From NCBI GenBank assembly GCA_020851635.1, contig JADZCJ010000119.1:1-64000 (forward strand): a stretch of DNA of 64,000 nt, in the 5' to 3' direction. The translations under genes were made by a program, and so were the position numbers. Source of the stretch: Anaerolineae bacterium. GTDB lineage: Bacteria; Chloroflexota; Anaerolineae; UBA4142; SHND01. Below are positions 1 through 64,000 of this stretch, piece by piece; position 1 is the stretch's first letter; each line of letters opens with the position of its first letter. The notes under the pieces are model-generated. The model made no database searches. It was not told the origin of the DNA and saw only the letters and a program-made list of their open reading frames with translations.

Positions 1-154
1 ACTCGGAGGAAAACGCGAATCTGCGCGAATTTGGGCTAATTTTGATCCTTATTCGTGGTTACGCAAAGCGTAACAATGATTCGTGCCAAGCCGCAGTTTG
101 GCGAAATTCGCGTTTCCCTATGTCAGTTAATCAAAGCTACTCGAAATAGTGGCG
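1..154. repeat. Dispersed palindromic repeat, copy 1
   Basis: This stretch is nearly identical to 12449-12603, differing by scattered substitutions and small indels. Its outer parts are imperfect inverted repeats (the left end carries AAAACGCGAAT, the right end ATTCGCGTTT), and its middle holds a perfect hairpin, GTTACGC-AAA-GCGTAAC. The structure is that of a non-coding palindromic element or MITE-like repeat without any open frame that looks like a protein. It may begin before the window. A short related fragment, AATCTGCGCGAAT, also occurs at 2385-2397. Confidence 0.75.
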
Positions 155-239
155 CGCCGGCCCTGGGTGGTCTCGACGCAAGGACCGGGCGAACCGAGAC
201 TCTATCCACGATTCTATTATGGCACATTTTCGTTACGCC

Positions 240-373
240 GCACCACCCAAAATTTGGGGTGTGCGAGCGATTCCTGGTTGTGAGTAGAGCACGCTCGCCG
301 CAGCGTGTCGCGCGGGGAACGAAACAGCGTTCGTTCCTTACCGTCAAAAACCGCGGCGCACCACCCAAAATTT
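240..373. repeat. 16-bp direct repeats flanking a 102-bp spacer
   Basis: The 16-mer GCACCACCCAAAATTT occurs exactly at 240-255 and again at 358-373. The spacer has no coding signature. With the palindromic repeat at 1-154 this makes the whole region upstream of the formate-THF ligase repeat-derived; no gene is supported between 1 and 442. Confidence 0.6.
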
Positions 374-442
374 CGGTTGGTTAGACCTGCACACTACAAT
401 TTCATCCATTTCCCATTCTATTTGTAAAGGAGCAATGCGTCC

Positions 443-2311
443 GTGCCCATCAAAATCACTCATCCCGTTCCCAGCAATATTGAAATTGCCCAAGCTGCCG
501 AACTGCGTCCGATCCTGGATGTCGCCCACGAGGTGGGGCTAAAAGATGACGAACTGGAATTGTATGGCAAATACAAAGCCAAAGTGCACCTGGAGGTGCG
601 TGACCGTTTGAAAAACGCGCCCACCGGCAAATATGTTGACGTGACGGCAATCACGCCAACGCCGTTGGGCGAGGGCAAGACCACGACGACCGTCGGGTTG
701 TCACAGGCGTTGGGAGCATTCCGCAATCAGCGCGTCTTTACCTGTATCCGCCAACCCTCGATGGGTCCGACGTTCGGCATCAAGGGCGGCGCGGCGGGGG
801 GCGGCTATGCGCAGGTCATCCCGATGGAGGATTTCAATCTCCATTTGACGGGCGACATTCACGCCGTGACCGCCGCCAACAATCTGCTCGCCGCACAGAT
901 CGACGCGCACATGATGCACGAACGCCTGATCCAGGACGACGAGAAATTGGCAAAGGCGTTGTGTCCCGACGGGTCTTTTCCACCGGGGATTGCCAAGCGC
1001 GCGACGCGACTGGGTATCAAGGCAAACAAGCTCTCGGAACTGAATGCCGAACAGAGGCGACGGCTGTTTCGTCTGGATATTGACCCCGCTTCGATTACAT
1101 GGCAGCGCGTGCTGGATGTCAATGACCGTATGCTGCGCGGGATCGAAATCGGGCTGGGCGAGGAAGAAAAGGGGAGCGAACGCCGCACGGGATTTGACAT
1201 TACGGTGGCGAGCGAAATCATGGCGATTCTCGGACTTGCCACATCGCTGCCGGACATGCGCGAACGATTTGGCAGAATGGTCATCGGCACAAATTATCAG
1301 GGCGAACCCGTGACCGCCGAAGATTTGGGCGTGGCGGGTGCGGTCACCGTGTTGATGAAAGATGCGCTGATGCCGACTCTGATGCAAACGTTGGAAGGCA
1401 CGCCGGCATTTGTGCACGCGGGTCCCTTTGCCAATATCGCGCACGGCAATTCTTCGATCGTCGCCGACCAGATCGCGTTGAAACTGGCGGATTATGTGGT
1501 GACAGAATCGGGGTTTGGCGCGGATATCGGCATGGAAAAATTCATGAACATCAAATGCCGCTATTCGGGTCTGGTGCCCAACGTGGTCGTGTTGGTGGCG
1601 ACGGTGCGCGCGCTGAAAATGCACGGCGGCGGACCCCGCGTGGTGCTGGGACGCCCGCTGGACAAGGCGTATACGGAAGAAAATATCGGTCTGTTGGAAA
1701 AAGGCATGCCGAACCTGCTGCGCCATATCGAGAATGCGAAAAAGTTTGGCGTGCCCGTGGTCGTCGCGGTCAACAGTTTCAAAGACGACACGGATGCCGA
1801 AATTGAATTTATTCGCCGCGCCGCGGAAAAGGCGGGCGCCGAGTCGGCGCACAAGTCGTCGCACTGGGCGCACGGGGGCGCAGGAGCAACCGAGCTGGCG
1901 GACGCGGTGATGGCGGCAGCAAAAAAACCCAACAACTTTCAATTCCTTTATCCACTCGACCTGCCAATCAAACAAAAAATCGAGACCATCGCGCGCGAGA
2001 TTTACGGCGCGGACGGATGTGACTATACACCGGAAGCGGAAGGCAAGATCGAACTTTACACACGCAACGGGTTTGGCAATTTGCCGATTTGCATGGCGAA
2101 AACGCATCTGAGTTTCACTGCGGACGGCACGGTCAAGGGCGCGCCGACGGGTTTCCGCATTCTGATTCGCGATATCCGCGCGAGCGTGGGCGCGGGATTT
2201 TTGTATCCGCTGGTCGGTTCGATGCGGACGATGCCCGGTTTGCCCACGCGTCCCGCGTTTTATGATGTTGACCTGGATTTGAAAACGGGCAAGGTGCTGG
2301 GGTTGTTTTAG
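443..2311 (+). CDS. fhs: Formate--tetrahydrofolate ligase
   Basis: This enzyme makes 10-formyl-THF from formate, THF and ATP in the cytoplasm. The 622-residue protein carries the family P-loop ([16 protein letters not shown], near residue 72) and the second signature around [14 protein letters not shown] (near residue 112). The start is the GTG at 443, because AAGGAG lies ten bases upstream; an ATG at 435 is out of frame. At 622 residues it is longer than the usual roughly 560-residue bacterial enzyme and nearer the synthetase part of eukaryotic C1-THF synthases. Together with folD at 5.9 kb it gives the route between formate and methylene-THF, useful for C1 units released by the flavoprotein at 35 kb. 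Family assignment is secure. Confidence 0.97.
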
Positions 2312-2345
2312 AAAAAAAGGACCGACCCTCATTGACAATTGAGAT

Positions 2346-2383
2346 GAATCGTTGGCGGACCGCCAGAGGTTCGCCAACGATTC
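2346..2383. terminator. Hairpin between fhs and the esterase gene
   Basis: GAATCGTTGGCG (2346-2357) pairs perfectly with CGCCAACGATTC (2372-2383) across a 14-base loop. No T-run follows, so it may be a weak terminator, an RNA-stability hairpin, or a repeat remnant. Confidence 0.5.
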
Positions 2384-2424
2384 AATCTGCGCGAATGCCA
2401 GAAATCATGGTGGGAGGAATGGCG

Positions 2425-4041
2425 ATGCTCCGTACGAGTGTTTTGATTCTGGCAAGTCTGATTTTGCTGGCAGCGTGTCAAGCGCCCGCCGCGCCGCCGA
2501 CTGTGTCCCCTCCCCAGCCGCCGACGACGACGCCAAGCCCACCCGTTATCGAGACATCAACCCCAGCCGTGTCAACACCACCCGTAATAGAAATCAATTC
2601 CGGCGAGATTCAAGGCACAATCGAAAACGGTCTGCACGTCTTGCGCGGCATCCCCTATGCGGCGGCGCCTGTGGGAGATTTGCGCTGGCAAGTGCCGCAG
2701 CCGGCGCCCGCGTGGGACGGGGTGCGCCAAGTCACGGCATTTGGCAAATCGTGCATCCAACCAAACACGATGACAATTGCCGGATCGGAGCCGGTCCCTC
2801 AGAGCGAGGACTGTTTGTTTGTGAACGTGTGGTCGCCGAATGTCGAGCCGGACGCCAAACTGCCTGTCATGGTCTGGATTCACGGCGGCGCACTGGTGAT
2901 CGGAACGTCCAGTCTACCCATCTATGACGGGAGCGCGTTGGCAGAGCGCGGCGCGGTCGTCGTGTCGCTCAACTATCGTCTGGGACCGCTTGGTTTTTTT
3001 AATCATCCCGCGCTAAACAAAGGAAATCCGGACGGTCCCGTCAATTTTGGGCTGTATGACCAGATTGCCGCGTTGAATTGGGTCAAGGAAAATATCGCCC
3101 AATTTGGCGGCGACCCCGACAACGTGACGATTTTCGGCGAGTCGGCGGGCGCGCAGAGTGTCCTGGCGCTGTTTGCCTCGCCGCTGGCGCGCGGACTGTT
3201 TCACAAAGGGGTTGCGCAAAGTTCGTATTCGATTCCGGGTCACACGCGCAGCGATGCCGAAAAAGTGGCAGCTGCCGTAGCAACGGCGGTGGGGCTGGAC
3301 GGGGCAAACGCGACGCTGGAAGAATTGCGCGCCGTGCCCGCGGAGAAATTTGCGTCAATGAACGGCAAAGCTACCAGTCTGACGCCCGTTTTTGTTACAG
3401 GTGACCCGGCAGTCCCCCAGCCCATCTTGAATGCGTTTCAAAATGGGACCGAAGCGGCGGTCCCACTGATCATCGGCAGCAACAGCGACGAGGCGACCGT
3501 TGCCACTGCATTTGGCATTGACCCCACCAAATTGATTGACAAGTTAGGGCTTGCCAGCATTGCCGTCAAGGCACTCTACCCCGGCGTAACGGACGACGGA
3601 ACTCTGGGACGCTATGTGATTCGCGATTTGATTTTCACATCGTTTGCGCGGCGCATGTCGGAACTGCACTCGCGCACCGCGCCCGCCGGGCAATATTATT
3701 TCAGCTATGTGCCTGAAAATTTGCGCGACACAGAGCCGGGTGTGCCGCACGGCGGTGAGATTCCATTTGTATTTGGCACGGGAGACATTGAATACAAGGA
3801 CCAATTTACGGATGCGGACCGCGCCATATCAAAAGCGGTAGGCGACTATTGGTTCGAGTTTGCGCGGTCGGGCACACCGACGGCAGAGGGTCAGCCGGAC
3901 TGGCTGCAAACCAGCCGCGCCAACGACCAGACAATGGAGTTTGGGGAGACAATCGCACTGCAAAAGAATTTCATGCGAACGCGGCTCGATGTGTATATTG
4001 GGCTGCTGAATATCGTGGGGAGGTTGTTGGGGAGAGAGTGA
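2425..4041 (+). CDS. Type-B carboxylesterase lipoprotein
   Basis: A secreted, probably lipid-anchored esterase of the alpha/beta-hydrolase fold (COesterase family), about 538 residues. The N-terminus is a lipoprotein signal peptide ending LLAAC, followed by a Pro/Thr-rich linker. The nucleophile elbow is FGESAGAQS, the oxyanion-hole loop is WIHGGAL, the family signature EDCLFVNVW is present, and PHGGEIPFVFG supplies the likely catalytic histidine. Several upstream ATGs are in frame; 2425 is chosen because GGGAGG lies seven bases before it and the signal peptide starts there. The substrate cannot be read from sequence; such enzymes hydrolyse carboxylic esters, including xenobiotics. Confidence 0.9.
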   Translation: MLRTSVLILASLILLAACQAPAAPPTVSPPQPPTTTPSPPVIETSTPAVSTPPVIEINSGEIQGTIENGLHVLRGIPYAAAPVGDLRWQVPQPAPAWDGVRQVTAFGKSCIQPNTMTIAGSEPVPQSEDCLFVNVWSPNVEPDAKLPVMVWIHGGALVIGTSSLPIYDGSALAERGAVVVSLNYRLGPLGFFNHPALNKGNPDGPVNFGLYDQIAALNWVKENIAQFGGDPDNVTIFGESAGAQSVLALFASPLARGLFHKGVAQSSYSIPGHTRSDAEKVAAAVATAVGLDGANATLEELRAVPAEKFASMNGKATSLTPVFVTGDPAVPQPILNAFQNGTEAAVPLIIGSNSDEATVATAFGIDPTKLIDKLGLASIAVKALYPGVTDDGTLGRYVIRDLIFTSFARRMSELHSRTAPAGQYYFSYVPENLRDTEPGVPHGGEIPFVFGTGDIEYKDQFTDADRAISKAVGDYWFEFARSGTPTAEGQPDWLQTSRANDQTMEFGETIALQKNFMRTRLDVYIGLLNIVGRLLGRE

Positions 4042-4073
4042 GGGGAGATTAGGGTCCCGAATCCGATTCTTTT

Positions 4074-4478
4074 TTATCCGGCGATCCAATTTTCGACCGA
4101 AAGATTTGGAACGCGAGCAACCTCTTTTAGATTATTTGTAACGAGCGTAAGGTTCAGACTGAGCGCATGCGCAGCAATGAGCATGTCCATTGATCCGATC
4201 GGTGTGTCTTGACGCTCCAGGTGAGCTCGAAGCTGTCCGTAAGCGACCGCAGCGTCGTAATCAAACTCGGCAATCACCAAAGGCAGCAAAAATTGTTCCA
4301 ACGCCGCGAGATTTTGTTCGGGACTTGAACTTGTATAGACACCATGTTCAAGCTCTGATACTGTAATCGCCGAAACAACGATATCACCGACACGCATGCG
4401 GCTGATGCGTTTCACCGATGCGGCAGGATGTTTGCGAATGAGCTCGACGCAGATATTTGTATCCAGCATGTATTTCAT
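4074..4478 (-). CDS. vapC: VapC-type PIN-domain toxin
   Basis: A 134-residue PIN-domain ribonuclease. The first acidic residue is in MLDTN near the N-terminus (Asp6), the second in VSELEHG and a later one in GSMDMLIAAHAL, matching the metal-binding acidic residues of VapC toxins, which cleave tRNA or rRNA in characterised members. It overlaps the antitoxin gene by four bases (ATGA), so the two are translated together. The RNA target is not predictable. Confidence 0.9.
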   Translation of the reverse strand: MKYMLDTNICVELIRKHPAASVKRISRMRVGDIVVSAITVSELEHGVYTSSSPEQNLAALEQFLLPLVIAEFDYDAAVAYGQLRAHLERQDTPIGSMDMLIAAHALSLNLTLVTNNLKEVARVPNLSVENWIAG

Positions 4479-4708
4479 TCAAAAGCACCACTGCGCCCTT
4501 GCAACTCGGGCTGCTCACGCTCTTGCATAAAATCAGATGTAAAGAGACTCGTACTCGCGGTCAGGATTTCCCAAGAATGTCGAACGGGCAGCAGGATGAT
4601 CGCATCGCCCATCTTTTTGATATAGACCCGGTCACCCCGAAATCGAAATTGTTTTGGCAAGCGGACGGCTTGACTTGAACCGTTTTGAAAAAGTTTGGCG
4701 GTTTCCAT
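4475..4708 (-). CDS. vapB: VapB-type AbrB/SpoVT antitoxin
   Basis: A 77-residue antitoxin with an N-terminal swapped-hairpin AbrB DNA-binding domain (AKLFQNGSSQAVRLPKQFRF) and a C-terminal tail expected to wrap the PIN toxin. It precedes vapC in the same operon with a four-base overlap, and GAGAAGG sits a few bases upstream of its ATG. VapB proteins repress their own promoter; tandem repeats directly upstream (4728-4753) are the likely operator. Confidence 0.88.
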   Translation of the reverse strand: METAKLFQNGSSQAVRLPKQFRFRGDRVYIKKMGDAIILLPVRHSWEILTASTSLFTSDFMQEREQPELQGRSGAFE

Positions 4709-4727
4709 GCATTACCTTCTCAGGGGT

Positions 4728-4753
4728 ATATACTTGTAGTATATACTTGTAGT
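4728..4753 (-). promoter_or_regulatory. Tandem 13-bp repeats, probable vapBC operator/promoter
   Basis: ATATACTTGTAGT is repeated exactly twice in tandem, 20 to 45 bases upstream of vapB. Read on the minus strand the repeats contain TATACT, a good -10 element, so repressor binding here would cover the promoter. This is the usual arrangement for VapBC autorepression; the assignment is inferred from position and repeat structure. Confidence 0.6.
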
Positions 4754-4820
4754 ATTTACTCATTTGAGCAGCTGTCAAGAGAGCATGCCCGATTGCATGG
4801 CAACTGCAAAGTCGCAGAAT

Positions 4821-4942
4821 TTGTCATTTCGAACGGCGACCGCACTTGGCGCCAGTTGCGATGTATTGCATCGCCGAAATCCTCTCTTGGCAAGCCGAGG
4901 TTTCTCTCTCTCGGCTGCGCTCGAGATCGTTCGAAATGACAA
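4821..4942. repeat. Inverted-repeat element with TGTCATTTCGAA ends, copy A
   Basis: TTGTCATTTCGAACG (4821-4835) is exactly complementary to 4928-4942, enclosing about 90 bases that hold further short palindromes. The same terminal motif recurs at 39981-40099. It lies between vapB and the aldo/keto reductase and fills that gap. Confidence 0.65.
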
Positions 4943-4998
4943 TTCCGCTGTCAAGCCACTTTGCAGACGCCATATGCCCGATTGAAGGAGAGAAAACG

Positions 4999-5865
4999 AT
5001 GGAAAAGCGAAGATTCGGACGCACAGGACACGAGAGCTCGGTCGCGATCTTGGGCGGCGCGGGGCTGGGTCGCGTGACGCAGGATGTGGCGGACCGTGCG
5101 ATGGAGCAAATCATCGAGGCGGGGGTGAATCACATTGATGTGGCGGCCGCGTATGGCAATGCCGAGCTACGGATCGGTCCGTGGATGCCGCGTGAACGCA
5201 ATCGGTTCTTTTTGGGCAGCAAGACGACCGAGCGCAAACAGCAGAGCGCGTGGGACGAATTGCGGCGCTCGCTGGACAGATTGTGCGTGGACCGTCTTGA
5301 TTTGATGCAAATTCACGCGATTACGCGGATGGAGGAACTCGATCAGGCGCTGGCGCCCGGCGGCACGCTGGATGCCTTTTTGGACGCGCGCGAACAGGGT
5401 TTGACCAAACACATCGGCATCACGGGGCACGGCAATGATGCGCCCGCCCTTTTCCTGGAGGCGCTGCGACGGTTTGATTTTGATTCGGTGTTGTTCCCCA
5501 TCAATTTCGTCCAGTATGCGAACCCGGACTATCGGCGCAGCGCAAAAGCATTGCTGGAAGAATGCCGCAAACGCGATGTGGGCGTCATGATCATCAAAGC
5601 GATCGGCAAGGGCGTTTGGCGCGACACGCCGCGCACCGCGACGACATGGTATGCGCCATTCAGCGACCGCCAAGAGATTCAGCGAGCCGTGAATTTTTCG
5701 CTGTCGCAGGACGTGACCGGTCTTTGCACGGCGGGCGACGTGAACCTTTTGCCGCTGTTCCTGCAAGCTTGCGAGGATTTTGCCCCGTTGAACGAGACAG
5801 AGCAAGAGGCGCTGATCGCAACCGCCGATCGGTATGAATCGGTGTTTGCGCTGAACGGGCCATGA
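4999..5865 (+). CDS. Aldo/keto reductase family protein
   Basis: A 288-residue NAD(P)H-dependent oxidoreductase of the AKR fold (TIM barrel). The catalytic tetrad can be followed: Asp and Tyr in HIDVAAAYGNAE, Lys in GSKTTER, His in LMQIHAI. The start is the ATG at 4999, preceded by AAGGAG; the frame stays open further upstream, but that part overlaps the inverted repeat and has no ribosome site. It sits in front of folD in the same direction. The substrate is unknown. Confidence 0.85.
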   Translation: MEKRRFGRTGHESSVAILGGAGLGRVTQDVADRAMEQIIEAGVNHIDVAAAYGNAELRIGPWMPRERNRFFLGSKTTERKQQSAWDELRRSLDRLCVDRLDLMQIHAITRMEELDQALAPGGTLDAFLDAREQGLTKHIGITGHGNDAPALFLEALRRFDFDSVLFPINFVQYANPDYRRSAKALLEECRKRDVGVMIIKAIGKGVWRDTPRTATTWYAPFSDRQEIQRAVNFSLSQDVTGLCTAGDVNLLPLFLQACEDFAPLNETEQEALIATADRYESVFALNGP

Positions 5866-5912
5866 GTTGAACGCGGTAAATCACAAATTTGTCCTACATT
5901 GGAGAATCAACC

Positions 5913-6800
5913 ATGTCTGCTACCTTGATAGACGGCAAAGCCGTTGCCGAAACGGTCAAAGCCAAAGTTAAAGAAGGCGCAGAGTATCTGCGGACCGAAT
6001 ACAACATCACACCCGGGCTGGCGACGGTGTTGGTGGGTGAGCGTCCCGATTCGCGCGTGTATGTGGCGTCAAAACAAAAAGCGTGCGCGGACCTGGGCAT
6101 GAACTCGTATGGCAAGACCCTGCCTGCGGATATTTCCCAGGGCGAGCTGCTGGACGTGGTCGAGGGGCTGGCGCGCGACCCAAACGTGCACGGGATTTTG
6201 GTGCAGCTGCCTCTGCCGGGGCACCTTGATGCAGAGACCATCTTGCGCGCCGTGCCGATTGAAAAAGATGTGGACGGGTTTTCGCCGTTGAATGTCGGGC
6301 GGCTCTCGATGAAAAACCGCGAACCGATGTTTGTGCCATGCACGCCGCTCGGCTGTTTGTATTTGATTGATTCGGTCGGGACCCAGATCGAAGGGGCGAA
6401 CGCGGTAGTATTGGGACGCTCGAACATCGTCGGGCTGCCCATGTCATTCCTGCTGCTGCACCGCAACGCGACCGTGACCATTTGTCACTCGCGCACGCGC
6501 GATCTGCCCGGCATCACGCGGAACGCGGACATTCTGGTCGCCGCCATCGGCAGACCAAAATTCGTCAAGGCGGACTGGGTGAAACCGGGGGCGACGGTGA
6601 TTGACGTGGGGATCAATGAGGTGCCCGACGCGACAAAAAAATCGGGCAAGCGGTTGGTCGGAGATGTGGATTTTGACGCGGTCAAAGAGGTGGCGGGGGC
6701 GATCACCCCGGTGCCCGGCGGCGTCGGACCGATGACGATTGCGATGCTGATGCAAAATACCCTGACGGCGGCGCAAAGAGCGGCGGGACTGATCAAATAA
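5913..6800 (+). CDS. folD: Bifunctional methylene-THF dehydrogenase/cyclohydrolase
   Basis: FolD interconverts 5,10-methylene-THF, methenyl-THF and 10-formyl-THF in the cytoplasm. The 295-residue protein has the substrate-binding lysine motif [22 protein letters not shown], the Rossmann motif [12 protein letters not shown] and the C-terminal signature [10 protein letters not shown]. The start at 5913 has GGAG eight bases upstream; a TTG 24 bases earlier in frame is less likely. It ends directly at a terminator shared with the convergent histidine kinase gene. Together with fhs it completes C1 interconversion. Confidence 0.97.
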
Positions 6801-6837
6801 AAGAACTGACCGGGCAGAACCTGTCCGGTCAGTTCTT
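6801..6837. terminator. Bidirectional terminator between folD and the histidine kinase gene
   Basis: A perfect 13-bp stem, AAGAACTGACCGG against CCGGTCAGTTCTT, with an 11-base loop and T residues on both sides, lies immediately after the folD stop codon. The stop codon of the convergent kinase gene (6829-6831) is inside the right arm, so one hairpin serves both genes. Confidence 0.85.
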
Positions 6838-7902
6838 TTCCAGGGGCAGGGTAAACCAAAAAGTGCTGCCCTGTCCCTCCTGACTCTCGACTCCAATCTT
6901 GCCGCCCATCGCCTCGACCCACGCTTTGGTAATCGCAAGCCCCAGCCCCGTGCCGCCTGTCGCCCGCGTGCGGGATTTGTCGGCGCGATAAAAGCGGTCA
7001 AAAACCTGCGGCAGATCTCGCGCCTCGATTCCTGCGCCCGTATCACGCACAAAAACGCCGAGGGCACTATTTTGCCGTGCAGCCCCCAAGGTGATGGCGC
7101 CGCCCGCGGGAGTGTGCTGGAGCGCATTGGCGAGCAGATTGCGGAGCACCTGAGCAAAACGGTCGGCATCGGCGTGTACGGGCGGCAGATTGATAAGACC
7201 GAGAGGCTCAAAGCGCACATCCTGCGCGTCGGCAGGGATCGCAAAATTGGCGGCTGCGGTGTTCAAGATTTCATTCGGGTTGACCGCCTCCAACTTGAGC
7301 GGCAGTTTGCCCGCATCCGCCAGCGCCAACTCGCGCAAATCATCCACCAACCGCGCGAGCAAGCGCGTTTCATCATAGAGCGTGGCAATTTCGGCGCGGT
7401 CGAGCGGATACATTTCGTCGAGCATGGCTCGCAGATTGCCCTGCATGACGGTCAGCGGCGTGCGGAGCTCGTGCGCAATGTCTGCCATCAGGTTGCGGCG
7501 CAAGGTCTCTTGTTTCTCCAGTTCGTCTGCCATTTGGTTAAAGGCGGTCGAGACCTCGACAATTTCTTGCGCGCCGCGCACCGGCACGCGCTGGCTCCAA
7601 TCGCGCGCGGCATAGCGCTTGGCTGCCGCAGCCAGCTGATTGAGCGGCGCGGTAAAAGAACGGCTCATCAGGGTCCCAAGCGCAATCGCCAGAATGGCAA
7701 TGACCACCAGAGACGCGGCGAGAATAACTTGATACGGCTCGTTGATTTGAATTCGCGCCGGAAATCCTAGAGCTTGAGCTGCCTGCGCCAATCCAGCATC
7801 GCGTTGAATGTAAGCGGTGACGCCGATCACGGCGATACTGCACAGCGACAACAGGACCACCACAACAAAGGCGAGACTCAGACGCACCCACAAGCGATTC
7901 AT
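6829..7902 (-). CDS. Sensor histidine kinase (HAMP, HisKA, HATPase)
   Basis: A 357-residue membrane sensor kinase. Two transmembrane helices enclose a very short extracellular loop, followed by a HAMP linker, the phosphoacceptor box DIAHELRTPL near residue 150, and an ATPase domain with N (NLLANALQHTP), G1 (DTGAGI) and G2 (GGTGLGLAI) boxes. The short sensor loop suggests the signal is sensed in or at the membrane. It overlaps the response regulator gene upstream by four bases (ATGA), so the pair form one operon. Confidence 0.93.
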   Translation of the reverse strand: MNRLWVRLSLAFVVVVLLSLCSIAVIGVTAYIQRDAGLAQAAQALGFPARIQINEPYQVILAASLVVIAILAIALGTLMSRSFTAPLNQLAAAAKRYAARDWSQRVPVRGAQEIVEVSTAFNQMADELEKQETLRRNLMADIAHELRTPLTVMQGNLRAMLDEMYPLDRAEIATLYDETRLLARLVDDLRELALADAGKLPLKLEAVNPNEILNTAAANFAIPADAQDVRFEPLGLINLPPVHADADRFAQVLRNLLANALQHTPAGGAITLGAARQNSALGVFVRDTGAGIEARDLPQVFDRFYRADKSRTRATGGTGLGLAITKAWVEAMGGKIGVESQEGQGSTFWFTLPLEKN

Positions 7903-8600
7903 TCCGCCGTCTCTCCCCGAAAGCGATACCCGACACCAAACACCGTCTCGATGCAGCGCGGGGCGCTCGCACCCACTTCGATTTTTTTGCGCAGGTTTTT
8001 GATGTGGCTGTCGAGCGTGCGGTCAAGACCCTCGTAGACATAGCCCATCGCGCGTTCGATGAGTTCGGAACGTGTGAACGCGTGTCCCGGGTTTTCCATG
8101 AACGTTTTCAACAAGGCAAATTCGGTCGGCGTCAGCTCCACCGGCTCTCCCGCCAGCACAAGACGATGTTGATCGAGGTCCAGCCGCAGCTCTCCGCTGG
8201 CGAGAATATGTGGGGCGGGCGCGGGATTTTGGGTCCGGCGCAAGATGGCGCGCACGCGGGCGACAACCTCGCGCGGGTTGAACGGTTTGGTCAAATAATC
8301 ATCCGCGCCCAGCTCGAGACCCAGTATTTTGTCCGTATCTTGTACGCGCGCCGTGAGCATGAGAATGGGAATCGCGGCGAGGCGTTCGTCGGCGCGGGCG
8401 AGACGGGTAATTTCCCACCCGTCGCGTTCGGGCAGTTGAATGTCCAGCACCATCAGGTCGGGCCGTTCGCGGCGCAGGATGTGGAGGGCATTCTCGCCAT
8501 CGTAGGCAGTGAGAACGGCAAAGCCTGCGTCTTGCAGATAGGTTTGGAGCAGGCGGACGATTTGTTTGTCGTCGTCCACGACGAGAATACGGCGAGGCAT
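7899..8600 (-). CDS. OmpR/PhoB-family response regulator
   Basis: A 233-residue two-domain regulator: an N-terminal receiver (ILVVDDDKQ, phospho-accepting Asp in LMVLDIQLP, Lys in LTKPFNP) and a C-terminal winged-helix DNA-binding domain ending GVGYRFRG. The start at 8600 was chosen over more upstream codons because the receiver begins there and a TATAAT lies exactly six bases upstream, typical of a leaderless transcript. It is cotranscribed with the kinase. The adjacent cupredoxin gene, on the same strand upstream, is a possible target, by position only. Confidence 0.93.
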   Translation of the reverse strand: MPRRILVVDDDKQIVRLLQTYLQDAGFAVLTAYDGENALHILRRERPDLMVLDIQLPERDGWEITRLARADERLAAIPILMLTARVQDTDKILGLELGADDYLTKPFNPREVVARVRAILRRTQNPAPAPHILASGELRLDLDQHRLVLAGEPVELTPTEFALLKTFMENPGHAFTRSELIERAMGYVYEGLDRTLDSHIKNLRKKIEVGASAPRCIETVFGVGYRFRGETAE

Positions 8601-8606
8601 GTGAGC

Positions 8607-8612
8607 ATTATA
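8607..8612 (-). promoter_or_regulatory. TATAAT -10 element of a leaderless transcript
   Basis: On the minus strand TATAAT is followed by six bases and then the ATG of the response regulator. No Shine-Dalgarno sequence is possible in that space, so transcription probably starts at or next to the ATG. The same spacing is seen at 9407-9419 and 15490-15502. Confidence 0.6.
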
Positions 8613-8680
8613 CCTGACGCAGGGGCGAAACAAATTGCTGACGGCTTTGTCGGCAACATGTTTCATGCCGCACTGCGGCA

Positions 8681-9130
8681 TCAAGCCAGCGTAAAAGAAC
8701 CCTGCATGCCCGCCAGGTTGTGACCAAAGACGGTGCACACAAAGTTATACGTGCCGGGTCCGAGGTCTACCGTGAATGTTTCACTCCCGCCGGGGGGAAT
8801 TTTTTGCGTGGCATATTCACGACCGTTTGCTTCAAGGACAAAATTGTGTTTGATCTTGCCATGATTCGTCACGACAAATGTGATCTGTCCCGCTTTCGTC
8901 GGCATCGGGTCGAGACTAAAAGACATTTCCGTCATGGTGACATTAACCGTTGTGGCAGCCGCGCTGACGTTGCCGGTTTGGGTTGTGGTGGCGCGAACGT
9001 TGCTGGTTTGCGTTGTGGCAGCGCTTACGCCGGAGCTTGCGCCGCCGCCCGAGCACGCGCCCACAAGTCCACCCACAACTACCAGCCCGAGCACAAAAAA
9101 GATGGTTGATTTGCGAATCGTACGATTCAT
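8681..9130 (-). CDS. Cupredoxin-like lipoprotein
   Basis: A 149-residue exported protein with a lipoprotein signal (lipobox VGAC), a Thr/Ser-rich linker containing an internal duplication (ATTQTSNV / TTTQTGNV), and a C-terminal cupredoxin domain. All four type-1 copper ligands are visible: His in IKHNF, then Cys, His and Met in FVCTVFGHNLAGM. It is therefore probably a small membrane-attached copper electron carrier or copper-binding protein outside the membrane. GGAGGAG precedes the ATG. The linked two-component system may respond to copper or redox state, which is an inference. Confidence 0.85.
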   Translation of the reverse strand: MNRTIRKSTIFFVLGLVVVGGLVGACSGGGASSGVSAATTQTSNVRATTTQTGNVSAAATTVNVTMTEMSFSLDPMPTKAGQITFVVTNHGKIKHNFVLEANGREYATQKIPPGGSETFTVDLGPGTYNFVCTVFGHNLAGMQGSFTLA

Positions 9131-9318
9131 TTCACTCCTCCATTAAATGTCGGCAGAGTCGCTGATTTTCATCGCCCGCCGTTTCTGTGAACAGAATAGC
9201 AAAGGGGTGTGGAAAACTTGTGGAGGAGGGCTGTACGTTTGGTGCAGATGTGGTGCGCGACGCTCAGACTGGCTTAATTTGTCTCCAATGCAGGTGATTT
9301 ATGCTGATTTCTTGCAAG

Positions 9319-9340
9319 GGGGCGTTCAATTGAACGCCCC
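9319..9340. repeat. 22-bp perfect palindrome
   Basis: GGGGCGTTCAA and TTGAACGCCCC abut to give a perfect palindrome in the 288-base gap between the cupredoxin and sigma factor genes. It resembles dispersed GGGGCG... intergenic repeats rather than a terminator, since no T-run follows. The remainder of the gap holds the sigma factor promoter. Confidence 0.6.
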
Positions 9341-9380
9341 TACCGTTGGATGAGAAAACGATTAGAAAGTATTCATGATT

Positions 9381-9412
9381 GAAACTTTTTACCTCATTTT
9401 CCGTGTTATAGA
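9381..9412 (+). promoter_or_regulatory. Putative promoter of the ECF sigma gene
   Basis: GAAAC at 9381-9385 and CGT at 9402-9404 are separated by 16 bases, resembling the AAC / CGT elements of ECF-dependent promoters, which would imply autoregulation. An overlapping TATAGA (9407-9412) lies exactly six bases before the ATG, compatible with a leaderless transcript. Both readings come from motif inspection only. Confidence 0.4.
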
Positions 9413-9418
9413 CTGAAC

Positions 9419-10072
9419 ATGACCGTCAACCTCTTTTCGTCCGTCGCGCTGTCAAGCCGTTTGTCGGCTCAAATTCAGACAGCACGCAAGCGTTGGCTGG
9501 CGCGTCCTGACTCTGATGCGTCTACCGCTGCAACGGATGCTGAATTGGTCACAATCCACCTCGCGGGTGACCCCGGCGCGTTTTCGGAACTGGTCAAGCG
9601 GTATACGCAAGCGATATACAACGTGACGTACCGTTTTACCGGCGATGCGCATGAAGCGGAGAATCTGACACAAGAGACATTTCTCCGCGCCTGGAACGTC
9701 CTGCCGCGCCTGACGCTGGACAAACCACTCAAACCGTATTTTGTCCGCATTGCCGTGAATTTGTGCCGCGATTGGGCGGAGCGGAAAAAGCTGGTGAATG
9801 TGACGCCGCTGGAAATCGAGAATGAAAGCGATTTTCCAGACGCCGATGGCGACCCACTGCGCGCGGTGAGTGATGCGGAACTGCGCGAGCGGGTGCGGGC
9901 AAAGATGGCGCTGCTGCCGCCGCTGTATCGCACGGTGATCACCCTGCGCTATACCGAAGAGATGTCGTACGACGAAATGGCAACTGCGCTGGACCTGCCG
10001 CTGAATACGGTCCGCACCCATTTGCATCGCGCCAAAACGCGTCTGCGCGAACTGCTGGAAAAGGAAGAGTAA
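9419..10072 (+). CDS. ECF-family RNA polymerase sigma factor
   Basis: A 217-residue group IV (ECF) sigma factor. After an N-terminal extension of about 45 residues, region 2 runs through FSELVKRYTQAIYNVTYRF and TQETFLRAW, and region 4 through LPPLYRTVITLRY, MSYDEMATALDLPLNTVRT and HLHRAKTRLRELL. The start is placed at the ATG six bases after TATAGA. Its stop overlaps the anti-sigma start (TAATG), so the two are coupled. It directs transcription of an envelope-related regulon in characterised relatives; its own regulon is unknown. Confidence 0.93.
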   Translation: MTVNLFSSVALSSRLSAQIQTARKRWLARPDSDASTAATDAELVTIHLAGDPGAFSELVKRYTQAIYNVTYRFTGDAHEAENLTQETFLRAWNVLPRLTLDKPLKPYFVRIAVNLCRDWAERKKLVNVTPLEIENESDFPDADGDPLRAVSDAELRERVRAKMALLPPLYRTVITLRYTEEMSYDEMATALDLPLNTVRTHLHRAKTRLRELLEKEE

Positions 10073-10593
10073 TGGGCAACCGACAAACGAGCGCACACTT
10101 GACGCGGTTGGAACTGGAAGCGCTGTCCGATCAGGACAACGCGTCCCGCGCCGCACGCGAGCATTTTTTGCAGTGCGCGGCATGCCAGCAGCAGGCGGCG
10201 GAGGGACAACGGCTGGAGCGCGCGCTGGAACAACTGGCGCGCGTCGCACCGGCGGAGGATCTGGCAGAGCGCATCATTGCGGCTTTGCCGCGTCAGGCGC
10301 AGGAACCAAACGCAAATCCGTGGCTCGGGGCTGCGACATTGATCGCAGCCATGCTCGGGTTTGCTTTGGCGTACCAGACCGCGTTCACGCTGCGAGCAAA
10401 CGGAGCGTTTGAACTGGTGTCCGATTATACACTCCAGCCCGAGATCGTGACGACATACCCGACACAGGCATGGGAAGCGCTGGCAGCCGCAGTGCCCTGG
10501 ATGACTCTGGCGGTCAGTCTGGTGATGCTGACAATTGCGCTAGTGTTGACGTATCGCTGGACATCGCGTCGCGGGATGCGCGCGTCGGGGTGA
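10072..10593 (+). CDS. Zinc-finger anti-sigma factor, membrane-bound
   Basis: A 173-residue protein. The N-terminal part has the zinc-binding anti-sigma motif His-x3-Cys-x2-Cys (HFLQCAAC, around residue 26), which binds and holds the ECF sigma factor. Two hydrophobic segments follow (around LIAAMLGFALAYQTAF and WMTLAVSLVMLTIALVL), so it spans the membrane twice. It overlaps the sigma gene by one base. Release of sigma would follow an envelope or redox signal; the exact trigger is unknown. Confidence 0.88.
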   Translation: MGNRQTSAHLTRLELEALSDQDNASRAAREHFLQCAACQQQAAEGQRLERALEQLARVAPAEDLAERIIAALPRQAQEPNANPWLGAATLIAAMLGFALAYQTAFTLRANGAFELVSDYTLQPEIVTTYPTQAWEALAAAVPWMTLAVSLVMLTIALVLTYRWTSRRGMRASG

Positions 10594-10601
10594 TATTGTA
10601 T

Positions 10602-11105
10602 GTGGGGACGATTCGCAAACGGCTACGCAAGACCTTGACCATGAAACAGGCAGCGATAATTCTTGTCTTTTGCATGTTGATCAGCGCGTCCTTTGCGCTT
10701 GGCGCATTCATGGGACGCAAAAGCATGTCCGCGAACGTCACGTCCGTGGAGGAACCCGCGCCCTCCGGGTCGGACGCCGGAGCGTTTGGTCAGCGTCCGT
10801 CGCGCGGGACGGTTGGGGCGATTGACCAGATCGAAGGAGATGTGATTCGCTTGCGCGAGCCGCGCAGCGGGCGCACACTGCGCGTCCGCGCGCGAGACAA
10901 TACCATCATCGAGTTTGGACGCCATCACCGCATCCCGTTTGACAAGCTGCGCGTGGGTCAACGCATTTTCGTGATAGGGATGCCGGACAGACTCGAGCCC
11001 GCAGAGGAATTTGACGCGCAGTTTATCGGGGTGTTGTTGGGACAGTCGCAAAGATATATAAAACCCGTCAAAGAACCGATGATGTGTTGGGATTGTGCCG
11101 ACTAG
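10602..11105 (+). CDS. Membrane-anchored protein with a DUF5666-like domain
   Basis: About 167 residues: a basic N-terminus, one signal-anchor helix (AIILVFCMLISASFALGAF), a short Pro/Ser-rich linker, and a small beta-rich domain (GTVGAIDQIEGDVIRLRE, ending near QRIFVIGMPD) like the OB-type DUF5666 modules. It is the third gene of the sigma/anti-sigma operon. The GTG at 10602 has GGGGTGA eight bases upstream; an ATG at 10641 in frame is the alternative start. The C-terminus has the unusual pair of cysteines CWDC. The function is not known; genomic context suggests an envelope-stress or metal role. Confidence 0.65.
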   Translation: MGTIRKRLRKTLTMKQAAIILVFCMLISASFALGAFMGRKSMSANVTSVEEPAPSGSDAGAFGQRPSRGTVGAIDQIEGDVIRLREPRSGRTLRVRARDNTIIEFGRHHRIPFDKLRVGQRIFVIGMPDRLEPAEEFDAQFIGVLLGQSQRYIKPVKEPMMCWDCAD

Positions 11106-11199
11106 TAGTGCAACAACATGATGAAATTGCCGAGTCAAGTGCTGACGCGCGAGTTATAAAATCGGATACTCTACTACGCAATCTCATGTTGTTGCACTA
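11106..11199. repeat. Small inverted-repeat element, unit 1
   Basis: A 16-bp perfect inverted repeat, TAGTGCAACAACATGA (11106-11121) against TCATGTTGTTGCACTA (11184-11199), encloses 62 bases without coding potential. It lies directly after the preceding gene and abuts a second element of the same size and architecture. Confidence 0.75.
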
Positions 11200-11294
11200 G
11201 CAGGTTGTCGGAGAGACCTCATTTGTAACTATGAACGCGCGTCGTAGTATCTCTAAAACAACTATGATTTGATTTCACTCCGACAACCTGCTAG
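11197..11294. repeat. Small inverted-repeat element, unit 2
   Basis: A 17-bp perfect inverted repeat, CTAGCAGGTTGTCGGAG (11197-11213) against 11278-11294, encloses 64 bases. Its termini differ from those of unit 1 apart from the shared CTAG at the junction. The rest of the gap up to 11435 shows only a weak GGAGC...GCTCC hairpin before the next ribosome site. Confidence 0.75.
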
Positions 11295-11435
11295 ATGTCA
11301 GTTGGAAGTGTCTCACAACGAGACAAACAGAACGCAAGGACGTTACCCCTTGGCGTCTCTATCAAATCTAAAGCGCAGGAGCGGCATGGGAACCGTTCCT
11401 GACTGCTCCGCAATTATCCCTTTATGGAGGTCCGT

Positions 11436-12350
11436 ATGAGCAAGGCACGTATTGTTGGGTTAGGAATTGGAGTGCTGGCGATTGTGGCGGCATTCGGTCT
11501 GGTGGTGTGGCAGGGCGCTGACATGACCACTGGCAACGTCGCATTTGCGCAGGGCGCAACGGCGACCCCCGTTCCGGCAGCCGGAGCGACTCCGCCCGCG
11601 CCAGAGAAACAGCAGACCCAAACGCAGACGCAGATCGGTGACACGTTTTGGGGGCTTCTCGCCGCGAAACTGGGCGTGAATGCTGACGAATTGAAAACGC
11701 AAGCGGTCGAGGCGCGCAAGGAAATGATCGATCAAGCAGTCACCGACGGCCGCGCCACACAAGAACAAGCGGACGCGATCAAAGACAAGATTGATGCCAA
11801 CAGTTTGATTGCGCCAATTCAAATTGGACGCAGCAGCACACGCCCCGGCAATCAGCCGGGTGGGGGACAACACAACCAGCCAAATAACCAGCAGAAACCG
11901 GGGCAAGGCAGCGGTCCCTTTGGTTGGTCCGGGAATGGAATGCCGGGTCGCGGGTTTGGCGGCATGTTTGGGCGCGGCATGATGGGCGCGAACCTGGACA
12001 CGCTGACCGTGGTAGCAACTGCACTCAAGCTGGAACCGCAAGCGTTGGTCGAGCAATTGAGCCAGGGTCAATCGCTGGCGGAAATTGCTCAAGCGCAAGG
12101 GGTGGATGAAGCCGTGGTCAAACAGGCGATCATTGACCAGATGACAGCCAAGATTGATGAGCAGCTCAAGTTGGGTCTGATCTCGGAGGTCCAAGCCAAC
12201 CAGCTCAAAGCCAAACTCACACCGGACAGCATTGATCTCTCGCGCGGTTTCCGCTTTCGCTTTAACATGACGGCGCCGGGACAGCAGTCGTCCCAAATGT
12301 TCCCCGGGCTGGGATGGGGACAAGCCCTCGGGATTCAGCCCGCCGATTGA
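11436..12350 (+). CDS. Secreted protein with two repeated helical segments and a Gly/Gln-rich linker
   Basis: A 304-residue exported protein of unknown function. After an N-terminal hydrophobic signal (IVGLGIGVLAIVAAFGLVVW) there are two related alpha-helical stretches, one starting near DTFWGLLAAKLGVNADEL and one near LDTLTVVATALKLEPQAL, each followed by a segment of the form QA...G..T/S..QAD/N.. . They are separated by a Gly/Pro/Gln/Met-rich linker. GGAGG lies five bases before the ATG. The repeated helices resemble those in other Gram-positive-like and Chloroflexota secreted proteins of no known role. Confidence 0.75.
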   Translation: MSKARIVGLGIGVLAIVAAFGLVVWQGADMTTGNVAFAQGATATPVPAAGATPPAPEKQQTQTQTQIGDTFWGLLAAKLGVNADELKTQAVEARKEMIDQAVTDGRATQEQADAIKDKIDANSLIAPIQIGRSSTRPGNQPGGGQHNQPNNQQKPGQGSGPFGWSGNGMPGRGFGGMFGRGMMGANLDTLTVVATALKLEPQALVEQLSQGQSLAEIAQAQGVDEAVVKQAIIDQMTAKIDEQLKLGLISEVQANQLKAKLTPDSIDLSRGFRFRFNMTAPGQQSSQMFPGLGWGQALGIQPAD

Positions 12351-12448
12351 ACTTGGGCCGCAGCGTGTTTGGCACAGCGCCCAGCGGCAACTCGTTCACG
12401 GTTCCTATTCCAACTAGCTTGAATGAGCTGACAAACTCTGTCTTGACA

Positions 12449-12603
12449 ACTCGGAGGAAAACGCGAATCTGCGCGAATTTGGGCTAATTTTGGTCTTTAT
12501 TCGTCGTTACGCAAAGCGTAACAAAGATTCGTGTCAAGCCGCAGTTTGGCGAAATCCGCGTTTCCATGTGTTAGTCAATCAAGCTACACGGAATAACGGC
12601 GGG
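12449..12603. repeat. Dispersed palindromic repeat, copy 2
   Basis: Nearly the same sequence as 1-154, in the same orientation, with the same central GTTACGC-AAA-GCGTAAC hairpin and outer imperfect inverted repeats. It sits between the secreted protein gene and a strong terminator. Copies 12.4 kb apart within one window suggest a family present many times in the genome. Confidence 0.8.
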
Positions 12604-12629
12604 ATTCAAACACAATAATAGAACAAGCA

Positions 12630-12672
12630 AAAAAACCACCTCTGGCACGTTCGGTGCCAGAGGTGGTTTTTT
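12630..12672. terminator. Strong rho-independent terminator
   Basis: A perfect 19-bp stem (AAAAAACCACCTCTGGCAC against its complement at 12654-12672) with a five-base loop, an A-run before and a T-run after. It works in both directions. It is about 280 bases past the secreted protein gene. Confidence 0.9.
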
Positions 12673-12865
12673 GTTGCCCAAAAACGTCAGAAAGCGGGTA
12701 AAATCAGTCTCCGTTCGGGTGTAACCGCCCGGCGAGATGCGAGTATATATCCAAATCGCCCACCGGGCGCTGACAACGCGGGACGTTGTCACCCCCCATC
12801 GCACCGGCGCACGCCAACGGGCGGCGCGCCAATCCACCCCGGCAAAATTCTTTGAGGAGAACCAC

Positions 12866-14674
12866 ATGAAAATTTATCCGCTCGTCATGCTCGTCGTCGT
12901 ATTGGGGCTTGTCGCCCTGACACCCCCCGTCCACGCGGCAACCGTGTTTAACGTCAACTCGTATAGCGATTTGCCCGACAAGAATCCGGGCGACCAAAAA
13001 TGTGAGACGAAAAAGAAAAACTGCACCTTGCGGGCGGCGGTGATGGAATCGAACGCCATGTGCGGCGGGGACTATGGGTGTGAGGAAACGATCATTTTGC
13101 CGAAAGGCACATTCGTGCTCAAACGCGTCGGCGCGGATGACAGTGCCTCGAACGGCGACCTGGATATTACGGGGAGCGTGACGATCCAGGGCGCGGGCGC
13201 CGCCGACACCGTGATTGACGGCAACAGCAGCGTGGTGGGGGAACGCGTATTTCACATTCTCGGAACCAGCAGTCACTTTGTTGATTTTGAGGGCGTGACC
13301 ATCACGAACGGCAAGAGCAAACGCGGCGGAGGGATTCTGAATCGGGGCGCACATCTGACGCTCAAGGGCAGCCAGGTGCTCTATAGCGTTTCGACGAAAT
13401 GGGGCGGGGGCGGCATCTATAGCAAAAAGAACACTCTCGAACTGATTGGCAGCACCATCGCAGAAAACGAATCGAAAGGCGACTTTGGTTTTGGCGCGGG
13501 CGTTTATGTTGACAAGGGATTCTTGAATGTGAGCGAGAGTGCGATCATTCAAAATTCAAGCACCGGAACATTCAACAACGGCGGCGGCATCTATATTCAT
13601 AATGCGGAGGGCTCGATTTTCAAGAGCGCGATCAACAACAATTCGGCGCTCGAATACGGCGGCGGGCTGCGCATTTTCGGCGGCGCGTTGACAATTTCCG
13701 AGTCCACGGTCAATGACAATTATGCCGAGGTGAGCGGCGGCGGTCTGTTTATAGACACGTCTGCCAAGGTCAAAATCGAAAACAGCACGATCAGCGGCAA
13801 CACATCAGACATTAACGTGGGTGACGGCGGCGGTGCTCTCTATACCGACGGAGAGCTGACGATTATCAAGACGAAAATACTCGGCAACAGCGCGACCAGG
13901 GGCGGCGGGATATACAAAGGGGGCGGGACAGCCACATTGACCCGCACAACCATTGACAACAATTACGGCGCGGTTTCCGGCGGAGGGATTTATCACTTTT
14001 GGGGCGATCTCGACATCAGCATGAGCACGCTCAGCCGCAACAAGTCCAACAGCCACGGCGGCGGGATGTATCAATACACCGGCAACGTGACCTTGACCAA
14101 CAGCACCGTCAGCAGCAACCAAGCCAAACAGCAGGGCGGCGGAATTTATATAGACGGCAGCAGCTCTTCTCCAAAAGCTCAAGTGAATCTCTACAGCGTG
14201 ACGCTTGCGGCGAATACGGCGGGCGTTCGCCGCAAAGGTGGCGGGAACGGGGGCGGGGTCGCCAACAATCAAGGCTTGCTCTATGCGCAAAATACCATCT
14301 TCGCGGACAATATTGCGTACGATAGCCCGACCGGCAGTCCGAACGAGTGCTGGGGTAACCTGAATTCGGGCGGATACAACCTGATTGAAACGGGTGGTGG
14401 CTGCACCATCATGGGGAACACCACAGGAAATGTGAACGGGACCGACCCGCAGTTGGGACCGCTGCAAGGCAGCCCGACCGAAACGCACAAAATCTCGCTG
14501 AGCACACCCGCCATTGATGCGGCGAACCCGGCGGGCTGCAAGGACAAGAACAGCGTCCTGCTGGAAAAAGACCAACGGAATCACAAACGCCATGTCGAAG
14601 GCAATTCTGTGCCGGACGACCGCTGTGACATTGGCGCATACGAGAATGGGGATGCGATTTCGCCGAATCCGTAA
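12866..14674 (+). CDS. Secreted beta-helix protein with CSLREA-type N-terminal domain
   Basis: A 602-residue surface protein. A signal peptide ends at VHAA; the next domain contains CTLRAAV, a variant of the CSLREA motif common in Chloroflexota exported proteins. From about residue 120 to 480 there are many repeats of a right-handed parallel beta-helix (units such as SGGGLFI, NGGGIYI, RGGGIY alternating with STISGN-like turns), and the C-terminus resembles the choice-of-anchor module (PQLGPLQG, DIGAYE). GAGGAG lies six bases before the chosen ATG. It is probably an adhesin or polysaccharide-interacting protein. Confidence 0.88.
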   Translation: MKIYPLVMLVVVLGLVALTPPVHAATVFNVNSYSDLPDKNPGDQKCETKKKNCTLRAAVMESNAMCGGDYGCEETIILPKGTFVLKRVGADDSASNGDLDITGSVTIQGAGAADTVIDGNSSVVGERVFHILGTSSHFVDFEGVTITNGKSKRGGGILNRGAHLTLKGSQVLYSVSTKWGGGGIYSKKNTLELIGSTIAENESKGDFGFGAGVYVDKGFLNVSESAIIQNSSTGTFNNGGGIYIHNAEGSIFKSAINNNSALEYGGGLRIFGGALTISESTVNDNYAEVSGGGLFIDTSAKVKIENSTISGNTSDINVGDGGGALYTDGELTIIKTKILGNSATRGGGIYKGGGTATLTRTTIDNNYGAVSGGGIYHFWGDLDISMSTLSRNKSNSHGGGMYQYTGNVTLTNSTVSSNQAKQQGGGIYIDGSSSSPKAQVNLYSVTLAANTAGVRRKGGGNGGGVANNQGLLYAQNTIFADNIAYDSPTGSPNECWGNLNSGGYNLIETGGGCTIMGNTTGNVNGTDPQLGPLQGSPTETHKISLSTPAIDAANPAGCKDKNSVLLEKDQRNHKRHVEGNSVPDDRCDIGAYENGDAISPNP

Positions 14675-14706
14675 AGAAATATCAGACTGACAAGCCAGAC
14701 CCAACC

Positions 14707-14748
14707 AAAAACGTGCGGGTGGCATCAAACCGCCACCCGCACGTTTTT
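14707..14748. terminator. Terminator after the beta-helix gene
   Basis: A perfect 17-bp stem (AAAAACGTGCGGGTGGC against 14732-14748) with an eight-base loop, ending in a T-run, 33 bases after the stop codon. It is symmetric and could stop transcription from both sides. Confidence 0.9.
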
Positions 14749-14785
14749 CATTTTCGAAGAATGGGTTGTAATCTTTACCCTTCTC

Positions 14786-15310
14786 TTGCAAGTGTTGACA
14801 AAGGAAAATGAAATTGTGCGCGCAGGAGAATTGGGCTGTCAGGGAGCAGCGGGAATTCGACGGGAGCGCGTGTGCGTTATGAAATACAAAAACATAGAAT
14901 CTCGATCGAGCCAAATTGAAATCACATATCTTTTTCTCGTAAAACAAAAACGCGAGAGAGACCATTGCCGTCCTCGCGAGTTTCGATCTTCCGATCTCGA
15001 CACATTACCAATCAATCTCTGTCCAAATTCCATTCTCATATTTCATGATAATGTCACCTCCAACTGCAAATCCCTCTGTCTCGACGTCGAATCCGCGTTC
15101 AGTCTCGAAATCGCGGGCGATGAACGCGGAAGACATTTTCTCATTCGCGCAGAGAAAAATCAAATCGAATATCTACAAGCGCAACTCCAATCTGCGTATG
15201 ACCAAATCGCGTTTCGTGCTGTTCCGCCAGACCAAGACCCTGCGCGCCTCAAATCAGACTCGGTCTATATCATAGCGCAACTCACCCCTCGCCGCGAACC
15301 TAACTTCTGA
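14786..15310 (+). pseudogene. Decayed fragment resembling the N-terminus of a TraD/TraM-recognition-type ATPase
   Basis: The frame is open for 174 codons but only the second half looks protein-like: around ESAFSLEIAGDERGRHFLIRA and QLQSAYDQIAFRAVPPDQDP. These resemble the accessory N-terminal segment of conjugative-transfer type ATPases, which often read F.LEIAG..RGRRFL.RA and QLRARYPQA.....DDP. No Walker motifs follow; the frame stops at 15308-15310. The segment is AT-richer than its neighbours. I read it as a truncated remnant, with modest confidence, since the likeness is from memory of the family. Confidence 0.35.
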
Positions 15311-15320
15311 TAGGTCTCGC

Positions 15321-15458
15321 CAGGCACCCGTGTGCTTTTTCCTCGCACCCAAGCCATCGCATTCTCCTAATGCACAAGCTACTAACCTCCTTGACTCGCA
15401 AGACAAGGAGGTTTTTTGTGCGCGATCGAATGGTCCTGCCTGTCCTGACCGACGCAAC
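15321..15458 (+). promoter_or_regulatory. Degenerate copy of the structured leader in front of the radical SAM gene
   Basis: This segment aligns with 20674-20815: about 31 of the first 40 bases agree, and the same order is kept (GCAC...GTGC hairpin, CTCGC, CATCGC, then an SD-sequestering hairpin). Here AACCTCCTTG (15384-15393) pairs with CAAGGAGGTT (15404-15413), enclosing the AAGGAGG site in front of a GTG at 15418. The codons after that GTG still spell MRDRMVLPVLTDAT, parallel to MRVKMILPALTEAT of the radical SAM protein, so a former gene start is preserved but now runs into the MalT-like gene. Confidence 0.65.
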
Positions 15459-15489
15459 CGGTTTGAATCATTTCCGAACTCTGGCGTTG

Positions 15490-15495
15490 TATAAT
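15490..15495 (+). promoter_or_regulatory. TATAAT -10 element of a leaderless transcript
   Basis: TATAAT is followed by six bases and the ATG of the MalT-like regulator at 15502. A TTGAAT 21 bases further upstream is a poor -35 at a long spacing. This supports the short start at 15502 over the in-frame codons upstream. Confidence 0.55.
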
Positions 15496-15501
15496 GGTGC
15501 C

Positions 15502-18309
15502 ATGCCCGCGCCGATCCTGACCACCAAGCTCTTTGTCCCTCCCCCTCGACAGAGAATTGTAGCGCGCCCGCGCTTGATCGAGCGGCTCGATGAAGGATTC
15601 TCTTCGGGTCGCAAACTGACCCTTGTCTCTGCGCCCGCCGGATTTGGCAAAAGCGCGCTCTTGAGCGAATGGAATGAACATATTCGGTTGACCGCGGCGC
15701 AAGCAGACAAAAACAAAAATCGAAAAGTCAAGGACATTCCGCAAATTGTCTGGCTGGCGCTCGATCAAGCTGACAATGACCTCGTACGATTTCTGAGCTA
15801 TCTGATCGCGGCGCTGCAGAGGATTGCGCCCAACATTGGAGCGGGGGCGCTGGCTGCGCTCCAATCTCCTCAGCCCCCTCCCACCGAAGCGCTTTTGGTC
15901 GCGCTGCTCAATGAAATCGCCGCTATCCCTCATCGCTTTGTCCTCGTCCTTGACGACTATCACGTGATCGAGGCGAAACCGATTGATGACGCGCTTGCTT
16001 TTTTGCTCGAAAATATGCCGCCGCAGATGCATCTCGTCATCGCCACGCGCGAAGACCCGGACCTTGCGCTCGCGCGGCTCCGCGCGCGCGGACAACTCGT
16101 CGAGCTGCGCGCGGCGGACTTGAGATTTACGAGGACCGAAGCGGCTGATTTTTTCAACCGGGTCATGGGGTTAGACCTCTCGGCAAATGACATTGCGGCG
16201 CTGGAAACGCGGACAGAGGGTTGGATCGCGGGACTTCAACTCGCCGCCCTTGCCATACAAGGGCACCTCGCCCAAGACGCGCACGAACGCAGAGACGTTG
16301 CCGGCTTTATCAAGGCTTTTGCGGGCAGTCATCGCTTTGTGCTGGACTATTTGGTGGGGGAGGTGCTCGAGCGCCGACCGGAAGAGGAACGGAGATTTCT
16401 GCTGCAAACCTCCGTGCTCGACCGCTTGTGCGGTCCACTGTGCGATGCCGTCACGGAACAGGAAAACGGCAGAGAGACGCTCGAGACTTTTGAGCACAAC
16501 AACCTGTTTGTTGTTCCGCTGGATGACCAACGCCGCTGGTATCGTTATCATCACCTTTTTGCAGAGGTGTTGCAAGCCAGGTTGATGGAAAAACAGCCGG
16601 ATCAGGTGCGTCAGCTGCACCAGCGCGCCGGCGCATGGTACGAGCGCAACGGGCTCGCTTCCGATGCCATCCACCACGCACTCGCCGCAACCGATTTTGA
16701 GCGCGCAGCAGACTTGATCGAACTCCAGGTGCGGCCGATGTATTATTCCGGCATGGAGGCGACCTGGGCGGGGTGGGTCAAGCAGCTGCCGGACGAGATC
16801 GTTCGCGTCAGACCCCTGCTCAATGTGTATTATGCGATGAGTCTGCTTCCCGGCGATGCGGCCGAGTCCGGGAGACGCCTCAGCCAAGCTGAATATCTGT
16901 TGAACCTTCCGGCGCAAGCGCTTGAACAATCGCAAGCTCAGGTGACCAAGGCGTCAGTCGCGAATCAAAAAGAGTTACAGTCTGTGCCGGGCATCATCGC
17001 CATCGCCCGCGCCTATTGCGCCGGGATTCTTGGAGACGAGTCCGGCATTGCCAAGCAGGCGCGGCAGGCATTGGACGTTTTGCCCGAGACGGACCATTGG
17101 TGGCGCGGCGCAGCAGCTGCGCTCCTGGGAATTGCCTACTGGAACAGCGGCGACCTGGAGGCGGCGCATCAAACCATGACGGATGCCGTCCGCAGCTTGC
17201 ATTTGGGTGGCGGGCTTGTCTTTTCAATCAGCGCCAAATACCTGTTGGCGGACATTCGACTGGCGCAAGGGCATCTGCATGACGCCAAAAGGATTTGCGA
17301 CCAGGCGCTTGAGCTTGTGGCTGAGCAGGATGAGCCGGCGCCGCAAGGAACGGCAGACCTGCATGTCGTGTTGAGCGAGGTGTATCTTGAGCAGAACGAA
17401 CCGGACCTCGCCCGCCAGCATCTTGAAACCTACAAGGAGCTTGGTCCATACGCCGCACTCGTCGAGCCGCGCCATCGCTGGTGCTGCGCAATGGCGCGCT
17501 TGCAAGAGGCAAGTGGGGAACCGGAGCGCGCGCTCGAACTGCTGGATGAGGCGGAACGGCAGTATGTTGGCGGACCCGTCCTGCAGATACAGCCCATCCC
17601 GGAGTTGAGGGCGCGCGTGTGGCTCCGGCAGGGACGATTGAATGACGCGTTGGAGTGGGCGCGCGGGCGGACCCTTGCCGTCAGTGGCGAGCCCGGTTAC
17701 GCGCGCGAGTTTGAATACCTCACACTCGTCCGTATTCTCATCGCTCAATCCGGGAACGAGCAGAGAAAACAGTCCCTTGATACGGCAAAAGCATTTCTGG
17801 CGCGCCTGCTTCAAGCGGCACAAGATAAAACTCTGCTGAAAAGCAGGATTGAAATTCACATCCTGAATGCGCTGGCGAACCACGCGCAAGGGAATCTCCC
17901 CGCGGCGTTTGCGTCTCTGGAGAGCGCCCTCACGCTCGCAGAGGCGGAAGGTTATGTGCGAATCTTTACGGGCGAGGGACCGGCAATGGCAGAGCTCTTG
18001 CGCAAGCTGCAAACGCGAGAAACCACGCAGACGGTCCACGGCTATATACATAGATTGCTGTCGGCATTCGACCCGAGTTTGTCTCGGGCGCGGTCGAGCG
18101 ATAGTTCAGCGCTCATCGAACCCCTCAGCGAACGCGAACTTGCAGTGCTTGTGCTCTTGAGAACAGAGTTGAGCGGGCCCGAAATGGCTCGCGAGCTCTT
18201 TGTTTCGCTCAACACTCTACGCACGCACATCAAGAACATTTACAACAAGCTCGACGTCAACAACCGGCGCGCCGCCGTCCGACGCGCAGAGGAACTCGGG
18301 CTGTTGTGA
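15502..18309 (+). CDS. MalT-like LuxR-family ATP-dependent transcriptional activator
   Basis: A 935-residue STAND-type regulator. The N-terminus starts ILTTKLFVPPPR, followed by a P-loop (APAGFGKSALLSEW), a Walker-B-like FVLVLDDYH, winged-helix and TPR-like helical repeats over about 450 residues, and a C-terminal LuxR helix-turn-helix (LSERELAVLVLLRTELSGPE, then LFVSLNTLRTHIKNIYNKL). Such proteins bind ATP and an inducer, oligomerise and activate transcription. The frame continues upstream into a decayed leader, but the family N-terminus begins at 15502. The operon immediately downstream is the probable target. Confidence 0.93.
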   Translation: MPAPILTTKLFVPPPRQRIVARPRLIERLDEGFSSGRKLTLVSAPAGFGKSALLSEWNEHIRLTAAQADKNKNRKVKDIPQIVWLALDQADNDLVRFLSYLIAALQRIAPNIGAGALAALQSPQPPPTEALLVALLNEIAAIPHRFVLVLDDYHVIEAKPIDDALAFLLENMPPQMHLVIATREDPDLALARLRARGQLVELRAADLRFTRTEAADFFNRVMGLDLSANDIAALETRTEGWIAGLQLAALAIQGHLAQDAHERRDVAGFIKAFAGSHRFVLDYLVGEVLERRPEEERRFLLQTSVLDRLCGPLCDAVTEQENGRETLETFEHNNLFVVPLDDQRRWYRYHHLFAEVLQARLMEKQPDQVRQLHQRAGAWYERNGLASDAIHHALAATDFERAADLIELQVRPMYYSGMEATWAGWVKQLPDEIVRVRPLLNVYYAMSLLPGDAAESGRRLSQAEYLLNLPAQALEQSQAQVTKASVANQKELQSVPGIIAIARAYCAGILGDESGIAKQARQALDVLPETDHWWRGAAAALLGIAYWNSGDLEAAHQTMTDAVRSLHLGGGLVFSISAKYLLADIRLAQGHLHDAKRICDQALELVAEQDEPAPQGTADLHVVLSEVYLEQNEPDLARQHLETYKELGPYAALVEPRHRWCCAMARLQEASGEPERALELLDEAERQYVGGPVLQIQPIPELRARVWLRQGRLNDALEWARGRTLAVSGEPGYAREFEYLTLVRILIAQSGNEQRKQSLDTAKAFLARLLQAAQDKTLLKSRIEIHILNALANHAQGNLPAAFASLESALTLAEAEGYVRIFTGEGPAMAELLRKLQTRETTQTVHGYIHRLLSAFDPSLSRARSSDSSALIEPLSERELAVLVLLRTELSGPEMARELFVSLNTLRTHIKNIYNKLDVNNRRAAVRRAEELGLL

Positions 18310-18350
18310 TGAATTTGTGTCCCATCCCTCGTTGATAAATCACCCTCTCA

Positions 18351-18383
18351 ATCACCACATCTGGTGATGACAGTTCACCACAT
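18351..18383 (+). promoter_or_regulatory. Repeats in the promoter region of the DUF4386 operon
   Basis: ATCACCA pairs with TGGTGAT (18351-18357 and 18362-18368), and TCACCACAT occurs twice in direct orientation at 18352 and 18375, 23 bases apart, about two helical turns. The spacing and position, 50-80 bases before the operon, suit an activator site for the adjacent MalT-like protein. Confidence 0.4.
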
Positions 18384-18429
18384 TTATTTGTATCCTCTCG
18401 CTGCACGTATAGAAAAGGAGAGGTTACAA

Positions 18430-19119
18430 ATGAAGCATCTACAAAAAGCGGGCGGTATTGCCGCACTGGCACATGCCGCCGCATACATCGTAAGCATGAT
18501 CATCGGCGTCGTCCTGATGTTTCCCATCCTGGACGCTGAACCCGGCGCATATTTGGCTTTTCTCACGGAAAACCAGACATTCGTCTATTTGTGGAACCTG
18601 ATCGCATATTGGGTGTCCGCCATCGCGCTCGTCACCCTCGTGCTGGCGCTCTATGAGCGGTTGAAACATGGTTCGCCGGCATTGGCGCAGACGGCTGCTG
18701 TTTTCGGGTTTATCTGGGCCGGTTTGATCATTGCAAGCGGCAACCTCATGCTTTCCAACATCGGCGCGGTCACCGAGCTTGCCGCCCAGGACCCGACGCA
18801 AGCGGTGACGGTCTGGTCAGCGCTTGAAGCTGTGGAAAACGGGATCACGAGCGGGAACGAGCTGGTGGGCAGCATTTGGCTGTTGCTTGTGAGCATTGCG
18901 GCTTGGCGGGCAGGCGAGCTTGGGCGGGGTTTGAATTATCTCGGCATGGCGCTGAGCGTGGCGGGGATTCTGACGCTCGTCCCGGTTTTGGCAGAAGGGA
19001 CCATCATGATTTTTGGTCTCGGCTCGATCCTCTGGTGCATTTGGCTGGGGCTCGTATTGTTGCGCCGCAGCCCGGTGCGTCATGGGGTCAAAATCGAACC
19101 CGTTCCGGCAGCGCTGTAG
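18430..19119 (+). CDS. DUF4386-like multi-spanning membrane protein
   Basis: A 229-residue protein with about six hydrophobic helices, starting KAGGIAALAHAAAYIV and containing LVTLVLALYERL. The general pattern matches DUF4386 proteins, found beside regulators and oxidoreductases in Chloroflexota and Firmicutes. AAGGAG lies about ten bases before the ATG. It is the first gene of a four-gene run (DUF4386, small protein, 43-residue protein, MDR dehydrogenase). No biochemical role is known. Confidence 0.75.
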   Translation: MKHLQKAGGIAALAHAAAYIVSMIIGVVLMFPILDAEPGAYLAFLTENQTFVYLWNLIAYWVSAIALVTLVLALYERLKHGSPALAQTAAVFGFIWAGLIIASGNLMLSNIGAVTELAAQDPTQAVTVWSALEAVENGITSGNELVGSIWLLLVSIAAWRAGELGRGLNYLGMALSVAGILTLVPVLAEGTIMIFGLGSILWCIWLGLVLLRRSPVRHGVKIEPVPAAL

Positions 19120-19164
19120 ACAAACAGATGTGAGAGGACCGACAATCGCTACAGGGGCAATCCA

Positions 19165-19404
19165 ATGTCAACCTCGCTCGACCAAGATGCAAATCAACCC
19201 ACCATCTATCAAATCAGGGTTGCAGGTCACCTGAATCCTCAATGGACGGACCGGTTTGGAGGCATGTCCATCACCTTGCTCGCGGAAGGGGATACGCTCT
19301 TGACCGGTCCCGTCCTCGACCAGGCGGCGCTGTATGGCTTGCTAAAGCAAATGCGGAATCTGGGGTTGCCTTTGCTCTCGATCAATCGGATCGAACAATC
19401 TTGA
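19165..19404 (+). CDS. Small conserved-looking hypothetical protein
   Basis: A 79-residue cytoplasmic protein: YQIRVAGHLNPQWTDRFGGM, then a beta-rich middle and LYGLLKQMRNLGLPLLSINR. Proteins of this size and pattern are commonly found beside LuxR regulators and MDR dehydrogenases in Chloroflexota, where they look like a small ligand-binding or regulatory domain. There is no catalytic motif. The function is unknown. Confidence 0.7.
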   Translation: MSTSLDQDANQPTIYQIRVAGHLNPQWTDRFGGMSITLLAEGDTLLTGPVLDQAALYGLLKQMRNLGLPLLSINRIEQS

Positions 19405-19417
19405 TGAGGAGTGAACA

Positions 19418-19549
19418 ATGAACACGCGCAAAAATAGAGACAATCCAAGAGAGAGGAGCCATATTTGGTATGCGTGGAGCTGGCACAGCTCGAGAGCCAA
19501 CCCAGTTGCTGTTTCGCTCAAGCCGCGTGAACCGGGAGGTCAGTCGTGA
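19418..19549 (+). CDS. 43-residue basic protein, translationally coupled
   Basis: A short frame with its own GAGGAG ribosome site seven bases before the ATG, beginning MNTRKNRDNPRERSHIWYAW and ending with a TGA that overlaps the GTG of the dehydrogenase gene by four bases (GTGA). The product is basic and aromatic. The ribosome site and overlap make it likely to be translated, if only as a coupling leader peptide. It resembles nothing I recognise. Confidence 0.55.
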   Translation: MNTRKNRDNPRERSHIWYAWSWHSSRANPVAVSLKPREPGGQS

Positions 19550-20568
19550 AAGCAATCGTTTATCGCGAATATGGCTCGCCGGATGTCCTCAAACTGGAAG
19601 AGGTCGAGAAACCGACGCCGGGAGACGATCAGGTCCTCATTCGAGTCCATGCAGCATCCGTAAACGCCGCGGACTGCCATATCATCCGGGATGAGCCTTT
19701 CTATGTGCGGCGGATGCTCGGGGGAATCTTGAAATTCAAATTCAAGGTCCTCGGGATAGACATGGCAGGGCGGGTCGAGCAAGTCGGCAGAAAGGTCAAG
19801 CAGTTCAAGCCGGGCGATCAGGTCTATGGAGATTTGAGCGCATGCGGTTGTGGCGCCTTTGCCGACTATGTGTGCGCTCGTCAAGATGACGTGGCGCTGA
19901 AACCGGTCAATCTATCGTTCGAGCAAGCTGCAGCTGTGCCAATGGCGGGAGTCACTGCGCTGCAGGGTTTGCGCGATGTGGGACATATCCAGTCGGGGCA
20001 AAAGGTCTTGATCACCGGAGCGACCGGCGGGGTGGGCAGCTTTGCGGTACAGATTGCCAAGACGTTTGGAGCCCACGTAACAGCCGTCGCCAGCACACGC
20101 AAGATGGACATGGCACATGCGCTTGGGGCAGACCGCGTGATTGACTATACCAAAGGGGATTTTGTGCGGATGGGGTCCGCGAGCGGCGAACAGTATGATC
20201 TGATTCTCGATGTCGCGACATATCGTTCGCCCTCCGATTACGGACAGATCCTGGCGCCACAGGGGATTTACGTCCTGGCGGGTGGCTCGATTGCGCGGAT
20301 TTTCCAACTCTTGTTTCTGGGGGGTATGATTTCCAAGAAACATGGCAGGCAATTTCTCAATCTGATGGCGAAACCAAGCAGCAAGGACCTTGATTTTTTG
20401 AGCGAGCTGCTCGAGACGAGAAAAATAGTTCCCGTCATAGACAGGTGTTTCCCGTTGGACCAGGTTGCCCGGGCGCTTTGCTATCTGGAAGCCAGACATG
20501 TCAAAGGCAAGGTTGTCATCACCAACACACAAACGCAGCCACAATCAAAAAAGCGAGATGATATTTAA
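19546..20568 (+). CDS. Zinc-independent MDR oxidoreductase (quinone-oxidoreductase-like)
   Basis: A 340-residue NAD(P)H-dependent medium-chain dehydrogenase/reductase. The N-terminal GroES-like domain reads KAIVYREYGSPDVLKLEEVE; the nucleotide-binding motif is VLITGATGGVGSFAVQIAK. The structural and catalytic zinc cysteines of alcohol dehydrogenases are missing, so it belongs with the quinone oxidoreductase/enoyl-reductase-like branch, despite the frequent label alcohol dehydrogenase. It starts at GTG with GGGAGGT just upstream. It is the last gene of the MalT-linked operon and probably reduces an electrophilic carbonyl or quinone substrate. Confidence 0.85.
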   Translation: MKAIVYREYGSPDVLKLEEVEKPTPGDDQVLIRVHAASVNAADCHIIRDEPFYVRRMLGGILKFKFKVLGIDMAGRVEQVGRKVKQFKPGDQVYGDLSACGCGAFADYVCARQDDVALKPVNLSFEQAAAVPMAGVTALQGLRDVGHIQSGQKVLITGATGGVGSFAVQIAKTFGAHVTAVASTRKMDMAHALGADRVIDYTKGDFVRMGSASGEQYDLILDVATYRSPSDYGQILAPQGIYVLAGGSIARIFQLLFLGGMISKKHGRQFLNLMAKPSSKDLDFLSELLETRKIVPVIDRCFPLDQVARALCYLEARHVKGKVVITNTQTQPQSKKRDDI

Positions 20569-20673
20569 TGCGAGCCGCAATTCAAAGAGATTTCTGTCTC
20601 GCAGACTATCAGCAGTCAGCACACGTTTAGCAAGTCGGAAATGAGTTGTCTTGGCGGGGGGCGCATCATGCGT

Positions 20674-20773
20674 CAAGCACCTGCGTGCTTTTATCTCGCG
20701 CTCAAATCATCGCTTTTGTGTCTCACAAACAATAGAATCCTCCTTGCACCCTTGCTGCGAGGAGGATTTTTTC
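20674..20773 (+). promoter_or_regulatory. Structured 5' leader with a sequestered ribosome site
   Basis: The leader has an early AGCAC/GTGCT hairpin, an unpaired conserved stretch, and a 13-bp stem (20736-20748 against 20756-20768) whose 3' arm contains the ribosome site GAGGAGG and is followed by a T-run directly before the ATG at 20774. The same stem can thus act as a terminator and hide the ribosome site, the layout of a riboswitch or attenuator expression platform. A homologous but decayed copy lies at 15321-15458. I could not match it to a known riboswitch class. Confidence 0.6.
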
Positions 20774-22198
20774 ATGCGCGTCAAAATGATTTTGCCCGCC
20801 CTGACCGAGGCGACCAGCCCGTTTTTTCGACCGATCAAATACTCGCTCTTTCCTCCGCTCGGGCTGGCGACGCTCGCATCCCATCTCTACACGTCGGATG
20901 AGGTTGATTTGCAGGACGAGCACGTCGAGCAGCTCAACACGGACGACACACCCGACCTGGTCGTGATCCAGGTGTATATCACCTCGGCGTATCGCGCGTA
21001 TGCGCTGGCAGACCACTATCGCAGCAAGGGCGCGCATGTCTGCCTCGGCGGTCTGCATGTCACCTCTCTGCCGCAGGAAGCGGCAGCGCACGCGGACACG
21101 ATCTTTCTTGGACCCGGCGACGATACGTTTCCGGAGTTTCTGAAAGATTTTCGCGCGGGACAGCCGAAAAAGAATTACACCTCGCTGGGGCAGCGCAGTA
21201 TCGAGCGGATTCCCCCGATTCGCCGCGACCTCATCAAACGGCATTTGTATCTCGTGCCCAATTCGATTGTGGTCTCGCGCGGGTGTCCGCATGTCTGCAA
21301 TTTCTGCTACAAGGAAGCGTTTTTTGAGGGCGGCAAATCGTTCTATGTGCAGACGGTGGACGCGGCGCTCGCGGAAATCGAACGCCTGCCGGGACGCCAT
21401 TTGTATTTTCTCGACGACCATTTGTTCGGGAATGCGCAATTTGCCCGGGGGTGGTTCGAGGGGATGCGCGGGATGGGACGACTGTGGCAGGCGGCGGGGA
21501 CGATTCAAAGTGTGCTGAAACCGGGTCTCTTGGAAAAAGCGGCGGCGTGCGGGCTGCGCAGTTTGTTTGTGGGCGTCGAAACCCTCAGCCCTGAAAATTT
21601 GCGCTCGTCGCTCAAATACCAGAACCTGCACAAGGACTATGACGCGGCGATTCGGCGCTTGCATGACAACGGCGTGATGGTGAACGGGAGTTTTGTGTTT
21701 GGCATGGACGGGGATAATGAAAGCGTTTTTGATCGCACGGTCGAGTGGGCGGTCAAGCAAGGCATCGAGACCGCGACCTTTCACATCATGACGCCGTATC
21801 CCGGAACGGGGTTGTATCAACAGATGGGACGCGAGAACCGCTTGCTGCACAGCAACTGGGACTTGTATGACACACGGCATGTGGTGTATCGCCCGGCGAA
21901 ACTCACCGCAGAGCAATTGGAAGCGGGCTATTGGCGCGCGTACCGCGAATTTTATGCGTGGGGAAATATTTTCAAGGGCGCATGGACGAATGCGGATTGG
22001 CGCGAGCGAATGCGGCACGTCGGATATGCCGCGGGCTGGAAAAAGTTCGAGCCATTGTGGGATATGGTGATTCGGGCAAAGCGGGCGACTGCCGCGCTGC
22101 CGACGCTTGAAACGATTCTCGACGGGTTCGGGGCGCATCCCGCGGACGAGCGCGCAGAGAAACAAAATGCGCAATCTCTTTTGCAGTTTCGAATGTGA
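20774..22198 (+). CDS. B12-binding-domain radical SAM protein
   Basis: A 474-residue iron-sulfur enzyme. The N-terminal cobalamin-binding-like Rossmann domain (LVVIQVYITSAYRAY, GGLHVTSLPQEA) is followed by the radical SAM motif CPHVCNFC (Cys-x3-Cys-x2-Cys), which holds the 4Fe-4S cluster that cleaves S-adenosylmethionine, then LYFLDDHLFGN and a C-terminal extension. Proteins of this architecture include methyltransferases and ring-rearranging enzymes; the substrate is not predictable. The start is the ATG directly after the leader hairpin. It is monocistronic, ending at a terminator. Confidence 0.9.
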   Translation: MRVKMILPALTEATSPFFRPIKYSLFPPLGLATLASHLYTSDEVDLQDEHVEQLNTDDTPDLVVIQVYITSAYRAYALADHYRSKGAHVCLGGLHVTSLPQEAAAHADTIFLGPGDDTFPEFLKDFRAGQPKKNYTSLGQRSIERIPPIRRDLIKRHLYLVPNSIVVSRGCPHVCNFCYKEAFFEGGKSFYVQTVDAALAEIERLPGRHLYFLDDHLFGNAQFARGWFEGMRGMGRLWQAAGTIQSVLKPGLLEKAAACGLRSLFVGVETLSPENLRSSLKYQNLHKDYDAAIRRLHDNGVMVNGSFVFGMDGDNESVFDRTVEWAVKQGIETATFHIMTPYPGTGLYQQMGRENRLLHSNWDLYDTRHVVYRPAKLTAEQLEAGYWRAYREFYAWGNIFKGAWTNADWRERMRHVGYAAGWKKFEPLWDMVIRAKRATAALPTLETILDGFGAHPADERAEKQNAQSLLQFRM

Positions 22199-22204
22199 AA
22201 GCAA

Positions 22205-22238
22205 AGCGGGCAAATTTCGTTTGCGAAATTTGCCCGCT
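22205..22238. terminator. Terminator between the radical SAM and YHS genes
   Basis: A perfect 15-bp stem (AGCGGGCAAATTTCG against 22224-22238) with a TTTG loop and a T-rich tail, seven bases after the radical SAM stop codon. It lies between convergent genes. Confidence 0.85.
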
Positions 22239-22249
22239 CTTCTTGTTCT

Positions 22250-22456
22250 CTACCCCATCTTGATCGAAGGACCTTCGCGCAAAAATTTCTCGGGGTCTTT
22301 TTCAAATGCGCGCCTGCATCCAGTCCCGCAAAAATAATACGTCTTGTCCTTGTAATCGAGCGTGATGGCGCCCTCGCCCTCTTGGACGGTCATGCCGCAG
22401 ACGGGGTCCAGGTGTTCGCCGGGTCCTAACGGTTGGTCATTGTGATGCTCTTGCAT
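22250..22456 (-). CDS. YHS-domain protein
   Basis: A 68-residue protein consisting of one YHS domain: DPVCGMTVQ and YYFCGTGCRRAFEKDPEKF give the metal-binding cysteines typical of small YHS proteins that accompany heavy-metal ATPases. AGAGGAGAGG precedes the ATG. It is the last gene of the csoR-copA-yhs run and probably hands copper to, or buffers copper for, the ATPase. Confidence 0.88.
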   Translation of the reverse strand: MQEHHNDQPLGPGEHLDPVCGMTVQEGEGAITLDYKDKTYYFCGTGCRRAFEKDPEKFLREGPSIKMG

Positions 22457-22478
22457 AATCCTCTCCTCTGATTTGGTC

Positions 22479-22500
22479 GGACAAATTCATGAATTTGTCC
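22479..22500. repeat. 22-bp perfect palindrome after copA
   Basis: GGACAAATTCA/TGAATTTGTCC is a perfect palindrome immediately downstream of the copA stop codon and ahead of the YHS ribosome site. It has no T tail; it may be an RNA processing or stability hairpin within the operon. Confidence 0.55.
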
Positions 22501-25022
22501 TATGAAAATTTCTTGTTGCGCAGCCGCAGCGAATTGGTCACGACAAAAATGCTCGAAAACGCCATCGCCGCGCCCGCAATGATCGGATTCAGCGTAATGC
22601 CCCAGATCGGATAGAGCAGCCCGGCGGCAATCGGAATCCCCGCGATATTGTACGCAAACGCCCAAAAGTAGTTGCCATAGATCGTGCGCATCGTCGCGCG
22701 CGAGAGTTCGATGGCAGTCACCACCCCGCGCAAATCTCCGCGCAGCAAGGTAATGTCCGCCGCTTCCATCGCCACATCCGTGCCCGTGCCCAGCGCAATC
22801 CCCACATCCGCCGCCGCGAGCGCGGGCGCATCGTTGATGCCATCGCCCACCATCGCGACGATTTTTTTGTCGGCTTGGAGCTCGCGCACTTTTTGTTCCT
22901 TGTCCTGCGGCAGGACTCTGGCAAAAAAGTGCTCGATGCCGAGCTGGGAAGCAATCGCCTTTGCCGTCCGCTGATGGTCGCCCGTCAGCATATAGACATC
23001 CACGTTCATTTTTCGCAGACGTTCGACCGATTCGCGCGCTTCGGGCTTGATGGTGTCCGCCACGGCAATGATTCCGGCGATCTGCCCGTCCACTGCCGCA
23101 AACATTGGCGTCTTGCCCGCATCCGCCAGTTTCGCGGCGACCTTGTCCAGCGTGACCGTGCTGATTTTTTCGTCCACCATCAATTTGTCGTTGCCGACAA
23201 TGACGATGCGCCCGTCAATGTCGGCGCGAATGCCATGCCCCGCCAGCGCCTGAAAATCCACCGCGGGCGCGAGATACAACCCTTGCGCGTTTGCACGGGC
23301 GACAATCGCCTGTCCCAACGGATGTTCGCTGAATTTTTCAGCCGAGGCGACGAGGCGCAGCAGCTCGTTTTCGTCGAGACGCCCGGCGCGATTGACCATG
23401 CCGATACCCGCCTCGACCGGCGCGGCATTATATTTGACGGGCGCAAGGATGATATCGGTCACGGCAGGTTTACCCTGTGTGAGCGTGCCGGTCTTGTCCA
23501 GAATGACAGCGTTCACCTTGTGCGCGGTTTCCAACGCTTCGCCACTGCGAATCAGAATGCCCAGTTCCGCGCCCTTGCCCGTGCCAACCATGATGGCAGT
23601 CGGCGTCGCCAGTCCGAGCGCGCAGGGACAGGCAATAATCAACACGGCAATGGCGTTCGTCAGGGCAAACGTAAAGGCGGGGGACGGTCCGAAAATCAAC
23701 CAGACAATAAAGGTCAGCGCCGCAATCCCCAGCACAATGGGGACAAAAATCGCCGAAATCTGATCGGCAACCTTTTGGACCGGCGCCTTGCTGGTCTGCG
23801 CCTCTTCGACCAGACGCACAATTTGCGCGAGCGCAGTCTCTTTACCCACCTTGCGCGCTTCAAAGGTGAATGCGCCCGTCTTGTTGACGGTGCCACCCAT
23901 CACCTTGTCGCCCACATGCTTGTCAACGGGCAGGGCTTCGCCGGTGAGCATGGATTCATCCACGCTCGACGCGCCATCCAGGACGATTCCGTCCACCGCA
24001 ACCCGCTCGCCGGGACGCACCACCAGCACATCTCCCACCCGCACAGCATCTACAGACAACTCGCGCTCTTGCCCATCGCGCAAAACGCGCGCGGTCTTGG
24101 GCGTCAGCTGCATCAGGTTTTTGATCGCCGCGCTCGTTTGACCTTTGGCGCGCGCTTCCAGGTATTTGCCTACCTTGATCAGCGTGATAATGACCGCAGC
24201 TGTCTCGAAATAGACGTGGTCGCCAAGACTATAGCCGAACCACGGCGCAATCAGCACAAGCACGCTGTAAAAGAATGCGGCATTCGTGCCGATGGAAATC
24301 AGCAGGTCCATATTGGCTGTAAAATGCTTGAGCGCATTCCACGCGCCCGCATGATACGCGCGCCCGACATAGAACTGGACAGGGAGCGCCAGCAAGAACA
24401 AAAACCAGTTGAAATATGGAGAAAAGAAAACGGCAGAGAGCGCGGGGTCCATCATGATCGCGCTGTGAAACAAATCGCGCGTCATGGACAACAAAAACAG
24501 AGGCATCGTGAACGCAATCCCGATGAGCAGGTCGGTGCGCTCGCGCCGCAGTTCGAGTTTGCGGAGCTCGGCTTCGCGGTCTACCGGTTCCTGCGCCCGC
24601 GCGTTTTCGGTCTCCTCGACCGGGTGCGCGGCAGTCGGCGGAATCGCGGCGCGCAGCTCGTTCAGCGTGACGGCGCCGGGGATAATATCAATGCTGACGG
24701 CGGTGCGCGCGGCATTGACCTGCGCGTCCAAAACGCCGCCCGTCGCCTTGAGCGCCGCAGTGACTTGAGCCGCATCCGTCACATCGCGCAGAGCCAGTTC
24801 GATGTGGTCCGTCAAAACATCATACCCCGCATCCTTGACATGCCACACCATATCCGGCAGAGTCGCTTGCTGCGGGTCGTATTGGACGGTGGCGCGTTCG
24901 GTCGCAAGATTCACGACCGCGTTGGTCACGCCGTCAGTCTCCTTAAGCCCATGCTCGACATGCGCGACACAACTCGCGCACGTCATGCCCTTGATGGGCA
25001 GCACAATTTTTTCCGTAGCCAT
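22500..25022 (-). CDS. copA: Cu(+)-exporting P1B-1 ATPase
   Basis: An 840-residue heavy-metal ATPase that pumps Cu(I) out of the cytoplasm. Domain order: one intact metal-binding HMA domain (GMTCASC near residue 13), a second HMA-like region that lacks the CxxC cysteines, eight transmembrane helices with [12 protein letters not shown] in TM6, the phosphorylation site DKTGTLTQG, and the hinge GDGINDAP. The copper-subtype residues YN in TM7 (WAFAYNIAG) and Met-x2-Ser-Ser in TM8 (AMAFSS) are present, which separates it from zinc or cobalt pumps. The start at 25022 follows the HMA domain; it lies 75 bases after csoR and is probably cotranscribed. Confidence 0.95.
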
Positions 25023-25097
25023 ATTCCGGTGGGTACGGGAAAAGCATCCGTCAAACAAACCGCCTGATTCAACGGTCGTCGCGCAGACACTTTGCCC

Positions 25098-25376
25098 CTA
25101 CAGTTTGCTCGATGTTTCAAATACCTGCATCAGTTCGCCGATCACGCGCTCGCGCTCGTGCGGTTTGTTGGAACGAAGCGCCGTGGTGACACATTCATTC
25201 ATATGCTTTTCGAGAATGAGCGCGTTCAGCTTGTCCAGCGCCTTTTCGACTGCCTGGGACTGTTTGATAATGTCAATACAATACGCGTCCTCTTCCAACA
25301 TGCGAACGATGGCGCCGACATGCCCCTGAATGGAACGCGCGCGATTGAGCAATTGCGTCTTGTCCGTGGTTGCCAT
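25098..25376 (-). CDS. csoR: CsoR-family copper-sensing repressor
   Basis: A 92-residue all-helical repressor. The Cu(I) ligands are Cys33, His58 and Cys62, in the spacing Cys-x24-His-x3-Cys of CsoR, so it should release DNA when it binds Cu(I). The start at 25376 is chosen because the family N-terminus begins there and an AGGGG sequence precedes it. It heads the csoR-copA-yhs operon. The G/C-tract dyad in its promoter (25421-25439) is the expected operator. Confidence 0.93.
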   Translation of the reverse strand: MATTDKTQLLNRARSIQGHVGAIVRMLEEDAYCIDIIKQSQAVEKALDKLNALILEKHMNECVTTALRSNKPHERERVIGELMQVFETSSKL

Positions 25377-25420
25377 AAGCCCCTGTCTTTTGGTCGCCTG
25401 ACCGTTGCCCTTCTTACCCC

Positions 25421-25474
25421 ACCCCACCCGGGAGGGGGTATGTCCCAATATACCCCACATCACTAAAAAGTCAA
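25421..25474 (-). promoter_or_regulatory. csoR-copA promoter and likely CsoR operator
   Basis: On the minus strand TTGACT (complement of 25469-25474) and TATATT (complement of 25447-25452) are 16 bases apart, a good -35/-10 pair. Immediately downstream lies an imperfect G/C dyad, 25421-25439, with ACCCC at one end, GGGGT at the other and CCCGGG at the centre, resembling CsoR boxes (TACCC...GGGTA). A repressor there would block transcription of csoR and copA. Confidence 0.6.
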
Positions 25475-25538
25475 GCGCCGGACGAAATTTTGAATTCCTC
25501 TCTGCAACGCGTATGATTGGCGGGCTTGCTCAACGACC

Positions 25539-26441
25539 ATGATAAAAATTCGAACATTCCTAACGTTTTTTGCGCTATTTTTCGTCCTGGTTGCCCTTGC
25601 GGCGTGCGACAGCAGCTCACCAACGCCCGTGCCGGTCTCTGAGACGCGCGCGTCCCCTGCCCCAACAGAGGGACAGGGACTTGAGGTGCTGATCGCCAAT
25701 TCGCGGCATCTGGTCGGAACCGACCGTTTTCCGATTGGCATTGTGCGGAACGGGACATCCGTCAAGGACGCACAGGTGCATCTGAGGTTTTATGATTTGA
25801 CGGGCGGCAAGGATGCCGTCATGAAAAACGAGAGCGATGCCCCGTTCTATGGTGACAATCTCGGCGAGGCGGGCGTCTATGTGGGCAAGGCGACTTTTGA
25901 CAAGCCGGGCGAGTGGGGCGTCGAAGCAGTGGTGACCCGGCCCGGATTTGCGACCGAAACACAGCGCATCGGTTTCCTGGTCATGGAACGCGATCCTTCG
26001 CCTGCAGTCGGCACACAAGCGCCTCGCACAAAAACGCTGACGCTGGCGGACGTGAACGGCGACCGCACCAAGCTCTCGTCGGCAGAGGTGGACGACCGCA
26101 TTCTGCACCAGTTGAGCATTGATACGGCGGTGACAAACGGCAAGCCGACCGTTATCCTCTTTGCCACGCCGCGTTTTTGCCAGACGCGCACCTGTGGACC
26201 CAGCCATCAGGTGATTTTGGGGTTGGCGGAGAATTATGCGTCGCGGGTCAATTTCATTCATATCGAGGTGTTTAAAAATTTCGAGACCTTTGAAATTGCC
26301 GACGCCATGCGCGAATGGAATCTGGAATCCGAACCCTGGCTCTTTTTTATTGATGCGAACGGCAAAATCGTTCGCAAATACGAGGGCGGAATTACGAGCA
26401 AAGAGATCGTGCCCGATTTTCTGGAATTTATTGGCAGTTGA
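25539..26441 (+). CDS. Thioredoxin-fold lipoprotein of the copper island
   Basis: A 300-residue lipoprotein (signal ending VALAAC) with an N-terminal immunoglobulin-like region of about 110 residues (FPIGIVRNG, VYVGKATFDKPGEWGV) and a C-terminal thioredoxin-like domain (PTVILFATPRFC to EPWLFFIDANGKIV). The usual redox CxxC is replaced by two cysteines four residues apart (CQTRTC). It may act as an extracytoplasmic thiol or copper-chaperone protein. It is divergent from csoR and starts the plus-strand part of the metal island. A -10-like TATGAT lies 22 bases before the ATG without a ribosome site. Confidence 0.75.
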   Translation: MIKIRTFLTFFALFFVLVALAACDSSSPTPVPVSETRASPAPTEGQGLEVLIANSRHLVGTDRFPIGIVRNGTSVKDAQVHLRFYDLTGGKDAVMKNESDAPFYGDNLGEAGVYVGKATFDKPGEWGVEAVVTRPGFATETQRIGFLVMERDPSPAVGTQAPRTKTLTLADVNGDRTKLSSAEVDDRILHQLSIDTAVTNGKPTVILFATPRFCQTRTCGPSHQVILGLAENYASRVNFIHIEVFKNFETFEIADAMREWNLESEPWLFFIDANGKIVRKYEGGITSKEIVPDFLEFIGS

Positions 26442-26449
26442 CAAAGAAA

Positions 26450-26495
26450 AGGCGTCACGCACTCGCCGCGCGGGTCAGGCAAGTGCGCGACGCCT
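26450..26495. terminator. Hairpin between the lipoprotein and membrane protein genes
   Basis: AGGCGTC...GCC (26450-26467) pairs with 26478-26495 with two mismatches around a ten-base loop. It ends ten bases before the next ATG, so it could stop transcription from upstream, though no T-run follows. Confidence 0.5.
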
Positions 26496-26504
26496 CATGC
26501 TATC

Positions 26505-27068
26505 ATGTCGTTATCGCAACCCGAACTCGCAAGACGCATCACCCTTTTGTTTTTCGCCAGTTATGTATTGTTGGTCCTGCATATTCTTGACGATGCCTTG
26601 CTCGTCAATGAAGCGGCGTGGTATGGAATCACCACATTCGAATTTTTGCTTGGGTGCGCCCTGATCTATGGCATTATTCCTCCGCTGGGGCTAATTCTAG
26701 CGCGCAAAGGGAATTGGGTCGGTTACGGGCTGCTGTTGGTGTATGCGGTCCAGGCGTTGTATGGCGCGGGGCTGAATCATGTGCGCCATCTCATGGGCGA
26801 TTTTCGCGGCTCGCAGCTGCTGAACAACGTGCTTGGCAATTTTGGCATCGTCGTCGAAAACACCAACGGGCAGGGTTTTGTTTCCCTGCTGGCAGGCATG
26901 TTGGGTTTGAACAACGGCGTCCCCCCCCACACGCACACAATGTTTTCCAATCTCGTCGTCTTTTTGAGCGTGGGTGTAAATCTGGTTTTGATTGGCGTGG
27001 TCGTGTTGGCGCTCGCGCAAGCGTTGGCGCAGGCGAGGAGAAACGCAGTTGATGGAACGCACGCTTGA
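26505..27068 (+). CDS. Multi-spanning membrane protein of unknown function
   Basis: A 187-residue protein with about five hydrophobic helices (for example LLFFASYVLLVLHILDDALL and LVVFLSVGVNLVLIGVVVLA) and a His-containing loop GVPPHTHTM. It overlaps the following ATPase gene by 17 bases, which ties it to metal handling. There is no ribosome site in front of the ATG. I do not recognise a family. Confidence 0.65.
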   Translation: MSLSQPELARRITLLFFASYVLLVLHILDDALLVNEAAWYGITTFEFLLGCALIYGIIPPLGLILARKGNWVGYGLLLVYAVQALYGAGLNHVRHLMGDFRGSQLLNNVLGNFGIVVENTNGQGFVSLLAGMLGLNNGVPPHTHTMFSNLVVFLSVGVNLVLIGVVVLALAQALAQARRNAVDGTHA

Positions 27069-29388
27069 GCTGGATATTCCGATTCTTTTGCCGACCGTGC
27101 AAGATGTTCAGGACCAGTGTATCGCGCGCCTCCAGAACATGATGGCGGGCAAGCGCGGGATTCTCAAGGCGCATCTGCATCTCGACCATACCCCCATCCA
27201 GTTGTGCGTCCATTACGACCCTGATCTGGTGACGCTCGAATCGGTGCAAACCATGGCGCAACATGCGGGCGCACAGATCCTCCGACGCTATCACCATGCC
27301 ATGCTGAACGTGGAAGGCATGGACTGTTCCGATTGTGCGCACGTCATCGAGCACAGCATCGGGCGGATGGACGGTGTATTGAATGTCAGTGTGAGTTACC
27401 CGGCACAGAAAATGCTTGTCGAGTATGACACGCACAAGACGAATCGCGGCGCAATTGAAAAACGCCTGCGCGGGCTGGGCTATGCCATTCCCACCGAGGG
27501 CATCCGCGATTTCTATAGTAGAAACCGCGAGATCATTTTTAGTCTGACGGCGGGGCTGCTTGTGCTGCTCGGCTGGGTTGCCGAAACGTTCTTGGGTCTG
27601 CCCCAAACCGTTGCCATCGGGCTTTTTTTGGGCGCGTATGTGCTTGGCGGGTGGGATGTGTCACGACATGCGCTCCATTCGCTGCGGGAACGCCACTTTG
27701 ACACCGACCTCTTGATGGTCACGGCGGCAATCGGCGCCGCGCTGATTGGCAGTTTTCTGGAAGGCGCGCTCTTGCTCTTTATGTTTTCGCTCGGACATGC
27801 GCTGGAAGAACGCGCCCTCGACCGCGCCCGCTCCGCCGTGCGCGCGCTGGCGGACCTTGCGCCCAAAACCGCGCTGGTCAAACGCGATGGTCGCGAACTC
27901 GAGATGTCGGTGGACGAGGTGCGTCTGAACGACATAGTGATCGTGCGTCCGGGCGTGCGCGTGCCCGTAGATGGCATGGTCCTCGCCGGGGCGTCCGCCG
28001 TGGATCAAGCGCCCGTGACGGGCGAATCGGTGCCCGTGGACAAGGTTACAGGCGACAAGGTTTTTGCGGGGTCGGTGAACGGCGAAGGCGCGCTCGAAGT
28101 ATCGGTGACGCGCCTTGCCAAGGACAGCACGCTGGCGCGCGTGATGCAGCTCGTCGAAGAAGCGCAGACCCAGAAATCACCGACCCAACAGACCGTCGAG
28201 AAATTCGAACACGTCTTTGTCCCCGCCGTGCTCGGCATCACCGCGCTGGTAATTGTGATTCCGCCGCTGCTGGGCGTCCCATTTGCGGAATCGTTCCTGC
28301 GCGCCATGACCCTGCTCGTGGCTGCGTCCCCCTGTGCGCTGGCGCTCGGCACGCCCGCCTCGATTCTGGCGGGCGTGGCGCAAGCGGCGCGCAACGGCGT
28401 CCTCGTCAAGGGGGGGGTGCATCTCGAAAATCTCGGTCGGCTCAAGGCAATCGCTTTTGATAAAACCGGAACGTTGACACAGGGGCGCCCCGAGGTCACG
28501 GACCTTGTCGTGTTCGATGACTCGCTCACCGACGATGTTTTGTTACGCCTCGCTGCCTCCGCCGAAAGCCGCTCGGCGCATCCGCTCGCGCAAGCGGTTG
28601 TGCGCGCCGCTGAAACCAAAGAGCTGGCGCTTGTACCCGCGGAAAATGTGGAATCCAGCACGGGCAAAGGGTTGAGCGCCCGCGTCGAGGGACGCGCCGT
28701 GTTGATTGGCAATCTGAATTGGATGCAGGAAAACCGGGTTGTCTTGTCGGATGCGGCGCGCGCAAAACTCGAATCCCTTCAAAACACAGGCAAGACCATT
28801 TTGCTGGTCGCCCTCGACCAAACACCGGCGGGTATAATTGCGGTGGCGGATACCGTGCGCCCCCGTGTCCAGGAGGTCATGAGCGAATTGAACGCGGTCG
28901 GCATCGCGCGGACCATCATGCTCACGGGGGACAATGCGCGCGTGGCGGAATCCATCGCCAAACAGGTGGGTGTCACGACTGTCCGCGCAGACTTGATGCC
29001 CGGTGACAAGCTCGATGCCATTCGAGAGCTCACCGCCGAATATGGCGCGGTGGCGATGGTCGGGGACGGCGTGAATGACGCGCCCGCGCTGGCAAACGCG
29101 ACGGTTGGGATCGCGATGGGCGGCGCAGGCACCGATGTGGCGCTCGAGACTGCCGATGTGGCGTTGATGGGCGATGATTTGTCAAAACTCCCCTTTGCCG
29201 TCGGGCTGGGACGCGCAACGCGCAGGATCATTATTCAGAATCTTGCAATTTCGCTCGGCGTGATTGCATTTTTGATCGTCAGCTCGTTGACCGGCTTTGT
29301 GGGGTTGGGCATTGCGATTATTTTTCACGAAGGCAGCACGCTGGTCGTGGTCGCCAATGCGCTCCGCCTATTGGGATACAAAAATTGA
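27052..29388 (+). CDS. P1B-4-type heavy-metal ATPase with an N-terminal HMA domain
   Basis: A 778-residue transition-metal pump. It has a cysteine-free HMA-like N-terminal stretch, then a true HMA domain (VEGMDCSDCAHV), TM helices with SPC instead of CPC in TM6 (AASPCALALGT), DKTGTLTQG, and GDGVNDAP. TM8 carries HEGST. SPC together with HEGS/GT defines the P1B-4 class, whose studied members export Co, Zn or Fe, so this is probably not a copper pump although databases would call it Cu/Cd/Zn ATPase. The start is the ATG at 27052, with GAGGAG eleven bases upstream. Confidence 0.9.
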   Translation: MERTLELDIPILLPTVQDVQDQCIARLQNMMAGKRGILKAHLHLDHTPIQLCVHYDPDLVTLESVQTMAQHAGAQILRRYHHAMLNVEGMDCSDCAHVIEHSIGRMDGVLNVSVSYPAQKMLVEYDTHKTNRGAIEKRLRGLGYAIPTEGIRDFYSRNREIIFSLTAGLLVLLGWVAETFLGLPQTVAIGLFLGAYVLGGWDVSRHALHSLRERHFDTDLLMVTAAIGAALIGSFLEGALLLFMFSLGHALEERALDRARSAVRALADLAPKTALVKRDGRELEMSVDEVRLNDIVIVRPGVRVPVDGMVLAGASAVDQAPVTGESVPVDKVTGDKVFAGSVNGEGALEVSVTRLAKDSTLARVMQLVEEAQTQKSPTQQTVEKFEHVFVPAVLGITALVIVIPPLLGVPFAESFLRAMTLLVAASPCALALGTPASILAGVAQAARNGVLVKGGVHLENLGRLKAIAFDKTGTLTQGRPEVTDLVVFDDSLTDDVLLRLAASAESRSAHPLAQAVVRAAETKELALVPAENVESSTGKGLSARVEGRAVLIGNLNWMQENRVVLSDAARAKLESLQNTGKTILLVALDQTPAGIIAVADTVRPRVQEVMSELNAVGIARTIMLTGDNARVAESIAKQVGVTTVRADLMPGDKLDAIRELTAEYGAVAMVGDGVNDAPALANATVGIAMGGAGTDVALETADVALMGDDLSKLPFAVGLGRATRRIIIQNLAISLGVIAFLIVSSLTGFVGLGIAIIFHEGSTLVVVANALRLLGYKN

Positions 29389-29415
29389 GAATATCCGGGC
29401 TGTGTCCGTATTCTC
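29387..29415 (+). terminator. Short hairpin after the P1B-4 ATPase
   Basis: GAGAATA (29387-29393) pairs with TATTCTC (29409-29415) directly at the stop codon, followed by TCAATGG rather than a clear T-run. A weak terminator or processing hairpin. Confidence 0.45.
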
Positions 29416-29477
29416 TCAATGGCGCGTTGTTTTAGATTTCTCGATTTGGGTTTACACTGTGGGTTATTGAATTTCCG

Positions 29478-29858
29478 ATGAATCCGGTCCGCGTATATCT
29501 CGCCCTGCTTTTGGCAGCGCAGTTTATTGTTCCGCTCGCTCCTTCATGGGGCGCGTTTGTCCCCCATGAACATTGGGCACGCGCGCGGCTCACCTCGGCG
29601 GACTGGGTCGCCCATGTTCAGGAACACACGCATGGTCCGAACGTGCCAAGCGCCGCAAACGCGCAGACGGGAGAGCTCAAGATAATCTCGACCGTCTTGC
29701 AGACTTGTATGAACTCGTTTCCCGCGCCGTTGGCAAACCATACGCCCGGATTCGAGTTTGCCCCATCGCCTCGCGTTCTACTGCGCCGGGTTCTCGCGCA
29801 TGAATTTTCCGCGCGCGTCGTCTCGTATCCCCCGCCAGACCAACCCCCAACCCTCTGA
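29478..29858 (+). CDS. Small exported protein in the copper island
   Basis: A 126-residue protein with an N-terminal signal peptide (VYLALLLAAQFIVPLAPSWGA) and a His-rich mature start (PHEHW, VQEHTHGPN) that could bind metal. Nothing else is recognisable. It precedes the first CopC gene by about 60 bases and probably belongs to the same transcript. The function is unknown, and it may be fast-evolving. Confidence 0.55.
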   Translation: MNPVRVYLALLLAAQFIVPLAPSWGAFVPHEHWARARLTSADWVAHVQEHTHGPNVPSAANAQTGELKIISTVLQTCMNSFPAPLANHTPGFEFAPSPRVLLRRVLAHEFSARVVSYPPPDQPPTL

Positions 29859-29918
29859 ACCATCTTGGTCCGCAAGTCAAAACTCATCTACCCAACAATT
29901 CCAGGAGGAATTTTCTCA

Positions 29919-30608
29919 ATGAAACGCATTCTGACACTCGTCTGCGCGTTTATGTTTGTTTTTGCGCTCGTCTCTGCCCAAACCGCGCCCGTCGCATTTG
30001 CCCACGCAGAACCCAAAGACTGCACCCCGCCGATAGGCGGCACTGTGGATACGGTCCCGACACAGGTTGTTTGCAAGACGGGACAAGCCATGGACCCCAA
30101 GGAATCGAGTCTGAGCGTGTTTAACGCGGCGGGCGAACAAGTGGACCTGGGCGATTCCGCCGTTGATTTGAACGATCCCGACCGTCTGACGATTTCGGTC
30201 TCGCTCGACACTGCCAAAATCACCGACGGTGTATATACGGTCAAATATATAACCCTTTCAAGCGACGACAACGAACAAGACCAGGGCGAATTCACGTTCA
30301 CCGTAAAACTTGCAACCGCAGCCGAGACGCCCTCTGCGCCCGAAACACCGGCGGCAGTCGAAACTCCAACCGCAGTAGAGACCGAGATGCCGGCTGCAAC
30401 TCGGGCAGCCACCGAAACTGCCGCGCAAACCGAGCCAACCGCAACCCCCGAGCCGGCGCAGGCGACAGAAACACCTGCCACAGCCGTTGTCACAACTCTG
30501 CCCGCAACCGGCGGTCAGGTGAATTATGTATGGTATGTCTTGATTGCCGTCGCCGGACTGGTCATCTTGAGCGCGGGCGCTCTGATTCTGGCGCGAGCGC
30601 GCCGCTGA
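29919..30608 (+). CDS. CopC-domain protein with a C-terminal LPATG-type anchor
   Basis: A 229-residue exported copper-binding protein. The signal peptide ends AFA, leaving a mature N-terminal histidine (HAEPKDC), the residue that forms the copper site of CopC. A CopC beta-barrel of about 100 residues is followed by a Thr/Pro/Glu-rich spacer and a tail of LPATG, a hydrophobic helix and a final RR, the layout of a sortase substrate. AGGAGGAA lies nine bases before the ATG. It probably binds Cu(II) on the cell surface. Confidence 0.82.
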   Translation: MKRILTLVCAFMFVFALVSAQTAPVAFAHAEPKDCTPPIGGTVDTVPTQVVCKTGQAMDPKESSLSVFNAAGEQVDLGDSAVDLNDPDRLTISVSLDTAKITDGVYTVKYITLSSDDNEQDQGEFTFTVKLATAAETPSAPETPAAVETPTAVETEMPAATRAATETAAQTEPTATPEPAQATETPATAVVTTLPATGGQVNYVWYVLIAVAGLVILSAGALILARARR

Positions 30609-30619
30609 GACGACGACGC

Positions 30620-30657
30620 AAATGGTCGAGGTGGCGTCCGCGTCACCTCGACCATTT
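30620..30657. terminator. Hairpin after the first CopC gene
   Basis: AAATGGTCGAGGTG pairs perfectly with CACCTCGACCATTT (30644-30657), directly after the CopC stop codon, with a ten-base loop. It is a terminator-like stem with only a short T-run; it overlaps the first codons assumed for the following small gene. Confidence 0.65.
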
Positions 30658-30918
30658 CAAACCCACTTGAACGATATTCGGTTTTTATCCCCTGACACCA
30701 TTCGCACCGCGCACGGCGGCATCCTCACGGGGCATTGGGAATTTGATCTCGCGATTGCGCTGCTTTTTTTTGCGGTGATCTGCTATTCATTCCTTTTGCC
30801 GCAGGATGCGCCGCGCGGCGCCGGGCGAATGATAATCTATGGAGGGGTGATTGCGTGTTTGATCGGCGCGGGCATCCTGGCTGTGTTGGGATTTCGCAGT
30901 CTCGCACTGGGACAATAG
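30622..30918 (+). CDS. Small two-helix membrane protein, start uncertain
   Basis: At most 98 residues, with two hydrophobic helices (FDLAIALLFFAVICYSFLLP and MIIYGGVIACLIGAGILAVL). The only ATG near the beginning lies inside the terminator stem, so the real start is more likely the TTG at 30667 or a nearby weak start; no ribosome site is obvious. It is co-oriented and ten bases from the next gene. It may be a small accessory subunit of the CopD-type membrane complex; this is inference from position. Confidence 0.45.
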   Translation: MVEVASASPRPFQTHLNDIRFLSPDTIRTAHGGILTGHWEFDLAIALLFFAVICYSFLLPQDAPRGAGRMIIYGGVIACLIGAGILAVLGFRSLALGQ

Positions 30919-30927
30919 GAACAAGCA

Positions 30928-31434
30928 ATGAAACGTATAAAGATAGTGATGCTGGCTTGCCTCGTGCTGTTGTCGGCAACAACAAATGTGTGGGCGCAAA
31001 CCGAATCCGGTATCAAAATCGTCAAACCCGGCGACCGGCGCAATATGGGGCTGGGCAAAAACACGATCATTGTCGAAATCACGGGAGTTGACCCCCGCGA
31101 CGTGACGTGGCAAGTGCTGGTGGACTCGGAGCTCATCACAACCGTCACCAACGGCGGCACCACTGCCGACATTGATTTGACAAGACCGACGGGACCGCGG
31201 CGGATTCGTGTCGTCATGTTCGACAAGCAAAATCGGGAAATCGCCTCGAACGAGATTCTGGTGATTGCCGCGCCGATTCAACCGCAGGAACCAATCTTTA
31301 ATCGGGAGGTTATGGCGCAAGCGATGGGGGTGTTTGTCGTGATCGTGGTGGGCTTGCTGATCGGCGCGTTTGTGGTGAGCCGCCGCGTCCGTAACCAACC
31401 GATTCACTCTATTCCCGGCGCGCCCAAACAATGA
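30928..31434 (+). CDS. Exported single-span membrane protein
   Basis: A 168-residue protein with a signal peptide (IVMLACLVLLSATTNVWA), an approximately 100-residue beta-rich domain (NTIIVEITGVDPRDVTWQV) and a C-terminal helix (MGVFVVIVVGLLIGAFVV). It overlaps the next CopC gene by four bases (ATGA). It looks like a copper-island protein that is anchored with its domain outside. No family was recognised. Confidence 0.6.
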   Translation: MKRIKIVMLACLVLLSATTNVWAQTESGIKIVKPGDRRNMGLGKNTIIVEITGVDPRDVTWQVLVDSELITTVTNGGTTADIDLTRPTGPRRIRVVMFDKQNREIASNEILVIAAPIQPQEPIFNREVMAQAMGVFVVIVVGLLIGAFVVSRRVRNQPIHSIPGAPKQ

Positions 31435-32024
31435 AACGCCTTATTCTCCCTCTCGTCATACTCGTCACATTGATCCTGGCGACGACAGCGTATGCGCACG
31501 TCGTGCCTGTGGGCTGCGTGCCGCGCGCCGGAGTAAATCTCTCTGCGCCGCCGCAGCAGGTCTTGTGTCTGTTTTCCGATACGCTGGACCTGACCAAAAG
31601 CAACCTGCAAGTATTTGACGCCAAGGGGGACCCCGTCAACCGGAGCGATGCCAAGCCATTTCAAGATGACCCAACCAGTTTGATGGTCGCGCTCGATACG
31701 GCGGCGATGGAACCGGGCATCTATACGATCGTTTGGACAACCGCCGATTTTATTGACCGCGACATTATTTCCGGCACCATCGAGTTTGGGGTCAATACTG
31801 TCGTCCCGCCAACGCCCACCGCCGTGCTGCCGGGCGTTGTGATGACGCCGCAGTCCGTCCAACCAAGCGCCAACACAACCACCGATCTGGTGAGCCGCTT
31901 TTTGATCGGCGTCGGGGTCGTGCTGCTGGCGGCGATGGGTTTTTTGTTTTGGCGGCTGCAGCGCGCGCAAGCAGGGTCGCAAGATTCGGAGAATGCGTCC
32001 GCTTCGTCGGAGCAAGAGAAATGA
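31431..32024 (+). CDS. CopC-domain protein, membrane-anchored
   Basis: A 197-residue protein. Cleavage after AYA leaves a mature N-terminal histidine (HVVPVGC), the Cu(II)-binding residue of CopC. The beta-barrel domain covers about residues 22-123, followed by a Pro-rich spacer and a C-terminal helix (FLIGVGVVLLAAMGFLFW). It overlaps its upstream and downstream neighbours by four bases each (ATGA), so three genes are translationally chained. Confidence 0.82.
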   Translation: MKRLILPLVILVTLILATTAYAHVVPVGCVPRAGVNLSAPPQQVLCLFSDTLDLTKSNLQVFDAKGDPVNRSDAKPFQDDPTSLMVALDTAAMEPGIYTIVWTTADFIDRDIISGTIEFGVNTVVPPTPTAVLPGVVMTPQSVQPSANTTTDLVSRFLIGVGVVLLAAMGFLFWRLQRAQAGSQDSENASASSEQEK

Positions 32025-34975
32025 AATTCGCAATACGTCTCGTTGGCTTGGCATTGCTTTTGTTTTTGACCTTGAGCATCGCGGGTGTGCCACCGGCGCA
32101 GGCGCACGCCAAACTCGTCAAAGCAAACCCCGCGCCCGGTTCGAACGTGGGCAGCGCGCCCGCCCAGGTACAGTTGTATTTTGATGAGCCGATTGGGATC
32201 GGCTTTAGTGAGGTGCAGGTCCTTGACGCGAACAGACAGCGTGTTGACACGGGCGTCATCACTCTCGCGCCCGATGACCCCAAATCGGTCATCGCTCCCG
32301 TCAAAGGGCTGACTGACGGCACATACACGGTCATCTGGAAAGTCCTCTCGGAAGCGGATGGACATGTTACGCGCGGCGTCTTTGCTTTTAATGTCGGGAA
32401 TGTGGCGGGACCCGCCGTCGCGCCGGTTGATACCGGGGCGCCTGCGGCGTATGAACTGAATCCCATTTCCGCCGTCGCGCGCTGGCTCAGTTTATACAGT
32501 TTGCTCGCGCTTGTCGGCGGCTTTGTCTTTCGCTGGTATTTTCTCGATCGTTCTCTCGGCGCCGTCGCCGCCGAAAAAAAAGCGCGCGGCATTGCCAACG
32601 CGCGCTGGAATCAGCTGACGCTGGTCTTGTTTGTCCTGTTTCTCGCCGCTAATTTTGGAGAGCTTGGCCAACAGGTCCAACTGGTCGCAGAACAATTTTC
32701 ATTTGTTGCCGTCAACAACGTCGTGCTCAACACCCGCTTTGGCACATTGTGGCTGGCGCGCATGGGCTTGATGGGGCTTGCCGCGCTGCTCTTGTTTTTG
32801 ACCACGCGACGCGTCAGCGTTCCATATGTGTTTGAACTCGTCACGGGTCTGGGCGCAGCGGCATTGATGACGCGCTCGCTGCTGGGACACAGCGCAAGCG
32901 TGTCGGATGCCTGGCTGCCCATTGCAGCTGATTGGCTCCATCTGGTCGCCATCGCAGTGTGGGTCGGCGGGCTGGTCTATTTTGCATGGCTGATGCCGTT
33001 CATGTGGCGCGCGCTCCAGGACAGCACACGCTCGAAATGGATTGCGTGGCTCATTCCGGAATTTTCGCTGGCAGCAATTGCTTGTACCATCATTATTGCG
33101 GGGACAGGCATTTACAATTCGCGCGTCCAGATTCCCGAGCTTGACCGGGCGCTCAAGGGTGATTTTTCGGACATTCTGCCTCTCGCTTCCAACCTCTATG
33201 CCTCTGCGCTGGGCGCCAAAATTCTGCTGTTTCTGGTGATGCTCCTGTTGGGCGCGGTGAATCTCCTCTGGATCAGCCCGCGCATGCGCGCATACGTGAC
33301 CGCGCCGGACAAGAGCGCGCGCTTGTTTACGCGGTTTCGCGTGACGGTCGGCGCCGAAGTGCTGTTGGGCATCGCCGTCATTTTTCTCGGCGGGATTCTC
33401 ACGCTCTCCCCGCCCCCGCGCTCGGAACCCCCGCAAACGGGTCCCGCCATCGCCGAGCAAGCGCCGGACAAGCCCATCATTCTTTTTGGCAGCCCGGGCG
33501 AGGACGTACGCGCCATTCTGGAGCTCGGACCCAAAGGGAGCGCACCCGAACAGCTCAAGGTGACGCTTTCGGATGCCGGCGGCAAGCCGCTGTCCGACGT
33601 GCAGCGCGTGATTTTTCAATTCATGTATTTGAATGATGACGCAGGTCTGCAAAACGTCAACGCCGAATTGCAGAGCGATGGAACTTATCTGCTCAGTGGG
33701 AATTATTTTCCGTTGGATGGCATGTGGCGTATTCGCCTGACGGTGCGGCAGCAAGGCAAGCCGGATGGGGTGGTCGAATTTCCGTATTTTGTCTCTAGCG
33801 CGCCGCCACAAGCCAACGATGTGGATGCGGCGCGCCTGATGCTTCAGGAATCTCAGACGCGCATGAACGAGCTCTCTGCCCTGCGCGCGTCGCAGCAGTT
33901 GAACGACGGCACGAATGCGGTTGTGCTTTCGGATTATGAATATCTTGCGCCGGACAGGACGCGTTTTGTGATCGAGGGGCAGGGTCAGGCGATTGCGATA
34001 GGGGCGCTCCAATATCTGCAAACGCCGAACGGCGCCTGGCTGGAGCGCGCCCGCGTGGAACCCTTTGTCTTTCCCCAGTTTGATTTTGCAGACACTGCCG
34101 AGGCGGTGCAGTTCGGGAGGCAAGAAACGATCAATCGCGTGCCCGCGCAAATCGTATTGTTCCAGGTACCCGACACGCTCGGCGAAAATCAGGTGCGCTA
34201 TGCGTATTGGATTGCCGAGGACGACAAACGCGTATTGCAGTTTGCGATGGTTGCCCCGGCACACTATATGATGGAAACGTTCCGGGACTGGGACAGCCGG
34301 GACATTGTGATCGAAAAACCGACGGATGTGATCGTCGCGCCCACCGCCGCGCCGGTCACCCAGAGCGGAGGCAGCAGTGCCATTACGAACATGGTGGTCG
34401 CCTCACCGCGCCCGCGCGGCGTTATTACGGGTGATTTGGAAGGCGACGGCGCGCTGATTTTGGTCGTGACCGGCGTGGTGGTCCTGTTGATCGGCGGCGG
34501 CGGAAAACGCACACGCAAGGCGCGACTGGCGCTCTTGGGAATCGGCGCGGCGTCCGTGTTGTTGGGCATCGGTTTGTTTGTGGATGCGGTGAATGGCACC
34601 ATCACCGCGGCGACCAACACGCCCGTCAATATGAGCCGCGCAACGCCGGGCGAAATCGTATTTACACAAAATTGCGCCGTGTGTCACGGACCCAAAGGAT
34701 TGGGCGATGGTCCGGGCGGTGAAACGCTGCCCGTCAAGCCGTTCGACCTGACCACCCACTTTTTCCAGCACGACGAGCAGTATCATTTTCAAACGATCTT
34801 GAACGGTCGCGGTTATATGCCCGCGTTCGGCAGCCGACTTTCACAGGACCAGATCGTTGACGTGATTGCCTATATACGACTGCTGGCAATCCAGGCGCGC
34901 CAACAAAGCGCCAATCCCAACGCAACCCCTATACCCGGTTTCACGCCACGACCGGGTTTTACACCACAACCATAA
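32021..34975 (+). CDS. CopC-CopD-cytochrome c fusion protein
   Basis: A 984-residue membrane protein. After a signal peptide ending AQA, the mature protein begins with histidine (HAKLVKANPAPGS), a CopC barrel. Several transmembrane helices follow (for example LSLYSLLALVGGFVF) with the CopD-type segment around DWLHLVAIAVWVGGLVYF, then a large beta-rich extracytoplasmic region (residues about 480-800), two more helices, and a C-terminal class-I cytochrome c domain with CAVCHG and the axial-Met region GYMPAF. The tail has a PGFTP repeat. It may import copper and pass electrons outside the membrane. Fusion of all three modules is unusual. Confidence 0.88.
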   Translation: MKFAIRLVGLALLLFLTLSIAGVPPAQAHAKLVKANPAPGSNVGSAPAQVQLYFDEPIGIGFSEVQVLDANRQRVDTGVITLAPDDPKSVIAPVKGLTDGTYTVIWKVLSEADGHVTRGVFAFNVGNVAGPAVAPVDTGAPAAYELNPISAVARWLSLYSLLALVGGFVFRWYFLDRSLGAVAAEKKARGIANARWNQLTLVLFVLFLAANFGELGQQVQLVAEQFSFVAVNNVVLNTRFGTLWLARMGLMGLAALLLFLTTRRVSVPYVFELVTGLGAAALMTRSLLGHSASVSDAWLPIAADWLHLVAIAVWVGGLVYFAWLMPFMWRALQDSTRSKWIAWLIPEFSLAAIACTIIIAGTGIYNSRVQIPELDRALKGDFSDILPLASNLYASALGAKILLFLVMLLLGAVNLLWISPRMRAYVTAPDKSARLFTRFRVTVGAEVLLGIAVIFLGGILTLSPPPRSEPPQTGPAIAEQAPDKPIILFGSPGEDVRAILELGPKGSAPEQLKVTLSDAGGKPLSDVQRVIFQFMYLNDDAGLQNVNAELQSDGTYLLSGNYFPLDGMWRIRLTVRQQGKPDGVVEFPYFVSSAPPQANDVDAARLMLQESQTRMNELSALRASQQLNDGTNAVVLSDYEYLAPDRTRFVIEGQGQAIAIGALQYLQTPNGAWLERARVEPFVFPQFDFADTAEAVQFGRQETINRVPAQIVLFQVPDTLGENQVRYAYWIAEDDKRVLQFAMVAPAHYMMETFRDWDSRDIVIEKPTDVIVAPTAAPVTQSGGSSAITNMVVASPRPRGVITGDLEGDGALILVVTGVVVLLIGGGGKRTRKARLALLGIGAASVLLGIGLFVDAVNGTITAATNTPVNMSRATPGEIVFTQNCAVCHGPKGLGDGPGGETLPVKPFDLTTHFFQHDEQYHFQTILNGRGYMPAFGSRLSQDQIVDVIAYIRLLAIQARQQSANPNATPIPGFTPRPGFTPQP

Positions 34976-34984
34976 AAAGGATCG

Positions 34985-35018
34985 AATCGCCCCACGTTTC
35001 GCCAAACATGGGGCGATT
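34985..35018 (+). terminator. Terminator after the CopC-CopD-cytochrome gene
   Basis: AATCGCCCCACGTTT pairs with AAACATGGGGCGATT (34985-34999 and about 35004-35018) with one mismatch and a CGCC loop, ten bases after the stop codon, and T residues follow. Confidence 0.7.
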
Positions 35019-35030
35019 TCGGGCTTACTC

Positions 35031-37495
35031 GTGCGCACCCATACACGCGCCGTCATCATCGGCGGCGGCATCACCGGCTGTAGTATTGCATACCATCTCG
35101 CCAAGATGGGTTGGAAGGATATCGTGCTGTTGGAAAAGGGCGAGCTGACGAGCGGGACGACTTTTCACTCGGTCGGTCTCGTGACCCAGTTTCGCACCTC
35201 GAACGCGCTCATGCGTCTGCAAAATTACAGCATCGCCCTGTATGACGAATTCAAGCGCGAGATCGGCGACGCGCTCGGCTGGTATCAGGTCGGTTCTCTG
35301 CGACTCGCCTCGTCGGACGCCCAATTCAAAAATCTGCAGCGCAATATCAGCCGCGCGCAAGGTCTGGGGCTGAATGTGGAAATGATTTCGCCCGCGCAAG
35401 CGAAAGAGATTTTTCCCGCCATGACCACCGAGAACTTGTACGGCGCGGTCCACATCCCCGATGACGGCTGGCTCGACCCAAACGGCATCACCGTAGAGCT
35501 GGCGCGGCGCGCCAAACAACTCGGCGCGGAAATCAATACCGGGATGCTCGTCACCGGCATCGCGCGCGATGAGCGCGGACGTATCTGCGCCGTTGACACC
35601 ACTCACGGGCGCATCGAGACCGAATGTGTGGTCAACGCGGCAGGTCAATGGGGACCGCGCATCGCCGAAATGGTCGGGACGAATCTGCCCATGACGCCTC
35701 TGATGCACCAATACCTGATCACGAAACCATCCGACGGCAAGCTTGTGCCCAAGCAAACACCCGTCGTACGCGACCCTGACAATCTTGTGTATCTGCGCGA
35801 GGAAGGAGGCGGCTTTTTGATCGGCGGGTTTGAATCGAATCCAAAAGCGTGGTCGGTGAACGGCGTCGCGTGGGATTTTTCACAGCAGCTCTTGCCGCCC
35901 GAATGGGAATTGTTCGAAGAGCTGTTACAGGGCGCCATCCGCCGTGTGCCCGACCTCGAGAGCGCCGAAATCGTAAAACTCGTGAACGGTCCCGATGCCA
36001 TGACACCCGACGGGCAGTATGCGCTCGGTCCGGCGCCCGAGACGCCGGGGATGTGGGTGGCGGCGGGCATGTCGCTGAACGGGATTGCGGGCGCGGGCGG
36101 CGTGGGGCGGGTCATGGCGGAATGGATCGTTGACGGCGCGCCCTCGATTGATGTGAGCGAGATGGATGTTCGTCGCTTTGGGACCTATTTGAGCGATCAG
36201 CAATATGTTGCCGCCAAAGCGCGCGAGGCATATCGCTATTATTATTTGCTCCGCTATCCCACCGATGAGGATGAGTGGGGACGCGAAAAACGCCTTTCGC
36301 CATTGTATAAACGCGTGCAGGCGCAAGGCGCGGTGTTTGGGGCAAAAAATGGGTGGGAACGGGTCAATTATTATGCAACAGACGACAGTGAAACGACGCC
36401 AATAGACCGCGATTCGTCGTTCACCGTTCGTCAATCGTCATCCGCCCGCTCCTGGGACCGTCCCCCCTACTTTGATCTTGTAGGCGAGGAACATCGCGCG
36501 GCGCGCGAACGCGCGGCGTTGTTTGACATGACCTCGTTCGGAAAAATTGACGTGCGCGGGCGCGATGCGCTTGCTTTTTTGCAGTGGCTGGCGGACAATG
36601 ATGTGAACAAACCGATTGGCGCGCTGACCTATACACAGTTTCTGAACGAGCGCGGCGGGATCGAAAGCGATTTGACGATCGCGCGGTTGGGCGAGGAGCA
36701 TTTTCGCATTGTGACGGGCACCGCGTTTCTTGCGAGCGATTTGGGCTGGATGCGTTTGCAAAAACAAAAACGCGAGCCGCTCGACGTCGAGTTTACCGAC
36801 GTGACGGAACAATTTGCCTGTTTGGGTTTGTGGGGACCGCAGGCGCGCAATGTGCTGGCGCAAGTCACGACAAGCGATATTTCCAACGCCTCATTCCCCT
36901 ATATGACAGCGCAGAGTTTGGATGTGGGCGGCATGAAGGTGTGGGCACAGCGCGTCAGTTATGTGGGCGAGTTGGGTTGGGAGTTGTATTGCAGTTACCG
37001 GGATGCAAACGAACTCTGGGATGCACTGTTTGACGCGGGGCGAGATGTTGGCATTGCGCGCGCGGGATACAAAGCGCTCGAAACCCTGCGGCTCGAAAAA
37101 TGTTATCGTTATTGGAGCGCCGACATTACACCGGCGGATACGCCATACGAATCGGGGCAGGGTTTTGCCGTAAAACTCGACAAGGGCGAGTTTTGCGGGC
37201 GCGCGGCGCTGCTCGAACAAAAAGCGCAAGGACCTGCGCGCCGTCTGGTCCCATTGACCCTCACCGACAAGGTGGTGATTTACGGCGGCGAGGCGGTCCG
37301 CTATGATGAGCGCGTCATTTCGCGCGTTCGCAGCGGCGGGTATGGTTACAGCATCCAGAAAAATATCGCCATGTGTTATTTGCCGATCGAGCTGACCCGG
37401 CTCGGCACGGCGGTACACGTCGAGGTATTTGGCGAACGTGTGCCCGCGATTGTTTCAGCTGACCCGTTGTATGATCCAAAAGGAAGCAAGCTAAA

Positions 37496-37499
<4 letters not shown>
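35031..37499 (+). CDS. FAD-dependent oxidoreductase with a C-terminal GcvT (folate) domain
   Basis: An 822-residue flavoprotein of the dimethylglycine/sarcosine dehydrogenase type. The N-terminal DAO domain has the FAD motif AVIIGGGITGCS, and TTFHSVGLV carries a histidine at the position that in DMGDH binds FAD covalently. The C-terminal half (from about DVRGRDALAFLQWL) is a GcvT aminomethyltransferase-like domain with the folate-binding loop NERGGIESD. Such enzymes demethylate N-methyl amines and capture the carbon as methylene-THF. It overlaps phnW by four bases (ATGA), so its substrate is plausibly an N-methylated aminoethylphosphonate. The GTG start at 35031 lacks a ribosome site. Confidence 0.88.
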
Positions 37500-38608
<1,109 letters not shown>

Positions 38609-38655
38609 GATTCCAGAGAGATTGCGATTTTGCGTCTCTGGAAGATGTGTGTGAA

Positions 38656-39945
38656 ATGAAACCGAAATCCGGCAAGAAAAAGGACGGAACGCCGCCAGCC
38701 GGCGCACCGCCGGCGGAAAAGTTGCCCGCAACTGCGCCCGACGACGCGCCGGACGCGCGCGCCAAATCCGGCGCGCCGTCAAAAAAGGACAAAAAAAAAG
38801 GCGGCGGCGGTGGCATTTTCAAACTGCTGATGCCCCTGCTTTTGGTGCTCGGGTTGGCAGCCGGCAGCTATTATGTCTATACCAAATTTTTGAGCGGGGC
38901 GGGAGACGGTTTGCCATTCCTTGCCGGAAACGGCGCGCCCGCCGCAGAAGCAGAGCTCCCCGCCGAACCTGCAGCGGAACCGCCGCCCGAGAGCGAGGAA
39001 CAAGCTCCGCCTCCAGAACAAGCTCAAGCGCCGGAGGAAACAAATAGCGATGCCCCGAACAGCGAATCGCAAGAGGGCGCGCCGGTGCCCGATGCGCCTG
39101 CCGATGATGCGTCTGCCCTGCAAGCTGCGCCGGTCCAGCCCCAGCAGGTGAACTGCGAGGCAAGCCCGCAGTTTCTTGTAGAACTGGGGCTGACACAAGA
39201 TTTTCAAATTTCGACCGGCGAGCCGGGCGTGCGCGGGCTAATTCTGATTGGCGCCAACGCCGAAAATAGCGGCGCCGTCTCGCGCTATCAGCACCAGTCA
39301 TGGAGCCGCGCGGGCTTTTTGGATGCGTTCGTGATGGCGCGGAACGGAGACGTGTATTTTGCGCCCAGCCCGCGCACGGGTCTCGGCATCGAGACGCCCC
39401 AAAACCAAGACCACATTTACAAACTCGACACCAATACCGGCGAACTGGTGGATTTTCTGACCTTACCCGCCGCCGCACCGTCCACACCCGAATTTCCGTT
39501 CGGCGTGGTCGGACTGGCATACAACTGCGACACCAACGCGCTTTACGTCACGGCGATCACGGGGTCAACCCCTGAAACCCAAGTCGGGCGCATCTATCAT
39601 ATTGATTTGAATACAGGCGAAATCGCGGGACAGATCGAAAACGTGGATGCATATGGGGCGGCAGTCCGCGCCACAGGGAACGGGAGTCAGTTGCTCTTTG
39701 GCTCGACGCGCGACAGTCAAATTCGCGCGTTGGATTTGAACGCCGACGGAAATTTTCAGGGGGAACCGCGCACCGTCGCAACGCTCGCCGAGTCACAACG
39801 CGCGCGGAGCATTTCCATTTCCAATGGAAACGAGATGGTGGTGCAGGCGGTAGAATTCAATTACGCAAACGCGGATGTGCCAGAGGGAGAACAAGTGCGG
39901 CTGAATTATGACGGGGCGAGTGACACGTGGAATATCGCGCCGTAA
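38656..39945 (+). CDS. Signal-anchored protein with an Ala/Pro/Glu-rich linker and a propeller-like domain
   Basis: A 429-residue membrane-attached protein of unknown function. The first 50 residues are Lys/Pro/Ala rich and cytoplasmic, then comes one helix (LLMPLLLVLGLAAGSYYVY), an acidic low-complexity linker of about 80 residues, and a domain with repeats such as HIYKLDTNTGELV and RIYHIDLNTGEIA, suggesting a beta-propeller. It stands between phnW and phnX on the same strand without sharing their function. GGAAG lies eleven bases before the ATG; a GTG three codons upstream is an alternative. Confidence 0.65.
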   Translation: MKPKSGKKKDGTPPAGAPPAEKLPATAPDDAPDARAKSGAPSKKDKKKGGGGGIFKLLMPLLLVLGLAAGSYYVYTKFLSGAGDGLPFLAGNGAPAAEAELPAEPAAEPPPESEEQAPPPEQAQAPEETNSDAPNSESQEGAPVPDAPADDASALQAAPVQPQQVNCEASPQFLVELGLTQDFQISTGEPGVRGLILIGANAENSGAVSRYQHQSWSRAGFLDAFVMARNGDVYFAPSPRTGLGIETPQNQDHIYKLDTNTGELVDFLTLPAAAPSTPEFPFGVVGLAYNCDTNALYVTAITGSTPETQVGRIYHIDLNTGEIAGQIENVDAYGAAVRATGNGSQLLFGSTRDSQIRALDLNADGNFQGEPRTVATLAESQRARSISISNGNEMVVQAVEFNYANADVPEGEQVRLNYDGASDTWNIAP

Positions 39946-39980
39946 CAATCCGGATTGCTGCAAAAATATGTCATAGGGTG

Positions 39981-40099
39981 TGTCATTTCGATAGGGGTGT
40001 CATTTCGATGCAGTGAGTCGTTTCGATGGAGTGTCATTTCGAACCAAGTGAGAAATCTCTGTGTGCCGAGAGAGATTTCTCACTTGGTTCGAAATGACA
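39981..40099. repeat. Inverted-repeat element with TGTCATTTCGAA ends, copy B
   Basis: A perfect 29-bp inverted repeat (40032-40060 against 40071-40099) with a ten-base loop, whose outer end reads TGTCATTTCGAACC. It is preceded by two truncated copies of TGTCATTTCGAT at 39981 and 39998. It shares its terminal motif with the element at 4821-4942. It fills most of the gap between the propeller-like gene and phnX; the remainder carries the phnX promoter and its AAGGAG site. Confidence 0.8.
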
Positions 40100-40185
40100 T
40101 TTTGTGATACAACCGGCGAGACACTGACCACAGGGATCTGTTTTTGCTTTTGCATACCACAATTATACGACATTAAGGAGCAGCG

Positions 40186-41016
40186 ATGGAATTTTCTTTT
40201 CAGCGTTCGTATCGGGGTCCGCTCAAGGCAATTTTGTTGGATTGGGCGGGCACGACGATGGATTACGGTTGTTATGCGCCGGCCGTGGTGTTTGTGCAGG
40301 TCTATGAGCGCAAGGGCGTGCCCATTTCGGTGGAAGAAGCGCGCGTCCCGATGGGCGCGCACAAAAAAGTCCACATCCGCAAAATTTCGCAGCTCGACAG
40401 CGTGCGCGACCGGTGGTTTCAGGCGCACGGGCGCGTCCCCGAAGAACAAGACGTGCAAGCGATGTTTGACGATTTTGTGCCCCTGCAAATGAACGTCCTT
40501 GCCGACTATGCCGACCTGATTCCCGGCACGCTCGACGCCGTCGCAGATTTTCGCGCGCGGGGCTTGAAAATCGGTTCGACCACGGGCTATACGCGCGAAA
40601 TGATGGGGCTGCTGCAGAGCGAAGCGGCAAAACGCGGCTATGAGCCGGACTCGACCGTGTGCGCGACCGACGTGCCCGAAGGGCGTCCCGCGCCGTTCAT
40701 GTGCCTACAAAACATGATCAATTTGCAGGTGTATCCGCCCGAAGCGATCGTAAAAGTGGATGATACGATTCCCGGCATCGAAGAGGGTTTGAACGCGGGT
40801 ATGTGGACGATTGGGCTTGCCAAAACGGGAAACGAAATTGGGCTGAACGCTCAGGAAATCGCAAAACTCGGACCCGCCGAGCTCAAGTCCAAACTCGAGC
40901 GCGCCTATAATCGAATGGCGCAGGCGGGAGCGCATTTTGTCGTAGATGGCATCTGGGATGTGCCCGCCGTGCTGGACGAGATTGCCGCGCGGGTGCGGCG
41001 CGGCGAGCGTCCGTAA
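40186..41016 (+). CDS. phnX: Phosphonoacetaldehyde hydrolase
   Basis: A 276-residue HAD-superfamily enzyme that splits phosphonoacetaldehyde into acetaldehyde and phosphate. The nucleophile is Asp19 in LLDWAGTTMD; the Schiff-base lysine lies in MGAHKKVHIRK; the third motif is KVDDTIPGIEEG. TAAGGAG precedes the ATG. It works after PhnW in the same pathway and is followed nine bases later by a transporter gene, probably in one transcript. Confidence 0.94.
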   Translation: MEFSFQRSYRGPLKAILLDWAGTTMDYGCYAPAVVFVQVYERKGVPISVEEARVPMGAHKKVHIRKISQLDSVRDRWFQAHGRVPEEQDVQAMFDDFVPLQMNVLADYADLIPGTLDAVADFRARGLKIGSTTGYTREMMGLLQSEAAKRGYEPDSTVCATDVPEGRPAPFMCLQNMINLQVYPPEAIVKVDDTIPGIEEGLNAGMWTIGLAKTGNEIGLNAQEIAKLGPAELKSKLERAYNRMAQAGAHFVVDGIWDVPAVLDEIAARVRRGERP

Positions 41017-41025
41017 GCGAACGGC

Positions 41026-41898
41026 ATGTCCTTTATCACTCTGGCACTCGTCCTCACCTCCGCCGGGATGCATGCCGGATGGAACCTGCTGGTGCGCAAT
41101 CAACGCGCACACAACATGTTCCTGAGCATTTCGGTGGTCACACTGATTTTATTTCTCCCCATCGCGATGGCGGCGGAATTTTTCGCGTCACCCGTGCTCC
41201 GTGTGGTGCCCCTCAATATTCTCGCCGGGGGACTGCTGCTTGCCATCTATTACATGGGGATGACCAACAGTTATCGCGGCGGAGATTTTACGGTGGCATA
41301 CCCGTTGGCGCGCGCCCTGCCCGTGCTGCTGGTCGCCTGCGCCGAGGTGGCGTTCGGCAGCGCGCCCACGCCGCTGGGCTGGGTGGGGATTCTCTTGATT
41401 GCGATTGGCTCGGTGGCCGTGCCGCTCCAATCGCTCAGCGAATTGAGCATCAAGCGGTATTGGAACCGCACCACCCTCTGGATTCTGCTCGCCGCGTTCG
41501 GCATTGCAGGGTACACGGTGATAGACCAGGCCGGTTTGCGACAACTGCCGAACGGGCTGACGTATGCGATGCGCTATGGCGTTTTGGAAGCGGTGGTCGG
41601 GGGGATTGTTTATTTCCTGATCTTGCGCGGCGTGAGCGAAAAAATTGACCTGCCCAGCACGCGCGGCGAGTGGAAGTATCCGTTTGTCGCTGCCCTTTTT
41701 GTCTTTGGCAGTTACTCGCTCATTCTGTGGGCGTTCCAATCCGACGACCGCGCGAGTTATGTGATCGGACTGCGTCAAATCAGCATCGTGCTCGGCGTTG
41801 TGGGCGGCGCATACCTGTTTCGCGAGCGCGGGGCGCGCCTGCGAATCCCGGCGGCGCTTGTCATTACGGCGGGCGTGATTCTCTTGTCATTCGCCTGA
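41026..41898 (+). CDS. EamA/DMT-superfamily transporter
   Basis: A 290-residue membrane protein with about ten helices and two EamA repeats (starting TLALVLTSAGMHAGWN and LWILLAAFGIAGYTVI). It lies nine bases after phnX in the same direction, so it may move a phosphonate, an amine product or acetaldehyde-derived compound, but DMT members have many substrates and the position is the only clue. Confidence 0.8.
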   Translation: MSFITLALVLTSAGMHAGWNLLVRNQRAHNMFLSISVVTLILFLPIAMAAEFFASPVLRVVPLNILAGGLLLAIYYMGMTNSYRGGDFTVAYPLARALPVLLVACAEVAFGSAPTPLGWVGILLIAIGSVAVPLQSLSELSIKRYWNRTTLWILLAAFGIAGYTVIDQAGLRQLPNGLTYAMRYGVLEAVVGGIVYFLILRGVSEKIDLPSTRGEWKYPFVAALFVFGSYSLILWAFQSDDRASYVIGLRQISIVLGVVGGAYLFRERGARLRIPAALVITAGVILLSFA

Positions 41899-41906
41899 CA
41901 ATCACA

Positions 41907-44606
41907 TCAGCGCGGCAGCGCCCCCACCGCGCGCATCAGCGCGTCGAGCGTCAATTCCGCGCTGCTCACAAACAGATTCAACACGAGCGCGCTGGCAATG
42001 GCGACAAACAGCGCCACCAACGGCAAACCGAGCGTCCGCGCGCCGCGCAATTTGTGCGCCTCCGCCGCCGCAATCCAGGTCGCAAGAAAGGTGACCAGAA
42101 ACGCGGCTGCGGGCGCCAACATCGAGAGCGGCGGGAGCAGCGCCAGCAGCCGAACCAACTGCCCCGTTTGCGCGAATCCGGTTGCGCGCAAGGTCGAAGT
42201 GAAATCGGCGGTCCCCCCCAGCAGCCGCGCCGCGCCAAAGACAAATAACGTCATCAACACCCAAAATCCGAAACGGACGAGCCATTCGAGCGGGTCAAAG
42301 CTTCCGCGCGCGACCCACGCCACAACCAAGCTGGTCACGAGCGCAATGACCAGCGCGGGCGCGGTCATGTATGGATTGAACGCCGCCTGACGATACGCCC
42401 CACGGTCAAAAAGCAGGACACCACCGGCAACTCGCAGCCACTGGCGCACCGACGACAGACCCTGCCGAAACATGGGCACGGTCCAGACATCGCGGGCGCG
42501 CGGGCGCGGTGCGGCTGACTGTCGGGCTGCCAAATTCACCGGCAACCCGCGGCGCGCATCCAACACCCGAAACATGTCAGCCGAGTTTTTGGTGTCGGGC
42601 ACCTGAAAATCACGCGGGTGAAAGAGAAACGCGTCGGTCTGTTCGCCGCCGATGCCCCCATGGTTTCCAACCAACTCTTCCATCGCTGCGACGGTGCCGT
42701 CGGGGTAAAAGGTGCTGATGATCGTGATATCGCCATTGTGGGGAAAATCCGCAAGCCGTTTCATTTGGTCTGCCCGCAAATCGGCGTCGCCATACATCAA
42801 TAACGGGTCCTCGCCGGTGATTTGGTTGGTCGCCAAAGCGCGCGCCCCTTTTTTGCCAAACACAATCGGCTGTTCAGCATCCGCATATGCCATCAGCACG
42901 CCAATGCCCTCATGTCGGACGAGCGTATCCAGCAAGGCGGGATAGGCAGTGTTCAATTCATCGAGCGTCAAACGACGCGGCGCGAGGTCAAAATAGACCT
43001 GCGCCAGATTGCCGCTTCCGCACACCGTCACATTGGGCGGGTGCCCGTTAGGCGGCGGCGTGGGCAGGGGGACCCAATCGTTGGCGCGTTCGCTCTCACG
43101 CATGCCGCGATTCATGGCGCGGTGCGCCCCGCGCATGACGCGCTTGCCCAGGCGTCCTCCCATATTGTGGCTCTGCATGTTTTGCAATTCCGCCGCCATC
43201 GCGCCGACAGAGAGAATGCCGTCATCGCCGCCCATCGTCTGCTCGACGCTTGTGCCGGTGGGCAAACTCTCGGCAATCAGCTCGTGCAGAGATTTCCCAT
43301 AGCGTTGTCGAAAGGTCGAGCCGTGGGACTGCCCGTGATCGGAGAGAATGACCAGTTCGTATGGGCGCGGGGCTTTGCGCTGAATCGCATCGCGGACGCG
43401 GCGAATGACGCGGTCGTACTGGGTCAGGGTGTGAAACGCATCATGGGTCCACGGTCCCGAATGGTGCGCCACCTCATCATACCCGGGCCACGTCACATAG
43501 AGCGCGGGCGTGCCGCGCACGATATCCAGAATGATCAGGGCGGCAGAGATATCGCGCATCAAGACCGTGGTCGCCGCGCGAATGAATGGGTAGAAATGAG
43601 CAAAACGGTTGAGCCGCGGCGTCTGTCTGCGCAGCTGCTGGCGCGTCGCCTCGTACAATTCGCGCAGCACGTCCCCAAAATAGAGCACCAACGTGCGGAG
43701 AAAAAAATACGGGTTCAAAAAGATGATATAAAAATCTTGCGCCCGCCGCCGCTGCTGTTCTTCGGGGGCATTGAACAAATCGGCGAGCGTGAGCACCGAA
43801 ACGCGGGCGTCGCCGTTCATCATGTTGTTGACCGAAGAACCTTCGCGCATCAAGCCCGCGCCTTTGGCATAGCGCGCATTGATGAGCGGCGCATCACGTC
43901 CCGACACGAGCATTCGCCCGAGGTCTTTGTCGTACCAGCGAAAGGCGGGGATATCGAAATTGTTGCCAAACATGATGCCCGCCTGACACGCCGAGGTTTG
44001 GGACGGCAGCCCACAATCAAAGCGCGATAATTGATAATTCTCGCGTTCCTGCATTTCTCGGAGGGTCGGCATCCACCCGTCCTCAAGCGCCTTTTTGATA
44101 TGGTGATACGACAGCCCGTCAATCTCCATCATGATCACGCCCTGCGTATCAAGGTCCGCCGGAAAAAAGGTCTCGCGCTTGGCGAGGCGTTCTGCAAGGT
44201 TCTGATAGAACGAATCATCGTCGTCCACCGCAACAACGCCGGTCAGGATGGTGTTAAAGAGAGCGAGCACAATACTGCCAAGAAAAGCATCCAGCCACGT
44301 GCGGACAAAAAAGCCCTCTACCAGATTCGATGTGATCCACAAGCCGAGCGCATTGAGAAAAAAGCCGATGATAAAGATCGCAATAAAGCCAAACGGCAGC
44401 GCGAGCAAAAGAATGAGCGGACGAATGAGCAAATTGACAATGCCCAGCAAAAATGCCGCCGATGTGGCAACGACAAGCACATTCCGCTCGCCCTCAAAGC
44501 CAAGACCCGGCAAGAGCGCGGCGGTGAGCAAGAGCGAAACGCCGTCCACGAGCCAGACAACGGCAAAACGAAAAAGTTGGCGCGCCAGGGTGCGTATGAG
44601 GTTCAT
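41907..44606 (-). CDS. Phage-holin-like domain fused to an alkaline-phosphatase-superfamily domain
   Basis: An 899-residue membrane protein. The first about 130 residues carry four helices resembling the superfamily-IV holin-like domain (LLIRPLILLLALPFGFIAIF). Then comes an alkaline phosphatase/nucleotide pyrophosphatase domain with metal sites MMEIDGLSYHH and LSDHGQSHG, and four helices at the C-terminus. A phosphodiesterase or phosphatase anchored on both sides of the membrane is suggested. The start at 44606 (MNLIRTLARQ) overlaps a small upstream frame by four bases. The gene is convergent with the EamA gene, nine bases apart, without an intervening terminator. Confidence 0.85.
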   Translation of the reverse strand: MNLIRTLARQLFRFAVVWLVDGVSLLLTAALLPGLGFEGERNVLVVATSAAFLLGIVNLLIRPLILLLALPFGFIAIFIIGFFLNALGLWITSNLVEGFFVRTWLDAFLGSIVLALFNTILTGVVAVDDDDSFYQNLAERLAKRETFFPADLDTQGVIMMEIDGLSYHHIKKALEDGWMPTLREMQERENYQLSRFDCGLPSQTSACQAGIMFGNNFDIPAFRWYDKDLGRMLVSGRDAPLINARYAKGAGLMREGSSVNNMMNGDARVSVLTLADLFNAPEEQQRRRAQDFYIIFLNPYFFLRTLVLYFGDVLRELYEATRQQLRRQTPRLNRFAHFYPFIRAATTVLMRDISAALIILDIVRGTPALYVTWPGYDEVAHHSGPWTHDAFHTLTQYDRVIRRVRDAIQRKAPRPYELVILSDHGQSHGSTFRQRYGKSLHELIAESLPTGTSVEQTMGGDDGILSVGAMAAELQNMQSHNMGGRLGKRVMRGAHRAMNRGMRESERANDWVPLPTPPPNGHPPNVTVCGSGNLAQVYFDLAPRRLTLDELNTAYPALLDTLVRHEGIGVLMAYADAEQPIVFGKKGARALATNQITGEDPLLMYGDADLRADQMKRLADFPHNGDITIISTFYPDGTVAAMEELVGNHGGIGGEQTDAFLFHPRDFQVPDTKNSADMFRVLDARRGLPVNLAARQSAAPRPRARDVWTVPMFRQGLSSVRQWLRVAGGVLLFDRGAYRQAAFNPYMTAPALVIALVTSLVVAWVARGSFDPLEWLVRFGFWVLMTLFVFGAARLLGGTADFTSTLRATGFAQTGQLVRLLALLPPLSMLAPAAAFLVTFLATWIAAAEAHKLRGARTLGLPLVALFVAIASALVLNLFVSSAELTLDALMRAVGALPR

Positions 44607-44812
44607 GGCGTCAAAAAGGGGAACCGGTTGGCAAATTCCTGCGGCGCGGGTTTGTGGTCGAGCGGGGCGCGGCGGGTGGTAGCGCCGAGGTAAAGGTCGT
44701 CGAGTTCGAGACTGTGCCCGCGGGGGATGGAGGTGGGTTGGCTGCAAAAACCGGCGCGAAATAACGCGCCAAACGGAAAATCGCCCGAACTCTCGCCCGT
44801 CAAGTACCCCAC
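44603..44812 (-). CDS. 69-residue hypothetical protein coupled to the phosphatase gene
   Basis: A GTG-started frame whose stop codon overlaps the ATG of the phosphatase gene (ATGA). It contains GHSLELDDLYLGATTRR. The overlap and position favour translation; nothing is recognised in the sequence. It could instead be a 5'-truncated piece of a larger gene. Confidence 0.4.
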   Translation of the reverse strand: MGYLTGESSGDFPFGALFRAGFCSQPTSIPRGHSLELDDLYLGATTRRAPLDHKPAPQEFANRFPFLTP

Positions 44813-44842
44813 GCGATTACACCATTTACATCCGACGTTCGG

Positions 44843-45502
44843 TCAATTCTGTTTCGCTTTGAGCAAGCCGCTCTGTGCGGCATAGACAACTGCTTGCGCG
44901 CGATTGCGGAGATGTAGCTTTTCGAGGATATTTTTGAAATGATACTTGACAGTGTTTTCGCTCAGGTTGATGCGCGCGGCGATTTCGCGATTGGTCAGTC
45001 CTTCGGCTGCCAACGTTAACACCTCTTTTTCACGCTCGCTCAACGCATCTTCCGCCGCGTGTTCCGTTCCTTCTGTATTCATGCGCTTGGCAAACTCACG
45101 CAAGATGCGCGACGCGAGCCGCCCCGACAGCGGCGTTTCGCCGCGCGCCGCGCTTTCGATCAAATCAAAAAAACTGTGCGTGTCGGTGTTTTTCAACAAG
45201 TATCCTTGCGCGCCGCTTTTGATTGCTTCAAAAACATCATCGTCATCATCCGAAATCGTGAGTATGACGACGCGCACATTGGGGAGTTCACTCGCCAGCA
45301 CGCGCGTCGCCGTCAAGCCGTCGAGTTCGGGCATGTGAATATCCATCAACACCAAATCGGGCTGTGTCCGCCGAATCACGTCGAGCGCCTCGCGCCCATT
45401 TCCCGCTTCACCGACAATTTCATACCCGCGCGCGCGGAGCAGAGATGCAACGCCATCGCGAAATAATGGATGATCATCCGCCAACACAATTCGTAAACTC
45501 AT
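44843..45502 (-). CDS. NarL/LuxR-type response regulator
   Basis: A 219-residue regulator. The receiver starts RIVLADDHPLFRDG with phospho-Asp in LVLMDIHMPELDGL; the C-terminal LuxR helix-turn-helix reads LSEREKEVLTLAAEGLTNRE and NTVKYHFKNILEKL. The start at 45502 is selected because it is the family N-terminus and overlaps the kinase gene by four bases. The pair form an operon. Confidence 0.93.
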   Translation of the reverse strand: MSLRIVLADDHPLFRDGVASLLRARGYEIVGEAGNGREALDVIRRTQPDLVLMDIHMPELDGLTATRVLASELPNVRVVILTISDDDDDVFEAIKSGAQGYLLKNTDTHSFFDLIESAARGETPLSGRLASRILREFAKRMNTEGTEHAAEDALSEREKEVLTLAAEGLTNREIAARINLSENTVKYHFKNILEKLHLRNRAQAVVYAAQSGLLKAKQN

Positions 45503-47154
45503 TCGCCATGTCCTCGATAAATCAACGGGATCGTTACTTGAATGCAAGTTCCCTGCCCCGGCACAGAATGCACCGCGAACGCCCCATGAAATGATTCCAC
45601 CCGTTCGCGCATGGACTGCAACCCAAAATGCGGACCGAGACTACGCGCGGGCTGCGCGGGGGCAAACCCCTGCCCATCATCGCGAATTTCCAGGCGCACG
45701 TTGTCTTGTATGCGCGTCATTGAAACCCACGCGTGTCTCGCGCGCGCATGTTTCCGCACATTGCTCAATGCTTCTTGCACCACGCGCAAGAGCTGCACTT
45801 CTACCGCAGGCGAAAACGTAACATCGAGTTCGGGCGCGTCGAACGTCACAGGCAAATTGCAAAATTGGCTAAAGCGTTCGACATAGCTTGCAATCATGTG
45901 CGTGATGCCTTGGCCCGCGTTCACCTCGCCATGCAAACCCAGCACCAGTTCGCGCGTGTCCTCGTACAATTCTTTTGACAACAGCGCGAGCTCGTCCAAC
46001 TCGGCTCGGGCTTGCGCCACATTTCCCTGCGCGAGCCATTCGCGCACGACGCCCGTCTTGATATTTACAAAACCGAGAATCTGCGCGAGCGTGTCGTGAA
46101 TTTCGCGCGCGAGCCGTTCGCGTTCCGCCGTTGCCGCGCGGCTGCCCATCGTTTCCAACGCGCGGGTGCGCTCCACCGCCAACGCGGCTTGCGTCGCAAT
46201 GCCCACCAACAACGCGCGTTCTTCCGCCGAGTACTCGCGCGGCGCCTGGCTTGCCACGCACAAGCAGCCGACGATGTGTCCGTTGCGGCGGACGGGCAAA
46301 TCGAGATGCGATTGACGATACTTGAAGCGCACCACAGGACAGTCCACACGCACGCCATCGCCGCGCTCGAACTGCGTGACGGCAAGTTCGAATGCTTCAT
46401 CCGCGCCGCTGGTGCCCTGTACCACCCACACGTTTTTGTCTTGATTCCACAAACATATTGCCGATGCTTCCGCATGAATCAACTCGCGCGCGCGATTCAC
46501 AATGGTACGCAATACTTGTTCATAATCTTCTGTCGCGGTGACTTCCAAGCCCGCTTCCCACAACCGTTTTTCATCCGCCAACTGTGCGCGCACGCGCGTC
46601 AACTCTAGTTCATGCGCCCAAGACATTGCCAGCGCGCGCGCGACCGAATGGCACCATTCGTCCGAAAGCGTTTGCAATTCGCCGCGATGACGCGCGGCAA
46701 TTTCGAGGACGCCGATGCTCTGTTCAGTCCCGCGCAGCGGAATTTGAATCAGTTCGACAAATTCTTTATCGCACAGCGTGGGAAACTGCGTGAGCGTGTC
46801 AAAGCGCAATATGTTTTCTGAAATGGTGGGAATCGAAACAAAACTTTCGGGGAACAAGCCACGATGCACAGAACGTTCCAACGGCGCGCCGGGATCGGAT
46901 CGGCTCCAAAGTTGTGCCGCCGCGGCGTGCGAATATTCGATGATGAGATCGAGCGCGCGCGGGGCGGCTTGGGCAAAATCCAAAGTGGCGAGAACTTGAT
47001 TGATGCGCGCCAACGAATCCAGCTCGCGCGTTTTTTGCCGAGCGCGCGCGCGGGCGCGCCGCAGCGCGACGGCAAGCAAAACTCCGACTGTCGCGAGAAC
47101 CGCGATGGAAATGATGGCTAGCGCAAATAACAAATTTGGTTCGACATTGAACAC
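45499..47154 (-). CDS. NarX/DegS-like sensor histidine kinase with GAF domains
   Basis: About 551 residues: one N-terminal helix (LLFALAIISIAVLATVGVLLA), a GAF-like region (about residues 45-160), a second GAF domain (about 190-330), a HisKA_3 phosphoacceptor (REIHDTLAQILGFV) and an ATPase with VVQEALSNVRKHA and DDGQGF. The GTG at 47154 has AAGGAAG seven bases upstream; a TTG 24 bases further is possible. It phosphorylates the downstream NarL-type regulator. The cytoplasmic GAF domains suggest detection of a small internal ligand or redox state. Confidence 0.9.
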   Translation of the reverse strand: MFNVEPNLLFALAIISIAVLATVGVLLAVALRRARARARQKTRELDSLARINQVLATLDFAQAAPRALDLIIEYSHAAAAQLWSRSDPGAPLERSVHRGLFPESFVSIPTISENILRFDTLTQFPTLCDKEFVELIQIPLRGTEQSIGVLEIAARHRGELQTLSDEWCHSVARALAMSWAHELELTRVRAQLADEKRLWEAGLEVTATEDYEQVLRTIVNRARELIHAEASAICLWNQDKNVWVVQGTSGADEAFELAVTQFERGDGVRVDCPVVRFKYRQSHLDLPVRRNGHIVGCLCVASQAPREYSAEERALLVGIATQAALAVERTRALETMGSRAATAERERLAREIHDTLAQILGFVNIKTGVVREWLAQGNVAQARAELDELALLSKELYEDTRELVLGLHGEVNAGQGITHMIASYVERFSQFCNLPVTFDAPELDVTFSPAVEVQLLRVVQEALSNVRKHARARHAWVSMTRIQDNVRLEIRDDGQGFAPAQPARSLGPHFGLQSMRERVESFHGAFAVHSVPGQGTCIQVTIPLIYRGHGE

Positions 47155-47178
47155 GCGCGCACTTCCTTGAACGTCCAA

Positions 47179-47899
47179 AGCGGGTTATTCCATTTCACCA
47201 AACCTGCTCGACCCTTTTGCGTCAAAAAGATTGAAAAGGGAACTAAAATTCCCCTAAAATTCTGCCTGAAATGCAAAGCATTTATGATGAAACGGGATAG
47301 GCGTAAACGCCGGGTCTTGAGACGATGACCAAAAGCACAGATGGGGAGTGGGCGGCAGTAAAAAGGATAGGAGAACCCAAACGCGTACTACTCTGATGGT
47401 CAGAAACAATCACTATATGGTAGGTGCAATCTGTGCCAATGGATAGGATGGTTTTATTATACCCACCTTGCGGATAAAGTCTATGGCACATTCAACTTGG
47501 CTTGTACCCGAGCCAATCAGGAATCCGCGTCGACACAAACAAGTTCCTGTTTGATCTATAGGAGGTGGTGGAAATTCATTGTGATTGCCCAGCCGCGACG
47601 GACGAGGATCTGTCGCCCCTACATCGTCCACGTAGGTCATTTGGACGAGGAAAGACAAGCCATCGCCTCCACACCTTCTCCATGTTTCGATTCGCCCCAA
47701 ACAACCATTTCCAATCCAAAGCGCGAATCCAGACTACCCACATGCAACAAAAAAGCCATCACATCGGGGGGGGACGCGCGTTTGCGAATATGTTATATCT
47801 CATACGATATTTAGTTACGTCGCGCAATGGTCCCAGTGCGGCGCGCCGCGCGTTTGCCGCCTGCTCTTTCGTCCCCCCGACGAACCCACCCGATGAACG
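47179..47899. other. Intergenic region with no confident gene
   Basis: About 720 bases between divergent genes. On the minus strand two frames, 47282-47491 and 47413-47700, overlap in different phases and contain phrases that read like protein, such as GATDPRPSRLGNHNEF, suggesting a frameshifted remnant, but I cannot name a family. Near the right end, TATATCTCATACGATAT (about 47795-47811) contains an ATAT...ATAT dyad and is a possible operator and promoter for the GntR gene. Confidence 0.4.
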
Positions 47900-48592
47900 A
47901 TGCGTTCGAGTGACCTTGTCCTTTCACCTCTGGACGGTCCGACTTCTCTCAAGGACCACGCGTATCAGCGCATCAAAGATGCAATTCTCACTTTGCAGCT
48001 AAAACCCGGCGCGCCGCTTGTCGAAGCGGAACTCGCGGAACGACTCGGCGTCAGCAAAACCCCCGTGCGCGACGCGCTCCTCGAACTGCGCCGCGAGGGT
48101 CTCGTCACCAAAATCCCCTATTCGGGCACTTTTGTCTCGGAAATCACCCCCAAAGACACCCGCGAAATTATAGAGATTCGCGCGGTGTTGGAAGGTCTCG
48201 CCGCGCGCCTCGCGACCCCGCGCTTGAGCGAGACCGACCTGGTGTATCTCGAGAGCTTGATTGACCGCGAACTGGATGCGATTGACGCGGGCAACATCGA
48301 ACTCGCCACCCAGCTCAATGGTGAATTTCACAAAATCATTCTGGCACAAGTCGAGAATCAACGCCTCGTCGCGCTGGTTGAGAATTTCGAAGACCAGTTG
48401 CAGCGCTTTCGGATGCTTTCGAGCCAACTCAATGGGCGCTTGAGAAAATCCGCAGAGGAACATCGGCGCGTGCTGGGCGCCTTGTGTTCGCGCGATGCGG
48501 ATCGCGCCGAAGAATTTTTTCGCGAGCATTTGCTCAGCGTGCTTGATGATCTGACCAGTGAAGGCACCCAATCCAACAAGGAGGCAGGATGA
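47900..48592 (+). CDS. GntR-family (FadR/FCD) transcriptional regulator
   Basis: A 230-residue regulator. The N-terminal winged helix reads LAERLGVSKTPVRDALLEL; the C-terminal FCD helical bundle has metal-binding histidines in GEFHKII, EEHRRVL and REHLLSV. FCD members usually bind a carboxylic-acid effector. It overlaps the UbiD gene by four bases, so it heads the aromatic operon and probably controls it, perhaps with an aromatic acid as inducer. The start at 47900 has no strong ribosome site. Confidence 0.92.
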   Translation: MRSSDLVLSPLDGPTSLKDHAYQRIKDAILTLQLKPGAPLVEAELAERLGVSKTPVRDALLELRREGLVTKIPYSGTFVSEITPKDTREIIEIRAVLEGLAARLATPRLSETDLVYLESLIDRELDAIDAGNIELATQLNGEFHKIILAQVENQRLVALVENFEDQLQRFRMLSSQLNGRLRKSAEEHRRVLGALCSRDADRAEEFFREHLLSVLDDLTSEGTQSNKEAG

Positions 48593-50076
48593 AAGACTTG
48601 CGTGATTTTATTGCCCTTGCCGAAAGCGAGGGCGAATTGCGGCGCGTCACCGCGCCCGTAGACTGGAATCTCGAACTCAGTCACGTTGCCAAAGTCAACG
48701 AGGAACGCGGCGGACCCGCGCTGTTGTTCGAGAATGTAAAAGATTATAGCTCGCCCGTGCTGACGAGCGTTTGCACCAGCACCGCGCGCCTCGCGCTCAT
48801 CATGGGCATGCCCAAGGATACGCCGCTCGTCGAGCTGATGCGCGAATGGGTGAAACGCACGCGCAAAATGATTCCGCCGGTGTGGGTCGAAAGCGCGCCG
48901 TGCAAAGAAAATATCATGCTCGGCGACGATGTTGATTTGTATAAATTTCCCGTCCCCTGGGTTTATCCCAAAGATGGCGGACGCTATTTCGGCACCGCCG
49001 TTTTCGTCATCACTCGCGACCCGGAACGCGGTTGGGTGAATCTCGGCACCTACCGTTTGCAACTGCTCGGCAAGGACGTGCTCGGCACGCAATTCATCAA
49101 AGGCAAACACGCCGACATAATGCACAAACAATACGCGGCAATGGGTAAACCGATGCCCGTCGTCGCGGTCGTCGGCGCCGACCCGCTCTTGTTTCTCATG
49201 GGCGCGGCGCGGCTTCCCGCGTACGAAGATGAATTCGCGTTTGCGGGCGCGATCAAGGGCGAACCGATTGAGGTCATCAAAGCGCACACGAACGATTTGC
49301 CCGTTCCCGCTTCCGCCGAAATCGTCGTCGAAGGCGAAGTGGACCCCACCGCGACCATGCCCGAGGGTCCGTTCGGCGAATACACCGGTTACTATTCCGG
49401 CATCGGCACCACGCCGCGTCCTTTTATCAAAGTCAAGTGCATCACGCACCGCAACAATCCGATTTATTGGGGCACCACCGTCGGCCGCGCGGTGACGGAT
49501 ACGCACATGACAATGGCGTTGACATACGGCTCGACGCTGTGGCAAGAATTGGAAGCGATGCGGATTCCCGGCATCAAATCGGTTTATTGCCCACCCGAAG
49601 GCGCAGGACGTTTTCTCGCCATCATCTCGGTCAAGCAAATGTATCCCGGACATTCCGCCCAAGTCGGCACCGCCGCGATTTCGACCGAAATGGGCGCATA
49701 TGGTCTGAAAACAGTCATTGTCGTGGACGAAGACATTGACGCATGGGATTTGCCGCGCGTATTGTGGGCGCTCTCGTTCCGCTTTAATCCGTCGCGCGCA
49801 GAATTTCTCAAGCGCGGGCGTTCGACGCCGCTCGACCCCTCGCTGCCGATCAACGAACGCGAAATTACTTCGCGCATCATTCTCGACGCGACGATTCCGT
49901 ACGAATGGAAAGACAAACCGATTCCGATCGAACTCGACGAAAAAGTAAGGCAGCGCGTGTTGGCGCGATGGAGTGAATTCTTTCCCGAAACCGCCGCCGC
50001 GGCGTCCGGCGATGGCAACGGGCACATGCCCGCCGCGCAACCCGCCATGTCCGAAGGCGCGAAATTTGAGATGTGA
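48589..50076 (+). CDS. UbiD-family decarboxylase/carboxylase
   Basis: A 495-residue prenylated-FMN enzyme. It begins MKDLRDFIALAESEGELRRV; the prFMN-binding region is GRYFGTAVFVITRD and the acidic active-site motif lies in MPEGPFGEYTGYYSG. UbiD enzymes reversibly add or remove CO2 on aromatic or acrylic substrates. Between a phenylphosphate synthase and UbiX, and with a hydroxybenzoyl-CoA reductase downstream, its likely reaction is carboxylation of phenylphosphate to 4-hydroxybenzoate, as in phenylphosphate carboxylase. Thauera uses two UbiD-like subunits; only one is seen here. Confidence 0.92.
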   Translation: MKDLRDFIALAESEGELRRVTAPVDWNLELSHVAKVNEERGGPALLFENVKDYSSPVLTSVCTSTARLALIMGMPKDTPLVELMREWVKRTRKMIPPVWVESAPCKENIMLGDDVDLYKFPVPWVYPKDGGRYFGTAVFVITRDPERGWVNLGTYRLQLLGKDVLGTQFIKGKHADIMHKQYAAMGKPMPVVAVVGADPLLFLMGAARLPAYEDEFAFAGAIKGEPIEVIKAHTNDLPVPASAEIVVEGEVDPTATMPEGPFGEYTGYYSGIGTTPRPFIKVKCITHRNNPIYWGTTVGRAVTDTHMTMALTYGSTLWQELEAMRIPGIKSVYCPPEGAGRFLAIISVKQMYPGHSAQVGTAAISTEMGAYGLKTVIVVDEDIDAWDLPRVLWALSFRFNPSRAEFLKRGRSTPLDPSLPINEREITSRIILDATIPYEWKDKPIPIELDEKVRQRVLARWSEFFPETAAAASGDGNGHMPAAQPAMSEGAKFEM

Positions 50077-50160
50077 GACCGGTGGCAGGTTGCAGGTTGC
50101 CGATAGCAAATGAGGAGTTGCCATCTGCCGTCTGCTACCTGCCACCTGCCATGATCCAAC

Positions 50161-50970
50161 ATGCCAAAAATCTCCGGTTTTGTTTTTGATGTGGATGGCT
50201 GTGTGGCGCGCGGCAATCACGCGCTGCCCGGCGTGCCAGAGACGCTCGCCGTGCTGCGCGGGCGCGGGATTCGCTGCGCGTTCTTGACGAACGAAAATCA
50301 GCGCACCCGCGCGCAGGTTGTTGAAAAGTTGAATGGGCTTGGCATTCCGTGTATGCAAGACGATGTGTTGACTTCGGCGTCCGTCGCCGCGCACGTCACC
50401 AATACTCTGCATCCGGGCAAAAAAGTATTGGCAGTCGGCGCGGCGGGTTTGCTCGAAGCGTTACAGCTCGTCGGTGTGACGCTCGTGGATTGGGAGCACG
50501 CGACAGAGGCGCAAGTCGTGGTGATGGGCAAGGACCCCGATTTCAACATGAAGCGTCTCGACGCGGTTTGCCAAACGCTTTGGAACGGCGCGGATTTTAT
50601 CGCGACGAATCTCGACGCCAAAGTGCCGAGCGCGAACGGTTTCATTCCTGCGACGGGTCCGATGATCAAAGCGGTGGCGTATGCGGTGAGCAAAGAGCCG
50701 CTCGTCACCGGCAAGCCGTCGAAATGGGCGGGCGAGATGGCGTTAAAGGCGTTGGGCATCGCGCCCGAACATGGCGCCGTCGTCGGCGACGCGTTGGAAC
50801 AAGATATTCGCATGGGCAAAGACGCGGGTTTGTTCAGCATCCTCGTCCTCACCGGCGCGACGACGCAGGACATGGCAGACAACGCGCCCGCGCATTTGAA
50901 ACCCGATTTGGTGTTGGCAGATGTAAATCAACTGCCCGCGTGGTTGGAACAAGAGTTGGTGCCCGCATAA
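50161..50970 (+). CDS. HAD-superfamily subclass IIA hydrolase
   Basis: A 269-residue phosphatase-like protein with the nucleophile motif VFDVDGCVARG, a cap-domain motif LTNENQRTR, and the C-terminal motif VVGDALEQDIRMG. It resembles NagD/4-nitrophenylphosphatase proteins. In the phenol pathway of Thauera the delta subunit of phenylphosphate carboxylase is also described as a HAD-like protein, which makes a role in handling phenylphosphate plausible. The 85-base gap in front of it is a low-complexity GGCAGGT/ACCTGCC inverted repeat. Confidence 0.85.
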   Translation: MPKISGFVFDVDGCVARGNHALPGVPETLAVLRGRGIRCAFLTNENQRTRAQVVEKLNGLGIPCMQDDVLTSASVAAHVTNTLHPGKKVLAVGAAGLLEALQLVGVTLVDWEHATEAQVVVMGKDPDFNMKRLDAVCQTLWNGADFIATNLDAKVPSANGFIPATGPMIKAVAYAVSKEPLVTGKPSKWAGEMALKALGIAPEHGAVVGDALEQDIRMGKDAGLFSILVLTGATTQDMADNAPAHLKPDLVLADVNQLPAWLEQELVPA

Positions 50971-51105
50971 AAGCGCGGGGTCGAAATTGAGTTTGGGAGA
51001 AAGAGCGGTTAACGGATTTGAAAACGGCTGGTGATTAAGGGGTCGCGCCAATCGTCCAGTCACGTTGCTTAGCCGTTTTGCCCGCTATCTTGAAAGGAGA
51101 GAAAC

Positions 51106-52941
51106 ATGTCCGAAAATAATGGCAGCAACCGTTTCCCCAGCCCATTCAACGTCCCAACCCCGGAGGGCTGCGAGGGCTGGCAAGATTTGTATCCGTACTA
51201 TTATGTGTTCAGCGATGACCGCCGCGAGTTCGAGGACAATCGTTTTTGGTTCCAAGATTCGATGCATCATCCCGAACCTTTGTACCCCTTTGACACCATC
51301 ACTTGCGAAAGCTGGTGGGTCGCGCTCGGCGAAATGAACACGCGCGTCTTTATCGTGCCGCCCGCGCTCGGCATTGATCATCGCGTCTTGAACGGCTATC
51401 TCTATATCAGTGCGCTGCCCGTGCCGAATCCCGACGATATTCCGGGACGCGTCGCGCATTTCATGGAGCGCGCGGGCTATTACTACCGGCATTGGGATGA
51501 ATTGTATGCGCAGTGGCAAGCCAAAGCCGAAGAAGCGATCAACGAACTCAAATCCGTGCGCGTGCCCGACCTGCCGGAAATGGAACCGATCGAGACCGTG
51601 ACCCAGGGGCGCGGCTTGACGAGCGCGTACGATTTGATTGTGGCGTATAACCGCGCCATTGAGAACATGCACAAGATGTGGCATTTGCATTTTGAATTTC
51701 TCAATCTCGGTTATGCCGCGTATCTCACCTTTTACGGTTTCTGCAAACAAGCGTTTCCCGGAATCTCTGACCAGACGATTGCCAAACTCGTTTCGGGCAT
51801 TGACGTCATTCTCTTTCGCCCGGACGAAGAATTGAAACGGCTCGCGCACAAAGCGATCGAGCTTGGCGTCGCGGATGTGTTCAAACAAACCGTGAATCCG
51901 ACAGAAGTCGTTTCAACAATGAGCGCGTCGGAAGCGGGCGGACAATGGCTGCAGGAATTGGAAAAATCCAAAGACCCATGGTTCTATTTTTCCACCGGAA
52001 CCGGTTTTTATCACCTGCCTCGCAGTTGGGTTGACGACCTGACTGTGCCGACCGTCGCGATTCGCGGCTATGTCGAAAAAATTCAAGAGGGCAAAAGCAT
52101 CGCGCGTCCGATGGAAGCGGTTCAGCAGGAACGTGACCGTCTCGCCGCCGAATACGAAGCGCTGCTGCAAACGGACGAGGACAAAAAAGCATTCCGCGAG
52201 CAACTCGGCTTGGCGCGCACCGTTTTCCCCTATGTCGAGAATCACAATTTCTATGTCGAACATTGGCATCACACCGTTTTCTGGAACAAGATGCGCGAGT
52301 TTGGCAAGGTGTTGGTGGATCACGGATTTTTTAACGAAGTGGATGATATGTTTTATCTCCACCGCTACGAAGTGCAGTCCGCGCTGTATGACATGATCGG
52401 GGCGTGGGGTTCGGGCGGCGAAGCACGCGGACCGAAATACTGGCCCTCGCGCATTGCCAAGCGCAAAGAGATATTTGCAAAGCTCAAAAAGTGGTCGCCG
52501 CCGCCCGGCTTGGGCGAACCGCCCGAAGTGGTGACGGAACCATTCACCATTATGCTCTGGGGCATCACCACCGAAAGCATCCAGAATTGGCTCAAGCCCG
52601 CCGGGAATGTCGGAGACACGAAACAGCTCACCGGCTTTGCGGGTTCGCCGGGAACCGCGCAGGGTCCCGCGCGTGTGATTACGAGCGTCGAAGATCTCGC
52701 GCTGGTCGAAACGGGCGAAATTCTCGTTTGTCCCATTACCACGCCGAGTTGGGCGCCGGTATTCACACGCATTCAAGCGGTTGTCACCGACATCGGCGGC
52801 ATGATGTCGCACGCGGCGATTGTGTGCCGCGAGTACGGCGTGCCTGCGGTCGTCGGCACCGGGTTCGGCACCAAGAGTTTCAAAACCGGACAGATTCTGC
52901 GCGTGGATGGAAATGCAGGAACCGTCCAAGTGGCCGAATAA
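51106..52941 (+). CDS. ppsA: Phenylphosphate synthase subunit 1 (PEP-synthase-like phosphohistidine subunit)
   Basis: A 611-residue (about 70 kDa) protein. Its long N-terminal part (YPYYYVFSDDR, WFQDSMHHPEP, PPALGIDHRVLNGY) is unlike ordinary PEP synthase; its C-terminus is the PEP-utilising mobile domain with the phosphohistidine in GGMMSHAAIVCREYGVP, at residue 569. Phenylphosphate synthase of Thauera has a 70-kDa subunit of this build, and to my memory its active histidine is also residue 569. It would transfer a phosphoryl group to phenol. GAAAGGAGAG precedes the ATG. An aniline-type substrate is the alternative. Confidence 0.85.
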   Translation: MSENNGSNRFPSPFNVPTPEGCEGWQDLYPYYYVFSDDRREFEDNRFWFQDSMHHPEPLYPFDTITCESWWVALGEMNTRVFIVPPALGIDHRVLNGYLYISALPVPNPDDIPGRVAHFMERAGYYYRHWDELYAQWQAKAEEAINELKSVRVPDLPEMEPIETVTQGRGLTSAYDLIVAYNRAIENMHKMWHLHFEFLNLGYAAYLTFYGFCKQAFPGISDQTIAKLVSGIDVILFRPDEELKRLAHKAIELGVADVFKQTVNPTEVVSTMSASEAGGQWLQELEKSKDPWFYFSTGTGFYHLPRSWVDDLTVPTVAIRGYVEKIQEGKSIARPMEAVQQERDRLAAEYEALLQTDEDKKAFREQLGLARTVFPYVENHNFYVEHWHHTVFWNKMREFGKVLVDHGFFNEVDDMFYLHRYEVQSALYDMIGAWGSGGEARGPKYWPSRIAKRKEIFAKLKKWSPPPGLGEPPEVVTEPFTIMLWGITTESIQNWLKPAGNVGDTKQLTGFAGSPGTAQGPARVITSVEDLALVETGEILVCPITTPSWAPVFTRIQAVVTDIGGMMSHAAIVCREYGVPAVVGTGFGTKSFKTGQILRVDGNAGTVQVAE

Positions 52942-52957
52942 AGAGAAATAGCTGACG

Positions 52958-53078
52958 CAGTACATCACGAGTTTGGACGGGGAAAATCAAGTTGAACGCG
53001 GGATAGGAAAATTACAATTCTGATTTCCGCGCGCCTCTGCAAAGAACCGCGTCCGAAATGCAATCTTGTGATGTACTG
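52958..53078. repeat. Inverted repeat before the second phenylphosphate synthase gene
   Basis: CAGTACATCAC (52958-52968) is complementary to GTGATGTACTG (53068-53078), and a hairpin GACAGGT...ACCTGTC follows at about 53080-53102. The arrangement fills the gap between the two subunit genes and could adjust their relative expression or be another small palindromic element. Confidence 0.55.
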
Positions 53079-53115
53079 TGACAGGTCTTGTGAGAACCTG
53101 TCGCGTCTCGTACTT

Positions 53116-54195
53116 ATGAACAACTCACCCTACATTCTCTGGTTCACCGAATGTGACCGAAGCAAACAAAATTCGGTCGGCGGCAAATGCGCGAATCTCG
53201 GTGAGATGCTGCAAGCGAACGTCCGCGTACCGCCGGGCTTTGCTATCACTACGCACGCGTATCGCCAATTTCTGAGCGCGCGCGGCACGAGCAATGAAAT
53301 TGCGCGGATGTTGGACGAATTGGACGTGGACGATATCGAGTGCGCAGAAGAGACGAGCCGCGCGATTCGTCAACTCATGAGCGAGACGCCGATTCCGCCT
53401 GCGGTCGAAGACGCGATCTGCTATGCGTACGAAGAGCTCTGCGCCGAGTGTCAGGTCGCCGACTTGCCCGTCGCGGTGCGTTCGAGCGCGACGGCGGAAG
53501 ATTTACCCGGCGCGTCGTTTGCGGGGCAGCAAGAGACGACGCTGTGGGTCCGTTCCGCCTCACATGTCTTGATTCGCACCGCAATTTGTTGGTCGTCGCT
53601 TTTTACGACGCGCGCGATTGCGTATCGTAAGCAGATGGGCTTTCCGCACGACAAGGTGCACATGAGCGTCGGCATTCAAAAGATGGCAAACTCGCGCGCG
53701 GCGGGCGTAATGTTCACGCTCAATCCGATCAACGGCGATCGTTCCAAAATCGCGATTGATTCGAGTTGGGGCTTGGGTGAGAGCGTCGTCTCGGGGGTCG
53801 TCACACCGGACAATTACCTGGTGGATAAAGTGACGGAAGGAATTTTGCAGCGCAAGCTCTCGCCCAAACTCATCGAGTACATCCCAAATCATGCGGAAGG
53901 CAGAGTCGAAATCGTGGATGTGCCGCAAGAACGCCAGACCACTTCATCATTGAACGACGACGAGATCATCAACCTGACGATTCTGGCAAAATGTATCGAG
54001 GGCTATTACCGCGTGCCGATGGATATCGAGTGGGGCATTGACCGCGATTTGCCGTTTCCCGAAAGCGTGATGCTGCTGCAATGTCGCCCCGAAACGGTGT
54101 GGAGCAGCAAGCCGCCGACGCGCGTGATCGAACACAGCGGCACCGCACTCGATTATGTGATTGCAAATATGTTGAAAGGCGTGCGAGTCAAGTAA
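53116..54195 (+). CDS. ppsB: Phenylphosphate synthase subunit 2 (ATP-binding, PEP-synthase N-terminal-like)
   Basis: A 359-residue (about 40 kDa) protein equal to the ATP-grasp, nucleotide-binding part of PEP synthase only: GGKCANLGEML, AVRSSATAEDLPGASFAGQQ, RAAGVMFTLNP, IDSSWGLGESVVSG, and the terminal LLQCRPETVW. It has no mobile histidine domain, which is in the preceding gene. This split into 70-kDa and 40-kDa subunits is characteristic of phenylphosphate synthase. It provides the phosphoryl group from ATP. The frame extends upstream to 53068 through an inverted repeat, so the ATG at 53116 is preferred. No CBS-domain third subunit is seen. Confidence 0.85.
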   Translation: MNNSPYILWFTECDRSKQNSVGGKCANLGEMLQANVRVPPGFAITTHAYRQFLSARGTSNEIARMLDELDVDDIECAEETSRAIRQLMSETPIPPAVEDAICYAYEELCAECQVADLPVAVRSSATAEDLPGASFAGQQETTLWVRSASHVLIRTAICWSSLFTTRAIAYRKQMGFPHDKVHMSVGIQKMANSRAAGVMFTLNPINGDRSKIAIDSSWGLGESVVSGVVTPDNYLVDKVTEGILQRKLSPKLIEYIPNHAEGRVEIVDVPQERQTTSSLNDDEIINLTILAKCIEGYYRVPMDIEWGIDRDLPFPESVMLLQCRPETVWSSKPPTRVIEHSGTALDYVIANMLKGVRVK

Positions 54196-54229
54196 TCGGC
54201 AGGCAGTCAGCAGAGCGCAAGAGGACAGC

Positions 54230-54889
54230 GTGGGCAAAAAAACAGAACGACTCGTGATCGGCGTGTCGGGCGCAAGCGGAGTGATTTACGCGATTCGTTT
54301 GCTGCAAGTGCTGCGCGAGGTAGAGAGCATTGAAACGCATCTCGTCATCAGCAATTCCGCCAAACAAACAGTTTCGTTGGAAACGGATTATACCGTCGAG
54401 TATGTTGAAGCGCTTGCGAGGCGCGTCTATCGCTTTAACGATGTCGCCGCCGCGATCTCTTCGGGCTCATTCAAAACACGCGGCATGGTCGTCATTCCCT
54501 GTTCGATGAAAACACTGTCGTCCATCGCCCATTCGTTCGGCGAAAATTTGCTCTCGCGCGCGGCGGACGTGACGTTAAAAGAACAGCGCCGTCTGGTGCT
54601 CGTGCCGCGCGAAACGCCGCTGCATCTCGGGCATTTGCGCTTGCTCTCTACCGTTGCGGAACTCGGCGCGGTGATCATGCCGCCGATGCCCGCGTTTTAT
54701 CATCGCCCGCAAACGCTCGACGACATTGTGAATCAAACGGTCAACCGCGTGCTCGACCTTTTGGACATTGAACTGCCGCACGATCTGTTTACGCGCTGGG
54801 CAGGTCCGCAAACGCGCGGCGCGGCGCGTTTGAACGGGCATGGGCAGCACGCGCCGGCGCAGGTGTCCTATGAGTCGAACGACGAATGA
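54230..54889 (+). CDS. ubiX: UbiX-family flavin prenyltransferase
   Basis: A 219-residue enzyme that joins dimethylallyl phosphate to FMN to make prenylated FMN for UbiD. The flavin-binding start is LVIGVSGASGVIYAIRLL, followed by VIPCSMKTLSSIAH and LVLVPRETPLHLGHLRLL, family motifs for prenyl phosphate and FMN binding. It starts at GTG with GAGGA upstream. It lies in the same block as the UbiD gene, as expected for a dedicated cofactor supplier. Confidence 0.94.
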   Translation: MGKKTERLVIGVSGASGVIYAIRLLQVLREVESIETHLVISNSAKQTVSLETDYTVEYVEALARRVYRFNDVAAAISSGSFKTRGMVVIPCSMKTLSSIAHSFGENLLSRAADVTLKEQRRLVLVPRETPLHLGHLRLLSTVAELGAVIMPPMPAFYHRPQTLDDIVNQTVNRVLDLLDIELPHDLFTRWAGPQTRGAARLNGHGQHAPAQVSYESNDE

Positions 54890-56030
54890 GCTGGACGCGG
54901 CAACATTCCAAGGATTGCGCGACGGCGCGCCCGCGTTTATATTGACAACCGGCGCGGATGATTTTCCACATGCGGCGCTCACCTATGCGCTCGCGCTCGA
55001 CGCCAAACGGATCCGTTTTTGCATTGACCTCAATACGGCAACCTACAACAATCTCCAACACGCGGCGCGCGGCGCAATCCAAATCGTCGGCGCGGAAAAT
55101 CGCGTCTGCCTCGTCAAAGGCGCCGTGCGGCTTGTGCGCGACCGACTCGCCGCGAAACCATCGCCCGCCGCATTGTTTGAATTACAAATCACCCACGCGC
55201 AAGACCAGGCGTGGCGCGGCGTAACGGTCGCGCCGCTCACGTACGCATGGGATGAACCAAACCGCGCGCTGATGCAAGAAATGGAACAAAAAGTGTTTGC
55301 CGAAATGCGCGCTGACGCGAAAATGATGCCGAACGTGAAAGTTTATTTTGTGCGGCACGGCGAAGTGGAACATCACCAAAGTGATGTTGAGCTCACCGCG
55401 CGCGGACGCGCCCAAGCGCGCGCGGTTGGCGGAGAACTCGCGGCGCGCGTTTCCGACGCCGACGCGGCGATTCATATATTTCATTCGCCCGTGCGCCGCG
55501 TCGTGGAAACCGCGCAGCTGTTGACGGAAGCGCTGTGCGCGGCATTGCCAACGAGCACGACGCGAGTGCATTCACCTCTGCCCGACGGCGCGCTCGAAAA
55601 TGTGCGCTTTGTTTCCGATTCACGGCGCGGACTCCAAGAACCATCGCTGCTGTATTCGGAATTGAATACGCCCGCGTTTTTGCAAACCATTTCGCCGGTG
55701 CGCGCGGAATTTTTCCGCGGCTTTTGGGCGAGCGACGATCCGATGGGTTATTGGCTCACGCACGACAGCGACGGCGGCGCAGAAACGCCCGCGGCGGTTT
55801 TGCGGCGACTGCAGGAACGATTGCGCGGAATTTTTTCGTCGGATGCGGCGAATGTGGTTTTTATTCTGACGACACATTCCGGCGCGATGCGCGTGCTGCT
55901 CGCCAGCGCCTTGGGCGCAGACCCGGGCGAACCCAATTTTTGCGAAATCATCGCGCTTGAACCATCATTCGATTCGAGTTCGGTACGGCTGACTTTTCGC
56001 GGACAAACGGTGTCTTATGCCCTATTTTGA
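54870..56030 (+). CDS. Flavin split-barrel domain fused to a histidine phosphatase
   Basis: A 386-residue protein with two modules. Residues about 5-150 form a pyridoxamine-phosphate-oxidase-like split barrel (PAFILTTGADDFPHAALTYA), which binds flavin in relatives. Residues about 155-386 form a histidine phosphatase domain with the complete catalytic set: VYFVRHGEVEH, the second arginine in HSPVRRVVETA, and TTHSGAMR. The gene overlaps ubiX by 20 bases and the CoA ligase by 14, so it belongs firmly to the operon. It could dephosphorylate phenylphosphate, act on FMN or dimethylallyl precursors, or repair a by-product. I know no characterised protein of this architecture. Confidence 0.85.
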   Translation: MSRTTNELDAATFQGLRDGAPAFILTTGADDFPHAALTYALALDAKRIRFCIDLNTATYNNLQHAARGAIQIVGAENRVCLVKGAVRLVRDRLAAKPSPAALFELQITHAQDQAWRGVTVAPLTYAWDEPNRALMQEMEQKVFAEMRADAKMMPNVKVYFVRHGEVEHHQSDVELTARGRAQARAVGGELAARVSDADAAIHIFHSPVRRVVETAQLLTEALCAALPTSTTRVHSPLPDGALENVRFVSDSRRGLQEPSLLYSELNTPAFLQTISPVRAEFFRGFWASDDPMGYWLTHDSDGGAETPAAVLRRLQERLRGIFSSDAANVVFILTTHSGAMRVLLASALGADPGEPNFCEIIALEPSFDSSSVRLTFRGQTVSYALF

Positions 56031-57306
56031 TCCCACCATCGAAACGCTGCCCCGCGCGCAACTCGCCGATTTGCAACTGCAAAAACTCCAAACGCTGCTG
56101 AGCGAATTGTGGGACCGCAACACGTTCTATACACACAAGTTTCGCGCGGCGGGCTTGCATCCGCGCGATCTAGATACGCTCGACGACCTTGCCAAGTTTC
56201 CCTTTACGCTGAAACGCGAACTCGTCCAAGACCAGAGCGAATGTCACCCGTTCGGCACGAACCTGACCTATCCACTCCGCCATTATGTGCGCTATCACCA
56301 AACGTCCGGCACAACGGGCGCGCCTTTGCGCGTGTTGGATACGGAAGAGAGTTGGGATTGGTGGGGCAAATGCTGGGGCTATGTGTTGTCGGGCGCGGGT
56401 TTGTGCGCCGATGACCGTTTGTTTACCGCGTTTTCGTTCGGACCGTTTATCGGTTTTTGGGCGGCGGTGGAAGGGGCGCGCAAAATTGGCGCGATGATGA
56501 TTCCCGGCGGAGGGCGCGATTCAATCCAGCGCTTGGAGTTGATGCGCGACGCGGGGGCGACAGCAATCTGCTGCACGCCAACGTATGCGCTGCGCTTGCT
56601 GGAAGTCGCGCGCGAAAGTAATTTTGACATGCGCGCGCTCAGCGTGCGCGCCACCGTTCACGCGGGCGAGCCGGGCGCCAGTGTGCCGGAAACCAGGGCG
56701 CGCATCGAAGCAGGTTGGCGCGCGAAATGTTTTGACCATGCGGGCGCGTCCGAAGTGGGCGCGCACTCGTTCAGCTGCGACGAGCAAGCGGGCATTCATA
56801 TCATCGAAAGCGAATTTATTGCCGAAGCGCTCGACCGCGAAACGGGCAAACCGGCTGCGCCCGGTGAGGTGGGCGAACTGGTCATTACAAATCTGGGCAG
56901 ATTGGGTTTTCCGATCATTCGATATCGCACGGGCGATTTGGTGTGTCTGAATACCGAACCGTGTCGCTGCGGGCGCACTTTTGCGCGCTTTGAGGGCGGC
57001 GTTCTCGGGCGCGCGGACGACATGACGACGGTGCGCGGTGTGAATGTGTATCCGATAGCGGTAGAGAAACTGATTGTGAATTTTGATCAAGTGATCGAAT
57101 ACCGCATCACCGTTGAGCGCGTGCGCGAGATGGACGAAATGGACATTGAAGTCGAACTGACCGACGATGCCGATCCCGCGCTGCCGAACGCCATCGCGCA
57201 AAGCATCTATCACGCGCTTTCATTTCGCCCGAACGTGCGCGTCGTAGAGCGCGGCGTCCTGCCGCGCTTTGAACTCAAGGCGAAACGATTCTTTATAAAG
57301 AAATAA
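56017..57306 (+). CDS. AMP-forming CoA ligase of the phenylacetate-CoA ligase family
   Basis: A 429-residue adenylating enzyme. The ATP-binding loop is YHQTSGTTGAPLRVL, the mid motif FDHAGASEVG, the adenylate-binding region ELVITNLGRLGFPIIRYRTGD, and the C-terminal hinge GRADDMTTVRGVNVYP. It uses ATP and CoA to activate an aromatic acid; in this context 4-hydroxybenzoate is the natural candidate, because UbiD would make it and the reductase downstream consumes 4-hydroxybenzoyl-CoA. The specificity is inferred from context only. The start overlaps the preceding gene. Confidence 0.88.
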   Translation: MPYFDPTIETLPRAQLADLQLQKLQTLLSELWDRNTFYTHKFRAAGLHPRDLDTLDDLAKFPFTLKRELVQDQSECHPFGTNLTYPLRHYVRYHQTSGTTGAPLRVLDTEESWDWWGKCWGYVLSGAGLCADDRLFTAFSFGPFIGFWAAVEGARKIGAMMIPGGGRDSIQRLELMRDAGATAICCTPTYALRLLEVARESNFDMRALSVRATVHAGEPGASVPETRARIEAGWRAKCFDHAGASEVGAHSFSCDEQAGIHIIESEFIAEALDRETGKPAAPGEVGELVITNLGRLGFPIIRYRTGDLVCLNTEPCRCGRTFARFEGGVLGRADDMTTVRGVNVYPIAVEKLIVNFDQVIEYRITVERVREMDEMDIEVELTDDADPALPNAIAQSIYHALSFRPNVRVVERGVLPRFELKAKRFFIKK

Positions 57307-57313
57307 AATATAA

Positions 57314-57357
57314 TAACGAATTCATTCGTTCGCCGGAGTGAACGAATGAATTCGTTA
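57314..57357. terminator. Inverted repeat between the CoA ligase and reductase genes
   Basis: A perfect 18-bp stem (TAACGAATTCATTCGTTC against 57340-57357) with an eight-base loop, eight bases after the ligase stop codon. T residues follow only in the minus direction, so on the plus strand it may only attenuate or stabilise the message, or be a repeat element. Confidence 0.6.
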
Positions 57358-57368
57358 CTGCGCAACTC

Positions 57369-58349
57369 ATGCTGCGCTTACCTCCTTTTGAATATCACGC
57401 GCCGCGCTCGATTGAGCAAGCGGTGAATCTGGGTGCCGAACATGGCACAGCGGCGATGTTTGTCGCGGGCGGCACCGATTTGTATCCGAATATGAAGCGG
57501 CGGCAATTCACACCCCAAGTGTTGATTGGTTTGAACGGCGTTGAGGAATTGCGCGGCATCTCGAACGGAGACGGCATCACGATTCGCGCCGGCACAACAC
57601 TGCACCAAGTCTCCAATTCTCCGCTTCTTCAGACTCAATACCCTGCGCTTGCCACCGCCGCCAAGCTCGTTTCCACGCCGCAGCTGCGCGCGATGGGCAC
57701 GCTCGGCGGCAATCTTTGTCTCGATACACGCTGCAATTATTACAATCAAGAATTTTCGTGGCGGCAAGCGTTGGGCTTTTGCATGAAAAAGGACGGCGAA
57801 ATCTGCATGGTCGCGCCGGGTTCATCGCGCTGTTGGGCGGTTTCGTCCACCGATTGCGCGCCGGTGGTTGTCGCGTTGGAGGGGCGCGTGCGACTCGTCA
57901 GCGCGCGCGGCGAACGCGTGATCGCGGCGAGCGATTTGTATCGCGATGACGGCATCGAATATCTCGGCAAAGCACGCGATGAAATCGTCACCGAAATCCT
58001 CTTGCCGCCGGCGGATGGAACAAAGTCCGTTTATCTCAAATTGCGCCGGCGCGATTCGTTTGACTTTCCGATTCTTGGGGTTGCCGCCGCGCTCCGCCTG
58101 GCGTCGAACGGCGAAATCGAAAGCGCGCGGATTGTGTTGGGCGGCGTCGGTTCGCGTCCGTTGGAATGTGTTGACTCGGCGCGTTTGTTGATCGGGCAAA
58201 AATTGTCGCATAAAGTGATTGGCGCGGCGGCGGAAGCGGCATGGAGACCGGCGCGCCCGTTGGACAATACCGACAGCACACACAGCTATCGCAAAAAGAT
58301 GGCGCGCGTGTATGTGGCGCGGGCGTTGGGCGCACTGAGCGAGCAATGA
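57369..58349 (+). CDS. hcrB: 4-Hydroxybenzoyl-CoA reductase, FAD subunit
   Basis: A 326-residue member of the xanthine oxidase FAD subunit family (FAD motif FVAGGTDLYPNMK, second loop LRAMGTLGGNL). It has an insertion directly after that loop with four cysteines at residues 122, 138, 146 and 155 (DTRCNYYNQ, FCMKKDGEIC, SSRC). Such an insertion holds an extra 4Fe-4S cluster in 4-hydroxybenzoyl-CoA reductase and is missing in other family members, so the specific assignment is strong. Electrons from a low-potential ferredoxin enter here. It overlaps hcrC by four bases. No ribosome site is obvious at its ATG. Confidence 0.93.
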   Translation: MLRLPPFEYHAPRSIEQAVNLGAEHGTAAMFVAGGTDLYPNMKRRQFTPQVLIGLNGVEELRGISNGDGITIRAGTTLHQVSNSPLLQTQYPALATAAKLVSTPQLRAMGTLGGNLCLDTRCNYYNQEFSWRQALGFCMKKDGEICMVAPGSSRCWAVSSTDCAPVVVALEGRVRLVSARGERVIAASDLYRDDGIEYLGKARDEIVTEILLPPADGTKSVYLKLRRRDSFDFPILGVAAALRLASNGEIESARIVLGGVGSRPLECVDSARLLIGQKLSHKVIGAAAEAAWRPARPLDNTDSTHSYRKKMARVYVARALGALSEQ

Positions 58350-58831
58350 AGAGTATTTTACATTTGCGCGTGAACGGACAAACGCACGAATTGTATACGG
58401 ACACGCACAAGACGCTCCTCGAAGTGCTGCGCGAAGATTTGGGCTTGACCGGCACCAAACACGGCTGCGATTTGGGCGAATGCGGCGCGTGTACCGTGCT
58501 CGCGGATGGCACACCGATTTTGGCGTGTCTCGCGCTGCCGATTGAATTGCAGGGACGCGAGATTACAACCGTCGAAGGACTCGCGCGCGGCGCGGAATTG
58601 CATCCGCTGCAACGCGCGTTTGCGGAATTGAACGCGGCACAGTGCGGCTATTGCACGGCGGGCATGATGTTGAGCGCCAAAGCGCTGCTCGACCGCGAAA
58701 AAAATCCGACGCGCGAAGACATTCGCGACGCGCTCGCGGGCAACCTGTGTCGCTGTACGGGTTACGAAAAAATCTTGGAAGCGGTGGAAACAGTCGCAAG
58801 TCAACAATCAACCGGAGAGAGCAAAGGGTGA
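58346..58831 (+). CDS. hcrC: 4-Hydroxybenzoyl-CoA reductase, 2x[2Fe-2S] subunit
   Basis: A 161-residue iron-sulfur subunit. The N-terminal plant-ferredoxin-type cluster is bound in KHGCDLGECGACTV and the second cluster in CGYCTAGM and NLCRCTGY. It is the small subunit of the molybdenum hydroxylase complex and passes electrons from the FAD/4Fe-4S subunit to molybdenum. It overlaps hcrB by four bases and lies 31 bases before hcrA. Confidence 0.93.
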   Translation: MKSILHLRVNGQTHELYTDTHKTLLEVLREDLGLTGTKHGCDLGECGACTVLADGTPILACLALPIELQGREITTVEGLARGAELHPLQRAFAELNAAQCGYCTAGMMLSAKALLDREKNPTREDIRDALAGNLCRCTGYEKILEAVETVASQQSTGESKG

Positions 58832-58862
58832 TGCTTGACTCGCGACTCTCGGCTCTCGACTA

Positions 58863-61289
58863 ATGCCCGTCATCGGCGCTCCTCTCGCAAAGATTGACAG
58901 TTGGGACAAGGTCATCGGCGCGGCGAAATACGCGGATGACATGAGTTTGCCGCGCATGTTGCACGCGCGCATTTTACGCAGCACAATGCCGCACGCGCGC
59001 ATCGTGAGCATTGACACGCGCGGCGCGGAGGAATTGCCCGGCGTCGTCGCAGTGATTACCGGACGCGATGTGCCAATCGAGTATGGCATTTTGCCGAGCA
59101 GTCAGGACGAACAAGCATTGTGCGTGGACAAGGTGCGCTTTGTGGGCGACGCGGTGGCGGCGGTGGCTGCGCTGGATGCCGAGACCGCCGAACGCGCGTT
59201 GCAGCTGATTCATGTCGAGTATGAACCGTTGACGCCGATTGTGACGATGAACGAAGCGCTCGATGAAACGCGCGACGCAATTCACACCGGCGCGCACGCC
59301 GACCATCACAACATTCACAAAATGGTGGCGTTGGAATTTGGCGATTTGGACGCGGGCTTTGCGGAAGCGGATTATATTCTAGAGGACACTTATTTTTATC
59401 AAGGCAACACACACCTCGCGCTCGAAAACCATGCGGCGCTTGCGTCGTTTTCACCCGACGGGCATTTGACGCTGTGGAGTTCGACGCAAACGCCGCATTA
59501 CGTTCATCGCGCGCTGGCGAAAACGTTGGAATTGCCCGCGAGCCGCATCCGCGTCGTCGCGGCGGCGATTGGCGGCGGCTTTGGCGGCAAGACCGACCCT
59601 TTTTCGCACGAAATCGTCGCGTGCAAATTGGCGATGCTCACCGGTCGCCCGGTAAAAATTACGCTCACGCGCCAAGAAGTGTTTTATTGTCATCGCGGAC
59701 GCCACCCCGTTTTGATGTGGGTGAAAATGGGCGTGCGCCAAGATGGTGAGCCAACCGCGCTGCATTTTCGCACCCTGCTCGACGGCGGCGCATACGGTTC
59801 ATACGGCGTCGCCTCGACGTATTACACGGGCGCGCTACAAACGGTGACATACAAAATTCCCGCGTATAAATTTGAAGGGATGCGCGTGTTCACCAACAAA
59901 CCGCCGTGCGGACCAAAACGCGGACACGGCACGCCACAGCCGCGCTTTGCGCTCGAAATTCATCTCGACAAGATCGCGCGTCATCTCGGTCTCGACCCCG
60001 CCGCATATCGCAAACAATTTATCGTTGAAGATAAAACTAAAACCGTAAACCATCTCACCATCACAACCTGCGGCTTGAGCGAGTGCATTGACCGCGTTGT
60101 TGAAGCGTCAGGATTTGGAGGCGAGAAGCGAGAAGCGAGAAGCGAGATACATGAATCAAAAATCGAAAATCAAAAATCAAAAATCAAAAATGGACTCGGT
60201 CTCGCCTGCGGTTCCTACCTCTCCGGCGCGGGGCTGCCAATTTATTGGAACCAGATGCCGCATTCGGGCGTGATTGTCAAAGTGGATCGCGGCGGCGGCG
60301 TCGCGGTGTTTTGCGGTTCCACCGATATCGGACAAGGTTCCACTTCGCTGCTCGCGTATATCGCGGCGGAAGAATTTGGAATTGATGTGCGCGATGTGCG
60401 CGTGATTACGGCGGACACCGATTTGACGCCGGTGGATTTGGGCAGCTATTCGAGCCGCGTCACGGTGATGACGGGCAACGCGTGCATCAGCGCGATTCGC
60501 CCGCTCAAACAAAAAATTTTGGACGCGGCGGCGGAAAAATTGCTCGTGCCTGCCGAAAGTTTGAGTTTCCGCGACGGCGAAATTATTTGCGAGGACGACG
60601 ACGCGCGGCGTTTGAAATGGACAGAGGCGATTGCGCTTGCCGAAGCGAAACATGGCACGTTGAGCGGCACGGGCAGTTACAAACCGCCGAAACGCGCGGG
60701 TCCCTACAAAGGTTCGGGCGTCGGCATCTCACCGAGTTACAGCTATGCCGCGTGTGTGGCGCAAGTGAGCGTGGACATCGAAACGGGCCAAGTGCGCGTG
60801 GAAAAAATTTGGCTCGCGCATGATGGCGGGCGCGCGCTGAATCCAATTCTCGTCGAGGGCCAAGTCGAAGGCAGCGTCTATATGGGCGTCGGCGAAGCGT
60901 TGATGGAAGAGATGACGTATCGCGGCGGTTTGCACAAAGCGCCGTCATTGCTCGATTATAAATCGTTGACGATGCGCGACATGCCGCCCGTTGAAACATT
61001 CCTCGTCGAAACAAATGACCCCGAAGGTCCGTTCGGCGCCAAAGAAGCGGGCCAAGGTCCGCTGCTCCCCGTTCCGCCCGCGATTGCGAACGCGATCTAC
61101 GATGCGATTGGCGTCCGCATTGACGAGACGCCGATAACGCCCGACAAAATTTTGAAAGCGTTAGAAGAACAAGAAAAGGGACGCGCCGCGCGTTTCGGTC
61201 CGAAAAATTTCCCTGCTGTGAAATATCCCGAACCCATCCGCGTCGAGCCACCGGAGGACGCGCCGCGTTTGGAACGAAAAAAGGGGTGA
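58863..61289 (+). CDS. hcrA: 4-Hydroxybenzoyl-CoA reductase, molybdenum subunit
   Basis: An 808-residue molybdenum-cofactor subunit of the xanthine oxidase family. It has the conserved GGGFGGKTDPFSHEIVA segment and the catalytic glutamate in FGAKEAGQG. With hcrB and hcrC it would reductively remove the para-hydroxyl of 4-hydroxybenzoyl-CoA to give benzoyl-CoA. About 23 residues around positions 420-442 (EKREARSEIHESKIENQKSK) are low-complexity and encoded by simple tandem DNA repeats, an apparent in-frame insertion at a surface loop. The ATG lacks a ribosome site and follows a CTCTCGACT-type repeat. Confidence 0.92.
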   Translation: MPVIGAPLAKIDSWDKVIGAAKYADDMSLPRMLHARILRSTMPHARIVSIDTRGAEELPGVVAVITGRDVPIEYGILPSSQDEQALCVDKVRFVGDAVAAVAALDAETAERALQLIHVEYEPLTPIVTMNEALDETRDAIHTGAHADHHNIHKMVALEFGDLDAGFAEADYILEDTYFYQGNTHLALENHAALASFSPDGHLTLWSSTQTPHYVHRALAKTLELPASRIRVVAAAIGGGFGGKTDPFSHEIVACKLAMLTGRPVKITLTRQEVFYCHRGRHPVLMWVKMGVRQDGEPTALHFRTLLDGGAYGSYGVASTYYTGALQTVTYKIPAYKFEGMRVFTNKPPCGPKRGHGTPQPRFALEIHLDKIARHLGLDPAAYRKQFIVEDKTKTVNHLTITTCGLSECIDRVVEASGFGGEKREARSEIHESKIENQKSKIKNGLGLACGSYLSGAGLPIYWNQMPHSGVIVKVDRGGGVAVFCGSTDIGQGSTSLLAYIAAEEFGIDVRDVRVITADTDLTPVDLGSYSSRVTVMTGNACISAIRPLKQKILDAAAEKLLVPAESLSFRDGEIICEDDDARRLKWTEAIALAEAKHGTLSGTGSYKPPKRAGPYKGSGVGISPSYSYAACVAQVSVDIETGQVRVEKIWLAHDGGRALNPILVEGQVEGSVYMGVGEALMEEMTYRGGLHKAPSLLDYKSLTMRDMPPVETFLVETNDPEGPFGAKEAGQGPLLPVPPAIANAIYDAIGVRIDETPITPDKILKALEEQEKGRAARFGPKNFPAVKYPEPIRVEPPEDAPRLERKKG

Positions 61290-61467
61290 GGAAGAAACTT
61301 TCGACGCAACGACATTCTGCCGGGCGCCGGGCCGTCTTTTCTTTGTGGATTAGGCAGCGATTGGGCAGATTGTTGCGGTATAAATTGCAAGTTGAGGCAG
61401 GATAGACCGCAGAATTGCGGTCTTTGCTGTTGGCGATTATGCGGCAGAATTGCGGCATAATCTCTAG

Positions 61468-62324
61468 TTGGGTGCTCCCTTTTGAACAAACGATAAAAAC
61501 CAAAGGTAATCATTATGACCAATGTGTATACCAATCCAGATATTGCAGAAAGGTTTGAAGAATTAATACTTGAAGGTGAACGCCAGCGAAGCGAACAAGA
61601 AGCGCATAATTGGGAAGTTAGGAATCCTGTAGAATTGACGCGGTGGACTACAAGTTGCCTAAATTTGCTCGATAAATTATCTATTTCAACTAATCGTTTT
61701 GTAACTGAATTTGAACTCTATGGCAGAGTGAAAAATAATAATTTCAATATGGGATTAGCACTTGGCGTACTCAAATCGGCAAAAGAAGAATATTTATTAG
61801 GGTTGGCGGTTGATTATCAACTTTCAGTATCTGCATCTGTTTTTAGCAGCATCCTTGATGAAGCACAATATCTTCTATCAAAAGGTTATTTAAGAGCGTC
61901 TGCTGTGCTTGCAGGTGCGGCTCTTGAAGAAGGCTTGAAATCTCGTGCTCGTGTTGTAGGGCTAGAAATTACTAAACGAGATACGCTTGACCCAGTTATT
62001 GACAAACTAAAACAAAATGATGTTGGCATATTATCTGAATTTGACGCGAAACGTTTGAAGTCAATAACAACAATACGCAATGACGCGGCTCATGGGGGTG
62101 AATTCCCCTACCAAAAATCTCAAGTTCAAGAAATGATAACTGACGTTGAGAAAACAATAAACCGTTTGCTCGGATATAGGTAATTCTAAAAAAGCAACGC
62201 ACCCAACAAAGCGTGCACTTGACGGGTGGGACTCTGCGCCATTTTCGGGCTTTTTCCACGCCCGAACAGAATCCTGCTCTCGGAGTTTTGTCTCGTCCCG
62301 CCCACCCGCAGGTAACGCAAACCG
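61468..62324 (+). mobile_element. Integron-type gene cassette 1 (HEPN-like protein)
   Basis: The cassette starts after the G of GTTGGGT (61467-61473), contains one gene in the same direction and ends inside an attC site whose first core is ACCCAAC (62201), the exact complement of its own starting core. That match is expected only if the DNA once existed as a circle closed by attC. It is clearly AT-richer than the chromosome around it. No integrase gene is in the window. Upstream (61393-61460) the motif GCAGAATTGCGG occurs twice in direct orientation. Confidence 0.75.
61515..62183 (+). CDS. HEPN-like (DUF4145-like) cassette protein
   Basis: A 222-residue soluble helical protein. The C-terminal half contains AGAALEEGLKSRARVVGLEI and IRNDAAHGGEF; the latter gives Arg-x4-His (RNDAAH), the motif of HEPN ribonuclease-type domains found in defence and toxin systems. 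Base composition differs sharply from neighbouring genes. It is the only gene of cassette 1, about 40 bases after its left boundary. The identification as HEPN is from motif and length, not from alignment. Confidence 0.65.
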   Translation: MTNVYTNPDIAERFEELILEGERQRSEQEAHNWEVRNPVELTRWTTSCLNLLDKLSISTNRFVTEFELYGRVKNNNFNMGLALGVLKSAKEEYLLGLAVDYQLSVSASVFSSILDEAQYLLSKGYLRASAVLAGAALEEGLKSRARVVGLEITKRDTLDPVIDKLKQNDVGILSEFDAKRLKSITTIRNDAAHGGEFPYQKSQVQEMITDVEKTINRLLGYR

Positions 62325-62330
62325 TTGGGC
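62201..62330 (+). repeat. attC-like recombination site 1
   Basis: A 130-base imperfect palindrome bounded by ACCCAAC and GTTGGGC, matching the integron core rule RYYYAAC...GTTRRRY. Inside, CTTGACGGGTGGG and the complement of CCCACCCGCAGG pair imperfectly, and TTCGGGC/GCCCGAA forms an inner hairpin. The sequence is about 90 percent identical to 62896-63025. Confidence 0.75.
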
Positions 62331-63019
62331 AGTTTCTTGCAAAACGAAGGTAAGGAAAATGAAAACCAAGATACTTGGCGTTATTCTTGTAATTGCTTTG
62401 GTTTCTTGCGCTCCAGTACCAGCCACCAAAGTAACAGATATTCTGCAATCACCAGCAACTTTACAAGATGTTGTAATCACTTTAGAAAGAACAATGTGTT
62501 TTGGCTCTTGTCCTGTCTATCTTTTAACAATAAAAGGAGATGGAACTGTAATTTTTGATGGGCGTAAATATGTCAAAGATGAAGGGCAACACATAACAAC
62601 AATCAGCCAAGAGGATGTAAAAGCATTAGTTCTAGAATTTGAACGAATCAACTACTTTTCGTTTTCAAATTTTACTGATTACGATATGACAGACATGCCG
62701 TATGCAATAACATCAATTACAATTAATGGAACTACTACAACAGTGGAACATTATCATGGTGATGGCGACGCTCCAAAAGAATTGTTCGAGTTAGAAAGAA
62801 AAATTGACAAAGTTTCAAATTCGACTCAATGGATTGGAGAGTAGCGCAAGTTCGTTGAATCTTGGCAAATCAATAGTTCTATCATTTCAAAAACTGCCCA
62901 ACAAAGCGTGCACTTGACGGGTGGGATTCTGCGGCATTTTCGGGCTTTTTCCACGCCCGAACAGAATCCTGCTCTCGGAGTTTTATCTACGCCCGCCCAC
63001 ACGCGGGTAACGCCAACCG
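62325..63019 (+). mobile_element. Integron-type gene cassette 2 (DUF6438-like lipoprotein)
   Basis: This cassette starts at TTGGGC (from the GTTGGGC core at 62324) and its own attC opens with GCCCAAC (62896), the exact complement, again showing that start and end once closed a circle. It holds one AT-rich gene in the same direction. Its right junction is GTTACGT, after which chromosomal-type GC-rich sequence resumes. Confidence 0.75.
62359..62844 (+). CDS. DUF6438-like lipoprotein, cassette-borne
   Basis: A 161-residue lipoprotein (signal ending ALVSC). The mature part begins with a motif of the form TLERTMCFGSCPVYLLTI, in which CFGSCPVY is typical of DUF6438 proteins, and is otherwise beta-rich with an HYHGDGDAP loop. 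Its base composition is far more AT-rich than the surrounding chromosome. AAGGAAA lies just before the ATG. No function is known for the family. Confidence 0.72.
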   Translation: MKTKILGVILVIALVSCAPVPATKVTDILQSPATLQDVVITLERTMCFGSCPVYLLTIKGDGTVIFDGRKYVKDEGQHITTISQEDVKALVLEFERINYFSFSNFTDYDMTDMPYAITSITINGTTTTVEHYHGDGDAPKELFELERKIDKVSNSTQWIGE

Positions 63020-63025
63020 TTACGT
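62896..63025 (+). repeat. attC-like recombination site 2
   Basis: A second 130-base site, GCCCAAC...GTTACGT, about 90 percent identical to the first. The left core fits the consensus; the right core (GTTACGT) departs from GTTRRRY at one base, as is expected where the last cassette meets chromosomal DNA. The inner GCCCGAA hairpin is kept. Confidence 0.72.
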
Positions 63026-63062
63026 TTGAAAAATCCGCGTTCTATATGAGATGTAAGACACA

Positions 63063-63938
63063 GTGACAGCCAAGATTACCGGACGCGTTGTTACAGGTTT
63101 GGGACAGGGCGCGCAACTTACGCAGCTCGAATGGGCGCGCGCGCAATTTGTTGACAAGCTCGGCATTGACCCCTTTCCCGGCACGCTCAATGTGATGGTT
63201 GACGCGTCCGACACAAGCGCATGGGAACAGTGGAAAACCGCGCCGGGCGTCGAGATCGTTCCACCGAACGCGGATTGGTGCAATGCGCGCGCGTATCCGA
63301 TTCGCGTCGCGGGGCGCGTGAACGGCGCGATTATTTTGCCTGAAGTGGCAGGATATTCGCCAACCCAAATCGAAATCATCGCGAAGGTCTCACTGCGCGA
63401 AACATTGCAACTGAACGACGGCGATGCGCTCGCGCTTGAATTGACGACGCGCGAAAACGCAACTGCGCGCATCAACGCGAACGCGCGCATTAACGCGCAC
63501 GCATATTTACGCGCGCACAATGTGATGACGCTTGCGACGCATGGTCCCGAAGGATTGTGGGCGGCGGCGGTTTTTTACGTCAGCGAAAATTTTGATTTGT
63601 ATTTTCTCTCGTCACCCTCCACGCGTCATGCTTTGAATCTCGCGGCGAACCCGCGCGTGGCGGTGACGATTCAAGAAGATTACAGCGATTGGCGCGCCAT
63701 TCAAGGGATTCAGATGGAAGGCGACGTGACGCGCTTGGAAGGTTTGGAGCAGACGCGCGCGATATTGTCGTATGGCAAAAAATTTTCCATCGTGGAAAAT
63801 ATCGCACGCGCGCCCGCCGAAATTGCGCGCGCGTTCAGCCGCGTCGCGTGGTATCGCGTCACGCCAACGCGCGTTTTTTTTGTTGACAACGCGCAAGGGT
63901 TCGGACATCGCGACGAGATTGCGCTCGACCTATTATGA
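63063..63938 (+). CDS. Archaeal-type riboflavin kinase domain fused to a flavin split-barrel domain
   Basis: A 291-residue protein. Residues about 1-135 match the archaeal CTP-dependent riboflavin kinase fold (DUF120/RibK): GRVVTGLGQGAQL, LGIDPFPGTLNVMVD, ARAYPIRVAG, IEIIAKVSLRETLQLNDGD. Residues about 150-291 are a pyridoxamine-phosphate-oxidase-like flavin barrel (NVMTLATHGPEGLW, YFLSSPSTRHALNLAANPRV). It may make FMN and hold or use it. Lying beside UbiX and UbiD genes, which need FMN, it suggests flavin supply, though cassette DNA separates it from that operon. The start is GTG at 63063. Whether it uses CTP or ATP is not visible. Confidence 0.85.
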   Translation: MTAKITGRVVTGLGQGAQLTQLEWARAQFVDKLGIDPFPGTLNVMVDASDTSAWEQWKTAPGVEIVPPNADWCNARAYPIRVAGRVNGAIILPEVAGYSPTQIEIIAKVSLRETLQLNDGDALALELTTRENATARINANARINAHAYLRAHNVMTLATHGPEGLWAAAVFYVSENFDLYFLSSPSTRHALNLAANPRVAVTIQEDYSDWRAIQGIQMEGDVTRLEGLEQTRAILSYGKKFSIVENIARAPAEIARAFSRVAWYRVTPTRVFFVDNAQGFGHRDEIALDLL

Positions 63939-63939
63939 A

Positions 63940-64000
63940 ATGATGGAACACGGCGCGTCGGAACAATTACAGCGGGCGCGTTTGCACGAAACGATTCAAC
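63940..64000 (+). CDS. Start of a gene cut by the window end, possibly a CoA ligase
   Basis: An ATG one base after the previous stop codon opens a frame that is still open at 64000 and reads MMEHGASEQLQRARLHETIQ. Its EQLQRARLHETIQ stretch resembles the first helix of phenylacetate-CoA-ligase-type enzymes (LEALQ..RLRETL), which suits the aromatic setting, but twenty residues cannot prove it. Confidence 0.35.
   Translation, partial: MMEHGASEQLQRARLHETIQ

Follow-up and report, generated by a model that had tools for sequence, protein, structure and literature searches.

A bacterial riboflavin kinase-like domain fused to a split barrel near an anaerobic phenol operon, and its possible part in prenylated FMN supply

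UbiX requires reduced FMN and dimethylallyl phosphate (DMAP) as substrates, and in practice, obtaining enough correctly matured prenylated FMN (prFMN) is what limits UbiD enzymes. DMAP is made from DMAPP by the Nudix hydrolase NudJ, and from prenol by ThiM (PMC12359138). Activation of UbiD through prFMN maturation is described for PhdC and YclD, two proteins of the split-barrel type (PMC13040415). The known phenol regulator of the pps-ppc cluster is pheR (PMC10715001). Work on bacterial DUF120 proteins together with UbiX was not found in the open-licence literature searched, which omits most subscription papers, nor is a prFMN-supply module described there as such; as evidence of novelty this is weak.

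The window analysed here, a stretch of 64,000 nucleotides from an Anaerolineae genome, encodes a protein in which a DUF120 domain of the riboflavin kinase type is joined to a split barrel. On balance, this protein is judged to belong to a dedicated prFMN supply line, a reading held with modest confidence.

The fusion protein and its two domains

The open reading frame at positions 63063 to 63938 of the forward strand is real and complete. It starts with GTG, ends with TGA and encodes 291 amino acids. Here and throughout, gene starts were taken from open reading frames only, and many of the genomes compared are metagenome-assembled genomes (MAGs). An earlier note on this DNA had described the N-terminal half as DUF120 over its whole length and the C-terminal half as a split barrel, and profile searches bear out both descriptions. 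The N-terminal DUF120, or CTP-dependent riboflavin kinase, domain comprises residues 1 to 135 (63063 to 63467, forward strand); Pfam PF01982 matches residues 9 to 126 with profile positions 1 to 120 of 121 (E 5.3e-30, 104.3 bits, cut-off 25). The C-terminal domain, PNPOx-like and YhbP-like, comprises residues 138 to 291 (63474 to 63935, forward strand) and is supported by a PF01243 (PNPOx_N) match at residues 146 to 274 (E 2.6e-11, 44.4 bits, cut-off 28.1), by its structural model and by stand-alone homologues. Ta1064 and MJ0056 are phmmer matches of the fusion with E of about 1e-11. The protein scores below the NCBIfam equivalog cut-offs for ribK_Meth (65.7 against 168 bits) and PRK14165 (87.5 against 279 bits), and the best NCBIfam match of the barrel, NF002900 (YhbP; E 1.6e-19), likewise stays under its cut-off with 70.1 against 176 bits.

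The window genome contains a single DUF120 copy. The two domains are fused in frame also in a second, independent Anaerolineae MAG (locus L003), whose protein is about 90% identical and has a linker six residues longer, and the fusion is therefore not an assembly artefact; this copy and the E-values together rule out chance or mis-assembly. The fusion is nonetheless rare: the DUF120-barrel arrangement proper was found in two genomes, and the same two proteins are usually encoded by separate neighbouring genes. No relatives of the barrel were found in the viral contigs searched.

MAFFT misaligned a set that mixed fused sequences with DUF120-only and barrel-only ones, and each half was therefore modelled separately with AlphaFold2, giving a mean pLDDT of 90.7 for the DUF120 half and 92.4 for the barrel half. 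Structural comparison of the DUF120 model yields Z 19.7 with RbkR (5trd; 1.8 Å over 130 residues) and Z 18.1 with MJ0056 in its CDP- and FMN-bound form (2vbv; 2.2 Å over 126 residues), at 30–31% identity in both cases, and the first unrelated structure follows at Z 6.9. The comparison with MJ0056 had been proposed beforehand as a check on the kinase assignment. As modelled, the DUF120 half adopts the RibK cradle-loop barrel fold. The barrel model matches many split barrels with Z 13 to 17.5, the best being 2arz at 17.5; PhdC is absent among the PDB matches listed for it. Some of these structural neighbours bind haem, some F420 and some flavin (FMN), so by its fold the barrel may bind any of the three.

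The phenol operon and related neighbourhoods

The region from 47900 to 61289, all on the forward strand, reads as an anaerobic phenol operon. At its head, a GntR-type regulator is recognised by its translation (47900 to 48592), and it is followed by a UbiD-family phenylphosphate carboxylase beta subunit (48589 to 50076; TIGR02724, 521 bits, cut-off 469) and, judging by profile and sequence, a HAD hydrolase of the Hydrolase_6 type (50161 to 50970). A PEP-utilising enzyme resembling the phenylphosphate synthase alpha subunit (51106 to 52941) is 49 to 54% identical to homologues in pps-ppc operons, and the adjacent PPDK_N protein resembles the beta subunit by profile and homologues (53068 to 54195). 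The UbiX flavin prenyltransferase (54230 to 54889) exceeds the cut-offs of both NF004685 (281.6 bits) and TIGR00421 (245.6 bits). The next reading frame (54840 to 56030) encodes a second split barrel, SBw2, fused to a histidine phosphatase (PF00300, E 1.1e-18; PNPOx_N match weak); it overlaps the end of ubiX, and its true start may lie at about 54870. The series closes with a PaaK-type aryl-CoA ligase, from its sequence probably a 4-hydroxybenzoate-CoA ligase (56017 to 57306), and with translations resembling the HcrB/C/A subunits of 4-hydroxybenzoyl-CoA reductase (57369 to 61289, as 57369 to 58349, 58241 to 58831 and 58863 to 61289), homologues of which also lie beside pps-ppc in locus L062. 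A carboxylase above the TIGR02724 cut-off thus occurs in one window with homologues of both phenylphosphate synthase subunits and with UbiX, the combination taken to indicate the pathway.

Apart from a weak CoaBC-like match, the UbiD at 48589 to 50076 and the UbiX at 54230 to 54889 are the sole copies in the genome; a PF01977 search of the 97.7% complete assembly revealed no second UbiD that could serve as a separate carboxylase alpha subunit. The protein combining SBw2 and histidine phosphatase is a candidate DMAPP phosphatase plus flavin handler. No relatives of SBw2 were found on the plasmids searched, and NF005232, tried as a link between SBw2 and YclD, gave no match in B. subtilis or the other control genomes. 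An ordinary RibF with a PTAN motif is intact elsewhere in the window genome, which rules out the DUF120 half as the sole source of FMN.

The fusion gene lies 1.8 kb downstream of the operon end, behind two unrelated genes, with UbiX 8.2 kb and UbiD 13 kb upstream of it. The Hcr genes are separated from it by a HEPN/DUF4145-like gene and a DUF6438 gene (61515 to 62844). Other genes occupy the space between operon and fusion in L003, and the spot looks insertion-prone. The closeness to UbiX and UbiD on which the earlier note had remarked proved to reflect a stronger link than foreseen, one that shows across phyla in shared operons, in gene fusions and in the number of UbiD copies.

Among separately encoded barrels, those nearest in sequence to the window barrel (53–61% identity) adjoin UbiX or pheR. 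In Rhodocyclales and in Geobacter relatives, the stand-alone barrel lies directly downstream of the sigma-54 regulator beside pps-ppc genes, and its gene overlaps or abuts pheR. Two Anaerolineae have the barrel directly downstream of ubiX (L004, with an 11-bp overlap, and L018); pps genes or DUF120 were not seen on the stretch examined there. In canonical pps-ppc operons of Azoarcus and Sulfuritalea, the start of DUF120 overlaps the end of ubiX; the overlap is 4 bp long in loci L062 and L063 and likewise on the Azoarcus sp. KH32C plasmid, where the annotated order is ppcB, ppcD, ppcA, ppcG, ubiD, ubiX, DUF120, NUDIX and AMP-ligase. A zinc-ribbon Nudix protein, a candidate DMAP maker, directly follows ubiX-DUF120 in betaproteobacterial phenol operons (L094:21030-21575; L062, about 9249-9815).

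Geobacter relatives show the order pheR, barrel and then DUF120-HAD, and ubiX lies on the same stretch in five loci. A second, different split-barrel gene (SB144) was observed beside DUF120-HAD in these organisms (L011:10461-10895). Within Chloroflexota, a HAD-DUF120 fusion is divergent from ubiX in L043, DUF120 is convergent with ubiX in L044, and in L045 to L047 DUF120 directly precedes a separate barrel gene, in the order of the fusion and with an overlap of 11 bp in L046. Fusions of DUF120 to a HAD phosphatase (L011:10871-11935, L043:6271-7383, L090:9876-10949 and L091:9082-10332) occur in both domain orders and must therefore have arisen at least twice. No UbiX lies near the DUF120-HAD loci of genomes G546, G576 and G688. 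DUF120 is optional: of 27 genomes that encode a close homologue of the barrel, 17 lack it, as do several complete pps-ppc clusters.

A family search detected DUF120 in 8 of 400 Chloroflexota, 8 of 369 Sulfuritalea-class and 12 of 277 Geobacter-class genomes. For the neighbourhood count, 20 bacterial-type DUF120 loci from this search were used, with the seeds excluded. UbiX, UbiD or the barrel lies within about 10 kb in 12 of them, and UbiX in 6, with chance proximity to UbiX estimated by us at below 1% per locus (about one copy in 4 Mb). The DUF120 contig of G914 was left out of the counts; on this short contig of a Geobacter-class bin (L087, G914:C48), a DUF120 that groups with the archaeal sequences stands beside a ribB-like gene, probably as a bin contamination. 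When 20 genomes with DUF120 were checked, UbiX was above cut-off in 19 and UbiD in 19, the exception being G606, in which a divergent DUF120 forms part of a protein of 529 aa. At L093:8544-10133, a divergent DUF120-like segment forms the start of a 529-aa protein within what resembles a sugar-modification island; the genome lacks UbiD.

In Chloroflexota, DUF120 marks UbiD-rich genomes. Among the 399 other Chloroflexota, at least five UbiD genes occur in 6 of 7 genomes with DUF120 and in 12 of 392 others (Fisher p about 2e-8), and any UbiD in 7 of 7 and 119 of 392, respectively (p 3e-4); these p values are inflated by shared ancestry, as the seven genomes represent five families, three of them coming from one family, and a per-genome figure of 7 stands for at least 7. 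Three of the Chloroflexota genomes with DUF120 (G013, G038 and G185) each hold 35 UbiD genes and a single UbiX. Further UbiD expansions were noted in G073 (24) and G121 (43 first-look candidates).

It is unlikely that the DUF120 half is an active riboflavin kinase for the general FMN supply of a flavin-rich anaerobic metabolism, without any special hand-over to UbiX and with a neighbourhood that reflects co-regulation only. Aromatic degradation involves many flavoenzymes, and the kinase core residues and fold are retained. Against general supply speak the 4-bp overlaps with ubiX itself, the barrel-ubiX operons outside phenol clusters, and the correlation with UbiD number in genomes that have no phenol cluster nearby.

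Kinase residues of the bacterial subfamily

Residues were compared by aligning 30 DUF120 sequences, 25 of them bacterial and 5 archaeal or archaeal-like; positions follow the numbering of the window protein. G7, G12, G14, P39, G40, T41, N43, P93 and E104 are invariant across all 30, and R112 is near-invariant. Loss of the RibK binding residues, which the earlier note had named as grounds for refuting its reading, is not seen: the window protein has G12, G14, P39-G40-T41, N43, P93, E104 and R112, and thus retains the glycine loop, PGTLN, the glutamate and the arginine of the kinase core. From work on MJ0056, we take the threonine and asparagine of GTLN to bind Mg and the glutamate to contact the flavin.

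Other positions differ between the two groups. In archaeal proteins, position 17 is K, Q or R, and positions 95 and 96 hold a basic residue plus threonine (R95-T96), whereas the window protein has A17, V95 and A96. Bacterial members mostly carry alanine at 17, have mostly lost the archaeal pair at 95 and 96, and possess W24, C73 and Y98-P99 of their own. In the tree, they form a clade apart from the archaeal sequences with support of 100/99; the one outlier is a divergent, long-branched Chloroflexota sequence (L048), which groups on the archaeal side. By alignment and tree, the bacterial DUF120 proteins are a distinct subfamily with an intact core. Replacement of the archaeal basic residue and the Arg-Thr pair may have brought a shift of substrate or of phosphate donor.

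Taken further, such a shift could mean that the alcohol phosphorylated by bacterial DUF120 is a different one, such as prenol, which would yield DMAP, the other substrate of UbiX. A kinase route from prenol to DMAP is known for ThiM (PMC12359138), and both the separate clade and the exchange of ligand-region residues (W24, C73 and Y98-P99 gained, K/R/Q17 and R95-T96 lost) would suit this alternative. It is nevertheless rated slightly below general FMN supply and as rather improbable, given that the core glutamate and the metal-site residues of riboflavin kinase are invariant and that the clusters already contain a phosphohydrolase that might form DMAP.

The chances are slimmer again that the DUF120 half has lost its kinase function and instead binds flavin or nucleotide as a carrier or sensor, in the manner of the regulatory side of RbkR, with the pheR-adjacent barrels being regulatory as well. 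RbkR combines kinase activity with DNA binding according to the title of 5trd, the barrel gene overlaps or abuts pheR, and most members have lost the basic residue of the archaeal nucleotide loop. Nearly all members, however, keep the core threonine, asparagine, glutamate and arginine, residues that an inactive protein could do without, and the bacterial fusions have no DNA-binding domain attached. That unrelated genes merely hitch-hike in islands for aromatic degradation is very improbable: the genes between operon and fusion do differ between the window and L003, but the same partners recur in three phyla, in several gene orders and independent fusions, and with a genome-wide UbiD correlation.

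A proposed prFMN supply line and its known relatives

The preferred reading remains a dedicated supply of prFMN. From the domains, fold, core residues, genetic association and co-occurrence with UbiD-rich genomes observed, we infer its catalytic steps, the barrel ligand and direct transfer. The DUF120 half would most likely convert riboflavin to FMN, beside the ordinary RibF. A neighbouring phosphohydrolase probably makes DMAP, namely the histidine phosphatase fusion in the window, the Nudix protein in betaproteobacteria and HAD-DUF120 in Geobacter, and UbiX would then prenylate FMN with DMAP. Acting as flavin reductase, carrier or maturase, the barrel half may take up FMN, reduced FMN or prFMN and mediate its transfer between UbiX and UbiD. 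In the window, the prFMN would serve one UbiD, the phenylphosphate carboxylase beta subunit, in anaerobic phenol degradation. The presence of Nudix, HAD or histidine phosphatase proteins in equivalent places fits a DMAP-forming role that unrelated enzymes could fill, while it is possible that the HAD protein acts instead on a phosphate of the riboflavin pathway. Since RibF is intact and many pps-ppc genomes lack DUF120, the proposed module would be no essential step but a means to increase supply or local transfer.

The genetic association of DUF120, barrel, UbiX and UbiD is seen in three phyla. More tentatively, with the chances close to even but leaning against, bacteria may own a dedicated module for prFMN supply, in which a riboflavin kinase of archaeal type, a split barrel linked to UbiX and a phosphohydrolase of interchangeable kind (HAD, Nudix or histidine phosphatase) would provide UbiX with its two substrates and receive its product, the fusions being hand-over devices. 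The finding names candidates for each step of prFMN supply. It also offers a reason for the scattered bacterial occurrence of a supposedly archaeal riboflavin kinase, which follows UbiX and UbiD.

Several described systems resemble parts of this arrangement. The archaeal kinases MJ0056 (2vbv) and Ta1064/RbkR (5trd) are alike in sequence and fold over the whole DUF120 length and share the glycine loop, PGTLN, the glutamate and the arginine. Unlike them, proteins of the window type are bacterial, have a C-terminal split barrel or HAD domain and no HTH, and carry the subfamily's new residues in place of the archaeal basic residue and Arg-Thr. RibF, the bifunctional riboflavin kinase/FAD synthetase, belongs to an unrelated family, and the same phosphorylation is expected of the DUF120 half. 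PhdC and YclD (PMC13040415) are likewise small proteins of the split-barrel type that accompany UbiX and UbiD, and these activate UbiD. PhdC is HpaC-like by structure, whereas the window barrel is PNPOx/YhbP-like, and PhdC does not appear among the PDB matches listed; enterobacterial YhbP is about 30% identical to the window barrel. The pps-ppc clusters of Thauera, Azoarcus and Geobacter have the synthase, carboxylase beta and UbiX genes in common with the window, and that of Azoarcus sp. KH32C also has DUF120, the barrel and Nudix. The window differs from these known clusters in belonging to Chloroflexota, in its single UbiD of the beta type, in the fusion of DUF120 to the barrel, and in the second fusion of a barrel to a histidine phosphatase.
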